This document shows, one piece after another, positions 1 to 64,000 of a DNA stretch of 64,000 nucleotides. Below the pieces are notes generated by a model. That model was not told the DNA's origin. It saw nothing but the letters and a program-made list of their open reading frames with translations, and searched no databases. The position numbers were made by a program, and so were the translations under genes. Source of the stretch: Aromatoleum toluclasticum ATCC 700605 (GTDB lineage: Bacteria > Pseudomonadota > Gammaproteobacteria > Burkholderiales > Rhodocyclaceae); assembly GCF_000378245.1 (NCBI RefSeq), contig NZ_KB899514.1, positions 1 through 64,000 of the forward strand, in the 5' to 3' direction. The stretch's first letter is position 1. Each line of letters starts with the position of its first letter.

Positions 1-1319
1 CAGGGCCATCGCACTTATCCGTCATGAGCCGGCGTAATCCCGAGCATCGCCATCCTGTATCCGTCATCCCAGGAGGCCAATTTGCGTTTCTTGCTGAGGC
101 TGATCTTGCCGAAGGAGGCCGTCGCGGTCTCTGCCTTGAGGAGATTGAGCACGATGCGTTTCAGACGCGAGAGGTTGTCGGCGGCGTGATCCTTGCGCAC
201 GGTGGCAGCGTCCTCGCGGAAATTCACGTCGAGCATCCAGTGCACGCGGTTCTCGATGCCCCAGTGCGCGCGCACGGCAGAAGCGAAGGCTTGCGCCGAG
301 AGCATGCGGGAGCTGATGTAGTAGCGGCGTTCCGGCGCCGATTCCTTGTCGCCGACCTTGCGCAGCGATTCAACCATGCCCAGCATGCGGCAGCCGGGCC
401 AGCGTGCGGTGTCCACGTCGCCCGCGTTGGGCGCGACCCAGAACCCTTGCCAGACGAAGCGGCCGTGGGATTGCTCGGTGCACTGGGCATATTGCCCGGC
501 CTGTTCCATTGCTTGACGCTGGGCGAGGCCGAAGCGCTCGTGCAGCAGGCTCTGCAGGCCCGGCTGGTTGCCTTTGACGGCCAGCAGGTAGTCGGCCTTC
601 TTCTCCAGAATCTTCGCGGCGATCTCGCTCTGGCAGCCCATCGCGTCGAGGCTGACCAGGTAGCCCTTGATCAGCAGGGCGTCGAGCAACTCGGGAATGG
701 CGCTGATCTCGTTGCTCTTGCCATCGACTTTCTGCTGCCCCAGCACGAGGCCGCATTCCGTGGCAAATGCGCTGACCATATGGATGGGTCCGTTCTGACC
801 GTCGCCCGAGCCGCGCACGGTCTTGCCATCGACGGCGAGCGTGCCGCTGCCCACCGCCGCCGGGACGATCCCGCCCACCCAGCGTCGGAAGGCGTCTTCG
901 AAGGTGCGTGGATCGAGAATGCGGAACACCCGGTTGAAGGTGTCGTGGGACGGGATGCCGCCCGCGAGTTTCAGAAAGCGCTTGAGCCAAGCCTCCTTGT
1001 GCTCGGCCCAAAACGCCATCTCTTCGAAGCTGTTCATGTCGCACAGCACTGCACAGACGGCGATCGCCAGGATCTCCTGCAGGTCATGGCGACACGCATA
1101 GCCCGCTCGGCGCGGATCTTCGATTTGGGCAAGGCAACTCATCAAAGGCATCGGCGCCGGCGCTTCCATTCGCATCGTCCAAAGGACGAGAGTAGACGCC
1201 TTTTGCGTGAGGTCCACAAGACGTCTGCGCAAGTGCTTGAGCGTGAACGACTTTCAATGGCGACGGATGCAATTTGGATTCACAGGGAGGGCCAATGACA
1301 ATTAAGTGCAATGGCCCTG
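1..1319 (-). mobile_element. Complete ISAs1-family insertion sequence
   Basis: The element is bounded by inverted repeats: CAGGGCCATCGCACTTA at 1-17, and its near-perfect complement at 1303-1319, with one mismatch in 17. Weaker matching continues to about 30 bp. It contains a single transposase gene on the - strand. It lies just beyond the last visible attC site of the integron and so interrupts or caps the distal cassette array. The left flank is outside the window, so the target duplication cannot be checked. Confidence 0.9.
15..1232 (-). CDS. ISAs1-family DDE transposase
   Basis: This is the transposase of the flanking IS. The N-terminal half has the H-repeat/ISAs1 helical region (PRRAGY, then IPSHDTFNRVFRILDP). 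The RNase H-like catalytic core shows LAVDGKTVRGS (first Asp), VSLDAMGCQ (second Asp) and the HWGIENRVHW / LDVNFREDA block with the catalytic Glu. The frame is intact to the stop close to the left terminal repeat, so the element may still be mobile. The reading frame opens at 1232; in-frame ATG codons at 1175 and 1169 are better start candidates because conserved sequence begins just after them. Confidence 0.9.
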   Translation of the reverse strand: MRRRLVDLTQKASTLVLWTMRMEAPAPMPLMSCLAQIEDPRRAGYACRHDLQEILAIAVCAVLCDMNSFEEMAFWAEHKEAWLKRFLKLAGGIPSHDTFNRVFRILDPRTFEDAFRRWVGGIVPAAVGSGTLAVDGKTVRGSGDGQNGPIHMVSAFATECGLVLGQQKVDGKSNEISAIPELLDALLIKGYLVSLDAMGCQSEIAAKILEKKADYLLAVKGNQPGLQSLLHERFGLAQRQAMEQAGQYAQCTEQSHGRFVWQGFWVAPNAGDVDTARWPGCRMLGMVESLRKVGDKESAPERRYYISSRMLSAQAFASAVRAHWGIENRVHWMLDVNFREDAATVRKDHAADNLSRLKRIVLNLLKAETATASFGKISLSKKRKLASWDDGYRMAMLGITPAHDG

Positions 1320-1378
1320 CCCACGATCCTAAGCATTACCCATCCAATATTTGCAACGTCTTGCATTTTTTTTGGATT
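1320..1378. other. Remnant between the IS and the last attC
   Basis: These 59 bases lie between the right end of the IS and the attC at 1379. They are AT-richer than the surroundings, with a T8 run, and hold no gene. They are probably the start of an eighth cassette cut by the IS, or the original distal flank of the array. Confidence 0.4.
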
Positions 1379-1450
1379 GTCTAACGTGGCGCTTCAGCGG
1401 ACGGCAAAATGCGCAGCATTTTGACGGTCCGCTGCAAGCACTGGTTATGC
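1379..1450 (-). repeat. attC site 7 (most distal)
   Basis: Bounded by GTCTAAC (1379-1385) and GTTATGC (1444-1450), matching the RYYYAAC / GTTRRRY core pair. An imperfect inverted repeat lies inside (GCGGACGG... / ...CCGTCCGC), with a central hairpin around AAAATGCGCAGCATTTT. It follows the 3' end of the ATPase cassette gene. Confidence 0.85.
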
Positions 1451-2716
1451 ATCTTCTTGGTCGCCAGGCTTTAGTTCAAACGGCCGGGCCGCTGCATATG
1501 CTTTGAAGACGCTGTCCGCAAACTGGTAGTAGCGTTCTCTCGTTTTTCTCAACACAGAACCATATTTGTCGCTTCCGAGGTGACCCACATATACAGATAC
1601 AGTGCCTGACTCTATGCCTAGTTCCTTACCTATCTCAGCATAGAGCCCTGTAGTATGGATTTCTTCCTCCGTTCGCTCTGCGAACTTCTTCAGGATCACC
1701 TCCCTCGTATACGAGTGGCCGATAGCGGTCTTGTACGTCGTCTCTTGTACCGGAGCAGACCCTTTTAATGCAATTTCGGACAGAGCTTCCTTCGCAAGCC
1801 CCTCAGAAATGCAGTCCGTGCCAGTTGCAATCGCACGCAATAACGAGTGCTTTCCAACAAGGTGGACGTAGAAGGGATGGCCACGAGCAATTTTTATGAT
1901 CCAACTACGAGCAGCTGGATCAAATACGTACTTATTGCCTAAAAGACTTTCGGCTCGATCAAAAATCTCGTTCAACTCGTCGTCGCGCATGGGCTTCACA
2001 TGAACCGACCCATCCGCCAACTGCCGCGCGACAGATTCGTGTTCGGTCACTAAATCCTGCACCGTCGTAGCCACGCCCACCAACGCGAACGTTACGCCTT
2101 CTGGTCCGAGCGTTTTGAGTAGCGATGCGAGGCCGGTGCGGTTCTTTATCCGATCGAACTCATCGATGATGATAAGAAGCCCGTGTTTTGCCACACCGGC
2201 CTTGACCACTGCCCTGCATGCGCTTGTAAAGACGGAAACGATGTCCGATTCCATCTCTTGGGCCCTTTCGGTAATGGCATCTGTCTTCTTTCCTCCAAGC
2301 TCTATAACCTTGACAGAGAACTTAGACCCGACTTCGCCAGAAACCTTTTTCTCGACCACTTTAAAGGGCACCCAGGGCGCCAATGCCTCCTCGTCAGAGA
2401 GAAGGCGAAGCATGAGAATTTCGATGTCTTTGATCGAGTCGTCACATGCCAAGTACACGGGTACGAAATCTAAGGTTTCAAATGGAGGCTGCTTAAGTCT
2501 CGCAATAAGGTCCGCATCGTTCGTTGCCAATTTTGCCAGTTGCCGAGCGAGAGAAGATTTTCCTACGCCCCGTTGCCCGTATAGAACAATTTGTGCGCCG
2601 TGAGATTGAAGCGCTGTTGAAAGTGCCGTTAGTTCATCGTCACGACCCGCAAATCGATCGATATCTTTCACCTCCTGCGCTGGAGTGAATACGTTGATCG
2701 GATTAATGTCAGTCAT
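1445..2716 (-). CDS. Integron cassette gene: P-loop ATPase with C-terminal helix-turn-helix
   Basis: A predicted cytoplasmic protein of 423 aa. The Walker A motif GQRGVGKSS is at residues 47-55 and Walker B LLIIIDEFD at 178-186. These place it among AAA_16 / STAND-like ATPases. The C-terminal ~90 residues (EEIHTTGLYAEIGKELGIESGTVSVYV) look like a winged helix-turn-helix. The ATG at 2716 is chosen because GGAGGGG lies just upstream; a start at 2728 is also in frame. The stop lies in the attC core. Function is unknown. Such ATPases are frequent in anti-phage and stress systems, and the cassette next to it (HEPN-like) would be a natural partner, but that is inference. Confidence 0.8.
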   Translation of the reverse strand: MTDINPINVFTPAQEVKDIDRFAGRDDELTALSTALQSHGAQIVLYGQRGVGKSSLARQLAKLATNDADLIARLKQPPFETLDFVPVYLACDDSIKDIEILMLRLLSDEEALAPWVPFKVVEKKVSGEVGSKFSVKVIELGGKKTDAITERAQEMESDIVSVFTSACRAVVKAGVAKHGLLIIIDEFDRIKNRTGLASLLKTLGPEGVTFALVGVATTVQDLVTEHESVARQLADGSVHVKPMRDDELNEIFDRAESLLGNKYVFDPAARSWIIKIARGHPFYVHLVGKHSLLRAIATGTDCISEGLAKEALSEIALKGSAPVQETTYKTAIGHSYTREVILKKFAERTEEEIHTTGLYAEIGKELGIESGTVSVYVGHLGSDKYGSVLRKTRERYYQFADSVFKAYAAARPFELKPGDQEDA

Positions 2717-2743
2717 GAGCCCCTCCAAAAATGATTTTTCGCT

Positions 2744-2810
2744 GCATAACGTTTGAATTCACCGGCCTGCGCGGCTTTTCGCGCAGGTCCGCTCGACTGA
2801 AAGGCTAGGC
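2744..2810 (-). repeat. attC site 6
   Basis: Begins with GCATAAC at 2744. Its other end is GCTAGGC (2804-2810), where GTTAGGC would be expected, so the recombining GTT triplet is degenerate. The interior is a clear hairpin: CCTGCGCG, short loop, CGCGCAGG. Confidence 0.8.
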
Positions 2811-3350
2811 GGCTGCACGGCGCACCTCGAACTGTCTGTCTATCCGATTGCGCAGCCGAGCAAGCTCCTCCTTGTATGTGCCCTCCGCCTGTTCAAAAGA
2901 AAGCTCACGGAAGCTAAGCTCGAGCACGAAGGACTTTTGCATACGGGACGATATCTTCTTCCGGTAACGCTCAAACCTATCAAGCGCGAAGTAGTCGTAG
3001 ATTGGATCACTACGTCCCAGTACCTTCGGCGCAGATATGCCCTCTACGAGTTCGTGAACTTTATGGCCGATCTTGTTGCGGACATCAATGATTTGTTGAA
3101 GGTCAATGCTCTCCTTCTCGGTAATGACATCTTCCTGTACCAAGATAGCGAGCGCCTTTTCCATTGGCCTTTTGGCATTGAGCGGCAGGCGACCGCCCCG
3201 TCCGCCGGTAGCGGAGGCCAGCCTGTCGGTCGCTCGAATTGAACCGATAACGAATGTTCGAAGAGACTCCACCTGATGCAACAGCAATACCATTTGGAGC
3301 GCGCGGTACTTCAATATGTTCTTTTCGAGAGCCGGCAGTGCGGGGCGCAT
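2805..3350 (-). CDS. Integron cassette gene: HEPN-like protein
   Basis: A 181 aa soluble, mostly helical protein. Residues 91-96 read RNKIGH inside the helix IIDVRNKIGHKVHEL. This fits the Rx4-6H motif of HEPN domains, with the usual polar residue after the Arg. HEPN proteins are commonly RNases in toxin-antitoxin and abortive-infection systems. The C-terminal half is charged and possibly coiled (SFEQAEGTYKEELARLRNRIDRQFEVRR). The stop codon lies inside the attC site. The assignment rests on one motif plus helical character; no full-domain match can be claimed. Confidence 0.65.
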   Translation of the reverse strand: MRPALPALEKNILKYRALQMVLLLHQVESLRTFVIGSIRATDRLASATGGRGGRLPLNAKRPMEKALAILVQEDVITEKESIDLQQIIDVRNKIGHKVHELVEGISAPKVLGRSDPIYDYFALDRFERYRKKISSRMQKSFVLELSFRELSFEQAEGTYKEELARLRNRIDRQFEVRRAAA

Positions 3351-3360
3351 ATTTCTAGCC

Positions 3361-3474
3361 GCCTAACGTCGGAGTTGACCGGCACGCAGCGGCATTGCGC
3401 CGCGAGGCGTACGCTCACCAGCACGCCTCGCGGCGCAATGCCGCTGCGTGTCCGTGTCGAACGACCTGTTAGCC
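3361..3474 (-). repeat. attC site 5, with an unusually long perfect stem
   Basis: Bounded by GCCTAAC (3361-3367) and GTTAGCC (3468-3474), total 114 bp. The interior has a perfect 28-bp inverted repeat (3383-3410 and 3423-3450) around a 12-base loop. It follows the gene for the 203 aa unknown protein. Confidence 0.9.
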
Positions 3475-3475
3475 T

Positions 3476-4087
3476 TCATCGGCGCCTCGGTAGACGCAGT
3501 GGGTTTTCAACCCGCCAGTCACCGTGATACGGAAAGTGCTCCAAGTGGAACCTGATGGTTTCAAGAGCGAACTTGCGGAATATCCTGTCGTTCCACAGGG
3601 CGGTGATCTTCTTCTTCGGCTCACGGCGAACTTGCCTGGTGCGGTCATAGACCCATCCCTGGTAAGGATCCAATTTCGGACGATCGCGCCCCTCCCAGTG
3701 TCCGTGGGGCACCGCTGGGTACGGATCAGCATCAAGGGGCCGGAACTCCCATTTCGCTAAGCCGGTATGCGGCCCAGGATAAAGGTAAAGGAAGTCAGGC
3801 TCGTCATCGAAGTCGCCGCCATTCCCGCCACCAGGGCGCAGCGTGGTCCGACCTTGTTCATTTGACCCGGAGGTGATCTCACCTTCCTCCCAGTCGTCTT
3901 CCATAGGCCACTCGCTCAAAGCGAGTATGCGTTCGGCCGAAGTCCGTGTGGGATTCTTCGGAGCGCACATGGCACAAAGCGCTAACAGCCTGTCCATGGT
4001 CTCTGTCCAGCTCGCCAAACCGGCGAACTGCGAGAGCCTGATGATTTCGAGCAGATCAGCAGCCGCTCGATACGAGAGGTGTTCCAT
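3476..4087 (-). CDS. Integron cassette gene: unknown protein, 203 aa
   Basis: I do not recognise the family. The N-terminal ~50 residues look helical (MEHLSYRAAADLLEIIRLSQF). A low-complexity acidic, Gly-rich linker follows (about residues 62-95, with DDWEEGE and GGGNGGDFDDE). The Trp/Tyr/Pro-rich C-terminal region contains LDPYQGWVYDRTRQ and ends in an Arg-rich tail. No signal peptide or membrane segment is seen. The stop is two bases from the attC core, typical of compact cassettes. Confidence 0.7.
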   Translation of the reverse strand: MEHLSYRAAADLLEIIRLSQFAGLASWTETMDRLLALCAMCAPKNPTRTSAERILALSEWPMEDDWEEGEITSGSNEQGRTTLRPGGGNGGDFDDEPDFLYLYPGPHTGLAKWEFRPLDADPYPAVPHGHWEGRDRPKLDPYQGWVYDRTRQVRREPKKKITALWNDRIFRKFALETIRFHLEHFPYHGDWRVENPLRLPRRR

Positions 4088-4090
4088 GAA

Positions 4091-4177
4091 GGCTAACGTA
4101 GAGCTAACCGGCGCTGCGCGGCTTTATCGCGCAGCGTCCAGCGACCGAAGGGAGCGAGGTTGAGCGTAGTGTTAGGG
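4091..4177 (-). repeat. attC site 4
   Basis: Bounded by GGCTAAC (4091-4097) and GTTAGGG (4171-4177), 87 bp. The interior hairpin is GCTGCGCG / CGCGCAGC around a CTTTAT-type loop. The stop codon of the YdjM-like gene (TAA) lies inside the GTTAGGG core. Confidence 0.88.
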
Positions 4178-4708
4178 AACAGTGGGGGCATTGGTTGCCG
4201 TTACTGTGATTTTGTGATGGCGTGCCTTACGCCAGAGATAAATAGCCCAAACAACCACGGCAATTTCGATTGCAAATGACCAATGCAGCAGGAAGTTTAG
4301 CCACCACGGTTTATAGAGGGCTGGAACGGTAAAGAAGGCGAATGGCTCGCTGCCCCAAGGCGCAAACCACCAAATGTCACCAACGATGGTGTCCAGAATC
4401 ATATGGACAAACCCATTCAACGAGAATATTGAAGCGCACGCTGCGTAATTCTTTTTTGATGCGGTGAAAAGCCAAGCTGAGGACGCAGTCAGTAGTACGA
4501 GCCAGACAACCGGGTAGTGTGTGAAGTAAGTGTGGTGATGGTGTTGCCGGTGGTCAACGAGGTGGAAATAGAACATGTCTAAGTCGGGAGCCACGGCGCC
4601 GATTACACCGGCCAAAATAAACGCCTTCGCCGACACCTCCGTTGGTTCCGCATAGCGAATTAATAGCCTTGAAATTATGTAGCCGGCAGGCAAGTGGCCG
4701 ATGAGCAT
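4172..4708 (-). CDS. Integron cassette gene: YdjM-like membrane-bound metal-dependent hydrolase
   Basis: A 178 aa inner-membrane protein with about four or five hydrophobic segments. The signature region GAVAPDLDMFYFHLVDH followed by an HHHHTYFTHYP histidine cluster matches the DUF457 / YdjM family of membrane-bound metal-dependent hydrolases. In E. coli the family is known for SOS-linked YdjM; the substrate is unknown. The ATG at 4708 lies six bases from the attC core, and nothing upstream in frame is coding. Lower GC than the chromosome. Confidence 0.8.
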   Translation of the reverse strand: MLIGHLPAGYIISRLLIRYAEPTEVSAKAFILAGVIGAVAPDLDMFYFHLVDHRQHHHHTYFTHYPVVWLVLLTASSAWLFTASKKNYAACASIFSLNGFVHMILDTIVGDIWWFAPWGSEPFAFFTVPALYKPWWLNFLLHWSFAIEIAVVVWAIYLWRKARHHKITVTATNAPTVP

Positions 4709-4713
4709 GCGTG

Positions 4714-4782
4714 CCCTAACGTGGAGGTCAGGGGCGCTGCGCGGCTTTATCGCGCAGCGTCCCCTGCACCGAAGTGTTAGAG
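4714..4782 (-). repeat. attC site 3
   Basis: Bounded by CCCTAAC (4714-4720) and GTTAGAG (4776-4782), 69 bp. A strong hairpin runs AGGGGCGCTGCGCG, loop, CGCGCAGCGTCCCCT. The reading frame of the upstream putAbiC gene runs into this site. Confidence 0.9.
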
Positions 4783-5675
4783 GTCTTGGCAACCTTTCGC
4801 AGAAGCACCAGCGTCCAAGACCGGAATGCAAAGCGTGAGGCGCGAACTTCTGTGTCTCCGGTATTTTCGTACTCGAAGTCAATGTACGGAAACTGTTCTT
4901 TGACGCTGAACTTTCTGTCGAAGGTAAAGAACAGTTCGGGAATGTTCTTGATCGGCTTGTACTTTTCGAGGATGCCTGTTCGCTCCCACTCTTGGCCAAG
5001 TTGGCAGATCACATTAAGTGCGAGAAGGCCTTGCTCGTAGTTTGAAAGCTTAGATCGAAGTACTTTCGCTAGTGCGATCTTTTCCGTGCTCGTAAGGTCA
5101 GCGTTGTCGATGAACGAGTAGGCCGAGTAAAGGTTGCGAAAGTAGTGGGACAGGCGATTTTGATGCCCAGCGAAGACTCTCTTTGGATTTTTGTTTTCTT
5201 GCCGCTCACGATGAACTGCATCATGCACTTTCTTAATCAGAGCTTGATCGTAGTTTTTGAGGACATGCAGAGCGAGTAATTGCGGACCAAAGAACGTGTA
5301 TGTGTAAGCGATGTCAATTCGGTTTGAAACGCTCCAGATTGTGTCGCCTGGGACTGCCTCCCTTGTCAATTTGTAGATTGCGTAGAACTCGCTCAATACA
5401 AGGACAAAAGTATCACGGCCAGAAAAGCTATTAATTCGCATTGAAGTAACGATCTCCTCATGCGTGCGCAGCATCTCGGCAAAGACTTGGTAGGTTTTTG
5501 AACGGTAGTCAGTGCGGCGAGATGCGCGCCAAGTGAGGAGAACAACAAACAGTGTCAATACACCGACGACCGTTCCCCAGAAGCCACCCACATAATCGCC
5601 AAGCAGTCCGTAGTACTCCATTGCGTCTTTCGCTGGCGGGGTGGATGCGTCGGGAATGATCTGATTCCAATGCAT
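4728..5675 (-). CDS. Integron cassette gene: putAbiC-type abortive infection protein
   Basis: A 315 aa protein. One clear N-terminal transmembrane segment (about residues 25-50, GGFWGTVVGVLTLFVVLLTW) is followed by a cytosolic helical domain. The stretch YFRNLYSAYSFIDNADL...KVLRSKLSNYEQGLLALNVICQLG is characteristic of the putative phage abortive infection family (putAbiC). These membrane-anchored proteins are thought to stop phage growth in the infected cell; the mechanism is not established. The last ~18 residues (from about SNTSVQGTLRD) are encoded by the attC itself, because the stop at 4728 lies inside it. The gene is visibly AT-richer than the chromosome, as expected for a captured cassette. 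Confidence 0.8.
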   Translation of the reverse strand: MHWNQIIPDASTPPAKDAMEYYGLLGDYVGGFWGTVVGVLTLFVVLLTWRASRRTDYRSKTYQVFAEMLRTHEEIVTSMRINSFSGRDTFVLVLSEFYAIYKLTREAVPGDTIWSVSNRIDIAYTYTFFGPQLLALHVLKNYDQALIKKVHDAVHRERQENKNPKRVFAGHQNRLSHYFRNLYSAYSFIDNADLTSTEKIALAKVLRSKLSNYEQGLLALNVICQLGQEWERTGILEKYKPIKNIPELFFTFDRKFSVKEQFPYIDFEYENTGDTEVRASRFAFRSWTLVLLRKVAKTSNTSVQGTLRDKAAQRP

Positions 5676-5684
5676 GGGTAAGAC

Positions 5685-5751
5685 CTCTAACGTTCGAGTT
5701 CAGGGGCGCGCCGCCGATAGGCGGAGCGTCCCCTGCAACGAAGGGTTAGCC
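5685..5751 (-). repeat. attC site 2
   Basis: Bounded by CTCTAAC (5685-5691) and GTTAGCC (5745-5751), 67 bp. The inner inverted repeat is CAGGGGCGC... / ...GCGTCCCCTG, with a small hairpin around GCCGATAGGC. Confidence 0.9.
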
Positions 5752-6708
5752 ACCACGGCCACTCCTTCCATCGAGAATTTCTCCCGGTTTGAATCGCTCG
5801 CAGTAAACCTCGATTCCAAGCTTCATTAGAAGTGCGGTTGCGGGCACCGCCACGGCTTTAGCCGCGAAGCCGATGTCTATAAGAGCAGCCGTAATGGCCA
5901 TTGCATAGTACTTCTTGCTTAGGACGTGTGCCATCCCGTTCGTGTACCACGCTTTGTATATTTCGCTCTGCGGGTCGCACAACGCTTTCCAAATGACTAG
6001 TTTCAACGATGCAAAGAAACTGCGACCATGTTCAACCGTCTTTTCTATAGCGGCTGGCGACGGAAGGAAGCGAACTTCCTTCATCGTAAGTTGCTTGCGG
6101 GCTGCGCGATCTACGCGATAGACGACCTCGATGACTTCTCTTGGAATCGCAGATGCAATTTGTGCATAGAGTTCATCGTCGGATTTTGTCTTTACAGCTT
6201 CAATTGCGGCGGCATCGATTTCGTCAGCGTTCAATGACTCGTGTGCAAGATCGCGTACAGAGGACATATAGCTTTCGAGTTGATACCTGGCCGCAACGCT
6301 TTCTATGAAGTGACGACGACGATCAGCATCCTTGATCGCTTTGCCTTCGAGAACCTTGGTAATTAGAGGTTCTGCTTCAGAGACCTTTTGTTGCCGCAGA
6401 AGACATACGACAAGTAACGCAGTTGCTTCCAAGTGTACGCGAGTACTTTCCGCTGTCTTCGCCCGCACACCGCGAAACCCAAGCTCTGCTGTATTTAGCT
6501 CCCCAGCGTTTAAGGCTGCTTCAAACAGCCAGTTTTTCGAGCGCATGAGGCGTGTTTCGTGGCCTGTCGAACGAAGCAGAGATTGGATATCGGCGGCAAA
6601 AACCTTCGCACGTCTGTAGTCCGCAGCGTAAACGGCTGCCCTCAACGCCGGCTCCAGAACAGCTAGCCGATCTTTCTGTACTTGCGTCAGTAGTGGTGGC
6701 GTTGGCAT
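5746..6708 (-). CDS. Integron cassette gene: unknown helical repeat protein, 320 aa
   Basis: I cannot name a family. Residues ~20-170 are alanine-rich paired helices resembling TPR-like repeats (ALRAAVYAADYRRAKVFAADIQ, AALNAGELNTAELGFRGVRA, LLRQQKVSEAEPLITKVLEG). Near the C-terminus a hydrophobic stretch (YYAMAITAALIDIGFAAKAVAVPATALLMKL) could be one membrane hairpin. A TPR sensor joined to a small hydrophobic tail is a common shape among defence effectors, but nothing here proves such a role. The stop lies in the attC core. Confidence 0.7.
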   Translation of the reverse strand: MPTPPLLTQVQKDRLAVLEPALRAAVYAADYRRAKVFAADIQSLLRSTGHETRLMRSKNWLFEAALNAGELNTAELGFRGVRAKTAESTRVHLEATALLVVCLLRQQKVSEAEPLITKVLEGKAIKDADRRRHFIESVAARYQLESYMSSVRDLAHESLNADEIDAAAIEAVKTKSDDELYAQIASAIPREVIEVVYRVDRAARKQLTMKEVRFLPSPAAIEKTVEHGRSFFASLKLVIWKALCDPQSEIYKAWYTNGMAHVLSKKYYAMAITAALIDIGFAAKAVAVPATALLMKLGIEVYCERFKPGEILDGRSGRGG

Positions 6709-6718
6709 CGGTAGTGGT

Positions 6719-6785
6719 GGCTAACGTCGAAATTGAGCGGCCTGCGCGGATTTTCGCGCAGGTCCGCTCGAATGTAGGGTTGGGC
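6719..6785 (-). repeat. attC site 1 (proximal)
   Basis: Bounded by GGCTAAC (6719-6725) and GTTGGGC (6779-6785), 67 bp. The hairpin CCTGCGCG, GATTTT loop, CGCGCAGG is nearly identical to that of attC 6, suggesting the two cassettes came from related sources. Confidence 0.9.
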
Positions 6786-6788
6786 GTC

Positions 6789-7184
6789 TCATAGGTCTCG
6801 GTCTTGTGTGACGTGCCATGCAAAACAGGTGGCTAGTTTGCCAGGGATGCCCTTTGCGTTCCGACGAACCCACTTGGCAATTTCTCGGCCCTCGTACTTC
6901 GTTGCGGCCCCGCCCCACGTTGCCACGTAGGCAGTTTTCGTTGGGTCACCGGGGTAGAAGAGAAACGTTTCATCGGAAACGTGCGTATCAACGTAGACAA
7001 TGAACCAACCGCGATATCGGTACGACTGAAGCACCGCAACCGACGCGATGTTGAGTTGTTTTGCGATGACCGGCGCCAACTCAACTTTGCGTTCCTCGGT
7101 TAGCGCTCGATCAACATCGGAACATGGCGCAGCGGATGCGCAGGCGGAGGCCACTACAAGAAGGAAGAAGGCGAGGCGGTTCAC
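6789..7184 (-). CDS. Integron cassette gene: small secreted protein (first cassette)
   Basis: About 131 aa. A GTG at 7184 begins a classic signal peptide (VNRLAFFLLVVASACASAA), so this start is preferred over an upstream in-frame TTG inside the core site at 7196. The mature part has two cysteines (one just after the cleavage site, one near the C-terminus in ATCFAW) that could form a disulfide. Several aromatic strands are visible (YRYRGWFIVYVD, ETFLFYPG). No family is recognised. As the cassette nearest attI it should be the most strongly expressed if a promoter faces the array. Confidence 0.65.
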   Translation of the reverse strand: MNRLAFFLLVVASACASAAPCSDVDRALTEERKVELAPVIAKQLNIASVAVLQSYRYRGWFIVYVDTHVSDETFLFYPGDPTKTAYVATWGGAATKYEGREIAKWVRRNAKGIPGKLATCFAWHVTQDRDL

Positions 7185-7190
7185 TGAGAC

Positions 7191-7250
7191 GCCCAACGTG
7201 TTGTAGACAGCAAAGTTGCTGCATAAGTAAGTTACGCGCTGTATAAATTG
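7191..7250. other. attI region, cassette insertion junction
   Basis: The core GTTGGGC (complement of 7191-7197) marks the recombination point between the integrase-proximal attI and the first cassette. The attI arm extends toward intI (about 7198-7250). A complementary-strand TATACA within 7235-7245 could be part of the cassette promoter Pc, but I see no convincing -35, so Pc is not called. The right boundary is approximate. Confidence 0.7.
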
Positions 7251-7275
7251 GCGCGCACGTCACCGGTAGATGCCA

Positions 7276-7303
7276 TTGTAATCGCACTCTTATTGGCTAT
7301 ACT
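7276..7303 (+). promoter_or_regulatory. Promoter of intI
   Basis: A -35-like TTGTAA (7276-7281) and a -10-like TATACT (7298-7303) are separated by 16 bases. They lie immediately before the intI start codon at 7310, so the message would have an extremely short leader or use a slightly later start. Confidence 0.6.
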
Positions 7304-7317
7304 GTACTTATGAACAG
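7302..7317. promoter_or_regulatory. LexA (SOS) box over the intI start
   Basis: CTGTACTTATGAACAG fits the CTGT-N8-ACAG LexA consensus exactly. It overlaps the -10 element and contains the ATG of intI. LexA control of integron integrases is established for class 1 and Vibrio integrons; its placement here predicts that integrase transcription is released by DNA damage. Confidence 0.8.
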
Positions 7318-8334
7318 TATCCACGACACGACCAAACCCGCCGTGAAGCCTTCTGGGGACCATCCGAGGCCCGCACGGCTTCTCGATCAGGTACGGGAAC
7401 GTATCCGGTACAAGCACTACAGCATACGAACGGAACAGGCGTATGTCTATTGGGTGCGCCTTTTCGTCCGGCATCAGGGCTTGCGCCATCCGTGCGAGAT
7501 GGGTGCTGCCGAGGTCGAGAACTTTCTGCGCTGGCTGGTCAGCGAGCGCGCCGTGGCGCCTTCGACACACACTCAGGCGCTTTCCGCACTCCTGTTCTTG
7601 TACCGCGAAGTGCTTGGGATGAACTTGCCATGGATGACCGAGATTGGCCGCCCCAAACAGCGCGAGCGCGTTCCGGCGGTGCTGTCGCGCGGCGAAGTGG
7701 CCAGATTGCTCGCTGCGATGGACGGCGTGGAGGGCGTGGAGGGCGATCTTGCCCGACTCCTGTACGGAACGGGCATGCGACTCATGGAGGCTCTTCGCTT
7801 GCGCGTGAAGGATGTGGGCTTCGAGCGTAACGAGATTACGGTGCGCGAGGGCAAGGGGGAAAGGACCGGCGCGTGATGCTGCCTGCAATGCTTGCGCCTG
7901 CGTTGGCCGCACAGTTGGAATATGCGCGAGGAGTGTGGCGGCAGGACCGGGCGGCAGAAATCCCCGGTGTTTCGATGCCCGACGCACTGGCTCGGAAATA
8001 TCCACGGGCGTCCGAATCATGGCCTTGGTTCTGGGTATGGCCGTCGGACAGGCTTTCACGGGATCCGCAATCCGGAATCGAGCGCCGCCATCATCTATAT
8101 GAACAGCGGCTCCAGCGAGCGGTGCGTCGGGCGGTGCGTGACTCGCATATCGACAAACCGGTGAGCGTGCACACCCTGCGCCACTCTTTCGCCACCCACT
8201 TGCTCGAAGGGGGCTACGACATCCGCACGGTTCAGGAACTCCTGGGCCATGCGGACGTTTCGACAACGATGATCTACACGCATGTGCTCAATCGGGGCGG
8301 ACAAGGCGTCGTCAGCCCTCTGGACAGACTGTAG
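7310..8334 (+). pseudogene. intI: Integron integrase with one frameshift
   Basis: A tyrosine recombinase of the IntI family. The first part (188 aa) has the N-terminal SAM-like domain (YSIRTEQAYVYWVRLFV) and the first catalytic Arg (GTGMRLMEALRLRVKD). The second part, in another frame from about 7873, has the IntI-specific extra domain ([19 protein letters not shown]), then [22 protein letters not shown] and the active-site Tyr in [11 protein letters not shown]. The frames join if one G is added to the G5 tract at 7855-7859, giving [12 protein letters not shown] as in functional integrases. Every catalytic residue is present, so the gene is either recently inactivated, slips at the G tract, or carries a sequencing error. 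Confidence 0.92.
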
Positions 8335-8358
8335 CGCAAACGCCTGAGCGTCTGCGCT
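8333..8358. terminator. Hairpin between intI and leuA
   Basis: AGCGCAAACG, loop CCTGAG, CGTCTGCGCT forms a 10-bp stem with one mismatch. It sits between the convergent intI and leuA genes and could terminate both, although no U tract follows. Confidence 0.5.
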
Positions 8359-8368
8359 ACCGATCCTG

Positions 8369-10084
8369 TCAGGCCGCTTGCGGCTTTTCGCTGGCGAGGG
8401 CGGCTCCGCCGGCGCGATTCAGCGCGCTGACCATCGCCTTGATCGATGCAGTGACGATGTTCTCGTCGATGCCGACGCCGTAGCAGTCGCCGCCCGCGCC
8501 GGGTTTCGCGACTTCGATCAGCGCGTAGGCGCGGGCGTCACCGCATTGGGCGCTGCTGCCGAAGGAGCGTTCCTCGTAGCTCCTGACCTGCAACTCGATG
8601 TCGAGGTTGTGGAGCGCGCGCACCGCGGCGTCGATCGGGCCGTTGCCTTCGGCGACGAGCGTCTGCTCCTGGCCATTGACGTCAAGCGTGAGGCGGATGC
8701 CCTGGGCGGCGTCGTGCTCGAAGAGGTGGTGCGCGACGTAGCGCACCGACTTGTCGTTGGCGAGGTAGGTTTCGGAGAAGAGGCGCCAGATGTCGGCGGC
8801 GATCACTTCGCCCTTGTGGGTGTCGGCGTGCTTCTGCACGACGGCCGCGAACTCGACCTGCAGGCGCCGCGGCAGGACCAGTCCGTATTCGGTTTCGAGC
8901 AGGTAGGCGATCCCGCCCTTGCCGGACTGGCTGTTGACCCGGATCACGGAGTCGTAGCTGCGGCCGACGTCGGCCGGGTCGATCGGGAGGTAAGGTACGT
9001 TCCACGGACCTGCTTCGCCGCTGAGCGCCTTGTGGGCAGCTGCTGCAAAGCCCTTCTTGATGGCGTCCTGGTGGGAGCCGGAGAAGGCTGTGAACACGAG
9101 ATCCCCGACGTAGGGGTGGCGCGGGGAGATGGGGAGCTGGGTACAGTGCTCCACTGTTCTGGCGACGGCGTTGATGTCCGAGAAGTCGAGGCCCGGATTG
9201 ACGCCTTGGGTGTAGAGGTTGAGCGCGAGCGTGACGATGTCGACGTTGCCGGTGCGTTCGCCGTTGCCGAAGAGGCAGCCTTCTACGCGGTCGGCGCCGG
9301 CCATGAGGGCGAGCTCGGCTGCGGCGACGGCGGTGCCGCGGTCGTTGTGCGGGTGCACGCTGATGAGGACGCTGTCGCGGCGGGCGACGTTGCGGTGCAT
9401 CCATTCGATCTGGTCGGCATGGATGTTGGGCGTGGCGACTTCGACCGTCGCGGGGAGGTTGAGGATGACCTTGTTGTCGGGGGTCGCGCCCCAGGCTTCG
9501 GTGACGGCGTTGCAGACTTCGAGCGCGAAGTCGAGTTCGGTGGCGGTGAAGGTCTCGGGGCTGTACTGGAGACGGATCTCGGTTTCGGGCTGCTCGGCGG
9601 CGAGCTGCTTGATGAGCTTCACTGTGGAGACGGCGAGCTCGACGATCTGCGGCTTGCTCATGCCGAAGACGGTTTCGCGGAAGGTTTCGGAGGTGGCGTT
9701 ATAGACGTGCACGATGGCGCGCTTGGCGCCGCGGATCGATTCCATGGTGCGACGGATGAGTTCTTCGCGCGCCTGGGTGAGGACTTCGATGGTGACGTCG
9801 TCGGGGATGTGATTGCCTTCGATGAGTTCGCGCACGAAGTCGAATTCGATCTGCGAGGCGGACGGGAAGGCGACTTCGATTTCCTTGAAGCCGATGTCAC
9901 ACAGCGTGTGGAAGAGCTGCATCTTCTTCGCGGCATCCATCGGTTCGAAGATCGACTGGTTGCCGTCGCGCAGGTCCGTGCTCATCCAGACGGGATGTTT
10001 GTCGATGACGCGGCCGGGCCATTGGCGGTCCGGGAGGTTCACCGGGGGGAAGGGACGGTACTTGCTGGACGGGTCGGTCAACAT
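8369..10084 (-). CDS. leuA: 2-isopropylmalate synthase
   Basis: The first committed step of leucine synthesis: it condenses acetyl-CoA with 2-oxoisovalerate. At 571 aa it matches the long LeuA type. The TIM-barrel catalytic domain (about 30-310) shows the STDLRDGNQ signature, HPHNDRGTA with metal-binding His, and NGERTGNVD. The C-terminal regulatory LeuA dimerisation domain ends the protein ([11 protein letters not shown]...[23 protein letters not shown]), where leucine normally feeds back. It is transcribed away from the Lrp-type regulator at 10256, and the two share a 170-base intergenic region. Confidence 0.96.
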
Positions 10085-10255
10085 GGTGGGGTCCGGGGGC
10101 GCTGAAGTTATTGTCGATGAGGAGCATGGTACGCAAAAGGGATTGGCAGAGGCTTGCGTTTTTGCAGTGCATCAAGGCTATTTTTGGCAGATTATTGCGC
10201 GCTGATCACATTTGCAGATATAACGACAACCACACACCGATAATCTGGCAATCTC

Positions 10256-10726
10256 ATGGAACTCGACCGCTACGACCGCGAGATCCTGCGCGTGCTGCAG
10301 CAGGACGGACGCATCAGCAACCAGGATCTGGCCGACCGCATCGGCCTGTCGCCCTCGCCCTGCCTGCGGCGCGTGCGTGCGCTGGAGGAATCCGGCCTGA
10401 TCGCCGGCTATCGTGCGCAGGTGAATGCGAAGGCGTTGGGCCTCACGCTGATGGCGCTGATCCAGATTTCGATGGACCGCCACACGCAGGAGCGCTTCAC
10501 GGACTTCGAGGCGGCGGTGCTGGATATCCCGGAAGTGCTGGAATGCCTGCTGATTACCGGGCAGGCATCCGATTACCAGCTGAAGGTCGTGGTGCGCGAC
10601 ATGGACGCCTACCAGGAGCTGCTGCTGAACCGCATCACGCGCATTCCCGGCGTGACGGGCGTGCATTCGAGCTTCGTGCTGCGGCGGGTGGTGGACCGGC
10701 AGGCATTGCCGGTGGGGGATGCGTAG
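10256..10726 (+). CDS. Lrp/AsnC-family transcriptional regulator
   Basis: 156 aa. The N-terminal winged helix-turn-helix (LDRYDREILRVLQQDGRISNQDLADRIGLSPSPCLRRVRALEESGLI) is followed by the RAM / amino-acid sensing domain (residues ~65-150). This is the normal Lrp layout: DNA-binding oligomers that sense amino acids such as leucine. Divergence from leuA makes control of leucine synthesis plausible, but the effector cannot be read from sequence. Confidence 0.92.
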   Translation: MELDRYDREILRVLQQDGRISNQDLADRIGLSPSPCLRRVRALEESGLIAGYRAQVNAKALGLTLMALIQISMDRHTQERFTDFEAAVLDIPEVLECLLITGQASDYQLKVVVRDMDAYQELLLNRITRIPGVTGVHSSFVLRRVVDRQALPVGDA

Positions 10727-10817
10727 GGCGGGTGCGGGTGCTGGGCGAGGATCCGGGCCTGCGAACGGATGCGGGGTTCGGCGGACTAATCCGGCAGGAA
10801 CCACTTCGGGAGGCTGA

Positions 10818-11453
10818 ATGCTGCGAATCGCCATCGTCGATGACCACCAGATCGTGCGCGCGGGTTTCCGCGAGATGCTCGCGGAAGAGCTGGATCTGGA
10901 AATCGCTTTCGAGGCCGCGTCGGGCGAGGATGCGCTCGACGCGCTGCGCGAGACGGGCTGTGACGTCGTGCTGCTGGATCTGGCCCTGCCCGGCCAGAGC
11001 GGCGTGGACGTGCTGCGCGCGATCCGCCAGCGCTTCGAGGGCGTGCGCGTGCTGGTGCTGTCGGGCTTCCCCGAGGAACGCTACGCGATGGCGATGATCC
11101 GCAATGGGGCCGACGGCTATCTGTGCAAGGACTGCGAACGCGACGAGCTGATCCGCGCGATCCGCACCGTGGCGGAGGGGCGGCGCTACGTGTCGGCGCG
11201 CACCGCGGAGCTGCTCGCGGAGGAACTGGCGGGAGGCAGCACGGCGCTGCCGCACGAATCGCTGTCCGACCGCGAGCTGCAGGTGTTCCTGCGGCTCGCG
11301 GTCGGGGAGTCGGTGTCGGACATCGCGGATTCGCTCGCGCTGAGCGTGAAGACGGTGAGCACCTACCGCTCCCGCCTGCTGGAGAAGCTGGAGGTGGCGA
11401 GCAACGCGGAACTCGCGGCCTACGCGATCCGGCACGGGCTGCTGGTGGAGTGA
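10818..11453 (+). CDS. NarL/FixJ-type response regulator
   Basis: 211 aa. The receiver domain has Asp8/Asp9 and the phospho-acceptor Asp54 (VVLLDLALPG). A LuxR-type helix-turn-helix forms the C-terminus (LSDRELQVFLRLAVGESVSDIADSLALSVKTVSTYRSRLLEKL). It is followed 13 bases later by a second receiver-only protein and faces the convergent sensor kinase at 11871-13307, its likely partner. Confidence 0.93.
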   Translation: MLRIAIVDDHQIVRAGFREMLAEELDLEIAFEAASGEDALDALRETGCDVVLLDLALPGQSGVDVLRAIRQRFEGVRVLVLSGFPEERYAMAMIRNGADGYLCKDCERDELIRAIRTVAEGRRYVSARTAELLAEELAGGSTALPHESLSDRELQVFLRLAVGESVSDIADSLALSVKTVSTYRSRLLEKLEVASNAELAAYAIRHGLLVE

Positions 11454-11466
11454 GGGCGGCAGGACG

Positions 11467-11877
11467 ATGACGCCACACGCCCGCCCGCCGCTGAGAATCC
11501 TGCTGATCGAGGATTCGCCGCTCCTCGGCAGCCTGCTCGGGGCGATGCTGGAGGAGCTGGAGGGCGTCGCGGTCGTCGCGATCGCGGCGGACGAGGCGGA
11601 GGCGCTGGCGGCGCTGGAGGAGCGGCGCCCGGATCTGGCGATCGTCGACCTGAATCTGCGCGAAGGCAGCGGGCTGGGGGTGTTGCGCGCACTGCGGACC
11701 AAACCCGAACGCTACGGCCGGCCGGCGACGGCGGTGTTCACGAACCACGCCCACGCGCATCTGCGCGAGCGCTGCCGCACGCTGGGGGTGGATCGCTTCT
11801 TCGACAAGGCGCTGGAGATGGACGCCCTGCTCGACTACGTCGAGGCCGTGCGCCGCGCGGGGACTGAGGCTCACTGA
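11467..11877 (+). CDS. Single-domain response regulator
   Basis: A 136 aa stand-alone receiver. Acidic pocket IEDSP, phospho-acceptor Asp61 (LAIVDLNLREGSG), switch Thr (AVFTNH) and a Lys in the FFDKALEMD segment are present. There is no output domain, so it may act as a phosphate sink or relay in the same pathway as the preceding regulator. Its last seven bases overlap the 3' end of the convergent kinase gene. Confidence 0.88.
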   Translation: MTPHARPPLRILLIEDSPLLGSLLGAMLEELEGVAVVAIAADEAEALAALEERRPDLAIVDLNLREGSGLGVLRALRTKPERYGRPATAVFTNHAHAHLRERCRTLGVDRFFDKALEMDALLDYVEAVRRAGTEAH

Positions 11878-13307
11878 GCCGCGTCGGCGGCCGCTTCTCC
11901 CTGCGCGGCGTGCTCGTACGGCAGACTCGCGCGGATGCGCGTGCCCTGGCCGGGGCGGCTGTCGATTGCGAGTTCGCCGGCGAACATCTGCACGCGGTGG
12001 CGTATTCCGGCGAGGCCGTGCCGCCCGCGGGCCGCGGCCGCATCGAACCCGGCGCCATCGTCCGCGACCGCAAGCTCGGTGCGCTCGGGCGTGATCTGCA
12101 GGGACAATTCGACTCGGCGCGCATGCGCATGGCGGCGCACGTTGGTGAGCGCTTCCTGCGCGATGCGGAAGAGCGCGAGCGACACCTCGGACGGCAGCGG
12201 CACGTCACCATCGGGGAGATCGAGGGCGACCTCGACGCCGGCGTTCTTGGCGAATTCCTCGCCCAGCGTGCGCAGCGCGGCGACGAGTCCCAGTTCCTGC
12301 AGCAGCGGCGGGCGCAGGTCGTCGATGATGCGGCGCTTGAGCGTGATGCCGCTGTCGAGCGTGCGCAGCAGACGGTCGAAGCGTTCGCGGTGCGGGGCAA
12401 GTGCGGCCGGGTCGAGCTTGCGGGCGATCCACGCGACGTCCATGCGCACTGCGGTGAGCAAGGCGCCCAGTTCGTCGTGGAGTTCGCGCGCGAGCCGCGC
12501 CTTCTCGGCCTCGCGCGTGTTCGTGAGGTAGCTCGCGAGGTCGGAGAGCTCGGCCGTACGTGCGCGCACCTGCCTTTCGAGGCGGACGTTTTCCTGGGCG
12601 AGCAGTCGCGCGATCTGTTCGCGCAGGCGCACCTGCGCACGCAGCACGAGGAACAGGATCAGCAGCAGGGCGAGCGCAGCGCCCGACAGCGTCGCGACCA
12701 CCCAGCGCGTGCGGTCGACGTGGGCGATGGATTCGTCGAAGGACTGCTGGCCCTGTGCGCGCGTGCGGCGCTTGATCTCGCCCAGCGTCTTGCGGATCTC
12801 GTCCATGTAGCGCCGCCCGTCCGCGGAGGCCGAGCGGTCGATGAGCTGGCCGCGCTCGACTTCGTCGGAGAGGATGCGCATGCGCAGCGTGATGAGCCCC
12901 GTGAGCTGCGCGAGGATCTGCTTGTTCTCCGGCCCCTTGCCGAGGTCCAGGTGGATGTCGTCCAGGGTGTAGCTGACGGTCGCGAGGCTGTTGAGATACG
13001 GCTCGAGATAGGCGCGGTTGCGCGTGAGCAGGTAGCCGCGCACGCCGTTTTCGGCTTCGACGAGCTGGATCATCAGGCTGTCGACACGCCCGGTGCGCTC
13101 GGCGTGCAGTTGCAGGTTTCCGAGCGCCCGCAGGCTGGTGCCGGCCTGCCAGAAACTCGAGCCGAAGAGCGACAGCACCAGCGCGCAGCCCAGGGCCAGC
13201 AGGCTGTGGCGTCCGAAGCGCGCGATGCGCTCGGCGCGCATGTACGCGCGAAAGGACGCACCAAAGGACGCTCGAAGGGACGCCTGTAAGGGCGTGATCA
13301 GTTTCAT
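11871..13307 (-). CDS. Membrane sensor histidine kinase (HisKA_3 type)
   Basis: 478 aa. A transmembrane helix at about residues 33-52 is followed by a periplasmic CHASE3-like domain (LVEAENGVRGYLLTRNRAYLEPY) and a second transmembrane helix (~205-225). Then come a coiled linker, the HisKA_3 dimerisation helix with phospho-acceptor His in LARELHDELGALLTAVRMD, and a HATPase domain (RIAQEALTNVRRHAHA, ADDGAGFD, HGLAGIRHRVQMFAGEL). The class pairs with NarL-type regulators like the one encoded convergently. The signal is unknown. Confidence 0.93.
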   Translation of the reverse strand: MKLITPLQASLRASFGASFRAYMRAERIARFGRHSLLALGCALVLSLFGSSFWQAGTSLRALGNLQLHAERTGRVDSLMIQLVEAENGVRGYLLTRNRAYLEPYLNSLATVSYTLDDIHLDLGKGPENKQILAQLTGLITLRMRILSDEVERGQLIDRSASADGRRYMDEIRKTLGEIKRRTRAQGQQSFDESIAHVDRTRWVVATLSGAALALLLILFLVLRAQVRLREQIARLLAQENVRLERQVRARTAELSDLASYLTNTREAEKARLARELHDELGALLTAVRMDVAWIARKLDPAALAPHRERFDRLLRTLDSGITLKRRIIDDLRPPLLQELGLVAALRTLGEEFAKNAGVEVALDLPDGDVPLPSEVSLALFRIAQEALTNVRRHAHARRVELSLQITPERTELAVADDGAGFDAAAARGRHGLAGIRHRVQMFAGELAIDSRPGQGTRIRASLPYEHAAQGEAAADAAQ

Positions 13308-13509
13308 GGCGAATCTCCACGGCGGGCCGCGTGCGCCCCGCGTCTTGCAGGAATCGTCCTACACGCGATTCCGCCTCGTCCGACAGACCCTCCCCGGCGC
13401 GATCCCTAACATGGATCTTGCTCGCAGCGAGCCCCGCATATGGCGCGAAGCAGCACTGCCCGGCGGGGCCGCGAACGAACAATAGCCCCACAACTGCAGG
13501 AGAAGATCG

Positions 13510-13929
13510 ATGAAAAACATTCTTACCACGCTCGCCCTGACCGCCGTGACTGCCCTGCCCCTCGCAGCGACCGCTGCCGATCCGGCCCAGCCCGCGAGTC
13601 CGGCGCAGCGCGCGACGCCGGCAGTACCCGCGACGCCGATGCAGTCCGGCACGCCGGCCGAGCGTGCAACACCCGCCCAACCCGCAACGCCGGCCGAACC
13701 CGCGAAGACCCCGCCCAAGGGCGTGCCGCCCGAGGCAGGCCGCACCGAACTGCCGCCGATGTTCAAGGAACTCGACCAGGACAAGGACGGGCAGATCTCG
13801 AAGGACGAGAGCAAGCGCTCCGCCGAGGCTCAGGCGAACTTCGATTCGATGGACAGCGACCACAACGGAAAGATCTCGCTGGTCGAGTGGAACGCGGCCG
13901 ACAAGGCGAAACAGCGCTCGAAACAGTAA
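13510..13929 (+). CDS. Secreted EF-hand protein with Ala/Pro/Thr repeats
   Basis: 139 aa. Signal peptide MKNILTTLALTAVTALPLAATA, then a low-complexity linker built on ATPA/QPATPA-type units (about residues 22-75). Two calcium-binding loops follow: DQDKDGQISKDE and DSDHNGKISLVE, each with Asp at positions 1, 3 and 5 or the usual equivalents. It is probably a periplasmic calcium-binding protein; its role is unknown. It starts a run of small envelope genes on the + strand. Confidence 0.85.
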   Translation: MKNILTTLALTAVTALPLAATAADPAQPASPAQRATPAVPATPMQSGTPAERATPAQPATPAEPAKTPPKGVPPEAGRTELPPMFKELDQDKDGQISKDESKRSAEAQANFDSMDSDHNGKISLVEWNAADKAKQRSKQ

Positions 13930-13983
13930 GCGCGGCCGGGTGAATCACCCGCACGACCGCGGCCCACTGCAAGGAGACCTTCC

Positions 13984-14622
13984 ATGATCCGACAACTGAG
14001 AACCTGCCTCGTCTGCCTGCCGCTGATGCTGGCGCCCCTGGCGCTCCACGCGCAGGAAACCAGCCCCGATGCGCTCGTGAAGGGCGTGACGGAGGACGTG
14101 CTGACCGTGCTGCGCGAAGACAAGGCGCTACAGGGCGGCGACCAGCGCAAGGCAATGACGCTGATCGAAGAGAAGATCGGCCCCCACTTCGACTTCCCGC
14201 GCATGACCAGCCTGGCGGTCGGCCAGGGGTGGCGCCAGGCGGCGCCCGAGCAGCGCGAGGCGCTGACCCGCGAGTTCCGCACGCTGCTGGTGCGCACCTA
14301 CGCGAACGCGCTGACCTCGTACAAGAACCAGACGGTCAGCTACAAGCCGGCAGCCCCCGGGCGTGAGGACGGCGGGGCGATGGTACGCACGCAGATCAAC
14401 CAGCCGGGCGGCCAGCCGATTGCAGTGGATTACCGGCTGGCGAAGAACTCGGGTGCGTGGAAGGTGTTCGACGTGAGCATCGACAACGTGAGCCTGGTGA
14501 CGAACTACCGCGGCAGCTTCGCGACCGAGATGTCGAAAGGCGGCCCGGACGCATTGATCCGCACGCTGCAGGAAAAGAACCGCGGCGCGGCCCCGAAACC
14601 CGCCAAGGGCGGCAACGCGTGA
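13984..14622 (+). CDS. MlaC/Ttg2D-family phospholipid-binding protein
   Basis: 212 aa with a signal peptide (cleavage near LALHAQ). The body matches the MlaC / toluene-tolerance Ttg2D fold: FDFPRMTSLAVGQGWRQAAPEQREALTREFRTLLVRTYANAL, then YKPAAPGREDGGAMVRTQIN, and WKVFDVSIDNVSLVTNYRGSF. MlaC carries phospholipids across the periplasm to MlaFEDB; none of those partners is here, so this is either a solo copy or works with genes elsewhere. Confidence 0.9.
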   Translation: MIRQLRTCLVCLPLMLAPLALHAQETSPDALVKGVTEDVLTVLREDKALQGGDQRKAMTLIEEKIGPHFDFPRMTSLAVGQGWRQAAPEQREALTREFRTLLVRTYANALTSYKNQTVSYKPAAPGREDGGAMVRTQINQPGGQPIAVDYRLAKNSGAWKVFDVSIDNVSLVTNYRGSFATEMSKGGPDALIRTLQEKNRGAAPKPAKGGNA

Positions 14623-14647
14623 TCCACACTGAAGAGGAGGACTCATC

Positions 14648-14956
14648 ATGAAACGCATCATCACCCGAACGACCGTGCTCGTCGCGGTACTGACCGCGCT
14701 GACGGCCTGCAGCGGTTCGCCGACCCGTGAAAGCACCGGCGAATACCTCGACGACAGCATGATCACGACCAAGGTCAAGGCGGCCTTCGTCGACGACAAG
14801 GCGGTCAATGCCCTGGACATCAAGGTCGTGACCTTCAAGGGCGCCGTGCAGCTTTCGGGCTTCGCGAACAACCCGCAGGAAGTCGACCGGGCCGTGCAGC
14901 TCGCCCGCAACGTGAAGGGCGTGACGTCGGTGAAGAACGACATCCGCCTGAAGTGA
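14648..14956 (+). CDS. BON-domain lipoprotein
   Basis: 102 aa. Lipoprotein signal with lipobox LTAC (Cys21), then one BON domain (LDDSMITTKVKAAFVDDKAVNALDIKVVTFKGAVQLSGFANNPQEVDRAVQLARNVKGVTSVKNDIRLK). BON domains bind membrane lipid or glycans and occur in OsmY- and DolP-like envelope maintenance proteins. A good ribosome site (GAGGAG) lies upstream. It follows mlaC by 25 bases. Confidence 0.9.
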   Translation: MKRIITRTTVLVAVLTALTACSGSPTRESTGEYLDDSMITTKVKAAFVDDKAVNALDIKVVTFKGAVQLSGFANNPQEVDRAVQLARNVKGVTSVKNDIRLK

Positions 14957-14979
14957 AACCGGACACACAGGAGAACACC

Positions 14980-15252
14980 ATGAGCACCAGGAAGACTTCC
15001 CGCAAGCTTGCCCGCCCGTTGCTGATCGCGGCCCTGATGGCGCCGCTGATGCTCACGGCCTGCGGCAAGAAGGAAAGCGGGACCTCGATGCCGTCCGGTT
15101 CGGCGGCGCAGCCTGCGTCGCCACCGATCAGCTCGCCGCCGCCGGCAACGCCGGAAACACAGGCGCCGCCGCCCGCTTCGACGCCACCGGCAGGCAATTC
15201 GACCTCAACGCCACCGGCCGCCCCTGCGACGGGCAGCGAACCGGCGAAGTAA
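14980..15252 (+). CDS. Small Pro-rich lipoprotein
   Basis: 90 aa from ATG 14980, preceded by CAGGAG; an in-frame GTG at 14953 overlaps the previous gene and is less likely. N-terminal signal with lipobox MLTAC, then KKESG and a Pro/Ala/Ser/Thr low-complexity tail to the end. No domain recognised; probably an extended periplasmic tether or surface lipoprotein. Confidence 0.65.
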   Translation: MSTRKTSRKLARPLLIAALMAPLMLTACGKKESGTSMPSGSAAQPASPPISSPPPATPETQAPPPASTPPAGNSTSTPPAAPATGSEPAK

Positions 15253-15263
15253 GCGCGGCACAT

Positions 15264-15293
15264 CCGGCCCCGCCGCCCGAGGCGGCGGGCCGG
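15264..15293. terminator. GC-rich hairpin in the lipoprotein run
   Basis: A 13-bp stem (CCGGCCC-CGCCGCC paired with GGCGGCGGGCCGG, one bulged C) between the two small lipoprotein genes. There is no U tract; it could be an attenuator or RNA stabiliser. Confidence 0.4.
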
Positions 15294-15313
15294 CCTTCCG
15301 CAAGGAGGAGATC

Positions 15314-15511
15314 ATGAAAAGCCAAAGCCTGAAATCGATACTCGTCATCGTGGCCACTGCCTTCAGCCTGTCGGCCTGCTCGACGACCGGCGGCACGGTC
15401 CTCGGCGCTGCCGTCGGCGCGGGGGTCGGCCACGCCGTGACCGGCTCGACTGCCGGCGCAGTCGGCGGTGCGGCCGTCGGCGGCATCATCGGCCACGAAA
15501 TCAGCCACTGA
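15314..15511 (+). CDS. Small glycine-zipper lipoprotein
   Basis: 65 aa. Lipobox LSAC (signal [22 protein letters not shown]), then a short SlyB / OsmB-like glycine-zipper segment with GxxxG spacing ([20 protein letters not shown] then [16 protein letters not shown]). Such proteins insert glycine-zipper helices into the outer membrane. A GGAGGAG ribosome site is present. Last gene of the envelope cluster, followed by a terminator. Confidence 0.8.
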
Positions 15512-15532
15512 TACCGACATCCCTGTCATCCG

Positions 15533-15560
15533 AAGCCCCCGGCCACCCGCCGGGGGCTTT
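15533..15560 (+). terminator. Rho-independent-like terminator
   Basis: AAGCCCCCGG, loop, CCGGGGGCTTT followed by a T-containing stretch. It separates the envelope gene cluster from the glyoxylate operon. Confidence 0.7.
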
Positions 15561-15591
15561 GTCGTTTCTGCGCGCACTCTTCTGCCAGCAC

Positions 15592-15610
15592 TCGATACTT
15601 CAAGTATCGA
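15592..15610. promoter_or_regulatory. Candidate operator upstream of gcl
   Basis: TCGATACTTCAAGTATCGA is a perfect palindrome with 9-bp arms and one central base, about 105 bases before the gcl start. It is a plausible regulator site for the glyoxylate operon. No regulator gene lies next to it. Confidence 0.55.
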
Positions 15611-15714
15611 CAGAAAGGACCCCCGCTCCAATTCAGTCCGACCGCATTCCTCCCTATCCTGCACTCAAGGTCAATCAACGGCAATCAGCCGATTCGGAAA
15701 CAGGAGGAGACACC

Positions 15715-17490
<1,776 letters not shown>

Positions 17491-17495
17491 ACTCC

Positions 17496-17535
17496 CGCAG
17501 GGCGGGAGGAGCGAAGCGCATCCCGCCACGCGGCG
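17496..17535. repeat. REP-like palindrome, copy 1
   Basis: GGCGGGAGGAGCGAAGCGCA followed by TCCCGCC gives an imperfect hairpin (GGCGGGA / TCCCGCC). It is the first of four copies of the same element between genes of this operon. Confidence 0.75.
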
Positions 17536-17578
17536 CCCGAATCAACCACGAATCAAACGCTTACGGGAGAACCTGAAC

Positions 17579-18358
17579 ATGCCCAGATTCGCTGCAAACC
17601 TGACGATGCTCTTCAATGAGCTCGCCTTCCTCGACCGCTTCGAGGCCGCCGCCGATGCCGGCTTCAAGGGCGTCGAATACCTCTTCCCCTACGCCTTCAA
17701 GAAGGACGAACTCGCCGAGAAGCTCGATCGCTACGGCCTCACGCAGGTGCTGCACAACCTGCCGGCCGGCAACTGGGACGCCGGCGAGCGCGGCATCGCC
17801 TGCGACCCGTCGCGCGTCGGCGAATTCCAGGACGGCGTCGGCCGTGCGATCGAGTATGCACAGGCGCTGGGCTGCGGGCAGGTCAACTGCCTTGCCGGCA
17901 AGACGCCCGCCGGCGTCGACGCGGGCCGCGTGCGCGAGACCTTCATCGAGAACCTGCGCTTCGCCGCGGGCGAGCTGAAGGAAGCGGGCATCCGCCTGCT
18001 GGTCGAGCCGATCAACACCTTCGACATCCCCGGCTTCTACCTCAACCGCACGGCGCAGGCGGCGGAGATCCTGGAGGCGGTGGGCTCGGACAACCTCTTC
18101 ATCCAGTACGACATCTACCACGCGCAGCGCATGGAAGGCGAACTGGCGAACACGATCAAGCGCTACCTGCCGCAGATCGCCCATATCCAGCTCGCCGACA
18201 ACCCGGGCCGCAACGAACCGGGCACGGGCGAGATCAACTGGCGCTACCTGTTCGATTTCATCGACCGCAGCGGCTACGAAGGCTGGATCGGCTGCGAATA
18301 CAAGCCGGCGACGACGACGCGCGAAGGATTGGGCTGGATCGAGGCGCTGACGCGCTGA
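17579..18358 (+). CDS. hyi: Hydroxypyruvate isomerase
   Basis: 259 aa AP-endonuclease-2/xylose isomerase-like TIM barrel interconverting hydroxypyruvate and tartronate semialdehyde. It begins MPRFAANLTMLFNELAFLDRFEAAADAGFKGVEYLFPY, typical for Hyi. Metal ligands are visible as Glu in LLVEPINTFDIPGFYL, Asp/His in QYDIYHAQRMEG, and Glu in IGCEYKP. The ATG at 17579 follows GGGAGAA. It sits between gcl and glxR, the standard order. Confidence 0.94.
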   Translation: MPRFAANLTMLFNELAFLDRFEAAADAGFKGVEYLFPYAFKKDELAEKLDRYGLTQVLHNLPAGNWDAGERGIACDPSRVGEFQDGVGRAIEYAQALGCGQVNCLAGKTPAGVDAGRVRETFIENLRFAAGELKEAGIRLLVEPINTFDIPGFYLNRTAQAAEILEAVGSDNLFIQYDIYHAQRMEGELANTIKRYLPQIAHIQLADNPGRNEPGTGEINWRYLFDFIDRSGYEGWIGCEYKPATTTREGLGWIEALTR

Positions 18359-18412
18359 GCGCCCCCGCCCCACAGAGACCACATCACATATAAAAGGAAA
18401 GGAGAAACCACC

Positions 18413-19297
18413 ATGGCAAACATCGGATTCATCGGACTCGGCATCATGGGCACGCCGATGGCCCAGCACCTCATCGACGGCGGCCACACGCTGTTCGTGA
18501 ACACCCACGGCAAGATGCCGCGCACGATCATCGACGCCGGCGCGACCGCCTGCGAGACCGCGCGCGAAGTCGCCGAAAAGTCGGACTTCATCATCCTGAT
18601 GGTGCCCGACACGCCCAACGTCGAAGAGGCGCTGTTCGCAGCCAATGGCGTCGCCGCAGGCCTCACTGCCGGCAAGATCGTCATCGACATGAGCTCGATC
18701 AGCCCGGTCGCGACGAAGGTCTTCGCGCAGAAGATCAACGATCTGGGCTGCGAATACCTCGACGCGCCGGTCTCCGGCGGCCAGGTCGGCGCGAAGGCCG
18801 GCACGCTGTCGATCATGGTCGGCGGCAAGCACTCGACCTTCGAGAAGGCGCTGCCGCTCTTCCAGCTGATGGGCAAGAACATCACGCTGGTCGGCAAGAA
18901 CGGCGATGGCCAGACCTGCAAGGTCGCCAACCAGATCATCGTCGCGCTGAACATCGAGGCGGTTGCCGAGGCGCTGCTGTTCGCGGCGAAGAACGGCGCC
19001 GACCCGGCCCGCGTGCGCGAGGCGCTGATGGGCGGCTTCGCTTCGTCGCGCATCCTCGAGGTGCACGGCGAGCGCATGATCAAGCGCAGCTTCGAGCCGG
19101 GCTTCCGCATCGAACTGCACCAGAAGGACTTGAACCTCGCACTGACCGTCGCGCGCCAGATCGGCATGTCGCTGCCGAACACCGCGACCGCGCAGGAACT
19201 GTTCAACGCCTGCGCCGCGCACGGCGGGGCCGGCCGCGACCACTCGGCGATGGTGCAGGCGCTGGAGAAGATGGCGAACTTCGAGATTGGGCAATGA
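18413..19297 (+). CDS. glxR: Tartronate semialdehyde reductase
   Basis: 294 aa beta-hydroxyacid dehydrogenase reducing tartronate semialdehyde to glycerate with NAD(P)H. N-terminal Rossmann motif GFIGLGIMGTPMAQHL, substrate-binding DAPVSGGQVGAKAGTLSIMVGG, and catalytic Lys in GQTCKVANQIIVALNIEAVAEAL. Belongs to the GarR/GlxR family. A GGAGAA ribosome site precedes the ATG. Confidence 0.94.
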   Translation: MANIGFIGLGIMGTPMAQHLIDGGHTLFVNTHGKMPRTIIDAGATACETAREVAEKSDFIILMVPDTPNVEEALFAANGVAAGLTAGKIVIDMSSISPVATKVFAQKINDLGCEYLDAPVSGGQVGAKAGTLSIMVGGKHSTFEKALPLFQLMGKNITLVGKNGDGQTCKVANQIIVALNIEAVAEALLFAAKNGADPARVREALMGGFASSRILEVHGERMIKRSFEPGFRIELHQKDLNLALTVARQIGMSLPNTATAQELFNACAAHGGAGRDHSAMVQALEKMANFEIGQ

Positions 19298-19318
19298 GCG
19301 ATCAGTAAGTCGCCCCAC

Positions 19319-19377
19319 CGTTCGGACCGAACCTGTCGAAGCCCTGCCAACGCCCTTGGACAGGCTCGGTCCGAACG
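19319..19377. repeat. Inverted repeat of the CCTGTCGAAG family, copy A
   Basis: Arms CGTTCGGACCGA-CCTGTC and GACAGGCTCGGTCCGAACG face each other around a short centre, in the gap between glxR and the glycerate kinase gene. A related but diverged copy lies at 59133-59217. Confidence 0.7.
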
Positions 19378-19572
19378 GCAATGTTCGATTGCCCAACTTT
19401 TCCCGCATGAGCCGCCGCCCGCTGGGGAATACGCGTAATACCGGATGTTCCCCGCACTGCGCTCGGAGGAACATCCCGTGGCGGCTTGCCGACAAATGCG
19501 AAAGTGCGCTGTCGAACGCGCTGAACGTGCTGCCGCCCGCCCCTGCCCTCCTTCCCCGATACGGATCCTGCC

Positions 19573-20841
19573 ATGAGCACTAAAACCGACATCCGCGCCC
19601 TGCTGCGACAGATGTTCACCGCGGCAGTGGACGCCGCCCAGCCCGAACACTGCATCCCGCGCCACCTGCCCGCGCCGCCGAAAGGGCGCACCATAGTCAT
19701 CGGCGCCGGCAAGGCCTCGGCTGCGATGGCGCAGGCATTCGAACGCAACTGGCCGGGGCCGCTCTCCGGTCTCGTCGTCACCCGTTACGGCTACGCCGTG
19801 CCCTGCGAGCGCATCACCATCGTCGAAGCGGCCCACCCCGTGCCCGATGCCGCCGGCCTCGCCGCGGCGCGCGCGATGCTGGAAACCGTGCAGGGCCTCA
19901 CCGCGGACGACCTCGTGATCTGCCTGATCTCGGGCGGAGGCTCGGCGCTGATGCCGCTGCCGGGAGAAGGCATCACGCTGGAGGACAAGCAGGCGATCAA
20001 CCGTGCGCTGCTGAAATCCGGTGCGACGATCTCGGAGATGAACTGCGTGCGCCGCCACCTCTCCGCGATCAAGGGCGGGCGGCTGGCCGCGGCCTGCCAT
20101 CCGGCGCGCGTCGTCAACCTGTTGATCTCGGACGTGCCCGGCGACAACCCGATCGACATCGCCTCCGGCCCCACCGTCGGCGACCCGACGAGCTGCGCCG
20201 ATGCGCTGGAGATCGTCGCGCGCTACGGCATCGATCTCCCGGCCGCGGCGCACGCGCTGCTCGAAAGCGGCGCGGGCGAATCGATCAAGCCGGGCGACGC
20301 GCGTCTCGCACGCGTGACCACCACACTCATCGCCACGCCGCAGATGGCGCTCGAAGCCGCGGCAAAGGTCGCCGCCTGCGCCGGGTTCACACCGGTGCTG
20401 CTCGGCGACAGCATCGAAGGCGAGGCGCGCGACGTCGGCAAGGTCATGGCCGGCATCGCATTGCAGGCGCGCCGCCACCGCCAGCCGGTCGCTGCCCCCT
20501 GCGTGCTGCTCTCGGGCGGCGAGACCACCGTGACCGTGCGCGGCAATGGCCGCGGCGGGCGCAACGTCGAGTTCCTGCTCTCGCTCGCGGTGGCGCTCGA
20601 CGGCGAACCGGGCGTGCATGCGGTCGCAGGCGACACCGACGGCGTGGACGGCCTCGAAGAGATCGCCGGTGCCTTCGTCACCCCCGACACCCTCGCGCGC
20701 GCCTGGGCGCAGGGCATCCGCCCGCGCGACAGCCTCGCGAACAACGACGGCCACGGCTTCTTCGAGGCGCTCGGCGACTCGCTCGTGACCGGGCCGACGC
20801 TCACCAACGTAAACGATTTCCGCGCCATCCTGGTGCTGTAA
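19573..20841 (+). CDS. ttuD: Glycerate 2-kinase (MOFRL family)
   Basis: 422 aa. Phosphorylates D-glycerate to 2-phosphoglycerate. N-terminal DUF4147 domain (VIGAGKASAAMAQAFE, VICLISGGGSALMPLPGEGITLEDKQAINRALLKSGATISEMNCVRRHLSAIKGGRLA) and C-terminal MOFRL domain (CVLLSGGETTVTVRGNGRGGRNVEFLLS...AGDTDGVDG). This is the TtuD/GckA type, distinct from GlxK. It feeds the pyruvate kinase gene downstream via enolase. Confidence 0.93.
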   Translation: MSTKTDIRALLRQMFTAAVDAAQPEHCIPRHLPAPPKGRTIVIGAGKASAAMAQAFERNWPGPLSGLVVTRYGYAVPCERITIVEAAHPVPDAAGLAAARAMLETVQGLTADDLVICLISGGGSALMPLPGEGITLEDKQAINRALLKSGATISEMNCVRRHLSAIKGGRLAAACHPARVVNLLISDVPGDNPIDIASGPTVGDPTSCADALEIVARYGIDLPAAAHALLESGAGESIKPGDARLARVTTTLIATPQMALEAAAKVAACAGFTPVLLGDSIEGEARDVGKVMAGIALQARRHRQPVAAPCVLLSGGETTVTVRGNGRGGRNVEFLLSLAVALDGEPGVHAVAGDTDGVDGLEEIAGAFVTPDTLARAWAQGIRPRDSLANNDGHGFFEALGDSLVTGPTLTNVNDFRAILVL

Positions 20842-20850
20842 ACCACCGTC

Positions 20851-20890
20851 CCCGCAGGGCGGGAGGAGCCGAAGGCGCATCCCGCCGCGC
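20851..20890. repeat. REP-like palindrome, copy 2
   Basis: CGCAGGGCGGGAGGAGCCGA then GGCGCATCCCGCCGCGCG: the same element as at 17496 with two inserted bases. It lies between the glycerate kinase and glcG-like genes. Confidence 0.7.
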
Positions 20891-20929
20891 GATTCGATCG
20901 ACACACTGAACAAACACAGGAGAACACTC

Positions 20930-21328
20930 ATGAAAACCATCAAGGCCCTCACCCTCGACGACGTCAAGCGCATCGCCGCCGCCGCCGAAGCCGAAGCGCT
21001 CCGCAACGGCTGGGCCGTGACGATCGCCGTGTGCGACGCTGGCGGCCACGCGCTGTGGCTGCAGCGCCTGGACGGCGCCCCGCTCTCGAGCTCGCTGATC
21101 GCACCGGAAAAAGCGCGCACCAGCGTGATGGCGGGCAAGCCGAGCAAGGCGCTGGAGGATATGATCAACGGTGGCCGCTATGCCGCGCTGGCGATGCCGG
21201 TCGTGCCGCTGGAAGGCGGCGAACCGATCATCATCGACGGCGCCGTGATCGGCGCGGTCGGGGTATCGGGCGTCAAGGCCTCCGACGACGCGCAGATCGC
21301 CCGCGCAGGCATCGCTGCCGTCGTCTGA
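20930..21328 (+). CDS. glcG: GlcG/HbpS-family protein
   Basis: 132 aa single-domain protein of the GlcG/HbpS (DUF336) family: LDDVKRIAAAAEAEALRNGWAVTIAVCDAGGHALWLQRLDGAPLSSSLIAPEKARTS, and GGEPIIIDGAVIGAVGVSGVKASDDAQIARAGIAAV. The family accompanies glycolate (glc) operons and includes haem-binding HbpS. Its molecular role here is unproven; position supports a link to glycolate/glyoxylate use. Confidence 0.85.
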   Translation: MKTIKALTLDDVKRIAAAAEAEALRNGWAVTIAVCDAGGHALWLQRLDGAPLSSSLIAPEKARTSVMAGKPSKALEDMINGGRYAALAMPVVPLEGGEPIIIDGAVIGAVGVSGVKASDDAQIARAGIAAVV

Positions 21329-21339
21329 CCGGACAATGA

Positions 21340-21434
21340 ACGCAGGGCGGGAAGCGAAGCGCATCCCGCCAGTCCCAACGGCCGGAAATGCCGCAACCGC
21401 CGCGTGGCGGGATGCGCTTCGCTCCTCCCGCCCT
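21340..21434. repeat. Pair of REP-like palindromes in inverted order (copies 3 and 4)
   Basis: Copy 3 (about 21340-21370) reads CGCAGGGCGGGAAGCGAAGC then GCATCCCGCC; copy 4 (about 21402-21434) is the reverse complement (GGCGGGATGCGCTTCGCTCC then TCCCGCC). Together they form a large BIME-like cruciform just before pyruvate kinase. Confidence 0.75.
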
Positions 21435-21475
21435 ACGAATCGATTCGAGCACCACAGAACAACGAGGAGACACCC

Positions 21476-22894
21476 ATGAGACGCCACCGCCAGTCGCGCA
21501 TCCTCGCGACGCTCGGCCCGTCGAGCTCCACGCCCGAGCGCATCCGCGCGCTCGTCGACGCTGGCGCCGACGTGTTCCGCCTGAACTTCAGCCACGGCAC
21601 CCACGCCGACCACGCAGAGCGTTTGCGCCAGATCCGCGAGATCGAACGCGAGGTCGGCCGCCCGATCGGCATCCTGATGGACCTGCAGGGGCCGAAGCTG
21701 CGCATCGGCAAGCTCGCCGAAGGCAAGGTCATGCTCGCGGCAGGCAGCCGCTTCCGCCTCGACCTCGACCCGGCCGAGGGCGACGCCACGCGCGCCAGCC
21801 TGCCCCACCCCGAGATCTTCGCCGCGCTCGAGACCGGCACCGAGCTGCTGCTCGACGACGGCAAGCTGCGCCTGCGCGTGGATGCCTTCGGACCCGATTT
21901 CGCCGACACCACCGTACTCGTCGGCGGCGCGCTGTCCGACCGCAAGGGCGTGAATGTGCCCGGCGTCGTGCTGCCGATCTCGCCGCTGACGCCCAAGGAC
22001 CTCGCCGACCTCGACTACGGCCTGTCGCTGGGCGTCGACTGGGTCGCGCTGTCCTTCGTGCAGCGCCCCGAGGACGTCCGCGAGGCACGCGAGATCGTCG
22101 GCGACCGCGCGTGGATCATGGCCAAGCTGGAAAAGCCCGCCGCGATCGAGCGCCTGGACGAGATCGTCGCGCTGGCCGACGGTGTCATGGTCGCGCGCGG
22201 CGACCTCGGCGTCGAACTGCCGCCGCAGCAAGTGCCCATCCTGCAGAAACGCATCGTCCGCGCCGCCCGCGCCGCCGGCAAACCGGTCGTCGTCGCGACG
22301 CAGATGCTCGAATCGATGATCAGCTCGCCCGTGCCTACCCGCGCCGAAGCCTCCGACGTCGCCACGGCGATCTACGACGGCGCCGACGCGGTGATGCTGT
22401 CCGCCGAATCCGCATCCGGCCAGTATCCGGTCGAGGCGGTCACGATCATGGATCGCATCATCACCCAGGTCGAACAGGATCCCGAGTGGCGCACCGGGCT
22501 CGCAGCGAGCCACACGCCCGCGCAAGCGAACACCCCGGACGCCATCTGCGGCGCACTGCGCGGCATCACCGCGCTGCTCGCCCCGGCGGCGACGGTCGCC
22601 TATTCCAGCAGCGGCTTCAGCTGCCTGCGTGCGAGCCGCGAGCGCCCGGGCACGCCTATCCTCGGTCTCACGCCGCATCTCGCCACCGCCCGCCGCCTCG
22701 CGCTGGTGTGGGGCGTGCATCCGGTGCCCTTCGAGGACGTGCATGACGTCGGCGAAATGGTGCAGCACGCCAGCGCCGCCGTGGTCACGCACGGCTTCGC
22801 GCAGCCCGGCGACGACGTCGTGATCATCGCCGGGTTGCCCTTCGGCCGCAGCGGCAGCACCAACCTGCTGCATGTCGTGAAGATTCCGAAGTAA
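21476..22894 (+). CDS. pyk: Pyruvate kinase
   Basis: 472 aa. Makes pyruvate and ATP from phosphoenolpyruvate. Motifs: RRHRQSRILATLGPSSSTPERIRALVDAGADVFRLNFSHGTHADH; catalytic Lys in IMAKLEKPAAIERLDEI; active-site block VMVARGDLGVELPPQQVPILQK; and the Mg/K signature VVATQMLESMISSPVPTRAEASDVATAIYDGADAVMLSAESA. ATG 21476 follows GAGGAGA. As the last enzyme of the operon it takes glycerate-derived carbon to pyruvate. A dedicated copy in a glyoxylate operon is a known arrangement. Confidence 0.96.
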   Translation: MRRHRQSRILATLGPSSSTPERIRALVDAGADVFRLNFSHGTHADHAERLRQIREIEREVGRPIGILMDLQGPKLRIGKLAEGKVMLAAGSRFRLDLDPAEGDATRASLPHPEIFAALETGTELLLDDGKLRLRVDAFGPDFADTTVLVGGALSDRKGVNVPGVVLPISPLTPKDLADLDYGLSLGVDWVALSFVQRPEDVREAREIVGDRAWIMAKLEKPAAIERLDEIVALADGVMVARGDLGVELPPQQVPILQKRIVRAARAAGKPVVVATQMLESMISSPVPTRAEASDVATAIYDGADAVMLSAESASGQYPVEAVTIMDRIITQVEQDPEWRTGLAASHTPAQANTPDAICGALRGITALLAPAATVAYSSSGFSCLRASRERPGTPILGLTPHLATARRLALVWGVHPVPFEDVHDVGEMVQHASAAVVTHGFAQPGDDVVIIAGLPFGRSGSTNLLHVVKIPK

Positions 22895-22903
22895 GCCCGT
22901 CCG

Positions 22904-22932
22904 GCAGGCCGTTCCACACCGGGACGGCCTGC
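22904..22932 (+). terminator. Hairpin after pyk
   Basis: GCAGGCCGT and ACGGCCTGC form a perfect 9-bp stem around an 11-base loop, 10 bases after the pyk stop. It ends the glyoxylate operon. Confidence 0.6.
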
Positions 22933-22997
22933 AAATGCGTCGCATTTCGACTACATCGATAGGAGGGCACTACGCCCGATCCTACAAGGAGAAGTCG

Positions 22998-23387
22998 ATG
23001 AAAGACGCAACCGTGCTCGTTGCACGCATTCTTCTCGCGTTCATGTTCATCATCGCCGGCTGGGGCAAACTCGGCGCCGGCTACGCGGGCACACAGCAGT
23101 ACATGGCCTCGATGGGCGTCAGCGGCGCCCTGCTGCCGCTCGTGATCTTCGCCGAGCTCGGCGGCGGTCTCGGTGTGCTCTTCGGCGCCCTGACGCGCCT
23201 CGCGGCCGCCGGGCTTGCTGCGTTCTGCATCCTCAGCGCGATCTTCTTCCACACCAACTTCGCCGACCAGACGCAGTCCATCATGTTCATGAAGAACTTC
23301 GCGATCGCGGGCGGGATGCTGGTGCTGGCCGTGCATGGCGCAGGCGCCTGGAGCCTCGACGCGTGGTGGCAAGCGCGCAGGAGCTGA
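22998..23387 (+). CDS. DoxX-family membrane protein
   Basis: 129 aa with four hydrophobic helices. Signature LVARILLAFMFIIAGWGKLGAGYAGTQQYMASMGVSGALLPLVIFAELGGGLGVLFGALTRLAAAGLAAFCI is typical of DoxX/DoxD-like quinone-linked inner-membrane proteins (MhqP/CatD group). The ATG at 22998 follows AAGGAGAAG. Often a stress- or quinone-response gene; the substrate is not known. Confidence 0.88.
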   Translation: MKDATVLVARILLAFMFIIAGWGKLGAGYAGTQQYMASMGVSGALLPLVIFAELGGGLGVLFGALTRLAAAGLAAFCILSAIFFHTNFADQTQSIMFMKNFAIAGGMLVLAVHGAGAWSLDAWWQARRS

Positions 23388-23479
23388 ACCGGTGGGGCGG
23401 CGCCACGGCCACGCGACCGGCGACACGGATCGCGCTCGGCTGAACGTCGGGTCGAGACGCGATCGCCCCGCCCGCCTCT

Positions 23480-24043
23480 TCAGTTGAAACCGGGCTCGAA
23501 ATCCGCGGACGCAGCCTCGCCCGCCCCGATCGGCGGCCGCGCCTGCACCGCGGCGAGAATCCCCGCCAGGATCTCCGCCGGCGGCGGCGGACAGCCCGGC
23601 ACCGTCACGTCCACCGGGATCACGTTAGCCACGCCGCCGCAGCTCGCGTAGCTCTCGCCGAAGATCCCGCCGCTGCAGCCGCAATCCCCCACCGCGACGA
23701 CGAGCTTGGGCGCCGGCGTCGCGTCGTAGGTGCGCCGCAGCGCGACTTCCATGTGGCGCGACACCGGCCCGGTCACCAGCAGCATGTCGGCATGGCGCGG
23801 GCTGGCGACGAAGCGGATGCCGAGGCCCTCGATGTTGTAGTAGGGGTTGTTCAGCGCATTGATCTCGAGATCGCAGCCGTTGCACGACCCGGCATCGACG
23901 TGCCGGATCGCCAGCGCGCGGCCGAGGATCGCGAGGAGGTCCGCGTGGATCGCGTGTGCGGCACGGTGCGCGCCCTCCAGCGGTTCGGGCGGCGGCTCGG
24001 TGACACGGCCGCGGCGGGCGATGTACTTCAGGATGTGCCACAT
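23480..24043 (-). CDS. hyfI: Hyf/NuoB-like small subunit of an Ehr complex
   Basis: 187 aa. Equivalent to HyfI/HycG and NuoB. It keeps all four cysteines for the proximal [4Fe-4S] cluster: Cys54 and Cys57 (SCNGCDLE), Cys121 (GDCGC) and Cys151 (PGCPPPP). The ATG at 24043 overlaps the TAA stop of the large-subunit gene by one base, so the two are translationally coupled; the longer frame upstream is a shadow. Last gene of the complex operon. Confidence 0.92.
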   Translation of the reverse strand: MWHILKYIARRGRVTEPPPEPLEGAHRAAHAIHADLLAILGRALAIRHVDAGSCNGCDLEINALNNPYYNIEGLGIRFVASPRHADMLLVTGPVSRHMEVALRRTYDATPAPKLVVAVGDCGCSGGIFGESYASCGGVANVIPVDVTVPGCPPPPAEILAGILAAVQARPPIGAGEAASADFEPGFN

Positions 24044-25587
24044 TACAGATCCTGCCCCGAGTAGCTCAGATTGAAGGACTTGTTGATCAGCGGGAAGTCG
24101 GGAACGATGTTGCCGATGATCGCGTGCTCCAGCACCGGCCAGTTCTGCCACGACGGATCGTGGCAATGGCAGCGTGCGATGCGCCCCTGCGCGTTGGTCT
24201 CCAGCGCGACGAACACTTCGCCGCGCCAGCCTTCGATCCAGCCGGCGCCGACACCGTCCCGCACGACGAGGACCGGCTCATGCACCGCCCCGCCCGGCAG
24301 ACCGGCGACGAGCGCGTCGATCATCCGCAGCGACGCGAAGCACTCCTCGAAGCGCATCGCGACGCGGGCCGCGACGTCGCCGTTGCGATGCGTGCAGGCC
24401 GTGACCGCGAGACCGTCGTAGGGCGGCCACGGAAAGTCCGCCCGCAGGTCGGCTGTCTGCCCGCTCGCCCGTCCCGCTAGCCCCGTCAGGCCCAGGCGCT
24501 GCGCGAGCTCCGGCGTGACGCGGCCGGTCGTGACGAGCCGGTCCTGCAAGCCGGCGTGTTCGTCGTAGATGTCCTTCAGCTCGGCGACCTCGCGCGCGAT
24601 CGCCGTCACCTGGCGGCGCAGCTTCACGCAAGCGTCCGCATCGAGGTCGCGCGCGACCCCGCCGGGACGGACGCAATCCATCAGCAGGCGATGGCCGAAG
24701 CACTCGCGGTTCAATCGCAGCCAGTCCTCGCGCAGACGCGAAAACTGCGCGAGGGCGAAGCCGAACGCCGCGTCGTTGCCGAGTGCGCCGAGGTCGCCGA
24801 GATGGTTCGCGACGCGCTCGCGTTCGAGCAGCAGCGCGCGCAGCCACGCCGCGCGCTGGGGCGCCTTCACGCCGGCGAGCGATTCCGTCGCCATCGCGTA
24901 GGCCCACGCATACGCAACGGTGCTGTCGCCCGACACCCGCCCGGCCAGCCGCGCGCCCTCGTCCGTGTCCATGCCCATGAAGCGGCGCTCGATGCCCTTG
25001 TGCTTGTAGCCGAGCCGCTCCTCGAGCCGCAGCACCTTCTCGCCCACCACCGAAAAGCGGAAGTGCCCCGGTTCGATCGTGCCGGCGTGCACCGGCCCGA
25101 CCGCGATCTCATGCACGCCGTCGCCGTCGACAAGGACGAAGGGGTAGGCATCGGCCTGCGGCTCGAAGTGCTCCTGGCCAGTGTTCCCGATGCGCAGCGG
25201 GAAATAGTCCGCCGGCCACGCGCCGTGACGCAGCCACGGGCGGTCGTCGGCTGCATCCTCGGCCTCGATGCCGACCAGGTCGCGCGCGGCGCGCTGCATG
25301 CGGATCGCCGCAGGGAAGAAGCGCGAGATGTCCGGGTAGGCGGGTTTCGCCGCATCCAGCCCGAGCTTCGCCCACAGCAGCCCGTCCGCTGTCGCATACG
25401 CCGCCGACACCGCGAAACCGTCGCCGGTGGCACGCTCGTCGCTGCCCCACAGGCTCACGAGCCGCCCCCTGGCCTCCGCCACGGCCAGCGCGAGCGCGCT
25501 CCACTGCGCGGCATGCACCCGCGCGCCGAAGATCGGCAAGGGCGCATCGAGTCGGTCGAAGCGGCAATCGAGTCCGAAAAACTCCAT
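24043..25587 (-). CDS. hyfG: Hyf-like large subunit (NuoCD-type) without nickel-iron ligands
   Basis: 514 aa. The N-terminal ~150 residues resemble the NuoC / 30 kDa domain and the rest the NuoD / [NiFe] large subunit (GPVHAGTIEPGHFRF, HKGIERRF). Where hydrogenases have RVCGIC, this protein reads RVSGDS (217-222); where they have DPCxxC it reads DPSWQN (477-482). All four metal cysteines are therefore absent and it cannot bind an NiFe centre. This defines an energy-converting-hydrogenase-related (Ehr) complex, not a hydrogenase. Start ATG 25587 overlaps the region of the HyfF stop. Confidence 0.92.
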   Translation of the reverse strand: MEFFGLDCRFDRLDAPLPIFGARVHAAQWSALALAVAEARGRLVSLWGSDERATGDGFAVSAAYATADGLLWAKLGLDAAKPAYPDISRFFPAAIRMQRAARDLVGIEAEDAADDRPWLRHGAWPADYFPLRIGNTGQEHFEPQADAYPFVLVDGDGVHEIAVGPVHAGTIEPGHFRFSVVGEKVLRLEERLGYKHKGIERRFMGMDTDEGARLAGRVSGDSTVAYAWAYAMATESLAGVKAPQRAAWLRALLLERERVANHLGDLGALGNDAAFGFALAQFSRLREDWLRLNRECFGHRLLMDCVRPGGVARDLDADACVKLRRQVTAIAREVAELKDIYDEHAGLQDRLVTTGRVTPELAQRLGLTGLAGRASGQTADLRADFPWPPYDGLAVTACTHRNGDVAARVAMRFEECFASLRMIDALVAGLPGGAVHEPVLVVRDGVGAGWIEGWRGEVFVALETNAQGRIARCHCHDPSWQNWPVLEHAIIGNIVPDFPLINKSFNLSYSGQDL

Positions 25588-25589
25588 GC

Positions 25590-27044
25590 TCAGCCTCCGA
25601 TCATCTGGGCCGCCTGGCGGTACCAGCCGTCGAGGTAGGGCGGAATGTAAAGCCCGAGCAGCAGCGCGAGCCCGAGATGGACGAACACCGGCAGCAGCGC
25701 CGGCGGGTGGGCGAGCGGGCGCAGCGAGGTCTCGCCGAACACCATCGGCTGCACGCGCCCGAAGATCGCGGCGAACGCGACGCCCAACGCCACGAGCAGG
25801 AAGGGCGTGGCCCACGGCGCCTCGCGCATCGCCGTCGTCAGGATCAGGAACTCGCTTGCGAACACGCCGAAGGGCGGCATGCCGAGGATCGCCAGCGAAC
25901 CGAGCATCAACCCCCAGCCGACCGTCGGATTCACCTTCAGCAGGCCGCGGATGTCCTCCATCGCCTGCGAACCGGCCTTCTGCGCGGCGTGGCCGACGGC
26001 GAAGAAGATCGCGGACTTCACCAGCGCATGCACCGTCATGTGCAGCAGCCCGGCGAAGTTCGCGATCGGGCCGCCCAGGCCGAACGCGAAGGTCATCAGC
26101 CCCATGTGCTCGATCGACGAGTACGCGAACATGCGCTTGACGTCGCGCTGGCGCGACAGGAAGAAGGCCGCGACGACAACCGTGACGAGGCCGAAGCCGA
26201 TCATCATGCGCCCGGGCAGGCCGTTCGCGAGCGCCCCGTCCGCCAGCACCTTGCAGCGCAGCAGCGCGTACAGCGCCACGTTCAGCAGCAGGCCCGACAG
26301 CACCGCCGAGATCGGCGTCGGGCCTTCCGCATGCGCGTCGGGCAGCCAGTTATGCACCGGCACCAGGCCGACCTTGGTGCCGTAGCCGAGCAGCAGGAAG
26401 ACGAAGGCCAGCGACAGGATGCCGGGATCGAGCAGGTGCTTGGACTGCGCGAGGTGCGTCCACAACAGCGCCCCCTCGCCGCCCCCGATCGCGCGCTCGG
26501 CGGCGAGGTAGAGCAGGATGGTGCCGAACAGCGCCTGCGCGATGCCCACGCCGCACAGGATGAAGTACTTCCACGCCGCCTCCAGGCTCGCCGGGGTGCG
26601 ATACACCGACACCAGCAGCACCGTGGTCAGCGTCGCCGCCTCCATCGCCACCCACAGGATGCCGAGGTTGTTGGTCGTCAGCGCGACCAGCATCATGCCG
26701 TTGAAGAGCTGGTACATGCTGTGGAAGAGCCGCATGCGCCCGGGCGTCATCTTGCCGTGGTCGCGCTCGATGCGCATGTAGGGCCGCGAGAACAGCGAAG
26801 TCGTGAAGCCGACGAAGGCGGTCAGGGTGACGAGGAAGACGTTGAGCGGATCGACGAAGAACCACTCGCCCCACACCGTGAGCGGCCCGTCGCGCACGAC
26901 GATCACCGTGAGCCAGACGGAGGCGGCCAGCGTGAGCAGGCTCATGCCGGCGTTCAGCTCCCCGGCCCGCTCGCGGTGGCCCCACAAGCCGAGCAGCACG
27001 CCGCCCAGCAGCGGAGTCGCGAGGACGAGGACTAGGGGATCCAT
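25590..27044 (-). CDS. hyfF: Hyf-like antiporter subunit F (NuoL/M/N family)
   Basis: 484 aa integral membrane subunit with about 14 helices, of the Mrp-antiporter / NuoN type. Key proton-path residues are visible in MEAATLTTVLLVSVYRTPASLEAAWKYFILC and the lysine-bearing TKVGLVPVHNWLPDAHAEGPTPISAVLSGLLLNVALY. Likely moves H+ or Na+. Its ATG overlaps the stop of hyfE (ATGA). Confidence 0.93.
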   Translation of the reverse strand: MDPLVLVLATPLLGGVLLGLWGHRERAGELNAGMSLLTLAASVWLTVIVVRDGPLTVWGEWFFVDPLNVFLVTLTAFVGFTTSLFSRPYMRIERDHGKMTPGRMRLFHSMYQLFNGMMLVALTTNNLGILWVAMEAATLTTVLLVSVYRTPASLEAAWKYFILCGVGIAQALFGTILLYLAAERAIGGGEGALLWTHLAQSKHLLDPGILSLAFVFLLLGYGTKVGLVPVHNWLPDAHAEGPTPISAVLSGLLLNVALYALLRCKVLADGALANGLPGRMMIGFGLVTVVVAAFFLSRQRDVKRMFAYSSIEHMGLMTFAFGLGGPIANFAGLLHMTVHALVKSAIFFAVGHAAQKAGSQAMEDIRGLLKVNPTVGWGLMLGSLAILGMPPFGVFASEFLILTTAMREAPWATPFLLVALGVAFAAIFGRVQPMVFGETSLRPLAHPPALLPVFVHLGLALLLGLYIPPYLDGWYRQAAQMIGG

Positions 27045-27703
27045 CAGTCTTCCTTCAGCTTTTCGAGATGGCGGATGTCCAGACTGTCGAACTGCTCGCG
27101 GATCTGGAACATGAACACGCCGAGGATCAGGATGCCGACCAAGACGTCGAACGCGATGCCCAGCTCGACGATCATCGGCATGCCGCTGGTTGCCGCGGTG
27201 GCCGCGAAGAACAGGCCGTTCTCCATCGACAGGAAGCCGATCACCTGCGGCACCGCCTTGGCGCGCACGATCATCATCAGGAAGGACAGCAGCACGCAGG
27301 CGAGCGCGATGCCCAGCGTGCCGCGCGCGACCGACTCCGACAGCCCGGCGATCGGCGCGGCGAGATTGAACGCGAAGATCACCAGCACGATGCCGATCAG
27401 CATCGTCGTCGGGATGTTGAACAGCGTCTCGACGTCCCAGCGCACGTTCAGGCGCCGGATCACCCGGTGCAGCAGGATCGGAATCAGGACCACCTTCAGC
27501 ACGAAGGTCAGCACGCCGGAGAAGTACAGGTGGTGCTGGCCGGTGAGATACCCGACGATCAGCGTCGCCGCCGCGAGCGCCGCGCCCTGCAGCGTGAACA
27601 GGTGGATCAGCGTGAGGATGCGGCGCTGCGCGATCATCGCGAACGCGAGCACCAGCAGCACCACCGCGAAGAGGTTGATCGACTGGGAGAGGAGCGTGTT
27701 CAT
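27044..27703 (-). CDS. hyfE: Hyf-like membrane subunit E (NuoK-related)
   Basis: 219 aa, six or seven membrane helices. The segment RAKAVPQVIGFLSMENGLFFAATAATSGMPMIVELGIAFDVLVGILILGVFMFQIRE carries the Glu residues conserved in HyfE/NuoK. It lies between hyfC (6-base gap) and hyfF (overlap). Confidence 0.92.
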   Translation of the reverse strand: MNTLLSQSINLFAVVLLVLAFAMIAQRRILTLIHLFTLQGAALAAATLIVGYLTGQHHLYFSGVLTFVLKVVLIPILLHRVIRRLNVRWDVETLFNIPTTMLIGIVLVIFAFNLAAPIAGLSESVARGTLGIALACVLLSFLMMIVRAKAVPQVIGFLSMENGLFFAATAATSGMPMIVELGIAFDVLVGILILGVFMFQIREQFDSLDIRHLEKLKED

Positions 27704-27709
27704 GAGCGT

Positions 27710-28657
27710 CTATGCTCCAAGCAGCACATGCACCAGCAGCGCGATCACCGCGAGCAGGAAGGCCGTCGCGAGGAACTCCGGCACGCGGAAGAGCCGCATC
27801 TTCGCGTTGATCGTCTCAATCAGTGCCAGCAGCACACCGCCGACCGCCAGCTTCACGACCAGCATCGGAATCGCGAACAGGATCGCCAGCGGCGTACCCG
27901 CCTCCGCGACGCCCCACGGCACGAACAGCGCGAGGCCGATGCACGAATACGCGAACAGCTTCAGCGACGCCGCCCATTCGACCAGCGCCAGATGGCGCCC
28001 CGAATATTCCAGGATCAGTGCCTCGTGGATCATCGTCAGTTCGAGGTGCGTGGCGGGGTTGTCGACCGGCACGCGCGCATTCTCCGCCAGCGACACCATC
28101 GTGAATGCGACGCCCGCCACCGCCAGGCTCGGGTAGATCGCGAAGGGCTGGTGCGCGAGCGTCTCGACGATCATCGCAAGCGAGGTCGACTGCGTGATCA
28201 GCGAGGCCGAGAACAGCACCATCAGCAGCGCCGGCTCGGCGAGGAAGCCGATCAGCATCTCGCGCCGTGCCCCCAGCGTGCCGAAGGAGGTGCCGATGTC
28301 CATCGCCGCGAGCGAGATGAACACGCGCGCCAGTGCGAACAGGCCGACCAGCGCGATCGCGTCGGCCGCGGGCGCCAGCGGCAGGTCGGTCGACAGCGTC
28401 GGCGCGATGCCGCACGCGAGCGCCATGCAACCGAACATGATGTAGGGCGCGACGCGGAAGATCGGCGTGGCGTGCTCGGCGACGACCGATTCCTTGTTGA
28501 AGAGCTTGTGCAGCACGCGGTAGGGCTGAAGCAGGCCCGGCGCGCGCCGGTTCTGCAGCCACGCGCGCCACTGGTTCACCCACCCCGTCAGCAGCGGCGC
28601 CAGCGCCAGCGCGAGGAGAATGGCGAGCAACTGCGCGAACAGGCCGACGATGCTCAT
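27710..28657 (-). CDS. hyfC: Hyf-like membrane subunit C (NuoH-type)
   Basis: 315 aa NuoH/HycD-like subunit with about eight helices. Typical loops: RRAPGLLQPYRVLHKLFNKESVV, DIGTSFGTLGARREMLIGFLAEPALL, and LAENARVPVDNPATHLELTMIHEALILEYSGRHLALVEWAASLKLF, which carries the conserved acidic residues near the quinone/FeS side. The ATG at 28657 overlaps the TGA of hyfB; a much longer frame upstream is only a shadow of hyfB. Confidence 0.93.
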   Translation of the reverse strand: MSIVGLFAQLLAILLALALAPLLTGWVNQWRAWLQNRRAPGLLQPYRVLHKLFNKESVVAEHATPIFRVAPYIMFGCMALACGIAPTLSTDLPLAPAADAIALVGLFALARVFISLAAMDIGTSFGTLGARREMLIGFLAEPALLMVLFSASLITQSTSLAMIVETLAHQPFAIYPSLAVAGVAFTMVSLAENARVPVDNPATHLELTMIHEALILEYSGRHLALVEWAASLKLFAYSCIGLALFVPWGVAEAGTPLAILFAIPMLVVKLAVGGVLLALIETINAKMRLFRVPEFLATAFLLAVIALLVHVLLGA

Positions 28658-30654
28658 GATTTCACCACCACCAGCAGGACCATCAGGGTCACGAAGCTGT
28701 ACAGCAGGTAGATCGCGATGCGCCCCTGCTGTAGCCGCCCCACGACGCGCGCGATGCCGGCCGTGAGGCGCGCGACCGGCAGGTAGAGCCAGTGCCAGAA
28801 ATGGTCCTCGATCGTGACGCGATAATGCGGTTTCGCGTCGAACGGCGAAGGCAGTTCGCGTCGCATGCGGAAGAAGGGCTCGAAGATCTGGCGGATCGGC
28901 TGGCCGAAGCCCTCGGCCGTATCCTGCATGCGCGCCGTTTGCGCCGGATAGCCGCAGTCCCATGCCGGCGCGCGGCGCAGGCGTCCGTGATAGAACTTGC
29001 GCACGAGCACCGCCGCGAACAGCACCGCGACGCTGACGACCAACAGGAACACCAGCGGGCTGTAGCTCGCACGGTCGGGCGAACTCGGCGACAGCAGCAG
29101 CCAGCCGTTCGCACGCACCGTCTCGGCGATGCCGCCGCCCACCAGCAGCTGTGTGACGGGGTCGATGAGACCGATCGCCGCCACCGGGAACAGGCCCAGC
29201 AGCACACAACCCGCACCCAGCCAGACGAGACCCGCGCGTTCGAGCGGCGATGCCGGATGCGCGTCGGCGAGCTTGGGCTCGCGTGGCTGGCCGAGGAAGA
29301 TCACGCCGTAGAACTTCACCATCGTGTAGCCGGCGAGCGCCGCGACCAGCGCGATGCCCGCGGCGAGCACCGGCACCAGCATGTTGAGGAAGGAGTCCGG
29401 CAGGCCCGTCGTGAACAGGAAGCTCTGCAGCAGCAGCCATTCCGACACGAAGCCGGAGAACGGCGGCAGCCCCGAACTCGCCAGCACGCCGACGAGCGAC
29501 AGCCACGCCACCCAGGGCATGCGCCGCATCAGGCCGCCCAGCTTGCCCAGACTGCGCTCGCCGGTCGAGTGCAGCACCGAGCCGGTCGCGAGAAACAGCA
29601 GACTCTTGAAGAAAGCATGGCCGAGGGCGTGGTACAGCGCCGCCGTCAGCGCCAGCGCCGACAGCGCCTTCATGCCGTAGGCGTTGAACAGCACGCCGAG
29701 GCCGATGCCGACGAAGAGCAGGCCGATGTTCTCGATCGACGAATACGCGAGCAGGCGCTTCATGTCCGTCTGCACCGCGCTGAACACGACGCCGTACAGC
29801 GCGGTCGCGAGGCCGACCGCCAGCAGCAGCACGCCCCACCACCACTGCTGCGCACCGAGCAGGTCGAAGCTCACGCGCAGCAGGCCGTAGATCGCGGTCT
29901 TCAGCATCACGGCGCTCATCAGCGCGGACACGGGCGACGGCGCTGCCGGATGGGCTTCCGGCAGCCACACGTGCAGCGGCAGGATGCCCGCCTTCGCGCC
30001 GAAGCCGACCGTCGCGAGCAGGAAGGCGACCGACGCCCACAGCGGCGACAGCGACTGCGCGCGCATGTTGGCGAAGGTGTAGTCGCCGGTGTTCGCCTGC
30101 AGCACGCCGAAGCACAGCAGGATTCCGATTGCGCCGATGTGGGCGATGAGCAGGTACAGGAAACCCGCCTCGCGGATCGCCGGCACGCGATGGTTGGCGG
30201 TGACGAGGAAGAACGAGGACAGCGCCATCGTCTCCCACATCACCATGAAGGCGTAAGCGTCGTCGGCCAGCACGACCAGCGCCATGCTGGCGAGGAATAG
30301 GTGGTATTCGAGGCACATCAGGCCGGGCGGCGTGCCCTCGCCGTGGCGGAAGTAGCCCGCGGCGAAGACCGAAACCCCGACCGAGATCGCGCCGATCACG
30401 AGCAGGAAGAAGGCCGACAGCCCGTCGAGCCGCAGGTGGAAAGGCAGGTCCGGCAGCCCGATGGCGAGCACCGCGGTTTCCGGAGTGCCGAGCAAGCCGG
30501 CGAAGGCGAGCCCCGCGAGCGCCATTCCCAGAGCGGCGCCGGCCGGAAAGAGCACGCGGGCGACGAACGCGGTGTTGCGCAGCACGCCGATCCCGGCAAA
30601 CCCCAGTATGAGCCAGCCGGCGATAACGATCAGGATCCAGTCGAGAAGCAGCAC
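28654..30654 (-). CDS. hyfB: Hyf-like antiporter subunit B (NuoL-like)
   Basis: 666 aa, about 16 helices, proton-conducting transporter family. Signature regions: LASMALVVLADDAYAFMVMWETMALSSFFLVTANHR (helix 5 Glu) and KAGILPLHVWLPEAHPAAPSPVSALMSAVMLKTAIYGLLRV (helix 7/8 Lys/His). It opens the six-gene order B-C-E-F-G-I. No HyfA/HyfH ferredoxin-like gene, formate dehydrogenase or maturation gene is in the window. A 15-base gap separates it from the spermidine-synthase-like gene upstream. Confidence 0.93.
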   Translation of the reverse strand: MLLLDWILIVIAGWLILGFAGIGVLRNTAFVARVLFPAGAALGMALAGLAFAGLLGTPETAVLAIGLPDLPFHLRLDGLSAFFLLVIGAISVGVSVFAAGYFRHGEGTPPGLMCLEYHLFLASMALVVLADDAYAFMVMWETMALSSFFLVTANHRVPAIREAGFLYLLIAHIGAIGILLCFGVLQANTGDYTFANMRAQSLSPLWASVAFLLATVGFGAKAGILPLHVWLPEAHPAAPSPVSALMSAVMLKTAIYGLLRVSFDLLGAQQWWWGVLLLAVGLATALYGVVFSAVQTDMKRLLAYSSIENIGLLFVGIGLGVLFNAYGMKALSALALTAALYHALGHAFFKSLLFLATGSVLHSTGERSLGKLGGLMRRMPWVAWLSLVGVLASSGLPPFSGFVSEWLLLQSFLFTTGLPDSFLNMLVPVLAAGIALVAALAGYTMVKFYGVIFLGQPREPKLADAHPASPLERAGLVWLGAGCVLLGLFPVAAIGLIDPVTQLLVGGGIAETVRANGWLLLSPSSPDRASYSPLVFLLVVSVAVLFAAVLVRKFYHGRLRRAPAWDCGYPAQTARMQDTAEGFGQPIRQIFEPFFRMRRELPSPFDAKPHYRVTIEDHFWHWLYLPVARLTAGIARVVGRLQQGRIAIYLLYSFVTLMVLLVVVKS

Positions 30655-30669
30655 GCCCCCTCCCCGATA

Positions 30670-31536
30670 TCAGCGGCGGCGACGGTCGACGATCCAGTCG
30701 TCGGGGCCGCGCTCGCGTCGTCGTTCGAGACTGTGCTGGATGCGCTGTGCGAGCGGGACCAGCCCGATGGGATGCGCGGCCGAGAGCGCCTGCGCACGCT
30801 CCAAAAGTTCCCTGCGCCCAGGCGGGAAATGCCTGTCCTTGCTCGCGAAGACGATGCGATTCGAATCCTCGCCCGCACGCACGACGACGACACGGCCATC
30901 GAAGCTTTCGCGGATACGCGACGCGTGCACGCCGTAACGCGGATCGCCGGACCACAGGTTGAGGACCACCATCCCGCCCTCCGCAAGCATCGCGCAGCAG
31001 TGATCGTAGAAACCGGCCGAGCACAACTGGCCCGGAATGCCTGCGACATCGAATCCGTCGACGATCAGCACGTCGGGCGACTCGCCCGGATTGCGCACGT
31101 AGTCCGCACCGTCACGACACAATACCCGCAAACGCGGGCCATCCTGAGGAATTCCGAACGCTTCGCGCAACGCAATCACATCCGGATTGATCTCGACCGC
31201 CGTGACAGTCGTTTCGGGCAAGTTTTCGAGGCAATACTTGACCAGCGAACCGCCGCCCAGGCCGATCATCGCGATGTGGCGCGGGGCCGGGTGCAACAGC
31301 AGGAAGCCCATGATCGAGCGCGTGTAATCGAGCACGAGCGCACCGGGATCATCCACCGCCATCTGGCTCTGGATCGTGACGCCGTCGAACTGCAGCGAAC
31401 GCTGGCCGTCGACTTCGACGATGAAGGGTCGCCCGTCACCGCGCCGGGACATCAACCCGCACCAGCCGACCATATCCTCCCTGTCGCCCACTTGCTGCAC
31501 TCCCTGAGTGTGCCATTGCGTTTGCATCAGTTGCAC
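30670..31536 (-). CDS. Spermidine-synthase-like methyltransferase-fold protein
   Basis: 288 aa. The Rossmann-type core of the spermine/spermidine synthase family: MIGLGGGSLVKYCLENLP (nucleoside site), VTAVEINPDVIALREAFGIP, CRDGADYVRNPGESPDVLIVDGFDVAG, and EGGMVVLNLWS. There is no speD or other polyamine gene nearby, and many such proteins are not true spermidine synthases. A 15-base gap to hyfB on the same strand suggests shared transcription with the Ehr complex. An alternative start lies at 31527. Confidence 0.82.
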   Translation of the reverse strand: MQLMQTQWHTQGVQQVGDREDMVGWCGLMSRRGDGRPFIVEVDGQRSLQFDGVTIQSQMAVDDPGALVLDYTRSIMGFLLLHPAPRHIAMIGLGGGSLVKYCLENLPETTVTAVEINPDVIALREAFGIPQDGPRLRVLCRDGADYVRNPGESPDVLIVDGFDVAGIPGQLCSAGFYDHCCAMLAEGGMVVLNLWSGDPRYGVHASRIRESFDGRVVVVRAGEDSNRIVFASKDRHFPPGRRELLERAQALSAAHPIGLVPLAQRIQHSLERRRERGPDDWIVDRRRR

Positions 31537-31603
31537 ACTACATTATTATCCTTGCTGCTTTCAATGTTAATTTGATGTTAATCGCAACTCCGGCCACCGC
31601 GTG

Positions 31604-31786
31604 ATGAAAGAGAACCGAACCGCCCGCCTGACCCTGCTGATCGATCCGGAAAAGAAGAAAATCTTCGAGGAAATCTGTGCCGGCAAGGACTTGACGCCCT
31701 CGCAGGTGGTACGCCGACTGATCCGCCAGTACGTGCAGGAGAATGCCGGCAACAGGACGCTGCCGGAGTGGCTGAAGGACGACTGA
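31604..31786 (+). CDS. Small ribbon-helix-helix-like protein
   Basis: 60 aa from ATG 31604 (a GTG at 31601 is also in frame). The sequence ENRTARLTLLIDPEKKKIFEEICAGKDLTPSQVVRRLIRQYV has the beta strand plus two helices of a CopG/ribbon-helix-helix DNA-binding fold. It is divergent from the spermidine-synthase-like gene and could regulate the operon; no partner toxin is adjacent. No strong ribosome site is visible. Confidence 0.7.
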   Translation: MKENRTARLTLLIDPEKKKIFEEICAGKDLTPSQVVRRLIRQYVQENAGNRTLPEWLKDD

Positions 31787-31862
31787 GGCGTTCCGCCCGG
31801 TTCCGATTTCCGGCGGGATGACCGCCGGGCAAATCCCCCGGGCGTCCGGGTGCCCCGCCCGC

Positions 31863-32714
31863 TCAGGGCATGCGCCGGCGGATATCGCCCGATGCCGCCG
31901 GGTCGGCCATGCGGGCCGTCACCAGCCCCGGCAGCTCCTCCGCGCGGTCGAACAACCGTTGTGCGGCAACGAGGGCACGCGGCATGCCCCAGCGCACCAC
32001 CGCCATGCGCCCGTCGAAGTGCTCGACGATCGCGCTGCAGCTGTCCACCCAGTCGCCGCAGTTCAGGTAACGCACGCCCTCGATCTCGCAGTCCGCGGCC
32101 CAGTGGATGTGCCCGCAGATCACCCCGTCCAGCCCCTTGCGACGCGTCGCGTGCGCGATCGACGCCTCGAAATCGAAGATGAAGCTCACCGCGCGCTTCA
32201 CCTTCTGCTTCGCGTAGCCCGCCAACGACCAATAGCCCGGCCGTCTGAGCACGCGCCGCACGCGCGACAGCCACAGGTTGATGCGCACCAGCGTGTTGTA
32301 GGCCACGTCGCCCAGCAGCGCGACCCAGCGGTGATGGCGCGTGACCTGGTCGTACTCGTCGCCATGCACGACCCAGTAATGGCGGCCGTCGGCTGCCTCA
32401 TGCACCCACTCGGATTCGACGCGGATGTCGCCGAACGCGATCCCCGCATACTCGCGCAACGCCTCGTCGTGGTTGCCGGGAACGAGGAACACCTTGCAAC
32501 CCTGGCGCGCGCGCCGCAGCACCTTCTGCACCACGGTGTTCTGCATCACATTCCACTGGATGCCGCGGTTCATGGCCCAGAAATCGACGATGTCACCGAC
32601 CATGTAGAGGTAGTCGGACGGATGCTCGCGCAGGAAGTCGAGCAGCGGCCCGGCCTGGCACGCGCGAGTGCCGAGATGGACGTCGGAGATGAAGACGGAG
32701 CGGACCTGGGGCAT
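31863..32714 (-). CDS. LpxH-like UDP-2,3-diacylglucosamine diphosphatase family protein
   Basis: 283 aa metallophosphoesterase. Metal-binding motifs in order: SDVHLGT, GDIVDFW, GNHDE, VVHGDEYD and GHIHWA. The family includes LpxH and related phosphatases acting on lipid A precursors; this longer form is often next to a glycosyltransferase, as here. The ATG at 32714 begins four bases after the glycosyltransferase stop, so the two form an operon. Confidence 0.88.
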   Translation of the reverse strand: MPQVRSVFISDVHLGTRACQAGPLLDFLREHPSDYLYMVGDIVDFWAMNRGIQWNVMQNTVVQKVLRRARQGCKVFLVPGNHDEALREYAGIAFGDIRVESEWVHEAADGRHYWVVHGDEYDQVTRHHRWVALLGDVAYNTLVRINLWLSRVRRVLRRPGYWSLAGYAKQKVKRAVSFIFDFEASIAHATRRKGLDGVICGHIHWAADCEIEGVRYLNCGDWVDSCSAIVEHFDGRMAVVRWGMPRALVAAQRLFDRAEELPGLVTARMADPAASGDIRRRMP

Positions 32715-32718
32715 TTCG

Positions 32719-33945
32719 CTAGCGCACCGTGGCCTTGAAGGGAAGAAAGTCGGGAAGCGCGGACTGCGCCTCGTCCACCACACGCTGCAGCAAATTTGCA
32801 AAACGGTCGTTGATGCGCTCCCACTCGAGCGATTCGCTGCGCTTGCGGGCCGCCAGCGCGATCCGCGCGCGCAGCTCCCCGTCCGACGCGGCGACCACCG
32901 ACTCGGCCACGAAGGCCGTCGCCGCACCGGGCCGCACCAGCATTCCGTCGCCCCCGCTGGAGATCACCTCGGCGGCCGCGGCGCAGTCGTAGGCGACCAC
33001 GCACAGCCCGCTCGCCATCGCCTCCAGCGTGACGTTGCCCCAGGTTTCCGACAGGCTGGGGAACAGGAACAGGTCGCCCGACGCGTAGTGCGCGGCCAGA
33101 TCCCCGCCCCGGCGCGCACCGGCAAACACGACATCCGGGTTGCCCTCCTGCAGCGCCTTGCGCAGCGGCCCGTCGCCGACGATCACCAGCCGCGCGGCGG
33201 GCCTGCGGCGGCGGATCGCGGCGAACGCCTCCAGCACCAGCGGCAGGTTCTTCTCCGGCGCGACGCGCCCCACCCATACCACCACCGGATCGTCCGCCCC
33301 CGCACCCCAGGCCTCGCGCAGCGCCGCGCTGCGGCGCGCCGGGTTGAACATATCCGTATCCACCCCGCGCGCCACCACCTCCACGGAACGGTAGCCGCGC
33401 GCGCGCAGATCCTGCGCCATCGCGCGCGTCGGCACGAAGGTCACGGCGGTACGGTTGTGCATGCGCTTGAGCCACGCGGCGACGGGTCGCTCCAGCCAGC
33501 CCACGCCATAGTGCGCGCTGTAGCTGTCGAAGTTGGTATGGAAGTCCGACGTCACCGGAATGCCGAGACGGATCGACGCCGACACCGCCGACCAGCCCAG
33601 CGGCCCCTCGGTCGCCACATGCACGAGGTCCGGCCGCTGGCGCGACCACAGGCGGAAAAGCCGCGTGCGTGCGGGCAGCCCGAAGCGCAAGCCGTCGTAG
33701 TTCGGGATCTTCATCCCGTGCGCCAGCACCTCCTCGAAACCCGGGCCATCCGCCGCCCGGTCAGACAGGGCCTGGCGCGGGCGCACGAGCTGCACCCGGT
33801 GCCCGCGCGCGATCAGGCCATCGACCATGCGCCCCAGCGTCATCGCCACGCCGTTGATCTCCGGCGCCCAGGTCTCGGTGACCAGCGCGATGCGCAGGCT
33901 GGGCCGCAGGCAGCGTTCTTCGGTCACGAAATCGACGTCTTTCAT
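32719..33945 (-). CDS. Glycosyltransferase family 4 (MgtA/PimB-like)
   Basis: 408 aa GT-B fold enzyme. N-terminal acceptor domain starts RIALVTETWAPEINGVAMTLGRMVDGLIARGH. C-terminal nucleotide-sugar domain has VVWVGRVAPEKNLPLVLEAFAAIR, IVGDGPLRKALQ, and FLFPSLSETWGNVTLEAMASGLCVVAYDCAAAAEVI with the EX7E-type Glu. Probably transfers a sugar to a membrane glycolipid. Operon with the phosphoesterase at 31863. Confidence 0.9.
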   Translation of the reverse strand: MKDVDFVTEERCLRPSLRIALVTETWAPEINGVAMTLGRMVDGLIARGHRVQLVRPRQALSDRAADGPGFEEVLAHGMKIPNYDGLRFGLPARTRLFRLWSRQRPDLVHVATEGPLGWSAVSASIRLGIPVTSDFHTNFDSYSAHYGVGWLERPVAAWLKRMHNRTAVTFVPTRAMAQDLRARGYRSVEVVARGVDTDMFNPARRSAALREAWGAGADDPVVVWVGRVAPEKNLPLVLEAFAAIRRRRPAARLVIVGDGPLRKALQEGNPDVVFAGARRGGDLAAHYASGDLFLFPSLSETWGNVTLEAMASGLCVVAYDCAAAAEVISSGGDGMLVRPGAATAFVAESVVAASDGELRARIALAARKRSESLEWERINDRFANLLQRVVDEAQSALPDFLPFKATVR

Positions 33946-34040
33946 GAACCCGAACGCTAACGGGCGGAAACGAAAAACTCGTGACCAATGGATTAAGCTT
34001 CGGTTACATGGCCCTACTCACAACCGGACACATGATCGAC

Positions 34041-34298
34041 ATGAAACGCACCGCACTCCTCGGACTCGCCACCCTGGCCCTCACGCTGGGGGCCTGCAGC
34101 AAGCTCACCGTCGAGAATTACGACAAGCTGAAGATGGGCATGACCTATAACGAAGTGAAGCAGCTGCTCGGCGCTCCGGACAAGTGCAGCGACCTGCTCG
34201 CGGTGAAAAGCTGCACCTGGGGCAACGACGCGCGCTACGTGCAGGTGAATTTCGTCTCCGATCAGGTCGTGCTGTTCAACTCCGCAAACCTGCGCTGA
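34041..34298 (+). CDS. Small lipoprotein of the SmpA/BamE-like fold
   Basis: 85 aa from ATG 34041; in-frame ATG 34032 is also possible. Lipobox LGAC (signal MKRTALLGLATLALTLGAC) followed by SKLTVENYDKLKMGMTYNEVKQLLGAPDKCSDLLAVKSCTWG, the helix-turn-strand pattern seen in SmpA/OmlA and DUF3862 proteins. The mature part has two cysteines likely paired. Outer-membrane lipoprotein of unknown role. Confidence 0.82.
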   Translation: MKRTALLGLATLALTLGACSKLTVENYDKLKMGMTYNEVKQLLGAPDKCSDLLAVKSCTWGNDARYVQVNFVSDQVVLFNSANLR

Positions 34299-34486
34299 AC
34301 TCCGTCCCGCCCCGCCGCCTGCGAACGGGTTCCGGGCGGGCACACAAATCATTACATTTGCACAAATCAATATTTCTAAAATAAAATTAATAGTCTCGAT
34401 GCCTCTCCATCCTTCCGGATAAATCGCTCCCCCGCCGCTGTCGGAGGGAGATAGAACATCAAACCGGCTTCGGAGGACTCCCCCTG

Positions 34487-35689
34487 ATGGACCTGCTGAT
34501 CTGGCCGGACTGGCCACTGGCGCCTGGCGCCCTATTCCCCGTTGCGGTCGCCCTCGTGCTCACCGCCCTCGTGGGCGAAGCCGGCGGGCGCTTCGGCGTG
34601 CCGCGCGTAAGCGGCTATGCCCTCGCCGGCCTCGTGCTCGGCCCGCTCGTGCTGGGCTGGTTCGACACCAACGACCTGGCCGGCCACCGCCTCATCATCG
34701 ATTTCACGATCGCGCTGGTGCTGTTCGAGCTCGGCATCCGGCTCGACCTGCGCTGGCTCGCCGCGAACCGCTGGGTCGTCGCGGCGAGCGCCGGGGAAAT
34801 GGCACTGACCTTCGCCCTCACCTACGGCGCGTTGTGGGCCGTGGGCACCGGCGCGGGTATCGCGCTGGCCGTCGCCGCGATCGCCGTCGGTACTTCGCCG
34901 GTCATCCTCATGCACGTCAGCAACGAGCTGCGCGCCGCCGGCCAGACCACCGACCGCCTGCTCGCGCTGTGCGCCCTGAACGTCGCGGTGTCCGTGATCC
35001 TGCTGAAACTCCTCGTCGGCGCCCTTCACGGCGTGCACTCCGGCTGGCAGCTCGCGCTGCTCCACCCGCTCTACCTGCTCCTCGGCTCGGCGCTCGCCGG
35101 TGCGGTCATCGCCGCGGCCTATCTCGGCCTGCGCAAGCTGGTCGACCCGGCCACCGAACAAGGCCTTGTCGCGATGGTCGCGCTGCTGCTCGCCGCCATC
35201 GCACTGCTCAGCGCGCTGCGCCTGCCTACCGCGCTCGCGCCGCTGTTCGCCGGTGCCCTGATCAAGTGGCGCGACCGGCGCCCCCACCTGTGGCCAAAGC
35301 AGTTCGGCAGCTTGGGCGGCATCCTCGTGATCGTCGCCTTCATGCTCGCCGGTGCCGCCGTCACCGCCGGCGAACTCTTCGCCGGCGCCGCCATCGGACT
35401 CCTGGCCATCGCCGCACGCGCGCTCGGCAAGCTCGGCGGTGCGATGGCCTTCGGCCCGCCCAGCGGGCTCGACCTGCGCAAGAGCATCGCCCTCGGCGTC
35501 GGCCTGATGCCCCTGTCGATGCTCGCGCTGCTGCAGGCCGAGGATGTGCGCCTGCTGTATCCCGAATTCGGCGCCCGCCTGCTGCCAATCGTCATCGCGA
35601 TGACGGTGGTACTGGGGCTCCTCGGGCCGATCGCGACCCGGCGGGCACTGATCCGCGTCCGCGAGACCCGCGGCGGAGAAACGTCATGA
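34487..35689 (+). CDS. CPA2-family cation/proton antiporter
   Basis: 400 aa, 12-13 membrane helices, Na+/H+ exchanger domain as in KefB/KefC ([77 protein letters not shown]). The RCK/TrkA-N domain of Kef proteins is missing. Its stop overlaps the ATG of the ligase gene (ATGA). An AT-rich stretch at 34360-34400 probably holds the operon promoter. Confidence 0.87.
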
Positions 35690-36813
35690 ACCTGGAAAAC
35701 TTTGCCTCCTCGCGCGCCCTGTCGCTGGGGGTCGAACTCGAACTGCAGCTCGTCAGCACGCACGACTACGATCTCGTCTCCTCCGCCGAGGATCTGCTGC
35801 GCGTGATGGCACGCAAGGACGTGCCGGGCGAGGTCAAGCCCGAGATGACCTGCTCGATGATCGAGGTGTCCACCGGCATCTGCAACGACTACGCCAAGGT
35901 CGCCGAGGAGCTCGAATCGCTGCGCGGCGCCCTCACGGAAGCCGCCCGCAAACTCAACATCGGCATCTGCGGCGGCGGCACCCACGCCTTCCAGGACTGG
36001 AGCGAGCGCCGCATCTTCGACAAGCCGCGCTTCCACTACCTCTCCGACCTGTACGGCTACCTCGCCAAGCAGTTCACCGTGTTCGGCCAGCACGTGCACA
36101 TCGGCTGCCCGGGCCCCGACGCGGCGCTCTACCTGCTGCACGGCATGTCGCGCTACATCCCGCACCTGGTCGCGCTGTCGGCCTCCTCGCCCTACGTACA
36201 GGGCAAGGACACGGGCTTCCAGTCCGCCCGCCTCAACTCGGTGTTCGCGTTTCCGCTCTCGGGACGCGCGCCCTTCGTCGAGACCTGGCAGGAATTCGAG
36301 GCCTACTTCCGCAAGATGAGCGACACCGGCGTCGTCCAGAGCATGAAGGACTTCTACTGGGACATCCGCCCCAAGCCCGAATACGGCACCATCGAAGTGC
36401 GCGTGATGGACACCCCGCTCACCGTCGGCCGCGCCGCCGCGATCGCCGCCTACATCCAGGCGATCGCCCGCTACCTGATGATCGAGCGCCCCATCCGGCT
36501 CTCCGAGGACGACTATCTCGTCTACACCTTCAACCGATTCCAGGCCTGCCGCTTCGGCTTCGCCGGCACCTACGTTCATCCGGAAACGCATGAACACTGC
36601 ACCATCGCCGAGGAAATCGAAGCCAGCTTCGCGCGCATCGAACAGCACGCCATCGAGCTCGGCTGCGACGGCCCGCTCGGCGAACTGCTGCGCCAGGTGC
36701 GCGAAGGGCGCAACGACGCGGCCTGGCTGCGCGAGCGCCACACCGCCGGCGCATCCCTGCCCGAACTCGTGATGGATCAGTGCGCGCGCTGGATGGGAGG
36801 AGACGCGATGTGA
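35686..36813 (+). CDS. YbdK-type carboxylate-amine ligase (GCS2 family)
   Basis: 375 aa. Glutamate-cysteine ligase family 2 fold: [20 protein letters not shown] (N-terminal acidic Mg site), [41 protein letters not shown] and [32 protein letters not shown]. Known members ligate glutamate to amines or cysteine, weakly in E. coli YbdK. It is sandwiched by overlap between an antiporter and a gamma-glutamyl hydrolase. Confidence 0.9.
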
Positions 36814-37592
36814 GCAGGGCGCCGCTGCGCATCGGCCTCTCGGCCCGCCTGCTGCACACGCCGCCGGCGGAACTCGGCTTTCCGGGTAAAACCCTGCAGT
36901 ACCTGGAACAGTCGATGGCCCACTGGATCATGTCGCACGGCGCACTCGTCCTCATGGTGCCCACCATAGGCCAGCACCTCGGCCTGCGGCGGGCGCAGAT
37001 CTCGGTGCACGACTACGTCAGCGCGCTGGATGGGCTCGTGCTGCAGGGCGGCGCCGACGTCAGCCCCACCACCTACCGCCAGGAACCGCTGCGCCCCGAA
37101 TGGACCGGCGACCGCATCCGCGATCTCTACGAGATCGAGCTGCTGTGGGAGTTCGTCATCCAGGGCAAGCCCGTGCTGGGCGTATGCCGCGGCGCGCAAC
37201 TCATCAACGTCGCGTGCGGCGGCACGCTGTGGCAGGACATCTCGGAATACGTGCCCGGCGCGGCCGCGCACCGCGATGTCGACCTCTACGACAAGCATCA
37301 CCACGAGATCGACTTCGTCGCCGGTAGCCGCCTCACGACGCTGTATGACGGCACCGCCGGCGGCCTGGTGAACAGCATCCATCACCAGGCCGTGCGCGAC
37401 CTCGGCTCCGACCTGCGCATCGAAGCCTACTCGCGCGGCGACAATGTCGTCGAGGCGATCCGCTGGCAGGGCAAGGGCTATCTCTTCGGCTGCCAGTGGC
37501 ACCCCGAATTCCACGGCGGGGCCGGCGCCCTGCTCGACGGCAGCCCGATCCTGCAGGACTTCCTCGAAGCCGCCGAACGCGCCCGCAGCTAG
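36810..37592 (+). CDS. Gamma-glutamyl hydrolase, PuuD-like class I glutamine amidotransferase
   Basis: 260 aa. Nucleophile elbow [15 protein letters not shown] with the catalytic Cys, and the His/Glu pair in WHPEFH; also [16 protein letters not shown]. The PuuD family cleaves gamma-glutamyl-GABA. The GTG at 36810 is preferred: GGGAGGAG lies 8 bases upstream and it overlaps the ligase stop (GTGA). With the upstream ligase this suggests a gamma-glutamylation / deglutamylation route. Confidence 0.9.
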
Positions 37593-38509
37593 CCGCGGGC
37601 TCCCGATTTCGTGCGCGCCGCCACCGCATTGCGCCCGCGCATGGCGACGACGCTGACCCCCACCAACGCGGCGGCGATGCACACCATGCCCAGGGACTCC
37701 ATCGTGTCTGGCCGCTCGCCGAGCTCGACCCAGCCGCTCAGCACGCCCACCGCCGGCACCGCCAGCGAGGACAAGCCCGCCAGCCCGGCCGGCAGGCGGT
37801 CGAGGATGAAGAGCCACAACAGCCACGCCAGCGCCGTCGCGAACAGGGCGTTATAGGCCAGCGCGCCGACGAAATACGGTGTGATACGGGGCGGCTCGGA
37901 CGGCAGCACCCAGGCAAGCACGCACAGCACCAGCGAACCGAGCAGCATCTGCCACGCCGTCAGCGACAGCAGGTCGACCTGCACCTTGGCGCGCAGGCGC
38001 TTCACCAGCACCGCGCTGATCGCCCACACCAGGCCGGCCGACACGCCGAGGGCCGCGCTGATCACGTCGCCACGCATCCGCCACGGCTCGAGCACCAGCA
38101 CCAGCCCTGCGAGCGCGAGCGCGTTCGCCAGCCACTGGACCCCACGCATCCGCTCGCCGAGAAACATCCACGCCATCGCCATCAGCCAGAACGGCATCGT
38201 GTAGACCAGCACGGCCGTCTTGCCCGCACCGCCGCCCACCAACGCGCACTGCAGCAAGGCCGTGAAGGCGGCGGTCTGCAGCAGGCCCAGCCACAGCGTC
38301 GTGCCGGGCGCGACGAGCCGCAGCGAACGGCGACGCAGCGCGAGCACCGCGAACAGCGAAAGCGCGCCGATCAGCGTACGCAGCGCCGAGAAATCGAAAG
38401 GGGCTACGTACTGCATGACCCGTTTCATGACGACGTAGTTGTACCCCCAGATCAGGGACACCAGGAGCATGGCTCCACCGGCAAGGATCAGGCTACGGTC
38501 GCGATTCAT
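37589..38509 (-). CDS. EamA/DMT-family transporter
   Basis: 306 aa with ten helices and the two EamA repeats (LVSLIWGYNYVVMKRVMQYVAPFDFSALRTLIGALSLFAVLALR, then SAALGVSAGLVWAISAVLVKRL...AGLSSLAVPAVGVLSGWVELGERP). Drug/metabolite or amino-acid efflux family. The ATG at 38509 is chosen because the transmembrane core begins right after it. Convergent with the amidotransferase gene, overlapping by four bases. Confidence 0.88.
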   Translation of the reverse strand: MNRDRSLILAGGAMLLVSLIWGYNYVVMKRVMQYVAPFDFSALRTLIGALSLFAVLALRRRSLRLVAPGTTLWLGLLQTAAFTALLQCALVGGGAGKTAVLVYTMPFWLMAMAWMFLGERMRGVQWLANALALAGLVLVLEPWRMRGDVISAALGVSAGLVWAISAVLVKRLRAKVQVDLLSLTAWQMLLGSLVLCVLAWVLPSEPPRITPYFVGALAYNALFATALAWLLWLFILDRLPAGLAGLSSLAVPAVGVLSGWVELGERPDTMESLGMVCIAAALVGVSVVAMRGRNAVAARTKSGARG

Positions 38510-38702
38510 TCGGCGCTTTCGGGAACAGGAAAATTCGACGGAATACACATTGTAGACACTTCGTTATTTTTTAGTATACAAACTTGTCGACAACAGGACC
38601 AACCAACGGCCCCCGTCATCTCGTTTCCGGATCGCGCACCGGTGCGCAGCGAATCGACCCGCCCGGCGATGCACCACGATCAAGCCCCACAACGGATCGC
38701 GC

Positions 38703-38719
38703 TGCACCGTCACGGTGCA
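38703..38719. promoter_or_regulatory. NtrC-like binding site upstream of amt
   Basis: TGCACCGTCACGGTGCA is a perfect palindrome matching the TGCACC-N5-GGTGCA NtrC consensus. It is about 95 bases upstream of the sigma-54 promoter, the usual enhancer distance. A weaker half-site (TGCACCATTC) follows at 38735. Confidence 0.8.
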
Positions 38720-38811
38720 TCTTACCGATTTCAATGCACCATTCGCGGGACACTCGGGCCGCATTTTTGTGCATTGAAATTGCAAGCCTTTGATTTTTCG
38801 TGAAAGCAACT

Positions 38812-38828
38812 TTGGCACATCTGTTGCT
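38812..38828 (+). promoter_or_regulatory. Sigma-54 promoter of amt
   Basis: TTGGCACATCTGTTGCT matches TGGCAC-N5-TTGC (-24/-12). It lies 35 bases before the amt start codon, with an NtrC-like site upstream, predicting induction under nitrogen limitation. Confidence 0.85.
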
Positions 38829-38862
38829 ATAACGCACCAGTCCAAGCCACCGGAGCACTTTG

Positions 38863-40065
38863 ATGGAGCAGTTCAAGACTTCTGCGGATGTCCTTTTCGT
38901 GTTGCTGGGCGCCATCATGGTGCTCGCGATGCACGCGGGCTTCGCCTTCCTCGAACTCGGCACGGTGCGCAAGAAGAACCAGGTGAACGCACTCGTGAAG
39001 ATCCTCAGCGACTTCGCGATGTCCACGCTGGCCTACTTCGTCATCGGCTATTCGCTCGCCTACGGCAACGGCTTCTTCGTGAACGCCGAGCAACTGGCCG
39101 CCAACTCCGGCTACGAGCTGGTGAAGTTCTTCTTCCTGCTGACCTTCGCCGCCGCGATTCCCGCGATCATCTCCGGCGGCATCGCCGAGCGCGCGCGCTT
39201 CGGGCCGCAGCTCGTCGCCACCTTCCTGATCGTCGGCATCCTCTACCCCTTCTTCGAAGGCATCGTGTGGAACGGCAACCTCGGCCTGCAGGACTGGCTC
39301 GAAGGCACGTTCGGCGCGAAGTTCCACGACTTCGCCGGCAGCGTAGTCGTGCACGCATTCGGCGGCTGGATCGCGCTCCCCGCGGTGCTGCTGCTCGGCG
39401 CCCGCCGCGGCCGCTACCACAAGAACGGCCAGATCTCGGCGCACCCGCCGTCGAGCATCCCCTTCCTCGCGCTCGGCGCGTGGATCCTCGCCGTGGGCTG
39501 GTTCGGCTTCAACGTCATGAGCGCCCAGCGCCTCGACGCCATCAACGGTCTCGTCGCGCTGAACTCGCTGATGGCCATGATTGGCGGCACCCTCGCCGCC
39601 CTCGCGGCCGGCAGGAACGACCCCGGCTTCGTGCATAACGGCCCGCTCGCCGGCCTCGTCGCGGTGTGCGCCGGCTCCGACCTCATGCACCCGCTTGGTG
39701 CGCTCGCCGTCGGCGCCATCGCCGGCGTCCTCTTCGTCAATCTCTTCACGATCGCGCAAAACCGCTGGAAGATCGACGACGTCCTCGGCGTCTGGCCGCT
39801 TCACGGCCTTTGCGGCGCCTGGGGCGGTATCGCTGCCGGCATCTTCGGCAGCAAGGCGCTCGGCGGCATCGGCGGCATCAGCTTCGGCGCGCAGCTAGTC
39901 GGCACCCTGGGCGGCATCGTGATCGCCCTGGCGGGCGGCACCCTCGTCTATGGCCTGATCCGCGCCACCCTCGGCCTGCGCCTCGACCCCGAGGAAGAAT
40001 TCGCCGGTGCGGACCTCTCGATCCATAAGATCTCGTCGACCGCTGAGCGCGAGACGGCATGGTGA
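38863..40065 (+). CDS. amt: Ammonium transporter
   Basis: 400 aa, 11 helices. Amt signatures: LGAIMVLAMHAGFAFLELGTVRKKNQVNALVKIL, the first pore His in FAGSVVVHAFGGWIALP, FGFNVMSAQ, and the second in GVWPLHGLCGAWGGIAAGIFG. Imports ammonium across the inner membrane. No glnK is adjacent. Control by NtrC and sigma-54 is strongly indicated by the upstream sites. Confidence 0.93.
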   Translation: MEQFKTSADVLFVLLGAIMVLAMHAGFAFLELGTVRKKNQVNALVKILSDFAMSTLAYFVIGYSLAYGNGFFVNAEQLAANSGYELVKFFFLLTFAAAIPAIISGGIAERARFGPQLVATFLIVGILYPFFEGIVWNGNLGLQDWLEGTFGAKFHDFAGSVVVHAFGGWIALPAVLLLGARRGRYHKNGQISAHPPSSIPFLALGAWILAVGWFGFNVMSAQRLDAINGLVALNSLMAMIGGTLAALAAGRNDPGFVHNGPLAGLVAVCAGSDLMHPLGALAVGAIAGVLFVNLFTIAQNRWKIDDVLGVWPLHGLCGAWGGIAAGIFGSKALGGIGGISFGAQLVGTLGGIVIALAGGTLVYGLIRATLGLRLDPEEEFAGADLSIHKISSTAERETAW

Positions 40066-40200
40066 CCACCGGTTAGGGAAAATAAAGCCGGCACCCGAGC
40101 GCTCAGGCCACGCGACAGCAGAGGGTGGCCTTGCGCGCCAGGGTGCCGCAGCGCGCCGGGAGCCGCCCGGCCGCTCTTGCGCTTGATCCGCCCGTGACGC

Positions 40201-42411
40201 TCAACCCGGAGCGGACTTGGCCGCCACCTTGGCCCGCGCCATGTGCAGCTTCCTGTAGCTGTCGATCAGGCGCTGATGCCGATCGAGCCCTTCCAGTTTC
40301 ATGCTCGTCGGCGTCAGGCCGAAGAAGCGCACGCTCCCGTCCACCGATCCCAGCACCGCATCCATCCGCGGGTTGCCGAACATCCGCCGGAAATTGACCT
40401 CGTAATCGTCCAGTTCCAGCTCGTCGTCCAGCATCACCTCCAGCACCACGTTCAGTGCCTGGTAAAACAGAACGCGCTCGACCGTGTTTTCGTTATATTG
40501 CAGGAAGGCCTCCACCCGCTCCTTCGCCGCTTCAAATTGCTGCAAGGCGAGGTGGATCAGCAGCTTCAACTCCAGAATCGTCAGCTGACCCCAGACCGTA
40601 TTCTCGTCAAACTCGATGCCGATCAGGGTAATGATGTCGGTGTAGTCATCCAGCTCGCTGTCTTCCAGACGTTCAAGCAGCGCCTCCAGGCCGGCATCGT
40701 CGAGACGATGCAGGTTCAGGATATCGGAGCGGAACGACAGCGCCTTGTTGGTGTTATCCCAGATCAGGTCTTCCACCGGATAAATTTCCGAATAACCCGG
40801 CACCAGGATGCGGCACGCCGTTGCGCCGAGCTGGTCGTACACCGCCATGTACACTTCCTTGCCCATGTCGTCGAGAATGCCGAACAAGGCTGCGGCCTCC
40901 TCGGCATTGGAGTCTTCACCCCGACCGGAAAAGTCCCACTCGACAAAATCGAAATCGGCTTTGGCACTGAAAAAGCGCCACGACACGACGCCGCTGGAAT
41001 CGATGAAGTGTTCGACGAAGTTGTTCGGCTCGGTGACGGCGTTACTTTCAAAGGTGGGCTGGGGCAAATCGTTCAGGCCTTCAAAACTGCGCCCCTGCAG
41101 CAACTCCGTCAGGCTGCGTTCGAGCGCCACCTCCAGGCTCGGGTGCGCCCCGAACGAGGCAAACACACCGCCAGTGCGGGGGTTCATCAAGGTGACGCAC
41201 ATCACCGGATACGTCCCGCCCAACGACGCATCCTTCACCAGCACCGGAAAGCCCTGCTTTTCCAGCGCCTCGATGCCGGCCAGAATGCCGGGATACTTTG
41301 CCAGCACTTCGTGCGGCACGTCGGGCAGCGCGATTTCACCTTCCAGAATTTCACGCTTCACCGCCCGCTCGAAGATCTCCGACAGGCATTGCACCTGCGC
41401 TTCGGCCAGCGTATTACCGGCACTCATGCCATTGCTGAGGAACAGGTTGTCGATCAGGTTGGACGGGAAATACACCACCGCGCCGTCCGACTGACGCACA
41501 TACGGCAGCGAACAGATGCCGCGCTGCACATTGCCGGAGTTGGTGTCGTACAAATGCGAGCCGCGCAGCTCGCCATCGGGGTCGTAAATCTTCCGGCAGT
41601 ATTCGTCGAGGATTCCAGCCGGCAGCGCTTCGTCAGGGCCGGGTTCGAACCAGCGCTCATCCGGGTAATGCACAAACGCCGCGTCGGCAATATCCTCACC
41701 CCAGAACTGGTCGTTGTAGAAATGATTGCAATTCATCCGCTCGATGAATTCGCCCAAGGCCGACGCCAACGCGCTTTCCTTGCTTGCCCCCTTGCCATTG
41801 GTAAAACACATCGGCGACTGTGCATCGCGGATATGCAGCGACCACACATTGGGAACAAGATTGCGCCACGAAGCAATTTCTATCTTGATGCCCAGACCCG
41901 CCAAAACCCCGGACATATTGGCGATGGTCTGCTCCAGCGGCAGATCCTTTCCCGCGATATAGGTGCTCGTTCCGGAGTCCGCATCGAGCGTCAGCAAGGC
42001 CTGCGCATCGGCGTCCAGGTTCTTGACCTCCTCGATCACGAACTCGGGCCCGGTTTGCACCACCTTTTTAACGGTGCAACGCTCGACGGAGAGCAAGATC
42101 CCTTCCCGGTCCTTGGCCGAGATATCCTCCGGCAACTCGACCTGGATCTTGAAGATCTGCTTGTAGCGGTTTTCCGGATCGACGATATTATTCTGCGACA
42201 GGCGAATGTTGTCGGTAGGAATATTGCGGGTATCGCAGTACAGCTTCACAAAGTAAGCCGCACACAAGGCGGATGAAGCCAGAAAGTAATCGAACGGACC
42301 AGGCGCCGAGCCATCGCCCTTATAACGGATAGGCTGATCGGCCACCACCGTGAAGTCGTCGAAGCGGGCTTCAAGACGAAGCTTGTCGAGAAATTTAACC
42401 TTGATTTCCAT
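40201..42411 (-). CDS. OsmC-YcaO fusion protein
   Basis: 736 aa. Residues 1-150 form an OsmC-like domain with Cys50 (ASSALCAAYF) and Cys112 (VERCTVKKV), the positions of the OsmC peroxidatic pair. Residues ~155-560 are a YcaO domain with ATP/Mg motifs LASALGEFIERMN (Glu221, Glu224, Arg225), AEAQVQCLSEIFERAV (Glu337, Glu345, Glu348) and VALERSLTELLQ (Glu431, Glu436). The last ~170 residues are the helical tail seen in E. coli YcaO. YcaO enzymes activate amides with ATP; E. coli YcaO is linked to ribosomal S12 methylthiolation. No precursor peptide, rimO or other partner is nearby. Base composition is clearly AT-richer than the flanks. Confidence 0.9.
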   Translation of the reverse strand: MEIKVKFLDKLRLEARFDDFTVVADQPIRYKGDGSAPGPFDYFLASSALCAAYFVKLYCDTRNIPTDNIRLSQNNIVDPENRYKQIFKIQVELPEDISAKDREGILLSVERCTVKKVVQTGPEFVIEEVKNLDADAQALLTLDADSGTSTYIAGKDLPLEQTIANMSGVLAGLGIKIEIASWRNLVPNVWSLHIRDAQSPMCFTNGKGASKESALASALGEFIERMNCNHFYNDQFWGEDIADAAFVHYPDERWFEPGPDEALPAGILDEYCRKIYDPDGELRGSHLYDTNSGNVQRGICSLPYVRQSDGAVVYFPSNLIDNLFLSNGMSAGNTLAEAQVQCLSEIFERAVKREILEGEIALPDVPHEVLAKYPGILAGIEALEKQGFPVLVKDASLGGTYPVMCVTLMNPRTGGVFASFGAHPSLEVALERSLTELLQGRSFEGLNDLPQPTFESNAVTEPNNFVEHFIDSSGVVSWRFFSAKADFDFVEWDFSGRGEDSNAEEAAALFGILDDMGKEVYMAVYDQLGATACRILVPGYSEIYPVEDLIWDNTNKALSFRSDILNLHRLDDAGLEALLERLEDSELDDYTDIITLIGIEFDENTVWGQLTILELKLLIHLALQQFEAAKERVEAFLQYNENTVERVLFYQALNVVLEVMLDDELELDDYEVNFRRMFGNPRMDAVLGSVDGSVRFFGLTPTSMKLEGLDRHQRLIDSYRKLHMARAKVAAKSAPG

Positions 42412-42909
42412 GCGGGGATCCTGAAATAGCGCTCAAAAGCAGTTGCGCGCCATTATCGCCGTTTTCGCAGCGGAAAACCCGTGTTCTCGGCAGTTGGGGA
42501 TCCGGGTATTGGCGCCGGCAGCAGCATGCACGGCCGCGATGAACACTCAAAGATCGGGCACAGGCACCACGAAGCCAAGCCCGACCCGCTCGATGAGCCC
42601 GACCTGCGCAAGCCGCACTTTTGCTGGCGTCGATCCCGCTGCCGCCGGTCGCCCGCCTGTCACCCGGCCGCACTGCTCAAGCTCTACATCTGCGGCCCGG
42701 CGACTCGGCCGAACCTGACAGTTGGCAGGTCGATGATGGGTAGCCGCTTCCGACCCACAGGAGACATTCGTTGACTTAGCTCCTAACGGCAGTTTTCTGA
42801 GTTAGTCGGCCTATCACGCCAGCCTGAAACCTTCTCGGCTGACCTGCCATAGGCATTGTTGTCGCCATGCGGTGGCGGTGCGTCGGATACGCGCTCGGGT
42901 TCGCGTCCT
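42412..42909. other. Gene-free region between the YcaO gene and the orphan membrane gene
   Basis: 498 bases with no convincing gene on either strand; open frames here lack family resemblance and ribosome sites. The right half has a lower GC content. The left end must contain the promoter of the OsmC-YcaO gene. Confidence 0.5.
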
Positions 42910-43572
42910 CTAGTTGCTCGGCAAGGCCTTGTCGCTATTATCTATGCTATCAAGCTTCTCGTTTATTTCCTGCCAGCACATCAATACTAAAAATGCGTAG
43001 GCCAATATAAGCAATGGGAGAAAAATATGTGCGCCGCGATTATGGCGAACCAGCCTTTCCGGCCTCGCGTAAATATAAACGCCTGTGTCGTAGGACATTC
43101 CGTCTCTTGCCGGGCTATCAAGAAACTCGTAAGCGAGTACACCGAAGGAGCTGTTGAAGTATACCCGTACGTGGTCGCCCGTCGTCAGACGCGGCGAGAA
43201 GGGGAATCCGCAAAGTATGAGTTGGGTTTTGAATCCGCAATGTACTTGTCGTGAACCAAACCCTCCATCAATAAAGTAAAGAGGCGCCAACAGCCTGCTC
43301 TTTCCTGAGCGCACTTCGCCTTCTTGCCTCCAAGTTCCGTCAAGAATCTCTAATGTTTCCTTTGGTGGAACGCCTCTCACGTAATAAGTGAGCAGTGGGC
43401 TCAGGAGGTATGAATATAAAATCGATAGGAAAATTAGTGTTACCCAACAAGGCAGCGGATTTATATTCGGGTGCCCCTTCAAAGCGAGTGCCTGCAGTAG
43501 GCGCCGAGTGATTGTCAATTTGCGCTCCAAAGCATCTTTCACTGGATATTGCTGCAAGCAACGCCGATACAT
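42910..43572 (-). CDS. Orphan membrane protein, unknown
   Basis: About 220 aa. I do not recognise it. Two membrane segments: one near residues 42-65 (LPCWVTLIFLSILYSYLLSPLLTYYV) and one near the C-terminus (IFLPLLILAYAFLVLMCW). The ~110-residue domain between them has several cysteines and aromatics (GSRQVHCGFKTQLILCGFPFSP). Low GC and isolation point to recent acquisition. The start is uncertain; inner ATG codons could serve. Confidence 0.55.
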   Translation of the reverse strand: MYRRCLQQYPVKDALERKLTITRRLLQALALKGHPNINPLPCWVTLIFLSILYSYLLSPLLTYYVRGVPPKETLEILDGTWRQEGEVRSGKSRLLAPLYFIDGGFGSRQVHCGFKTQLILCGFPFSPRLTTGDHVRVYFNSSFGVLAYEFLDSPARDGMSYDTGVYIYARPERLVRHNRGAHIFLPLLILAYAFLVLMCWQEINEKLDSIDNSDKALPSN

Positions 43573-44172
43573 TCAGGCTACCCGTGATCAACGTGATGCG
43601 GTGAGGACGTTGAAGCGGGGGCGACTCTCTGAAAGCGGTTCAGCATTAGTCTCCCGGTCAGATAGGCGCCTTGGGTAGCTGTTGCAGGCGCATGCATAAT
43701 ATCCCATTGGAATCAATCAGCAAATGCAAAGAAAAGCATTGTGGGCTGTCTTAGGGCACTTACTTAACATCAATAGCAGGGCGGATTACAGGTACCCGAG
43801 GGGGGGGGGACGCCCCGTCGGATCAAGTAACGTGACGAGGTTGTCTGGCCGGTTTCAGAACAAGTTGTCGTTCTATCGGCGCCAGTGTCGGAATGATGAC
43901 TGTCCGGTTGTGGCCGGATACAGAATTTCAGGACTCGCGCCGGAAAGTTGGCGTTGCCGGACCATGAGTGACAAGAGTAATCGTCGGCTCCCGGCATACG
44001 GTGCGGCAAATGGGCGCCAGCACGAGTGGACGAGAACGGCGCGGAGACCAGGCTTGAGCGAGTTTGTTCTTTAGCCCCCGAGGCTGCGTCCTGATGTCCT
44101 GATACGCATCGCTGACATCGGGCAGATGTGGCGGCCGGCCGCTATATTTCGGGTGCGGAGAGGCAAAGCGCG
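43573..44172. other. Gene-free region with a G10 tract
   Basis: About 600 bases without a supportable gene. It includes a run of ten G at 43800-43809 and scattered short frames. The composition is mixed, as in decayed mobile DNA, but I found no terminal repeats or transposase fragment that I can name. Confidence 0.5.
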
Positions 44173-46221
44173 TCACCGGGCGGCGCGGACCGGGACGAGA
44201 TGCGCGGATGCGGGCCACACGCCGCGTTCCACTGCCCGTGCATTCTCGAACACCAGCCAGCTCTGCGCACCGTAGTGCGGCAGAGGGCGCAGCAGCGCCT
44301 GCAGCGCTTGCGCATCCCGCACCGACACCACGGCCACCGGCGCGGCAGCTGCGTCCGTGACGGTCCACACCTGGGCGCTGCCGCGGCCGGCCAGGCGCTC
44401 GGGCCGGGATGGCAGGCCGGCGCGCGCGAGCGCTTCATCCACGTCCGCGTGCAGGCCGGCCAGCAGCACCGGCTCGCTTCCGTGGGTGATTTCAGAGGGC
44501 GCGATGGTCTGCGGCTTCGCCTCGAAGAAGCGTTGGGCCAGCGCAGCGGCGGCCTCGCGCACGTGCGGCGCGGCGGAAGCCAGCGCCAGCCGGGGCGCCC
44601 GGGCGCCTATCCACTGCCGCAGGATGGGCGGCAGCTGCTCCGGCGCGAGCACGCGCCAGACTTGCAACTGCGGATCCAGGCGCACGCCTGCGGGCGGCGT
44701 CGCCACCTCCATCGTGACCACCTGGCGCTCGGCCGCGACGTCGATCCAGCGCAGCTCGCTGCGGTCGGGGAAGACGAGCTCCACCGGCAGGCGCAGCGCG
44801 TAGGCCGGCGCCTTTTGCTCCACCGCCAGCGACAGGCGGTGCCGGCCGCCTTCGCCGCGCGCCTCGGCACTGGCAATCCTGATCTCGGGGCCGCCGGCCC
44901 TTTCGAGCCATTGGTCGAAGAACACTTTCAGCGGGCGGCCCGAGGCGCGCTCGAAGGCCGCGCGCAAGTCGCTCCAGGAGGCGGTGCGGAAGCGCTGCGC
45001 CTGCCAGAATGCGCGGATGCCGCGCTGGAATGCGTCCTCCCCGATGAGGTCGCGGAGCATCACGAACAGCATCGCTGCCTTGCCATAGCCGACCGCCGCC
45101 GCGGCGCCATGGGTACGGGAGCGGAAATCGGCCAGCGGCTGCCCCTCGCCGGCAGGCACGGCGGCGAAATCGCGTAGCCATCCCAGCCGCATCGCGCGTG
45201 CCGCATCGGCGGACTCGGACGCCTTGTAGGCGTAGTCCGCCATGAAAGTGGTCAGCCCCTCCGACCAGTTGCCCCGCGCATAATCGACGTAGACGCCATT
45301 GCCCCACCAGTTGTGCAGCACCTCGTGCCCGAGCGAGGTGGCGCGGATGAACGGCAGCTTCAGCACCTCGGCGCCGAGGTAGGTCAGCGTGGGCATGCCG
45401 AAGCCGGTCGGCAGCGGGCTCGCCACCACCGAGAACTCGGTGAACGGATAGGGGCCGATCTCCTCGCCATAACGTTCGAGGTAGCGCCGGGTGTCGTCGA
45501 GGTAGCCGTCGGCAAGGCCGGGGGTCGCGTCGAGATCCCGGAAGAAATAGGTGCGCAGGCGGACCGGCGCCGCAGCGGTCCGCGCCATCATCCGCTCGCG
45601 CACGAGCCAGGGGCCCGCCATGAGGTCGATGCCCTCGGCGGGCTCGCCGAACTCGAAGCGCGCCCGGTAACGACCGGACCCGTGGCCCGATCCGTCGGTG
45701 GGCAGATCCTCGGACTGCAGGCGTCCGGGCACCACCGCGCGCTGGTCGGCCGGCACGCTCACGGTGACCCGGTACGCGAACAGGGCCGCCGGCCGCGGGT
45801 ACCATGCGCCGCCCGCGGGCAGGAAGCTCCCCTGCGGCGAGGCCATGGGGGGCAGGCCTTGCAGCACGTCGCGGTGATCGAGTTGGGCGTCCAACGCGGG
45901 CAAGGTGCCGGCGTATTCGAGGTGCAGCCTGGCCGCAGTGGGCGGGAGCGCGACGTGCCAGACGCGGCTAGCCCCGACGTGTCCGCCCGCGCGGACCGGC
46001 AGTGGCGCGCCGTCGGCGGAGGCTGCGGTCACGTTCAAGGTTTCGTGCAGTTCGAAGCGGAAATCGCGCGTCGCCGGAACGATGTCCGCGCGCACGGCGA
46101 GGCGGCGGGTGCCGGGGTCAAGTTCGACCGCGAGTTCCAGGTCCGGTGAGCTCGCCCCCGCCACGGACGGGCTGGAGGCGAGGACGCCCAGCACGGCGAG
46201 TGCGGCGAAAATAGCCCTCAT
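44173..46221 (-). CDS. M1-family metallopeptidase (aminopeptidase N-like)
   Basis: 682 aa with a signal peptide (MRAIFAALAVLGVLASSPSVAGA), so periplasmic. The zinc site HEVLHNWWGN and the third ligand in NWSEGLTTFMADY are intact and match gluzincins. The usual N-terminal GAMEN exopeptidase motif is not evident (TGFGMPTLTYL occupies that region), so strict aminopeptidase activity is uncertain. The ATG at 46221 overlaps the stop of the ChaN-like gene. Confidence 0.87.
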   Translation of the reverse strand: MRAIFAALAVLGVLASSPSVAGASSPDLELAVELDPGTRRLAVRADIVPATRDFRFELHETLNVTAASADGAPLPVRAGGHVGASRVWHVALPPTAARLHLEYAGTLPALDAQLDHRDVLQGLPPMASPQGSFLPAGGAWYPRPAALFAYRVTVSVPADQRAVVPGRLQSEDLPTDGSGHGSGRYRARFEFGEPAEGIDLMAGPWLVRERMMARTAAAPVRLRTYFFRDLDATPGLADGYLDDTRRYLERYGEEIGPYPFTEFSVVASPLPTGFGMPTLTYLGAEVLKLPFIRATSLGHEVLHNWWGNGVYVDYARGNWSEGLTTFMADYAYKASESADAARAMRLGWLRDFAAVPAGEGQPLADFRSRTHGAAAAVGYGKAAMLFVMLRDLIGEDAFQRGIRAFWQAQRFRTASWSDLRAAFERASGRPLKVFFDQWLERAGGPEIRIASAEARGEGGRHRLSLAVEQKAPAYALRLPVELVFPDRSELRWIDVAAERQVVTMEVATPPAGVRLDPQLQVWRVLAPEQLPPILRQWIGARAPRLALASAAPHVREAAAALAQRFFEAKPQTIAPSEITHGSEPVLLAGLHADVDEALARAGLPSRPERLAGRGSAQVWTVTDAAAAPVAVVSVRDAQALQALLRPLPHYGAQSWLVFENARAVERGVWPASAHLVPVRAAR

Positions 46222-47438
46222 GGCGTGGCGGGAAACTTGACGACGAAGTCGAGCGTGTCGGCGCCGCGCTTCACCCGCAGCGGCAGCCAGGTGCCCGGCG
46301 GTTGCCCGCGCACCGCAGCGGACACGGCGCCCGTCTGCTTCACGGGCAGCCCCGCCACCTCGACGAGGCGGTCGCCGTCCTTGAGGCCGGTCCTGTCGGC
46401 CAGACTGCCGGCGGTGACTTCCGCAATGCGCACGCCGCCGCCGTCCTCGTCCAGGCGCACGCCCAGCCGCGGCGGCTCCCGCTGGGGCACCGCCTGCTTC
46501 GGCAGCGCGAACACGGCGTCGGCCAGGCCGGCGCGAAGCTGCTTGCAGTCGAAGTCGGCCGGCACGGGCAACAGGGTGCCGACGCGCGTAACACCGAGGT
46601 CGCGCAACTGGTGCGGCACGCCATGGCCGAAGCGGATATGGCCACTGCCCATGATGCCGACCACCAGCGGCTTGCCGGCCGCCGGTCCCGGGACCAGGTA
46701 GCGCGCCATCGCTTCCGCCATCGCGCGGTCCCAGGTGATCTGCGACTCGACGAAGTAGCGGAAGGCGGTATCGCTCCGCGTTGCCTCCGTGCCCTCCTTG
46801 CGGTTCCGCACAGGGTGCTCGCGGTACACGTCGAACAGAAAATCGCGGTAGGCCTCGGAGGGTGCCGCGGGGCGGCCCACACCTTCCCGCTGCGCGGGCG
46901 CAATCGCGTCCCAGCCCTTCTCGGCGATGGCCTGGTTGAGTTGTCCGTCGACATTCAGCGCGGCCATGCGGATGCGATTGATGCGGGCGAACTGGAAGAG
47001 CGGCAGATACAACTCGACCGGCATCTTCCACACCTTGCCCCAGTCGGCCTGCTCCAGGAACTCCTTGAGCGTGAGCTCGCCCGCTACCCAGCGGTCCAGC
47101 GCCGGCTGCACGCGCCGCGGGAACATCTCGAAGCCGATGACCATGTCCGGTCGCAGCGCATGCAGCGCCGCCAGCGCCTGGAGCTGCCAGCGATGGTCGT
47201 CGTCCTCGTCATGCTGCTCCCCCAGCAGGACGGCGTCGCGTTTGGCCATCTCGGCCAGAAGTGCCATGGCGCCCGTCGCACGCGGGCGCTCGCCGTCGAG
47301 GCTGCTCCAGCCGGCGGGGGTGAGACAGGCGGGGGCGACCTGGCCGTCCTGGCGGTCCTGGCCGATGGCCGCGCCAGCGAAAGCGGCCATTGCGAGGGCG
47401 ACGGCGGTGGCAAACAGGCGAGCAAGGTTGGGTTTCAT
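46218..47438 (-). CDS. ChaN-family protein with C-terminal PDZ domain
   Basis: 406 aa, exported (signal MKPNLARLFATAVALAMAAFAGAAIG). The ChaN/haem-binding uptake domain is residues ~55-300: DAVLLGEQHDEDDDHRWQLQALAAL, VIGFEMFPRRVQPALDRWVAGELTLKEFLE, SQITWDRAMAEAMARYLV, and VVGIMGSGHIRFGHGVPHQL. A PDZ domain (RLGVRLDEDGGGVRIAEVTAGSLADRTGLKDGDRLVEVAG) ends the protein. ChaN binds haem in Campylobacter. Translational coupling with the M1 peptidase suggests they work together, perhaps in peptide or haem release. Confidence 0.88.
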   Translation of the reverse strand: MKPNLARLFATAVALAMAAFAGAAIGQDRQDGQVAPACLTPAGWSSLDGERPRATGAMALLAEMAKRDAVLLGEQHDEDDDHRWQLQALAALHALRPDMVIGFEMFPRRVQPALDRWVAGELTLKEFLEQADWGKVWKMPVELYLPLFQFARINRIRMAALNVDGQLNQAIAEKGWDAIAPAQREGVGRPAAPSEAYRDFLFDVYREHPVRNRKEGTEATRSDTAFRYFVESQITWDRAMAEAMARYLVPGPAAGKPLVVGIMGSGHIRFGHGVPHQLRDLGVTRVGTLLPVPADFDCKQLRAGLADAVFALPKQAVPQREPPRLGVRLDEDGGGVRIAEVTAGSLADRTGLKDGDRLVEVAGLPVKQTGAVSAAVRGQPPGTWLPLRVKRGADTLDFVVKFPATP

Positions 47439-47680
47439 CGCTTTCCGGAAGAGCGGGACTTCCCTCTGATTGCGTCGTGGCGGCCGAATTCCCGAGCAGG
47501 GGGTGCACGAGCTGCACACCCCATGAGCTGCGCACCTATATCGTCGGCATGATCCAGCCCGGCGTCCCGGTCCGGAGTGCGCGCCAGACAAGGTGCCACA
47601 AAGCGCCCGTAGCCGGAAGCTTCGCGTCCGTGCATGGCAGCGTGATGAATCCGTGGTGCAGTCACCCTGCCGGATTGTGG

Positions 47681-48790
47681 CTACTCGCCGTCCAGCACGA
47701 TCCCGGCGACATGGCGCCCGATCGCCATCGCCGCGGTGAGGCCGGGCGATTCGATGCCGAACAGGTGAATCAGACCGCGCACGCCGTGGCGGTTCGGCCC
47801 GTCGATGCGGAAATCCGCTTCCGGCATCCCCGGACCGGCGATCTTCGGCCGCACGCCGGCATATCCCGGCACCAACCGTCCGTCTTCGAGAGCAGGCCAC
47901 CAGCTGCGGATCGCGGCGTAGAAGCGAGGCGCCCGCTGGAGATCGACGTCATAGGCGGGGCTGTCGATCCATTCGACGTCCGGTCCGAACTTCGCCTGAC
48001 CGCCGAGATCGAGCGTCAGATGAACGCCAAGCCCGCCCGGTTCGGGGATGGGATAGATCAGCCGCGAGAACGGCGCCTTGCCGCTCAATGTGAAATACAC
48101 GCCGCGCGCGAACCATGCGCGGGGCAGGTCTGCGGCGACCGGGCCGCGAATGCGATGGCCGAGCGCCACGGCGTCGAGCCCCGAGGCGTTGATGACCCAG
48201 CGCGCGTGCAACTCCATCTCGCGTTCACCGCCGACCTGCAGCACCATGCCATCGGCAACCGGGTAGCCGCCCAGCACCGGACTGCCGAATGCGACCATCG
48301 CCCCGTCGCGCTGGGCGTCGCCGAGTAGCGCGAGCATCAGCGCGTGGCTGTCCACGATGCCGGTCGAAGGCGACAACAGGGCCGCATGGACGTCCAGCGC
48401 AGGTTCGAGCGCAGCCACGGCCGCGCGATCGAGCTCGCGCAGGTCGGCGACACCATTGGCTTCGGCACGCGCGCGGATCTGCCGCAGCGCATCGGCCTGT
48501 TCGGCGCGCGCGGCGACGATGAGCTTGCCGCAGCGCGCATGGGCGATCGCGCGCTCGTCGCAGAACGCGTAGAGCAGTTCGCGCCCTTCGACACACAGCC
48601 TCGCCTTGAGCGAGCCCGGCGCGTAGTAAAGGCCGGCGTGGATCACTTCGCTGTTGCGCGAGCTCACGCCGGTTCCGAAAGTCGGTTCGCGCTCGAGCAC
48701 GAGGACTTCGCGCCCCGCGGCGGCGAGCGCGCGGGCGCAGGCGAGGCCGACGACGCCGGCACCGATCACGACGCAATCGATGGTGTCCAC
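47681..48790 (-). CDS. FAD-dependent oxidoreductase (L-2-hydroxyglutarate dehydrogenase-like)
   Basis: 369 aa. Dinucleotide-binding motif CVVIGAGVVGLACARALAAAGREVLVLERE at the very N-terminus, then FGTGVSSRNSEVIHAGLYYAPGSLKARLCVEGRELLYAFCDE, typical of the LhgO/YgaF DAO-type family. The C-terminal FAD loop is VRGLIHLFGIESPGLTAAMAIGRHVA. A GTG start at 48790 with GGAGGAAT just upstream is preferred over the longer frame. The exact substrate hydroxyacid is unproven. Confidence 0.87.
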   Translation of the reverse strand: MDTIDCVVIGAGVVGLACARALAAAGREVLVLEREPTFGTGVSSRNSEVIHAGLYYAPGSLKARLCVEGRELLYAFCDERAIAHARCGKLIVAARAEQADALRQIRARAEANGVADLRELDRAAVAALEPALDVHAALLSPSTGIVDSHALMLALLGDAQRDGAMVAFGSPVLGGYPVADGMVLQVGGEREMELHARWVINASGLDAVALGHRIRGPVAADLPRAWFARGVYFTLSGKAPFSRLIYPIPEPGGLGVHLTLDLGGQAKFGPDVEWIDSPAYDVDLQRAPRFYAAIRSWWPALEDGRLVPGYAGVRPKIAGPGMPEADFRIDGPNRHGVRGLIHLFGIESPGLTAAMAIGRHVAGIVLDGE

Positions 48791-49028
48791 ACATTCCTCC
48801 ACGAATTCAGGGCGGTGTTGCCGGGGCACGTATGGATTTCGCGCGATGCAGGCCACTTGTGCGCGAATCGCCAGAAGGTCGCCGAGGCCGCACGCACAGA
48901 ACGGACAAAAATACGCGATTTCCCCTGCGCGCGGCGATCAAGCTGAAGCACTTTCCCGCCGTTCGACTAAGGTACGAGAAGCGGCGACGACAGTCGCGCA
49001 CCCCCACCCCCGACGAAAAGGAGAGATC

Positions 49029-49475
49029 ATGCCTAACGGTACCGTCCGCCTTCACCGCGTGCTGCGCGCAAAACCCGAGAAGGTCTACCGTGCCTTTCTC
49101 GATGCGGAGGCCCTCGCCCGATGGCTGCCGCCCAACGGCTTCACCTGCAAAGTAGATCAGCTGGACGCCAGGGTGGGCGGCAGCTTCCGGATGGCGTTCC
49201 GGAATTTCAGCACGGGCAACGGCCAATCCTTCGGCGGCAGCTATCTGGAGCTCGTTCCGAACGAGCGCATCCGCTACACCGACAAGTTCGACGATGCCAA
49301 ACTGCCGGGCGAGATGGTGACAACGGTCAGCCTGCGTGCGGTGGCCTGCGGGGCGGAGGTGAATATCGTGCAGGAAGGCATTCCGGAAGCCATTCCTGTG
49401 GAGTTCTGCTACCTCGGCTGGCAGGAGTCGCTCGAACATCTGGCGCGACTGGTCGAGCCTGAAATTCCGGATTGA
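49029..49475 (+). CDS. SRPBCC / AHSA1-like protein
   Basis: 148 aa START-like fold: VRLHRVLRAKPEKVYRAFLDAEALARWLPPNGFTCKVDQLDARVGGSFRMAFRNF...FGGSYLELVPNERIRYTDKFDD...VNIVQEGIPEAIPVEFCYLGWQESLEHLARLVE. Small hydrophobic-ligand-binding protein of the activator-of-Hsp90-ATPase homologue group. The ATG follows AAGGAGA. A single gene. Confidence 0.88.
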   Translation: MPNGTVRLHRVLRAKPEKVYRAFLDAEALARWLPPNGFTCKVDQLDARVGGSFRMAFRNFSTGNGQSFGGSYLELVPNERIRYTDKFDDAKLPGEMVTTVSLRAVACGAEVNIVQEGIPEAIPVEFCYLGWQESLEHLARLVEPEIPD

Positions 49476-49526
49476 AGTCCCGCCCCGGGTTCGCGGCCTG
49501 ACACGCATTTGTCATTGAACGGGAAC

Positions 49527-50717
49527 TCAGGCCGCCACCTTCTGCGGACGCCGCAAGGCATGGCTGACGGCATAGCCGAACACCAACCCCCAGAACGCGC
49601 TGCCGATACCGAACAGCGTGAGACCCGATGCGGTGACGAGGAAGGTAACCACGGCCGCATCGCGTTCTTCCTCATGGGCGAGCGCCGTGGTCAGGCTGCC
49701 GGCGATGGTGCCCAGCAGCGCGAGTCCGGCGATGGCGACGACCAGGGCCTGGGGGAAGGCGCTCAGCAGGCTTGCGACCGTTGCGCCGCCGATGCCGGTG
49801 AGCAGGTAGAAGCCGCCCGCCCACACCGCGGCGAGGTAGCGCCGGGCCGGGTCGGGATCGGCGTCGCGGCTCATGCAGATGGCGGCGGTGATCGCGGCGA
49901 GGTTGAACGAGAAGCCGCCGAAGGGCGCGAGCACGACGCCGGTGACGCCGGTCCAGCCGAGCAGCGGCGAGGCCGGCGTGGCGTAGCCGTTGGCGCGCAG
50001 CACCGCCAGGCCGGGCACGTTCTGCGTGGCGAGCGTGACAACGAAGAGCGGCAGGCCGACGCCGATCAGCGTCGCGAACGAGAAGCCGGGCGTCATCAAT
50101 TCAGGGGCCGACAGTTGCCAGCGGATCTCGCCGGTGGCAATGCTGCCGCTCGCCGCGGCGACCACCAGGCCGGCGAGGAAAGCGAGCGGCACGGCATAGC
50201 GCGGCCACAAGCGGCGCGCGGCGAAGAACACGACGATCATCGTCCCGACCAGCGCGAGGTTGTTGCCGAGCATGGAAAACGCACCGAGGCCGAAGCGCAG
50301 CAGGATGCCGGCGAGCATCGCCGCCGAAAGCGACGGGGGCACGTGACGCATGATGCGCTCGAAACCGCCGCTGAAGCCGAGCACGGCCATCAGCACGGAG
50401 GCGAACAGGAAGGCGCCGATCGCCTCGCGCATCGGCACACCGACGAGCCCGGTGGCCAGCAGCGCGGCACCCGGCGTCGACCACGCGGTGAGGATGGGCG
50501 CGCGGTAGCGCAGCGACAGCGCGATGCAGGTGACGCCCATGCCCAGCCCGAGCGCCCACAGCCATGACGCGAGCTGCGATGGCGTGGCGCCTGCGGCGTG
50601 GGCCGCCTGGAAGACGATCGCGGCCGAGCTAGTGTAGCCGACCAGCACCGCGATGAAACCGGCCGCGACGTGCGGAAAATGGCGGACGATGCCCGATGCG
50701 GCGTATTGGTTGCCCAT
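49527..50717 (-). CDS. benE: BenE-family benzoate/proton symporter
   Basis: 396 aa, about 12 helices. BenE signatures: GFIAVLVGYTSSAAIVFQAAHAAGATPSQLASWLWALGLGMG, LTAWSTPGAALLATG, and VTLATQNVPGLAVLRANGYATPASPLLGWTGVTGVVLAPFGGFSFNLAAITAAICM. Likely imports benzoate or a related aromatic acid. Divergent from an XRE-cupin regulator with paired palindromes between them. No benzoate catabolic genes lie in the window. Confidence 0.9.
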   Translation of the reverse strand: MGNQYAASGIVRHFPHVAAGFIAVLVGYTSSAAIVFQAAHAAGATPSQLASWLWALGLGMGVTCIALSLRYRAPILTAWSTPGAALLATGLVGVPMREAIGAFLFASVLMAVLGFSGGFERIMRHVPPSLSAAMLAGILLRFGLGAFSMLGNNLALVGTMIVVFFAARRLWPRYAVPLAFLAGLVVAAASGSIATGEIRWQLSAPELMTPGFSFATLIGVGLPLFVVTLATQNVPGLAVLRANGYATPASPLLGWTGVTGVVLAPFGGFSFNLAAITAAICMSRDADPDPARRYLAAVWAGGFYLLTGIGGATVASLLSAFPQALVVAIAGLALLGTIAGSLTTALAHEEERDAAVVTFLVTASGLTLFGIGSAFWGLVFGYAVSHALRRPQKVAA

Positions 50718-50747
50718 GCTTCGCCCTTTCTGGTTTAATCGGATAAC

Positions 50748-50797
50748 TGTGCGCTATAACGCACAAACAAAGCCTAGCAGCGTGCGCCATAACGCAC
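50748..50797. promoter_or_regulatory. Paired operators between benE and its regulator
   Basis: TGTGCGCTATAACGCACA (50748-50765) and GTGCGCCATAACGCAC (50782-50797) are near-identical palindromes whose centres are 33 bases apart, about three helical turns. They lie in the 126-base divergent gap and are the likely binding sites of the XRE-cupin regulator. Confidence 0.75.
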
Positions 50798-50843
50798 AAG
50801 CGCGCACAAACGCGTACAAGCGAAAAACCCGGGCACGACTCAC

Positions 50844-51506
50844 ATGCCGAAGAAAGAGAACGTCGCCACCGCCACGCCCGCAGTTGCCGATCATCTGGCC
50901 GCGACCCTGCGGAGGCTGCGTGCCGAGCGCGGCTGGAGCCTCGACCGTGCCGCCGGCGAGACCGGCGTCAGCAAGGCCATGCTCGGCCAGATCGAGCGCG
51001 CGGAATCGAGTCCGACGGTGGCGACGCTCTGGCGCATCGCCTCGGGCTTCCGGACGCCGCTGTCGGCCTTTATCCAACCGCCGGTGCATCACGAGAAACC
51101 GGCATTCCGCTCCGCTGGCGCTTTGCGCGACCGGCCGGCGAGCGACGCGATGTGGGTGGCGCCGCTCTTCCCCTACGACGCGCAACTGGGGTTCGAGATG
51201 CTCGAACTGACGCTGGCGCCGGGCTACGAGCGGCATTCCGAGGCGCATCTCGCCGGCGTCGTCGAGCATGTGATCGTCGTCCGCGGCGCGATGGAGGTGC
51301 TGGTCGACGGATGCTGGCACACCCTGAACGAAGGCGAGGCGGTGCGTTTTCCGGCAGACCGGCCGCACGGCTACCGCAACCTCGGGAGCGAGCCTGCGGT
51401 TTGCCACAATCTCATCTGCTATACGGGAATCGCGGTCCCTGAAGCCGCTCGCCCGGCTGCCGATGACCTGCGCGGCGTGATCGGCAAGTCCGTGCCGGGC
51501 CGATAA
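50844..51506 (+). CDS. XRE-family regulator with C-terminal cupin
   Basis: 220 aa. Helix-turn-helix at residues ~17-72 (LAATLRRLRAERGWSLDRAAGETGVSKAMLGQIERAESSPTVATLWRIASGF); cupin sensor domain ~110-195 (LELTLAPGYERHSEAHLAGVVEHVIVVRGAMEVLVDGCWHTLNEGEAVRFPADRPHGYRN). Such proteins sense small ligands through the cupin. Divergent from benE, so probably its regulator. Confidence 0.9.
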   Translation: MPKKENVATATPAVADHLAATLRRLRAERGWSLDRAAGETGVSKAMLGQIERAESSPTVATLWRIASGFRTPLSAFIQPPVHHEKPAFRSAGALRDRPASDAMWVAPLFPYDAQLGFEMLELTLAPGYERHSEAHLAGVVEHVIVVRGAMEVLVDGCWHTLNEGEAVRFPADRPHGYRNLGSEPAVCHNLICYTGIAVPEAARPAADDLRGVIGKSVPGR

Positions 51507-51593
51507 CCCGCTCCCTCCGCATTTGCGCCCCTACGAAAGCCGACGCCTGGTTTCGTCGCGATACGCGCGCGGAGCCGCTCCCCGGATTGAACT

Positions 51594-51610
51594 GTTGCGA
51601 TATTCGCAAC
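51594..51610. promoter_or_regulatory. Palindrome upstream of the yceI-like gene
   Basis: GTTGCGATATTCGCAAC: 7-bp perfect arms about 3 bases, 129 bases before the YceI start. A related half-site (TTGCGATTGTTG) follows at 51618. A candidate regulator site. Confidence 0.5.
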
Positions 51611-51738
51611 CGTATATTTGCGATTGTTGTCTATTTTACCGGGAGCCGTGCACGTAAAGTTCGCCCAACGCCGCGAGCAAACTAATGAGCAAGCGGCTGG
51701 AAGAATCACCCCATCCGCTATCCACAAGGAGTCTTCAC

Positions 51739-52317
51739 ATGCACAAGTTCGCCAAACTCTTCGCCGCCATCGCGATCTCGACCGCCGCTGCCGCGCCCGC
51801 GCTGGCTGCCCCGGAAACCTACGCGGTCGACGGCACGCACACCTTCCCGCGCTTCTCGTACAGCCACTTCGGCATGTCGACGCAACTTTCGCGCTTCAAC
51901 AAGACCAGCGGCACGGTGACGCTGGACAAGGCGGCCAAGACCGGCGCGGTCGATGTCGTCATCGACACGACTTCGGTCGACACCGGCTTCGCGGACTTCA
52001 ACGGCCACATCCAGGGCGAGGACTTCCTCGACACCACCAAGTACCCGACCGCGACCTTCAAGTCGACGAAGGTGAATTTCCAGGGCGACAAGCCGGTGAG
52101 CATCGACGGCAACCTGACGATCAAGGGCGTGACCAAGCCCGTGTCGCTGAAGGTCACCAACTACGTCAACATGCCGCACCCGATGCTGAAGAAGGACACG
52201 ATCGGCGCCGACGCAACCGTCGTGATCAAGCGCAGCGAGTTCAACGCCGGCAAGTTCGCCCCGCACGTGGGCGACGACGTGACGATCACCCTCTCGCTCG
52301 AAGCGATCAAGGGCTGA
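51739..52317 (+). CDS. YceI-family periplasmic lipid-binding protein
   Basis: 192 aa with signal peptide MHKFAKLFAAIAISTAAAAPALA. Lipocalin-like YceI barrel: YAVDGTHTFPRFSYSHFGMSTQLSRFNKTSGTVTLDKAAKTGAVDVVIDTTSVDTGFADFNGHIQGEDFLDTTKYPTATFKST...DGNLTIKGVTKPVSLKV. These proteins bind polyisoprenoid lipids. The ATG at 51739 follows AAGGAG; earlier in-frame codons precede the signal and are unlikely. Confidence 0.92.
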   Translation: MHKFAKLFAAIAISTAAAAPALAAPETYAVDGTHTFPRFSYSHFGMSTQLSRFNKTSGTVTLDKAAKTGAVDVVIDTTSVDTGFADFNGHIQGEDFLDTTKYPTATFKSTKVNFQGDKPVSIDGNLTIKGVTKPVSLKVTNYVNMPHPMLKKDTIGADATVVIKRSEFNAGKFAPHVGDDVTITLSLEAIKG

Positions 52318-52329
52318 ACGACCCCTTGA

Positions 52330-52365
52330 CCGGGCATGGGCGCCCTTCGCGGCGCCCATGCCCGG
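52330..52365. terminator. Strong hairpin after yceI
   Basis: A perfect 15-bp stem, CCGGGCATGGGCGCC with loop CTTCGC and its complement, starts 13 bases after the stop. It probably terminates the yceI transcript. Confidence 0.75.
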
Positions 52366-52446
52366 AAGCTTCCGCCGGCCGGGATGTCGAACCGGCCGCG
52401 GGAGCGAGGTCCGCAGCACGAGCATCGTCCAGCAACGGGGACATCC

Positions 52447-53208
52447 ATGAACGACGCATTCCGGCACCTCCCCGAACTGTGCGACCGGATCGTCGGCGCG
52501 GAAGTGTCCGGGTTGCGCATCACGGACGAAATGCTCGCCGCGTGGGATGTCCAGGCGCTCGCCCGCGGACTCGGCAGGGCATGGCGGGTATCGGACGGAG
52601 CGCTCGACGCATCGCGCCGCGCCACGCTTTCAGGCATCGCCGACTCGCAGGATCTGTGGGTCTTCGCCTACGGATCGCTGATGTGGGATCCGGGCTTTCA
52701 TTTCGCCGAGGTACGGCGCGCCTCGCTGCCGGACTACCAACGCCGCTTCACGCACACGACCACGATCGGGCGCGGATCTCCCGAACACCCGGGCCTGGTC
52801 CTGTCGCTGGAACCCGGCGCGGGACGCTGCGATGGTCTGGCCTTCAGGATCGAACGCGCGATCATCGAGCGGGAATCCCGCATCATCTGGCGCAGGGAAA
52901 TGATTCTGGGCGGATATCAGCCCCGGATCCTGCCCGTGTCGACGCCCCAGGGCACCGTTGACGCCCTGGCGCTGATTTCCGATCCTGCGGATGAGCGCGG
53001 GGCACCGGAAATGCCGCTCCATGAAGTGGCAACCGTGATCATCCATGCCTGCGGCAATCGCGGCACGAATCTCGATTACCTCCGCCAGGTCGTGGAGCAG
53101 CTCGACCGCCTGTGCGTGACGGACGACTATGTCAGGCGCCTCGCCTGTCTTGCCGGCATCGGCCCTCGCGGCGGGTGCCCGACCACGCCGGCGGGTTGCG
53201 GAAACTGA
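52447..53208 (+). CDS. chaC: ChaC-like gamma-glutamylcyclotransferase
   Basis: 253 aa. The signature LWVFAYGSLMWDPGFHFAEVRRASLPDYQRRFTHTTTIGRG and CDGLAFRIERAIIERESRIIWRREM match ChaC, which cleaves glutathione to 5-oxoproline and Cys-Gly. The N-terminal ~70 residues are an extra helical extension. ATG 52447 is taken because it gives the family-like length, though the ribosome site is weak. Confidence 0.88.
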   Translation: MNDAFRHLPELCDRIVGAEVSGLRITDEMLAAWDVQALARGLGRAWRVSDGALDASRRATLSGIADSQDLWVFAYGSLMWDPGFHFAEVRRASLPDYQRRFTHTTTIGRGSPEHPGLVLSLEPGAGRCDGLAFRIERAIIERESRIIWRREMILGGYQPRILPVSTPQGTVDALALISDPADERGAPEMPLHEVATVIIHACGNRGTNLDYLRQVVEQLDRLCVTDDYVRRLACLAGIGPRGGCPTTPAGCGN

Positions 53209-53378
53209 GGGCTTTGCACGCGCGCGAAGACACGTGCGCGACCGTGAAAACCGGGAGAGACTCACCGCTCGAATCCTGAGCCGTCGGGCGAAGCTCGATG
53301 CCCCTACCACAGGCACGGAGCCCCCCCCCGAGCGAAGACAACGTCGCACTTGACACACGACGAGGCGCACCTACAATT

Positions 53379-53397
53379 GCGAGTGATTCTCATTTTC
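53379..53397 (+). promoter_or_regulatory. Fur-like box
   Basis: GCGAGTGATTCTCATTTTC matches 13 of 19 positions of the Fur consensus. It ends 14 bases before the start of the small gene at 53412, so it probably represses that gene when iron is plentiful. Confidence 0.65.
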
Positions 53398-53411
53398 ACT
53401 TGGAGATCACC

Positions 53412-53648
53412 ATGCAAACCGGATTTCACGACGAAGCGCCCTCTCACGACCAGTTCGCGGTCCTCACGGGTACGTTGGTGCATCTGTCGACCTACCTGCA
53501 GTCAGGTTGCTCACGCTCGCTGCACGTCGCACGCCTGCTGCTGCAGCGGCTCGATGAAGAATCGGTGGCCGACGATGGCATCCAGGCGTTCTGCCACCTG
53601 CTCGAAGAAACCGTGGTAACGGCCCGCGCCGCACACCGCCCCGCATGA
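53412..53648 (+). CDS. Small helical protein, probably iron-regulated
   Basis: 78 aa, no signal peptide. Two or three helices: DQFAVLTGTLVHLSTYLQSGCSRSLHVARLLLQRLDEE, IQAFCHLLEETVVTARAA. It resembles the small protein at 54174 (shared GC-x(5)-xVAR-xLxxL pattern), suggesting paralogues. Family unknown. ATG 53412 has GGAG upstream and a Fur-like box before it. Confidence 0.65.
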   Translation: MQTGFHDEAPSHDQFAVLTGTLVHLSTYLQSGCSRSLHVARLLLQRLDEESVADDGIQAFCHLLEETVVTARAAHRPA

Positions 53649-53786
53649 CTCGGCGCACCCGCGCATTGCACGGCCTTGGCTTCGAATTCGCTTCCGTAGC
53701 GCTGTTTCGTGAATTCGCTCGGCAAACTGCGTCGGCAGCGCCTTCCCCACGAATTCATCCAACCGATCCACAACAAGGAGCACTCC

Positions 53787-54038
53787 TTGTCTCGCTACGC
53801 CGGTCCCCGCCTGAAGATCCTCCGCGCCCTGGGCACTGAACTGCCCGGCCTGTCCCGCAAGTCACCGGCCGAGCGCAACCGTCCCCCGGGGCAGCACGGA
53901 CGGAAGCAAAAGCATACGTCCGACTTCGGCATCGAACTGATCGAAACGCAGAAGCTGCGCTACGCCAACTTCCCTCGCGCTACCCCGCGACGCGCAAGCC
54001 TGCCGTGGCCCATGCCATCATCGACCACCTTCGCATGA
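53787..54038 (+). pseudogene. rpsD: Broken ribosomal protein S4 paralogue
   Basis: From a TTG at 53787 with AAGGAG upstream, the frame reads SRYAGPRLKILRALGTELPG, then LSRKSPAERNRPPGQHGRKQK and SDFGIELIETQKLRYAN: the N-terminal ~65 residues of the S4 type without zinc cysteines. After that the S4 similarity stops and the frame ends at 54038. The S4 domain that binds rRNA is absent. The following bases in another frame encode an unrelated-looking helical tail (AVAHAIIDHLRMIGGDARLAPALRECAQALVDDW, to about 54163), suggesting a deletion fused two genes. Confidence 0.75.
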
Positions 54039-54173
54039 TCGGTGGCGATGCACGGCTGGCTCCCGCGCTACGCGAATGCGCGCAGGCGCTGGTCGACGAC
54101 TGGCAGGGCGACGCCATGCTCAGCGGCGACGCCTCGCCCTCTTCTCCACGCAGTTACTACTGAAGGGAACGCA

Positions 54174-54404
54174 ATGCCTCCCCACCCCGATCCGAGCGCC
54201 CTCCTGGCGTCGATCCTCAAAGTCATGACACGGCACGCGGAAACGGGGTGCCCCAAGCTGGCCCAACTGGTCGCACGCGAACTTCAGGTGCTCATCCAGC
54301 TCAGTGCCGACGACCCACTGCTCGGAGCAACCGCCCGTCATCTGGCTCAACGCTGGCAGCTCATGGGCACGACGGGAGCATCGTCGGGGACCTCCGTGCA
54401 CTGA
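54174..54404 (+). CDS. Small helical protein, paralogue of the gene at 53412
   Basis: 76 aa: DPSALLASILKVMTRHAETGCPKLAQLVARELQVLIQLSADDPLLGATARHLAQRWQLM. All-helical, cytoplasmic, with a Gly-Cys-Pro turn at the same position as the Gly-Cys-Ser of the 53412 protein. A GAAGGGA ribosome site lies before the ATG. Unknown function; lies among iron genes. Confidence 0.6.
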   Translation: MPPHPDPSALLASILKVMTRHAETGCPKLAQLVARELQVLIQLSADDPLLGATARHLAQRWQLMGTTGASSGTSVH

Positions 54405-54489
54405 GCACGCACGAGCACCACCCACTGGTACAGCACCCTCGCCCCCGGGTGTCTGCACGGCTTCCGGCGCTTTTCGACTATCGACCTAC

Positions 54490-55563
54490 CTAGCGATGGC
54501 TCGCCCCGGCTTCTTCATGGAAAGCCACCACGTGGTTGGCATCGACACGAATACCAATCCACTCGCCCAGTGCGTAGTCATGATGGCTGGGCACGAGCGA
54601 CAATACCCGAGCACCGCTCGGGAGTTGCAGGGTGTATAGAAATTCCGCGCCGCGAAAGGCTTTTCCTGCCACCAGCGCCCTCATGTCGGCCGTCTCGTCG
54701 CATACGACGTCGTCGGGACGCAACAGAACATCCACGTCGCAGCCGGACGGGCAGCCGGCGATGCATTTCTCTGGAACATTCCCATCCAGAATGCCCAGTT
54801 CAATCGCCACTTGCCGAGGGCCAAGGACTCTGCCGGGTAGCAGCACCCCCTCCCCGACAAAATCTGCCACGAACCGATTCGCCGGCCAGTGATACAGGTT
54901 GTACGGGGTATCCCACTGCTCGATCCTGCCCGCCTGCATGATGCCGATCTCGTCGGCGACGGCGAAGGCCTCGCGCTGATCGTGTGTAACGAGGATGGCG
55001 GTCGTATTGCTGGCCTTCAGAATTCCGCGCACTTCGAGGGCGAGACGTTCGCGCAGTTCGGCGTCGAGATTCGAGAAAGGTTCGTCGAGCAACAGGAGTT
55101 GCGGTTGCGGCGCAAGCGCGCGGGCTAGAGCGACCCGCTGCTGCTGCCCACCTGACAGTTCATGAGGCCACGCCTCCTCGATTCCCGCAAGTCCGACTGC
55201 TGCAAGCACCTCGGCAACGCGCACCCGCCGTCCGGTGGCATCGCGGCCCCGCAGACCGAACGCCACGTTGCCCGCGACCGTGAGATGGGGGAAGAGCGCA
55301 TAGTCCTGAAACACCATGCCGCAATGACGTCCCTCCGGCGGCAGATGCGTGCCCCCGCTGCTCACAACCAGGTCATTCAGATAAATTTCCCCGGCAACAA
55401 TCCGCTCGAATCCTGCAATGCAACGCAGCACAGTCGTTTTCCCGCAGCCGGATGGACCGAGCAGGCAGGCGATCCCGCCGCGTTCGACACCGAACGACAG
55501 CGACTCCAGAACGCAGCGGCGAGCGTACTCATGGGCAACATTCGTCAGGAGCAGAAGTGGCAT
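54490..55563 (-). CDS. fbpC: FbpC-type iron(III) ABC transporter ATPase
   Basis: 357 aa. Walker A GPSGCGKTT, Q-loop VFQDYALFPHLTVAGNV, signature LSGGQQQRVALARAL, Walker B LLLLDEPFSNLD, switch His VTHDQREA. A TOBE-like C-terminal domain follows. The AFAVADEIGIMQAGRIEQWDTPYNLYHWPANRFVADFVGEG region and C-terminal CDVDVLLRPDDV are FbpC-like. Permease and binding-protein genes are absent here. ATG 55563 is preferred over an in-frame GTG at 55590. Confidence 0.88.
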   Translation of the reverse strand: MPLLLLTNVAHEYARRCVLESLSFGVERGGIACLLGPSGCGKTTVLRCIAGFERIVAGEIYLNDLVVSSGGTHLPPEGRHCGMVFQDYALFPHLTVAGNVAFGLRGRDATGRRVRVAEVLAAVGLAGIEEAWPHELSGGQQQRVALARALAPQPQLLLLDEPFSNLDAELRERLALEVRGILKASNTTAILVTHDQREAFAVADEIGIMQAGRIEQWDTPYNLYHWPANRFVADFVGEGVLLPGRVLGPRQVAIELGILDGNVPEKCIAGCPSGCDVDVLLRPDDVVCDETADMRALVAGKAFRGAEFLYTLQLPSGARVLSLVPSHHDYALGEWIGIRVDANHVVAFHEEAGASHR

Positions 55564-55607
55564 CGGGCCGGCCGCGAAATGGGGCAACACAGAGTTTAAA
55601 CGCGAAC

Positions 55608-55626
55608 GAGACGCATTGTCATTATT
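55608..55626 (-). promoter_or_regulatory. Fur-like box upstream of fbpC
   Basis: On the - strand AATAATGACAATGCGTCTC matches 13 of 19 Fur consensus positions, 45 bases before the fbpC start. It may also influence the divergent bacterioferritin gene. Confidence 0.5.
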
Positions 55627-55815
55627 TCGCGCTGCACACCACCGAAGTCGGAGAGCAATGCGGACCGCGCTGACGAAAGCGGGCAGGCACCAAAATCATC
55701 GGCTTTCCTGATATTCGATGCGTAATACGTCTCATTACGTTCTTCGTTTGCAGGTGGCCTACTCTGAAGCAGGCGTCCGAATCCTTCTGGCGCCGACAAC
55801 TGTGAGGTGAAAGCC

Positions 55816-56283
55816 ATGAAGGGCGACAAGACCATCCTGGGCCACCTGAATTCCCTGCTGGCCGGCGAGCTCACCGCTGCAGACCAGTATTTCACGCACT
55901 CGCGGATGTACGACAACTGGGGGTTCCCCAAGCTTCACGAGCGCGTCGCGCACGAGATGACCGAAGAGCTGGGCCATGCGTCCCGGCTCATCGAGCGCAT
56001 CCTGTTCCTCGAGGGGGTGCCCGATCTTTCCAAACGCGAGCCGCTGCAGATCGGCCAGGATGTGCCGACGATGCTGAAGAACGACCTCGCGCTGGAACTG
56101 AAAGTCGTCAAGCACCTGAAGGAGGTCATCGCGCACAGCGAAAAGGCGAAGGATTACCAGACGCGCGAGATTCTCGAGAGCATGCTCGCCGACACCGAAG
56201 AGGACCACACGTGGTGGCTGGAAAAGCAGCTCGGGCTGATCGACAAGGTTGGACTTCAGAACTATCTGCAGTCGCAGATGTGA
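55816..56283 (+). CDS. bfr: Bacterioferritin subunit lacking the haem-ligand methionine
   Basis: 155 aa iron-storage cage subunit. Ferroxidase ligands are intact: Glu18, Glu51, His54, Glu94, and Glu128/His131 (E. coli 127/130, offset by one). The position of haem-ligand Met52 is Leu (EELGHASRLIERILFLEG). Bacterioferritins made of two subunit types, one without Met52, are known in Neisseria and others; a second bfr elsewhere would be expected. ATG 55816 follows GTGAGG. Confidence 0.92.
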   Translation: MKGDKTILGHLNSLLAGELTAADQYFTHSRMYDNWGFPKLHERVAHEMTEELGHASRLIERILFLEGVPDLSKREPLQIGQDVPTMLKNDLALELKVVKHLKEVIAHSEKAKDYQTREILESMLADTEEDHTWWLEKQLGLIDKVGLQNYLQSQM

Positions 56284-56565
56284 GTTACCCCCACGCGGCC
56301 GGGTAAGGATCGGGAGCGGCCGCCCGGCGGTTTGCCTGCCGTGCCCAAAGGCAGGTCGGGTTTTCCTGCGCCCTCGGCCGCGCGGGAGCGATGCGGCCGG
56401 GCAAACCCAGGAGGCGTCCCGAATGCAGCGGTCGCCGCGCGCCCGCACAACTGCGAACGACTCGTACTTGCGCTTCAGGCCGCCGCTTTTGTCGAATCCC
56501 GGTCGTCGCACTTTGATGGCTGCACCGCTGTCTACGTTGCAGGTAGGCGAGAGGGGAGAGTCATC

Positions 56566-57063
56566 ATGCGCGCACGAACCGCCGCCGCGTTGATCACCTT
56601 GGCCGCGGCATTTTCGACACCGGTAGCTGCGGAGATCACCGTAAGCTTCGTCGGCCCCCAGACCTATACCGATGCCGGCGGATATGGACCCGACGCCGAG
56701 CGCAACCTGCGCATCCTCGACCGCCACATCACCACCCAGGGCGCGCGCTGCATCGCGAAGAACGCCCTGCTCCGCATCGACATCCTGGACGTCGACCTCG
56801 CCGGCCAGAACGAATGGTGGCACGCGGGCGCCTACGACCTGCGCGTCATGCGGGACATCACCTGGCCGCGACTCGACCTTGCCTACCGCTGGCAGGACAT
56901 GTCCGGAAACGTGCTCGCCGAGGGACGGGAGAAGGTCTCCGACATGAACTACCTGTGGCACAGCGCCTACGTGCGCAACGACAGCGATGGCCTGCCCTAC
57001 GAAAAGCTCATGCTGCGCGATTGGTTCGAACGACGCTTCTGCCGTGCAGCCGCGCCCGGATAA
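56566..57063 (+). CDS. DUF3016 secreted protein
   Basis: 165 aa with signal peptide MRARTAAALITLAAAFSTPVAA. The DUF3016 pattern is clear: ITVSFVGPQTYTDAGGYGPDAERNLRILDRHITTQGARCI, LRIDILDVDLAGQNEWWHAGAYDLRVMRDITWPRLDLAYRW, and EKVSDMNYLWHSAYVRNDSDGLPYEKLMLRDWFERRF. Periplasmic; function unknown. The 280-base gap before it is very GC-rich with several hairpins but no gene. Confidence 0.85.
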   Translation: MRARTAAALITLAAAFSTPVAAEITVSFVGPQTYTDAGGYGPDAERNLRILDRHITTQGARCIAKNALLRIDILDVDLAGQNEWWHAGAYDLRVMRDITWPRLDLAYRWQDMSGNVLAEGREKVSDMNYLWHSAYVRNDSDGLPYEKLMLRDWFERRFCRAAAPG

Positions 57064-57155
57064 CCATCCCGCGATCGGGCGACGCGCCCGCGTGCATCAG
57101 TGCTGATCCGGAGGGGAGCGCCCGCGCAGCTGCGCTGTGAGTCGTGCCGGGCGGC

Positions 57156-58250
57156 TTAACCGAACAGGCGCGCGGGGATCAGTCGCCGCATCTGAACGCC
57201 GGCGACGCTCCGGAAACGCTCGCTGTGCAGGCCGATGCTGCCCGCGAAGCCGACCAGGCAACCGAGCAGGGTGTCGAAGAAACGCGCCTGAATCAGTTCG
57301 GTGGCCGAGCCGTGCCCCAGGGTCGCGGCCTCCGCCAGCAGGATGGTCAGCGGCGTGATGAAGATCGCGGCGAAGCCATAGTGGCGCACCACGGCAGTTT
57401 CGACCACGAAGGCCAGCCCGATCATCACGAGCGAAATCGACCACTTGTCCAGCGGCAGGCTCAGCAGCCCCCACGACACGAGCATGCCGATGGCCGTACC
57501 GAGCAAACGATGGATCTGCTTGTCCCACACGGCGCGCAGGTTCATGCCCTGCATCACCGCGAGGCAGCTCACTGGCACCCAGTAGGCGCGCTCGAGCTGC
57601 AGCATTTGCGCGAGCGCCAGCGACACGCCGACGCACAGGCCGATCACGACCGAGTCGAACACCACGAAATCGAAGGTCGGCGCGGGCAGCGGCTGGATCG
57701 GCTTGGGGTCGCGCCAGCGCAGGATGTACACGCTGTAGAAGAACGCGATCAGGCTCGCCAGCAGGCAGCCCATTGCGATCAGGCCGACCTTGAGCGGCAC
57801 ATCCAGTATGTCGCCGGGCGAATACGCGCCGATCGACGCCGCCATGATGAAGAACAGGCTCCCCGGCGGGCCGACGCGGTAGAAACGGCACACCATCGTG
57901 ACGAGGATCGCGGTGAAGGTCAGCACCATCATCATGACCGGCGGAACGAGGTGGCTCATCACCCCCAGCGCGTAGCTGGCCGTCATCGCGAAGGCGCTCG
58001 CCATCAGCGCTACCATGCGGTGGTGCAGCGGCGTTTCCGGCAGATACAGGAACACCAGCCCGCCCAGCGACGAGATCAGACCGTAGTCCATGCGGTCGAA
58101 CCAGGCCCCCACCATCAGCGGCAGGCCCGTGGCCAGGGCGGCGGCGAAGGGCATCTGCCACGGGCGGTCGCTCGGCTTGATCGTCATGAGCTGGCGCAGT
58201 TCTTCGCGAAGCAGCGCCGCGAGCCTGCTCCACCTGGCGGGGACTGTCAT
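57156..58250 (-). CDS. FUSC-family inner-membrane protein
   Basis: 364 aa with about ten helices in two sets, and the conserved FUSC segment AYWVPVSCLAVMQGMNLRAVWDKQIHRLLGTAIGMLVSWGLL and YGFAAIFITPLTILLAEAA. The family includes aromatic acid exporters (AaeB) and other fusaric-acid-resistance-like permeases. No membrane-fusion or outer-membrane partner is adjacent. Confidence 0.88.
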   Translation of the reverse strand: MTVPARWSRLAALLREELRQLMTIKPSDRPWQMPFAAALATGLPLMVGAWFDRMDYGLISSLGGLVFLYLPETPLHHRMVALMASAFAMTASYALGVMSHLVPPVMMMVLTFTAILVTMVCRFYRVGPPGSLFFIMAASIGAYSPGDILDVPLKVGLIAMGCLLASLIAFFYSVYILRWRDPKPIQPLPAPTFDFVVFDSVVIGLCVGVSLALAQMLQLERAYWVPVSCLAVMQGMNLRAVWDKQIHRLLGTAIGMLVSWGLLSLPLDKWSISLVMIGLAFVVETAVVRHYGFAAIFITPLTILLAEAATLGHGSATELIQARFFDTLLGCLVGFAGSIGLHSERFRSVAGVQMRRLIPARLFG

Positions 58251-58418
58251 GGGTCAGGTTCTTCGAATTCGGACGTAAGGGTGCAAGAGTAGCGCACTTC
58301 CCCAGCGACGCTGATGCCGGCGCCGCACCGACACGAGGGGCGGCATGCGTTTGTCCCGCGAACCGATCGGGAAGGATTCCATCTAAATGGTTCCACCAAC
58401 CCCAGGAAGGAGGAGTTC

Positions 58419-59099
58419 ATGCATAACACGAAGAAAATGGTGGGGATTCTTGCGGGCGCCCTGCTCATGGCGGGCGCATCGCTGCCCGCGATGGCAGTCG
58501 AGATGACGTTCTTCATCACCAGCACGGGCCCCGGCAACGGCGCCAATCTCGGCGGGCTGGAAGGTGCCGATCGGCATTGCCAGACACTCGCGGCAGCGGC
58601 CGGTGCAGGGAAGCGCACGTGGCGCGCCTATCTCAGCACGCAGGCCGCGGCGCTCAATGACACGAAGGTCGTGCACGCGCGCGACCGCATCGGCACCGGC
58701 CCCTGGTTCAACGCCAAGGGGGTGCTGATCGCGCGCAATGTCGACGAACTGCACTCGCCACACTCCAACCTGACCAAGGCCACCCTGGTGGACGAGAAGG
58801 GACAGATGGTGAATGGCCGCACCGAGAAGCCCAACCGCCACGACATCCTCACCGGCTCGCGACCGGACGGGACCGCCTTTCCGCCCAGCCCGCCATTCGA
58901 TGACATGACCTGCGGCAACTGGACCAAGGGTGGCGAAGAGGGCACGGCGATGACCGGGCACCACGACCGCTCCGGCCCGACCGGTGACGCCTGGGCAACA
59001 TCGTGGAACTCCGCACACCCGACACGCGGCGGCTGCAGCCAGAAGGCGCTGCAAAGCACGGGCGGCGACGGGCTGCTCTACTGCTTCGCGGAAAGATAG
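58419..59099 (+). CDS. Secreted lectin-like protein
   Basis: 226 aa with signal peptide ending PAMAVE. The body (TFFITSTGPGNGANLGGLEGADRHCQTLAAAAGAGKRTWRAYLST...RIGTGPWFNAKGVLIARNVDELH...CGNWT...GCSQKALQSTGGDGLLYCFAER) resembles the collagen-XVIII/endostatin-type C-lectin fold of bacterial secreted proteins. Four cysteines probably pair. A ribosome site AGGAAGGAGG precedes ATG 58419. Confidence 0.78.
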   Translation: MHNTKKMVGILAGALLMAGASLPAMAVEMTFFITSTGPGNGANLGGLEGADRHCQTLAAAAGAGKRTWRAYLSTQAAALNDTKVVHARDRIGTGPWFNAKGVLIARNVDELHSPHSNLTKATLVDEKGQMVNGRTEKPNRHDILTGSRPDGTAFPPSPPFDDMTCGNWTKGGEEGTAMTGHHDRSGPTGDAWATSWNSAHPTRGGCSQKALQSTGGDGLLYCFAER

Positions 59100-59132
59100 C
59101 GGCGCTACCCGAACGACCCGGCAAGCCAATAT

Positions 59133-59217
59133 CGTTCGCCCCGGGCCTGTCGAAGCTCTGCGGAGCACGCCCTTCGACAAACCTGTCCTGAGCAAAGTCG
59201 AAGGGCTCGGGGCGAAC
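59133..59217. repeat. Inverted repeat of the CCTGTCGAAG family, copy B
   Basis: Outer arms CGTTCGCCCCGGGCCTGTCG... and ...CGAAGGGCTCGGGGCGAAC; inner partial repeats include CCTTCGAC and GTCGAAGG. It lies between convergent genes and shares the CCTGTCGAAG core with 19319-19377. Confidence 0.7.
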
Positions 59218-59243
59218 CGATGGTGGTCCATCGAATTGCCGGG

Positions 59244-59858
59244 TCAGTAATAGTTGCCGCCCCCCAGCAAGCTCGCCGCCAGAGCGAACATCATGAACGC
59301 AATCAGCGCATCGAGCACGCGCCACGCCAACGCACGCTCGAACAACGGCGCCAGCACGCGAGCGCCGTAGGCCAGCGCGAAGAACCAGACCAGGCTGGCA
59401 GTGGCCGAGCCAGCACCGAAGAACCAGCGCCCGTGCTCACCGTGCTGGTTGGCGAGGCCGCCCAGCAGGATCACCGTGTCGAGATATACGTGCGGATTGA
59501 GGAAGGTGAAGCCGAGGCAGGTGGCGATGGCCGTGACGAGCGGGACCGGCCCGTTCGCTTCGACGCTCAGGTGCTCGCCATGCCAGGCGCGCCTTGCGGC
59601 CCGCCAGCCGTAAATGAGCAGGAAGGCCGCGCCGCCGTATCGCGCGACGTCCAGCATGACGGGGCTGGACTGGATCAGCGCCCCCAGGCCAGCGATGCCG
59701 GCGGCGATCAGCAGCGCGTCGGACAGCGCGCAGATCAGCGTGACGGGCAACAGGTGTTCGCGCCGGATGCCCTGTTGCAGCACGAAGGAATTCTGCGCGC
59801 CGATGGCGACGATGAGGGCCAGGGAGGCGAGGAATCCGGCGAGGAAATGGGCTTCCAT
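59244..59858 (-). CDS. argO: LysE-family arginine exporter
   Basis: 204 aa, six helices. LysE/ArgO signature: FLAGFLASLALIVAIGAQNSFVLQQGIRREHLLPVTLICALSDALLIAAGIAGLG and CLGFTFLNPHVYLDTVILLGGLA. Exports basic amino acids. ATG 59858. Divergent from argP, its normal activator. Confidence 0.92.
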   Translation of the reverse strand: MEAHFLAGFLASLALIVAIGAQNSFVLQQGIRREHLLPVTLICALSDALLIAAGIAGLGALIQSSPVMLDVARYGGAAFLLIYGWRAARRAWHGEHLSVEANGPVPLVTAIATCLGFTFLNPHVYLDTVILLGGLANQHGEHGRWFFGAGSATASLVWFFALAYGARVLAPLFERALAWRVLDALIAFMMFALAASLLGGGNYY

Positions 59859-59952
59859 GAGAGGCTCGATCAAGGTTGTGGAAGCCACTCTAGCGAGCGA
59901 CAATCACGAAGCAAAACTAAACGTTTTAACTTACGGTTAATTTTTCTAATTC

Positions 59953-60882
59953 ATGAAGATCGACAATGCCCAGCTCGCCGCCTTTTCCATGGTCATCCGG
60001 GAAGGTTCGTTCGAGGCGGCCGCACGGAAATTGCACGTCACGCCGTCGGCAGTAAGCCAGCGCATCAAGCAGCTGGAGGAGCGCCTGGGGCAGGTGCTGA
60101 TCCAGCGCGCGAGCCCCTGTCGGGCCACCGACGCCGGGAAGACGCTGGTGCGCTACACGGAAGAGCTGGCCTTGCTCGAAGCGGAGATGCTCGGCGCGCT
60201 GGGCAGCGCCGACGGGGCGACGCAGGCTTGCCTGCGGATGCCGATCGCGGTCAATGCCGACTCGCTCGACAGCTGGTTTCTCGCCGTCTTCGACGCGATG
60301 CCGGCCGAACCGCCGATCGCCTTCGATCTCCGAGTGGAGGACCAGGACCACTCGGCCGCCTTGCTGCGCGAGGGGACGGTCATGGCGGCCGTGAGCGCCA
60401 GCGCAACCCCCATCCAGGGATGCACGGCGGAAGCCCTGGGGGTCATGCGCTACCTTGCCGTGACCTCGCCCATGCACGTCGCCCGGCACTTCGCCGCCGG
60501 CGTGGATGCCGCCAGCCTGAACAGCGCGCCGATGTTGCGCTTCAACCTCAAGGACGGCCTGCAGCAGCAGTTCATCGCGCGCTTCACGACGGACGCATTG
60601 CAGCCGCCGACCCACATGGTCCCCTCGGTGCATGGCTTCGTCGCGCTGGCCAAGCGCGGGCTGGGCTGGGGCTTGGTGCCGGAGCATTTTGCGTTGCCGG
60701 CCATCGCGGCCGGCGAACTGGTCGAGATCGACCCCGGGCAATATCTGGACGTGCCACTCCACTGGCACCGCTGGCGCCTGGGATCACAGGCCCTCGACGC
60801 ACTGACGTCCGCAGTGCGCGCGGTCGCCCGGAATGCCTTGCGCCAGCAACCGCAAGAGTGGCTGCTGGCGGGCCCGGGTTAG
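59953..60882 (+). CDS. argP: LysR-family regulator ArgP/LysG
   Basis: 309 aa. Winged HTH at the N-terminus (DNAQLAAFSMVIREGSFEAAARKLHVTPSAVSQRIKQLEERLGQVLIQR), then the effector domain. The characteristic AVNADSLDSWFL segment and the divergent argO gene identify it as ArgP/LysG, which activates export when lysine or arginine accumulates. The AT-rich 94-base divergent gap holds both promoters. Confidence 0.92.
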   Translation: MKIDNAQLAAFSMVIREGSFEAAARKLHVTPSAVSQRIKQLEERLGQVLIQRASPCRATDAGKTLVRYTEELALLEAEMLGALGSADGATQACLRMPIAVNADSLDSWFLAVFDAMPAEPPIAFDLRVEDQDHSAALLREGTVMAAVSASATPIQGCTAEALGVMRYLAVTSPMHVARHFAAGVDAASLNSAPMLRFNLKDGLQQQFIARFTTDALQPPTHMVPSVHGFVALAKRGLGWGLVPEHFALPAIAAGELVEIDPGQYLDVPLHWHRWRLGSQALDALTSAVRAVARNALRQQPQEWLLAGPG

Positions 60883-60892
60883 CTGCGCCTCT

Positions 60893-61288
60893 TCATCGTG
60901 GCACTGCGGCCGACGGCAAGGGCGGCATCAAGCCCGCGGCGAGGGGCGGCAGTTTCAGCATGCCTCCCGTCTGCGCCTTGATGCCGTATTGCGCGGCGAG
61001 GTAGTCGAGGATCTCGCCCTCGAACGCACCGAGGTCGAACAAACCCTGGGTCCGTTGCATCCACCGGATCGTTTCGACCCAACCCTCCCGCGTCTTGCCG
61101 GATTGCGTCACCACCTTCGCGGAGTGGCACAGCGTGCAGTAGGACTTGACGATCGGAAAACCGGGCGCAATGGCGAGCCCGGTTTCCGCATCGGTCGCCG
61201 GCGCCGAGGCGCCCTGCGCATGTGCTGCCGGCAAGGCCAGCACCAGCAGGAGTGCGCCCAGCGTATTGCGGAGGAAATTCGGCTTCAT
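60893..61288 (-). CDS. sorB: Sulfite dehydrogenase cytochrome subunit
   Basis: 131 aa with signal peptide (cleavage near AAHAQ). A single c-type haem motif CTLCH (Cys51, Cys54, His55) in FPIVKSYCTLCHSAKVVTQSGKTREGWVETIRWMQRTQGLFDLG, typical of SorB. Takes electrons from SorA to cytochrome c. Lies 11 bases after sorA. Confidence 0.88.
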   Translation of the reverse strand: MKPNFLRNTLGALLLVLALPAAHAQGASAPATDAETGLAIAPGFPIVKSYCTLCHSAKVVTQSGKTREGWVETIRWMQRTQGLFDLGAFEGEILDYLAAQYGIKAQTGGMLKLPPLAAGLMPPLPSAAVPR

Positions 61289-61299
61289 CGCCCTCCTCC

Positions 61300-62607
61300 T
61301 CAGACGCTGCGCAGGGCGATGCGATGGATCTGGTTATTGCCGTAGCCGCCGGTGTTCCAGCCCGGGGCGACGATCGGCTGCGTGAGCCCGCTGTCATCCG
61401 TCGCCCGCGCCCAGATTTCGTAGTAACCCTTCTTCGGCAGTTTCAGCGCGATGCGGAAACGGGTTGGCGCGAAGCGGTTGCGCGGCCGACCGAGCTTCGC
61501 CGGAAGCCAGCTCTGGCCGAAATCGTAGGACACTTCGACGCTGCGGAGGCCGCGTTCGCCGTTCCATGCCTGGCCGCGGACCTCGATCTCGGTGCCCAGC
61601 GGGTGCTGGCTGCCCGACTGCGGGAAGGTGATCAGCGACTTGACCGGCATCTTTTCCAGGATGCAATAGTCGTCCGACTGCTCGCCTGGCGCGATCGGAT
61701 TGCAGGCGACGCGGTAGTCGTGGCCGCCCATCTTGGTGCCGTCATGCACCTTGTCGCGCACCGCGATGCGCTTCAGCCACTTGCCGGTGACCGAGCCCGG
61801 CACGCCGCCGGCCACCAGACGCAGCGGGAAGCCGTGCACCTGACGCAGCGGTTCGCCGTTCATGGCCCAGGCCAGCAGGGTCTCGTCCTCCATCGCCTTG
61901 GCGATCGGGCAACCGCGCGAGATCACCGGGCGCGAGCTGTCACCCGACAGATGCCGGTCGTCACCCTCGTAACCGATATAGACGGCCTTGTCGGTGACGC
62001 CTACTTCGCGCAGCACGTCGGCAAGGCGCACGCCGGTCCACTCCGGAAAGCCGACGCCCCCGTAAGTCCATTGACTGCCCTTACCCGGCGGCTGGAAGCC
62101 CGCCCGGCCATTGCCGCCGCATTCGAGCCCGATCTGCAGCGTCACCGCCTTGAAGCGCGACTTGAGTTCCTTCAGCGTGAACTCGCGTGGCGCCGTGACT
62201 GCCTCGCCGTCGATGCGCAGCACCCAGCTGTCGGGATCGGCGACTGGTGCGGGAACCAGGCCGTTGTTGCGTACGAACAGCTTGTCGACCGGCGTGACAT
62301 CGTCGTCGAGCAGATGCGCCGGCGTCTCGGCGACGAAGGGTCGGTCGCCCAGAATGATGAGGTCGGGGCGCTTGCCGAAGGCCTCCAGCGAATCCTTGCC
62401 CGGCGCATCGCCTTCTGCCAATGCGACCGGAATGAGGCCGTCCGGCAGGAAGCGGCCGAACGGCAAGTGCGCGCCGATCGCGGCCGATACCGCCAGCAGC
62501 GTTCCCTTGCGGATGAAGCCGCGACGCCCGGGCAAGGCCGGCGTGTCTGCGCCATCGGATTCCGGGTGGCTTGCAGGCAAGGCCTGGGGCTGATCGTTTG
62601 TCTTCAT
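61300..62607 (-). CDS. sorA: Sulfite dehydrogenase molybdenum subunit
   Basis: 435 aa sulfite oxidase family. A Tat signal (GRRGFIRKG at residues 27-35) sends it to the periplasm. The molybdenum ligand is Cys163 in IGLECGGNGRAGF. C-terminal Mo-co dimerisation domain (GTEIEVRGQAWNGERGLRSVEVSYDFGQSW...YYEIWARATDDSG). With sorB it oxidises sulfite to sulfate. ATG 62607 follows AGGAGAA. Confidence 0.93.
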   Translation of the reverse strand: MKTNDQPQALPASHPESDGADTPALPGRRGFIRKGTLLAVSAAIGAHLPFGRFLPDGLIPVALAEGDAPGKDSLEAFGKRPDLIILGDRPFVAETPAHLLDDDVTPVDKLFVRNNGLVPAPVADPDSWVLRIDGEAVTAPREFTLKELKSRFKAVTLQIGLECGGNGRAGFQPPGKGSQWTYGGVGFPEWTGVRLADVLREVGVTDKAVYIGYEGDDRHLSGDSSRPVISRGCPIAKAMEDETLLAWAMNGEPLRQVHGFPLRLVAGGVPGSVTGKWLKRIAVRDKVHDGTKMGGHDYRVACNPIAPGEQSDDYCILEKMPVKSLITFPQSGSQHPLGTEIEVRGQAWNGERGLRSVEVSYDFGQSWLPAKLGRPRNRFAPTRFRIALKLPKKGYYEIWARATDDSGLTQPIVAPGWNTGGYGNNQIHRIALRSV

Positions 62608-62771
62608 GATTTCTCCTGTTGGACGTGGCGAATTCGCACGCAACTACGCCGCATGGGCCGACTCGCGTGGACCGCCATCATTTTTTGCCGCATTGACCGT
62701 ACGCGGGCCCGTGGCAGGCGATGCCCGTGCACCGGGGCATCGCCTCGCGTCATTCCTGGCGCCGGCAATGC

Positions 62772-63650
62772 CTAGCGCTGGAAATAACCGACTCCGACCA
62801 GTTTTCCGTCGACCGCGCGGAAGTAGCTGTGCTTCTTTTCGACCTTGCCGGTCGTCGGGTTCTGCCAGCTATAGTCGAGTTCGCCGTCACCCTTCTTCGC
62901 CGCGAGCTTGACCATCTCGGTGACGATCGGCTTGCCGTTCGGGTCGCGCACCTCGAAACCGTTGCTGCCGACAAGGGCCGGCGTCGCACCATGCGCAAGA
63001 AACCGGCCGTCCGCCATGTCGATCACGAAGACGTACAGGTCATCGTGGACGAAAGGTCCGTCGAGCCGCTGGAACTGCGCCAGCGCGCCCTTCGCATCGG
63101 CCTTCATCGCCTTGATCGCATCCTTGAGCAAGGCCTTGGCCTGGAACGGGGTGGCACGGGGCGGGTAGAAACCGACCGCGACGACAATCTCGCCGACCTT
63201 GCGGAACAGGGTCAGCTTCGGCTCGCCGCGGCTGTCGGCGGGATTGAACCAGCGGTACTCGACCTGCCCGCCACCCTTGGCTTTCGCCAGTTCGATCATC
63301 TCGCGAAAGAACGCCTTGCCGTCGACGTCGGTGTAGGCGAGCACGTTGTCGCCGATCAGCGCAGCCGACGAACCGCCGCTCGCGAGGAAGCGGCCGTCCA
63401 TGCGCACCGCATAGGCGTAAAGGTCGCGATCGACGAAAGCCGCCTGGCGACTGAAGTCGGCGGTCCCTTTTTCGCCCGTTTGCTCGATGTGCTTGACCGC
63501 ACGCTCCAGCAGCGCGGTGGCGCGCTTGCCGAGTTCGCTGTCGAACAGGCGGATCGACTCGGCGTCGGCCGCATGGGCGAGTGACGGCAGAAAGCCCGTA
63601 CCCAGGGCGAGGCCCAGCGTGAGAACGAGTGCGCGGACTGGAGCAGACAT
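62772..63650 (-). CDS. Periplasmic double-Cache protein
   Basis: 292 aa with signal peptide (cleavage near LAHAAD). Two tandem Cache-type repeats: SRQAAFVDRDLYAYAVRMDGRFLASGGSSAALIGDN...AFFREMIELAKAKGGGQVEYRWFNP, and LDGPFVHDDLYVFVIDMADGRFLAHGATPALVGSNGFEVRDPNGKPIVTEMVKLAAKKGDGELDYSWQNP. There is no membrane anchor or signalling domain, so it is a free ligand-binding protein. Lies between a TRAP permease and sorA on the same strand. Confidence 0.85.
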   Translation of the reverse strand: MSAPVRALVLTLGLALGTGFLPSLAHAADAESIRLFDSELGKRATALLERAVKHIEQTGEKGTADFSRQAAFVDRDLYAYAVRMDGRFLASGGSSAALIGDNVLAYTDVDGKAFFREMIELAKAKGGGQVEYRWFNPADSRGEPKLTLFRKVGEIVVAVGFYPPRATPFQAKALLKDAIKAMKADAKGALAQFQRLDGPFVHDDLYVFVIDMADGRFLAHGATPALVGSNGFEVRDPNGKPIVTEMVKLAAKKGDGELDYSWQNPTTGKVEKKHSYFRAVDGKLVGVGYFQR

Positions 63651-63744
63651 CGTCGAACCTCTTGAGAATGCTGTTTCGGTTGTTGTTTTCTCCCGGCAAC
63701 GCAGGCGTGCGCGATGCACGCTTGCGTTGCCGGGCGGGTGTCGC

Positions 63745-64000
63745 TCAGTAGCCGAGCATCTGCGGCAGCCACAGCGAGAGTTGCGGCACGAAGGCGATCA
63801 GGAAGATCGCGGCCGTCGAGGCGAGCACGAAGGGGTGGATGCGCCCGACGATTTCCTCGACCGTCGAACCGCCGATCCCGGATGCGACAAACAGGTTTTC
63901 GCCCAGCGGCGGCGTCTGGAAGCCGACCGACAGCGTGCAGATCACGACGATGCCGACGTGGGTGGGGTCTGCGCCCATCATGTACATCACCGGCAGCAGC
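63745..64000 (-). CDS. dctM: TRAP transporter large permease, 3' end only
   Basis: Only the last ~84 residues are in the window; the gene continues past base 64000. The sequence PVMYMMGADPTHVGIVVICTLSVGFQTPPLGENLFVASGIGGSTVEEIVGRIHPFVLASTAAIFLIAFVPQLSLWLPQML is the typical C-terminal DctM segment with its two last helices. It imports organic acids with DctP and DctQ partners that would lie further upstream, outside the window. Confidence 0.88.
   Translation of the reverse strand, partial: LLPVMYMMGADPTHVGIVVICTLSVGFQTPPLGENLFVASGIGGSTVEEIVGRIHPFVLASTAAIFLIAFVPQLSLWLPQMLGY

Follow-up and report, generated by a model that had tools for sequence, protein, structure and literature searches.

A hyfBCEFGI operon of Aromatoleum toluclasticum encoding a putative Ehr complex without nickel-iron ligands

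What can a membrane complex of the hydrogenase-4 type do if its large subunit no longer carries the ligands of the nickel-iron site? This question is raised by a locus at positions 23480–30654 of the window, by which we mean the whole 64,000-nucleotide stretch analysed here (Aromatoleum toluclasticum ATCC 700605, contig NZ_KB899514.1, positions 1–64,000, assembly GCF_000378245.1). The six-gene cluster described there in a first-pass annotation is genuine: the ORF list and its translations give six minus-strand ORFs, hyfBCEFGI, running from 30654 down to 23480 and overlapping or almost abutting (Table 1), with the starts of hyfG and hyfI refined to ATG codons at 25587 and 24043, respectively.

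The operon and its relatives

At 140 of 165 loci all six genes stand in the order B-C-E-F-G-I on a single strand, and the cluster is therefore more than a chance arrangement; at the other 25 loci the genes found also share one strand, the rest being missing, cut by contig ends or best matched by another antiporter gene. Neither the ORF list nor NCBIfam and Pfam searches gave hyfA, hyfD or hyfH in the operon, which bears out for this operon the earlier remark that a ferredoxin-like subunit is lacking, and genes for HyfJ and HyfR are absent from it as well. The spermidine-synthase-like gene ends 16 bp before hyfB and is possibly co-transcribed with the operon; its neighbour cluster covers 21 loci including the window. 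The divergent ribbon-helix-helix-like gene is a possible regulator, and its cluster covers 14 loci including the window, mostly divergent and immediately upstream of the operon.

Taken together, the alignments support placing the locus among the Ehr (energy-converting hydrogenase-related) complexes, an already known kind: it has a NuoD-like large subunit without Ni-Fe ligand cysteines, a NuoB-like small subunit with N2-type cysteines, and NuoH-like and Mrp/NuoL-like membrane subunits within one operon. In a FastTree tree built from 163 six-gene sequences together with NuoD rows, HyfG/HycE of E. coli and a few further sequences, the six-gene group needs two changes, several long branches making this tree unsure. 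Sampling 399 genomes of the order turned up such complexes in 105, and published descriptions of the same six-gene cluster exist for Cupriavidus (PMC2864759), Acidithiobacillus (PMC7735108) and Nitrospira (PMC5596200). The cluster of Cupriavidus metallidurans CH34 (Rmet_4666-4671; PMC2864759; our locus L264), from a different genus, is like that of the window in genes, order and strand, and its HyfG is 63% identical with the motifs RVSGDST and SFNLSYAGHD; the Cupriavidus cluster was judged very unlikely to serve lithotrophy (PMC2864759), and that of A. ferrooxidans was classed as non-hydrogenase by HydDB (PMC7735108). The Ehr of Geobacter sulfurreducens (GSU0739-45; PMC7894505), compared by description only, is likewise a membrane complex of several subunits and a relative of the Ech/Hyf hydrogenases; EhrA, C, L and S are the subunits named, and it has seven locus tags against six genes here. 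E. coli hydrogenase-4 (Hyf) and FHL-1 (Hyc, 7z0s) share subunit types and sequence families with the window, HyfB and HyfF passing the NCBIfam cut-offs, whereas both CxxC motifs and the five hyf genes named above are gone from the window's operon.

Table 1. Features of the locus (positions in the window)
Feature	Position	Strand	Description
Small ribbon-helix-helix-like gene	31601..31786	+	61 aa, divergent; named by eye
Spermidine-synthase-like gene	30670..31473	-	PF01564 33.5 bits, above cut-off; NCBIfam PRK04457 below cut-off; ORF open from 31536
hyfB	28654..30654	-	NuoL/Mrp-like antiporter subunit, 666 aa, GTG start; NCBIfam PRK06521.1 926 bits, above cut-off
hyfC	27710..28657	-	NuoH-like membrane subunit, 315 aa; PF00146 121.7 bits, above cut-off
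hyfE	27044..27703	-	Membrane subunit, 219 aa, two NuoK-like Glu; NCBIfam hydrogenase 4 membrane subunit 85.8 bits, below cut-off 136; no match in Pfam search
hyfF	25590..27044	-	Second antiporter-like subunit, 484 aa; NCBIfam PRK06458.1-5 896 bits, above cut-off
hyfG (EhrL)	24043..25587	-	NuoC/NuoD-like large subunit, 514 aa, without Ni-Fe ligands; PF00346 and PF00329
RVSGDS (HyfG 217-222)	24922..24939	-	Counterpart of RVCGIC; Asp221 in 161/161 homologues
DPSWQN (HyfG 477-482)	24142..24159	-	Counterpart of hydrogenase APTYANW, not of DPCxxC
NLSYSG (HyfG 506-511)	24055..24072	-	C-terminal, near last residue; counterpart of DPCYSC by alignment
hyfI (EhrS)	23480..24043	-	NuoB-like small subunit, 187 aa; PF01058 109.4 bits
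HyfI stretch with cluster cysteines C54, C57, C121, C151	23591..23884	-	From alignment

The former metal site and the membrane arm

As first proposed, RVSGDS of HyfG takes the place of RVCGIC in alignments, both with E. coli HyfG/HycE and with a true Hyf. The second motif had been misplaced: DPSWQN, taken for the equivalent of DPCxxC, falls on APTYANW/AATYANW, and the real equivalent is NLSYSG. The loss of the Ni site still holds despite this correction, because none of 161 homologues has two of the four ligand cysteines (148 have none and 13 have one), and the alignments leave HyfG without either RxCGxC or DPCxxC of [NiFe] hydrogenase-4 and in support of the Ehr type. As Asp221, Asn506 and Tyr509 are kept in all 161 homologues, the old Ni-Fe pocket appears to have been rebuilt and not to have decayed. 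The best solved relative is the FHL large subunit (7z0s_E, E 4.3e-90).

In HyfI, C54, C57 and C121 are found in 155/155 homologues and C151 in 154/154 that cover this position, in agreement with the four FeS cysteines noted at the outset; by sequence, they make up one predicted [4Fe-4S] motif, equivalent to cluster N2. HyfG and HyfI, judged by sequence, are a complex I/hydrogenase-type pair with strictly conserved polar residues at the former metal site, and HyfC, HyfE, HyfB and HyfF a predicted membrane arm with proton-path residues. At the positions of NuoM E144/K234/K265/E407, HyfB has E, K, K and E (E141 in 137, K221 in 138, K252 in 129 and E405 in 137 of 138 homologues) and HyfF has E135, K224, N255 and E398, the same Asn being present in E. 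coli HyfF; the claim that both antiporter subunits retain these residues is thus right for HyfB and fails at one of four places in HyfF, N255 standing for Lys. HyfE keeps E161 in 146/147 and E180 in 146/146 homologues. The pumping of ions, also proposed earlier, draws its support from these conserved residues.

Hydrogen, quinone or formate

That the complex cannot make or use hydrogen, as the first-pass annotation had it, is likely from the sequence but stops short of proof, given that Hyq of Azorhizobium caulinodans (hyqRBCEFGI), with the same six structural subunits and likewise without HyfA and HyfD, was published as a hydrogenase (PMC2650096, PMC3357923). Hyq differs from the window in the hyqR gene in front and in its nifA control; its deletion caused a diazotrophic growth defect, Ng et al. 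interpreted it as a hydrogenase (PMC2650096), and a "bidirectional" activity has been claimed for it (PMC3357923). The window's genome, further to that, carries nifH and hypD. We nevertheless regard it as highly improbable that the complex is still a hydrogenase, of the Hyq endo-hydrogenase type, despite the absent ligands. Besides the 0/161 homologues with at least two ligand cysteines, the hyq growth deficit remained with 20% H2 (PMC2650096), and the operon of Rhizobium johnstonii 3841, compared in place of A. caulinodans Hyq, is Ehr-type by its motifs RTSGDST and SFNCSYSGHD; a record named R. leguminosarum, a species given as a hyq carrier by Ng et al. (PMC2650096), has a protein identical to that of R. 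johnstonii 3841. A search of the region before the window operon for NifA or sigma-54 sites gave none: TGT-N10-ACA does not occur at 30600–33000, the only two sigma-54-like matches in the window (at most one mismatch) lie on the plus strand at 25428 and 38813, and the place of a Hyq-style HTH regulator directly before hyfB is taken by the spermidine-synthase-like gene. HyfG ends in SGQDL, without the tail which maturation proteases cut.

Genomic counts point both ways. hypD was commoner in operon-bearing genomes (24/30 vs 13/31 others, p 0.004), which would fit a hydrogen link. At the same time, linkage to maturation genes, named beforehand as a ground for abandoning the nickel-free reading, was not seen: hypD of the window's genome is on another contig than the operon, and 6/30 operon-bearing genomes, five of them at least 99% complete, had no hypD match. 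The excess of nifH (16/30 vs 7/31, p 0.018, G017 counted from two pieces) is not relied on, because by genus it amounts to 7/17 vs 6/28 (p 0.19).

Alternatively, the complex might be a quinone-linked oxidoreductase in the manner of complex I, its quinone site being a different one; this would accord with the homology of HyfG, HyfI and HyfC to NuoD, NuoB and NuoH, and we consider it doubtful rather than far-fetched. The columns of Nqo4 His38 and Tyr87, the quinone residues of complex I, hold Ile in 161/161 and Leu in 154/161 homologues, which makes a quinone site of the classical complex I kind unlikely. NuoI- or NuoEFG-like genes are absent from the operon. In our estimate it is very unlikely that the complex provides the membrane component for a formate dehydrogenase (or CO dehydrogenase) chain. 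An FDH-Ehr complex was proposed for Riflemargulisbacteria (PMC6349859), Ehr proteins of Geobacter were more abundant on formate (PMC7894505), in A. caldus a formate dehydrogenase precedes the core hyf copy by a few genes (PMC3826726), and in Ca. Nitrospira nitrosa the cluster adjoins CODH, but not in two other strains (PMC5596200). However, inspection of the recurrent neighbour clusters by eye recognised no formate dehydrogenase, although a single-locus case would escape. Fdh-alpha exceeded the cut-off in 23/30 operon-bearing vs 18/31 other genomes, and G019 and G035 have the operon and no Fdh-alpha match at 1e-100; the true Hyf of G023 is different, with both Fdh-alpha and hypD lying no more than ~11 kb away.

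Neighbouring genes and inorganic carbon

Neighbour genes were called with a codon-usage caller (GC-rich DNA) at 101 discovery loci, drawn in part from the best 80 of 573 loci of a contig search and so leaning to close relatives. Before the counts, L035, L036, L063, L064 and L066 were dropped as same genus and L048, L051, L052, L054, L061, L062 and L065 as non-Ehr or unlike; L171 and L259 were dropped later as duplicates of discovery loci. As controls, 40 windows were set manually at round coordinates: 37 operon-bearing genomes of the first and class-level sets supplied the contigs, with three more coming from among these, and the order-level set and the contig-search loci contributed none. Clusters of at least three loci took in 295 of 1066 neighbour genes; the remaining 771 belong to no recurrent cluster, so that a partner which is unlinked or varies between loci could go unnoticed. 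The recurrent neighbours, mostly named by eye, are spermidine-synthase-like, MetG, SulP, ribbon-helix-helix-like, HTH and signalling proteins, and among the neighbours identified no redox partner recurs beside the operon on its strand. A transhydrogenase-/lipoamide-dehydrogenase-like flavoprotein occurs at 6/101 loci, mostly on the opposite strand and 1–6 genes away.

Genes for SulP, gamma-CA, CsoSCA-like CA, DabA or cbb functions, with representatives named by Pfam/NCBIfam, lie near the operon at 17/101 discovery loci (drawn in part from the best 80 of 573) and at 9/62 further loci (4/43 class-level and 5/19), compared with 0/40 controls. The cbb seeds were added after a first count with SulP, carbonic anhydrases and DabA, which had also given 17/101 discovery loci (L037 in by a weak beta-CA match, L127 out) and 2/44 at class level, the latter becoming 4/44 with cbb. 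Of the 20 SulP-bearing loci, 18 have the SulP gene upstream and in the same orientation as the operon. Matches to "SulP" of 143–187 aa look like universal stress proteins reached via the tail of one SulP and were left uncounted. These neighbour statistics are new in this analysis, and for some related bacteria they faintly suggest a connection with the way carbon dioxide or bicarbonate is handled.

One further possibility would make the complex somewhat like the NDH-1 CO2-uptake complexes of cyanobacteria. A role in inorganic-carbon or pH homeostasis, in which pumping would energise or balance SulP bicarbonate import and carbonic anhydrase, would fit the above counts and the position of SulP, as well as A. 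caldus, where hyf adjoins a beta-CA and a second copy goes with carbon-fixation genes (PMC3826726), and A. ferrooxidans, where the tags AFE2149-54 of the six-gene cluster (PMC2621215) directly precede cbbM-Q-O-R AFE_2155-58 (PMC6458275). We hold this role to be unlikely. The window operon has no carbon-type neighbour and its genome no RuBisCO match, RuBisCO (E < 1e-100) was found in 14/30 operon-bearing vs 9/31 other genomes (p 0.19), and the class-level set is weak when taken by itself (SulP 1 gene vs 0.47 expected; any gene 4/43 vs 0/40, p 0.07), all the more so in its count before cbb seeds. Recurrence by itself is weak, because the housekeeping neighbour MetG is just as dispersed over the tree (15 loci, 12 changes), and SulP proteins carry other anions too. 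Having no further gene, the operon also lacks the DabA or CupA/B subunit of the inorganic-carbon uptake complexes (DAB, NDH-1MS); DabA stands beside the operon at one of the 101 discovery loci (L072; set drawn in part from the best 80 of 573).

The explanation we prefer, and think probable though far from assured, is a complete, selected six-subunit Ehr complex passing electrons from a soluble donor through a single cluster to an acceptor in the rebuilt cavity, coupled to H+ or Na+. The donor would be of low potential, shared with other pathways, not encoded at the locus, and would dock on the HyfI/HyfG face; the small acceptor may sit among Asp221, Ser479, Asn502-Lys503-Ser504, Asn506, Tyr509 and Asp513; and the redox step, or its reverse driven by membrane potential, would be coupled to ion movement through HyfB and HyfF. 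The slower diazotrophic growth after loss of the hyq operon, which has the same composition, also speaks for this explanation (PMC2650096). A joint reading would link ion pumping by the Ni-Fe-free Ehr with CO2/bicarbonate supply or the accompanying pH balance, make Ehr a counterpart of the cyanobacterial complexes, and take rhizobial Hyq for the same nickel-free machine; we judge this reading quite unlikely.

Ehr complexes are common, yet the published accounts compared agree on no reaction, and several annotations call the proteins hydrogenase subunits; the corrected HyfG motif map offers a clean marker for them. From the neighbour statistics and the comparison with Hyq follow two claims open to test: that the complex has a role when CO2 is low, and that the cause of the hyq phenotype in A. 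caulinodans does not depend on hydrogen. If Hyq is indeed the same nickel-free machine, the published hyq phenotype would need a new explanation.

Operon layout and the former nickel-iron site

The six hyf genes of the window lie consecutively on the minus strand, with overlaps or few-base gaps at their junctions; hyfA, hyfD, hyfH, hyfJ and hyfR are absent from the operon. The contig measures 77 kb, and the whole genome (5.92 Mb) is split into 46 contigs. We conclude that they encode a well-preserved Ehr (energy-converting hydrogenase-related) complex of a kind already known. Ehr complexes without Ni and Fe ligands have been described (PMC6349859, PMC10284858), and the six-gene cluster has been reported in C. 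metallidurans and strain H16 (PMC2864759) and in Nitrospira (PMC5596200), with hyfBCEFG in A. caldus (PMC3826726). HydDB recognised no hydrogenase catalytic subunit in the A. ferrooxidans cluster (PMC7735108), and the related EHR-like complex of M. tuberculosis is termed a non-hydrogenase with high certainty (PMC6728331).

Positions of the operon genes and of other features in the window and in compared loci (L numbers)
Feature	Source	Position	Strand	Remark
hyfB	window	30654-28654	minus	over NCBIfam cut-off, hydrogenase 4 subunit
hyfC	window	28657-27710	minus	Pfam complex I family match
hyfE	window	27703-27044	minus	NCBIfam hydrogenase 4 match below threshold; no Pfam match
hyfF	window	27044-25590	minus	over NCBIfam cut-off, hydrogenase 4 subunit
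hyfG	window	25587-24043	minus	Pfam complex I family match
hyfI	window	24043-23480	minus	Pfam complex I family match
Sigma-54 box	window	38813	plus	perfect TGGCAC-N5-TTGC, 86 bases 5' of the called gene at 38899-40065
Called gene	window	38899-40065		ammonium-transporter-like (by eye)
CsoSCA-like CA	L046	11310-12371	minus	
CsoSCA-like CA	L096	12337-13395	plus	
CsoSCA-like CA	L185	11373-12470		in operon orientation
Second Ehr copy	L074	12175-19500		full BCEFGI set after first Ehr operon
Second Ehr copy	L243	about 2781-4241		
E-F-G-I set	L098	about 23-4428		directly upstream of Ehr operon
Diverged second copy	L082	3007-3756		upstream of Ehr operon; HyfI-like protein, 249 aa

In the large subunit, HyfG, the first-pass annotation had set RVSGDS and DPSWQN against the hydrogenase motifs RVCGIC and DPCxxC. 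Alignment bears out the first pairing. The second has to be corrected: whether HyfG is aligned with a true Hyf (L051) or, by HMM, with the FHL large subunit (7z0s_E), DPSWQN falls opposite APTYANW or AATYANW, and the C-terminal DPCYSC of hydrogenases opposite NLSYSG. All four ligand columns are covered in 161 of 163 six-gene HyfG rows: 148 have no cysteine at a ligand position, 13 have a single one (in 11 of these it fills the first of the four columns) and no row has more than one, which upholds the assignment to an Ehr type without a nickel-iron site, and of this we are nearly certain for the window complex. His167, Asp221, Arg382, Arg455, Ser479, Asp497, Asn502, Lys503, Ser504, Asn506, Tyr509 and Asp513 are invariant in 161/161 rows. 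Loss of the ligand cysteines alongside twelve identical residues indicates a site rebuilt under selection, not one that simply decayed. Hydrogenase maturation removes a C-terminal tail of the large subunit; HyfG ends in SGQDL and this tail is missing.

In the window's genome, hypD lies on a different contig from the operon. This genome probably has an ordinary hydrogenase as well, because it holds further matches to the large-subunit family PF00374. Of the 30 genomes with the operon, 6 gave no hypD match although five of these 6 are at least 99% complete, so the Ehr operon probably does not need hypD; the gene is nevertheless commoner with the operon (24/30) than without it (13/31; p 0.004, kinship ignored).

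Putative electron and ion paths, copies and distribution

The small subunit, HyfI, keeps all four FeS cysteines, as first claimed (C54, C57 and C121 in 155/155 homologues, C151 in 154/154 covering rows). His38 and Tyr87 of Nqo4, two residues of the complex I quinone site, correspond to Ile171 in 161/161 rows and Leu214 in 154/161 (HMM alignment to 2fug_4). Proton-path residues were expected in both antiporter subunits, and this stands for HyfB (E141 137/138, K221 138/138, K252 129/138, E405 137/138) and for E135 (153/153), K224 (154/154) and E398 (153/154) of HyfF, but not for HyfF Asn255 (154/154), where NuoM has Lys265 and E. coli HyfF likewise has Asn. With some reserve, we favour a redox-coupled ion pump as the function of the window complex.

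Counting the window's own genome, a HyfG homologue occurs in 30/61 genomes at E < 1e-100 and, at E < 1e-70, in 105/399 genomes of the order and 44/369 of the class. The one-strand order B-C-E-F-G-I is complete in 140/165 loci; in the remaining 25, genes are missing or the best match falls on another antiporter gene. Six-gene HyfG rows stand apart from NuoD rows and E. coli HyfG/HycE, the group needing 2 changes, on a FastTree tree of 177 rows in which 59/173 inner branches fall below 80 and several are long.

The window's genome has two NuoD genes besides hyfG (contigs C20 and C18; L054 and L065), each with a NuoB-like gene nearby; 435-aa copies of the C20 kind, with similar scores, are among the matches listed for genomes G004 and G015. 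L074, L243 and L042 (genome G019) have a further Ehr operon or hyfG copy, adjoining the first or in the same genome, at an identity of about 45-49%. In L098 the upstream hyfG has all four cysteines (RICGVCS, SFELCYSCTD), and the locus possibly pairs a true group 4 hydrogenase with a nickel-free complex directly behind it. The HyfI-like protein of L082 starts, as judged by eye, with a CxxCxxxC stretch resembling ferredoxin; a ferredoxin domain may thus be built into the complex in some relatives. L108, a MAG contig filed as Bordetella parapertussis, has operon genes F, G and I.

Neighbours and candidate partners

Neighbour genes were taken from codon-usage gene calls, and among those identified no recurrent redox partner adjoins the operon on its strand in the 101 discovery loci, or in 145 with the class-level set. 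Recurrent neighbours are spermidine-synthase-like (21 loci), MetG (15) and ribbon-helix-helix-like genes (14), and SulP transporters; the window is counted among the 21 and among the 14. In the window, the spermidine-synthase-like gene lies on the strand of hyfB and ends 16 bp upstream of it, with the small ribbon-helix-helix-like gene (by eye) divergent beyond; a search of the upstream region revealed neither a NifA nor a sigma-54 site.

SulP and other carbon-related neighbours hint at a role of the complex in CO2/bicarbonate supply or pH homeostasis, a reading that we consider improbable. A carbon-set gene (SulP, gamma-CA, beta-CA, CsoSCA-like CA, DabA, RbcL, CbbQ or CbbO) was counted in 17/101 discovery loci, 4/43 class-level and 5/19 order-level loci (one duplicate removed from each of the latter two sets) and 0/40 control windows; Fisher p against controls was 0.002, 0.07 and 0.002, respectively, and 0.009 for the class- and order-level sets pooled (9/62), with related loci counted as independent. 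SulP genes numbered 17 against 1.1 expected in the discovery set and 5 against 0.23 in the order-level set, but 1 against 0.47 in the class-level set, where taken alone the enrichment is absent (density 0.64 matches per Mb across 61 genomes, split genes counted twice). In 18/20 SulP-bearing loci the SulP gene is found upstream of the operon and shares its strand. MetG is about as scattered on the tree (12 changes for 15 loci) as SulP (14 for 20), and therefore scatter alone cannot separate function from chance. The window's operon has no carbon-set neighbour, RuBisCO has no match in its genome, and RuBisCO (E < 1e-100) occurs in 14/30 operon-bearing against 9/31 other genomes (p 0.19). For A. 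ferrooxidans, we infer that the six-gene cluster adjoins cbb genes from locus tags in two papers (PMC2621215, PMC6458275) agreeing on the sulP and can2 tags. A term search of the main text of an inorganic-carbon toolkit review found no mention of hydrogenase, complex I, NuoL, NDH-1 or hyf (PMC10880623).

As for the identity of these neighbours, five representative SulP proteins match Pfam Sulfate_transp or NCBIfam sulP (3/5 over the sulP cut-off), two gamma-CA-like representatives match Pfam Hexapep with NCBIfam CcmM/carbonic anhydrase models below cut-off, one CsoSCA-like representative is over its Pfam and below its NCBIfam cut-off, and one DabA is over its Pfam cut-off. One further representative (in L113) had no match in these family searches, and RbcL, CbbQ and CbbO were named solely by eye and similarity. 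In three loci the gene call that comes first downstream of hyfI encodes a CsoSCA-like carbonic anhydrase (about 353-365 aa); 2/3 of these genes share the strand of the operon.

Formate or CO partners may occur elsewhere, since one of the A. caldus hyf copies is separated from a formate dehydrogenase by a few genes (PMC3826726) and CODH adjoins the N. nitrosa cluster (PMC5596200). The related G. sulfurreducens Ehr is more abundant on formate (PMC7894505). Fdh-alpha is over its cut-off in 23/30 operon-bearing and 18/31 other genomes; two operon-bearing genomes (G019, G035) have no match at 1e-100.

Hyq of Azorhizobium caulinodans

The hyqRBCEFGI genes of A. caulinodans encode the same six structural subunits as the window operon. 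Deletion of hyq lengthened diazotrophic doubling time from 7.2 to 8.8 h, a deficit that remains at 20% H2, and expression is nifA-dependent; the authors regard Hyq as an endo-hydrogenase and list R. leguminosarum among its carriers (PMC2650096). Bidirectional activity was reported later (PMC3357923). Among our genomes, nifH occurs in 16/30 with and 7/31 without the operon, significance being lost by genus.

A small helix-turn-helix gene, which may be a HyqR-type regulator, directly precedes hyfB on its strand in R. johnstonii and in seven loci (L144, duplicated as L171; L170, L173, L181, L198, L200 and L263). On pRL11 of Rhizobium johnstonii 3841 it is followed by hyfBCEFGI, whose large subunit has RTSGDST and SFNCSYSGHD and no ligand cysteines; a record named R. 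leguminosarum encodes an identical protein. If HyqG of A. caulinodans is alike, the hyq phenotype would be that of an Ehr mutant and would be no evidence for hydrogen recycling.
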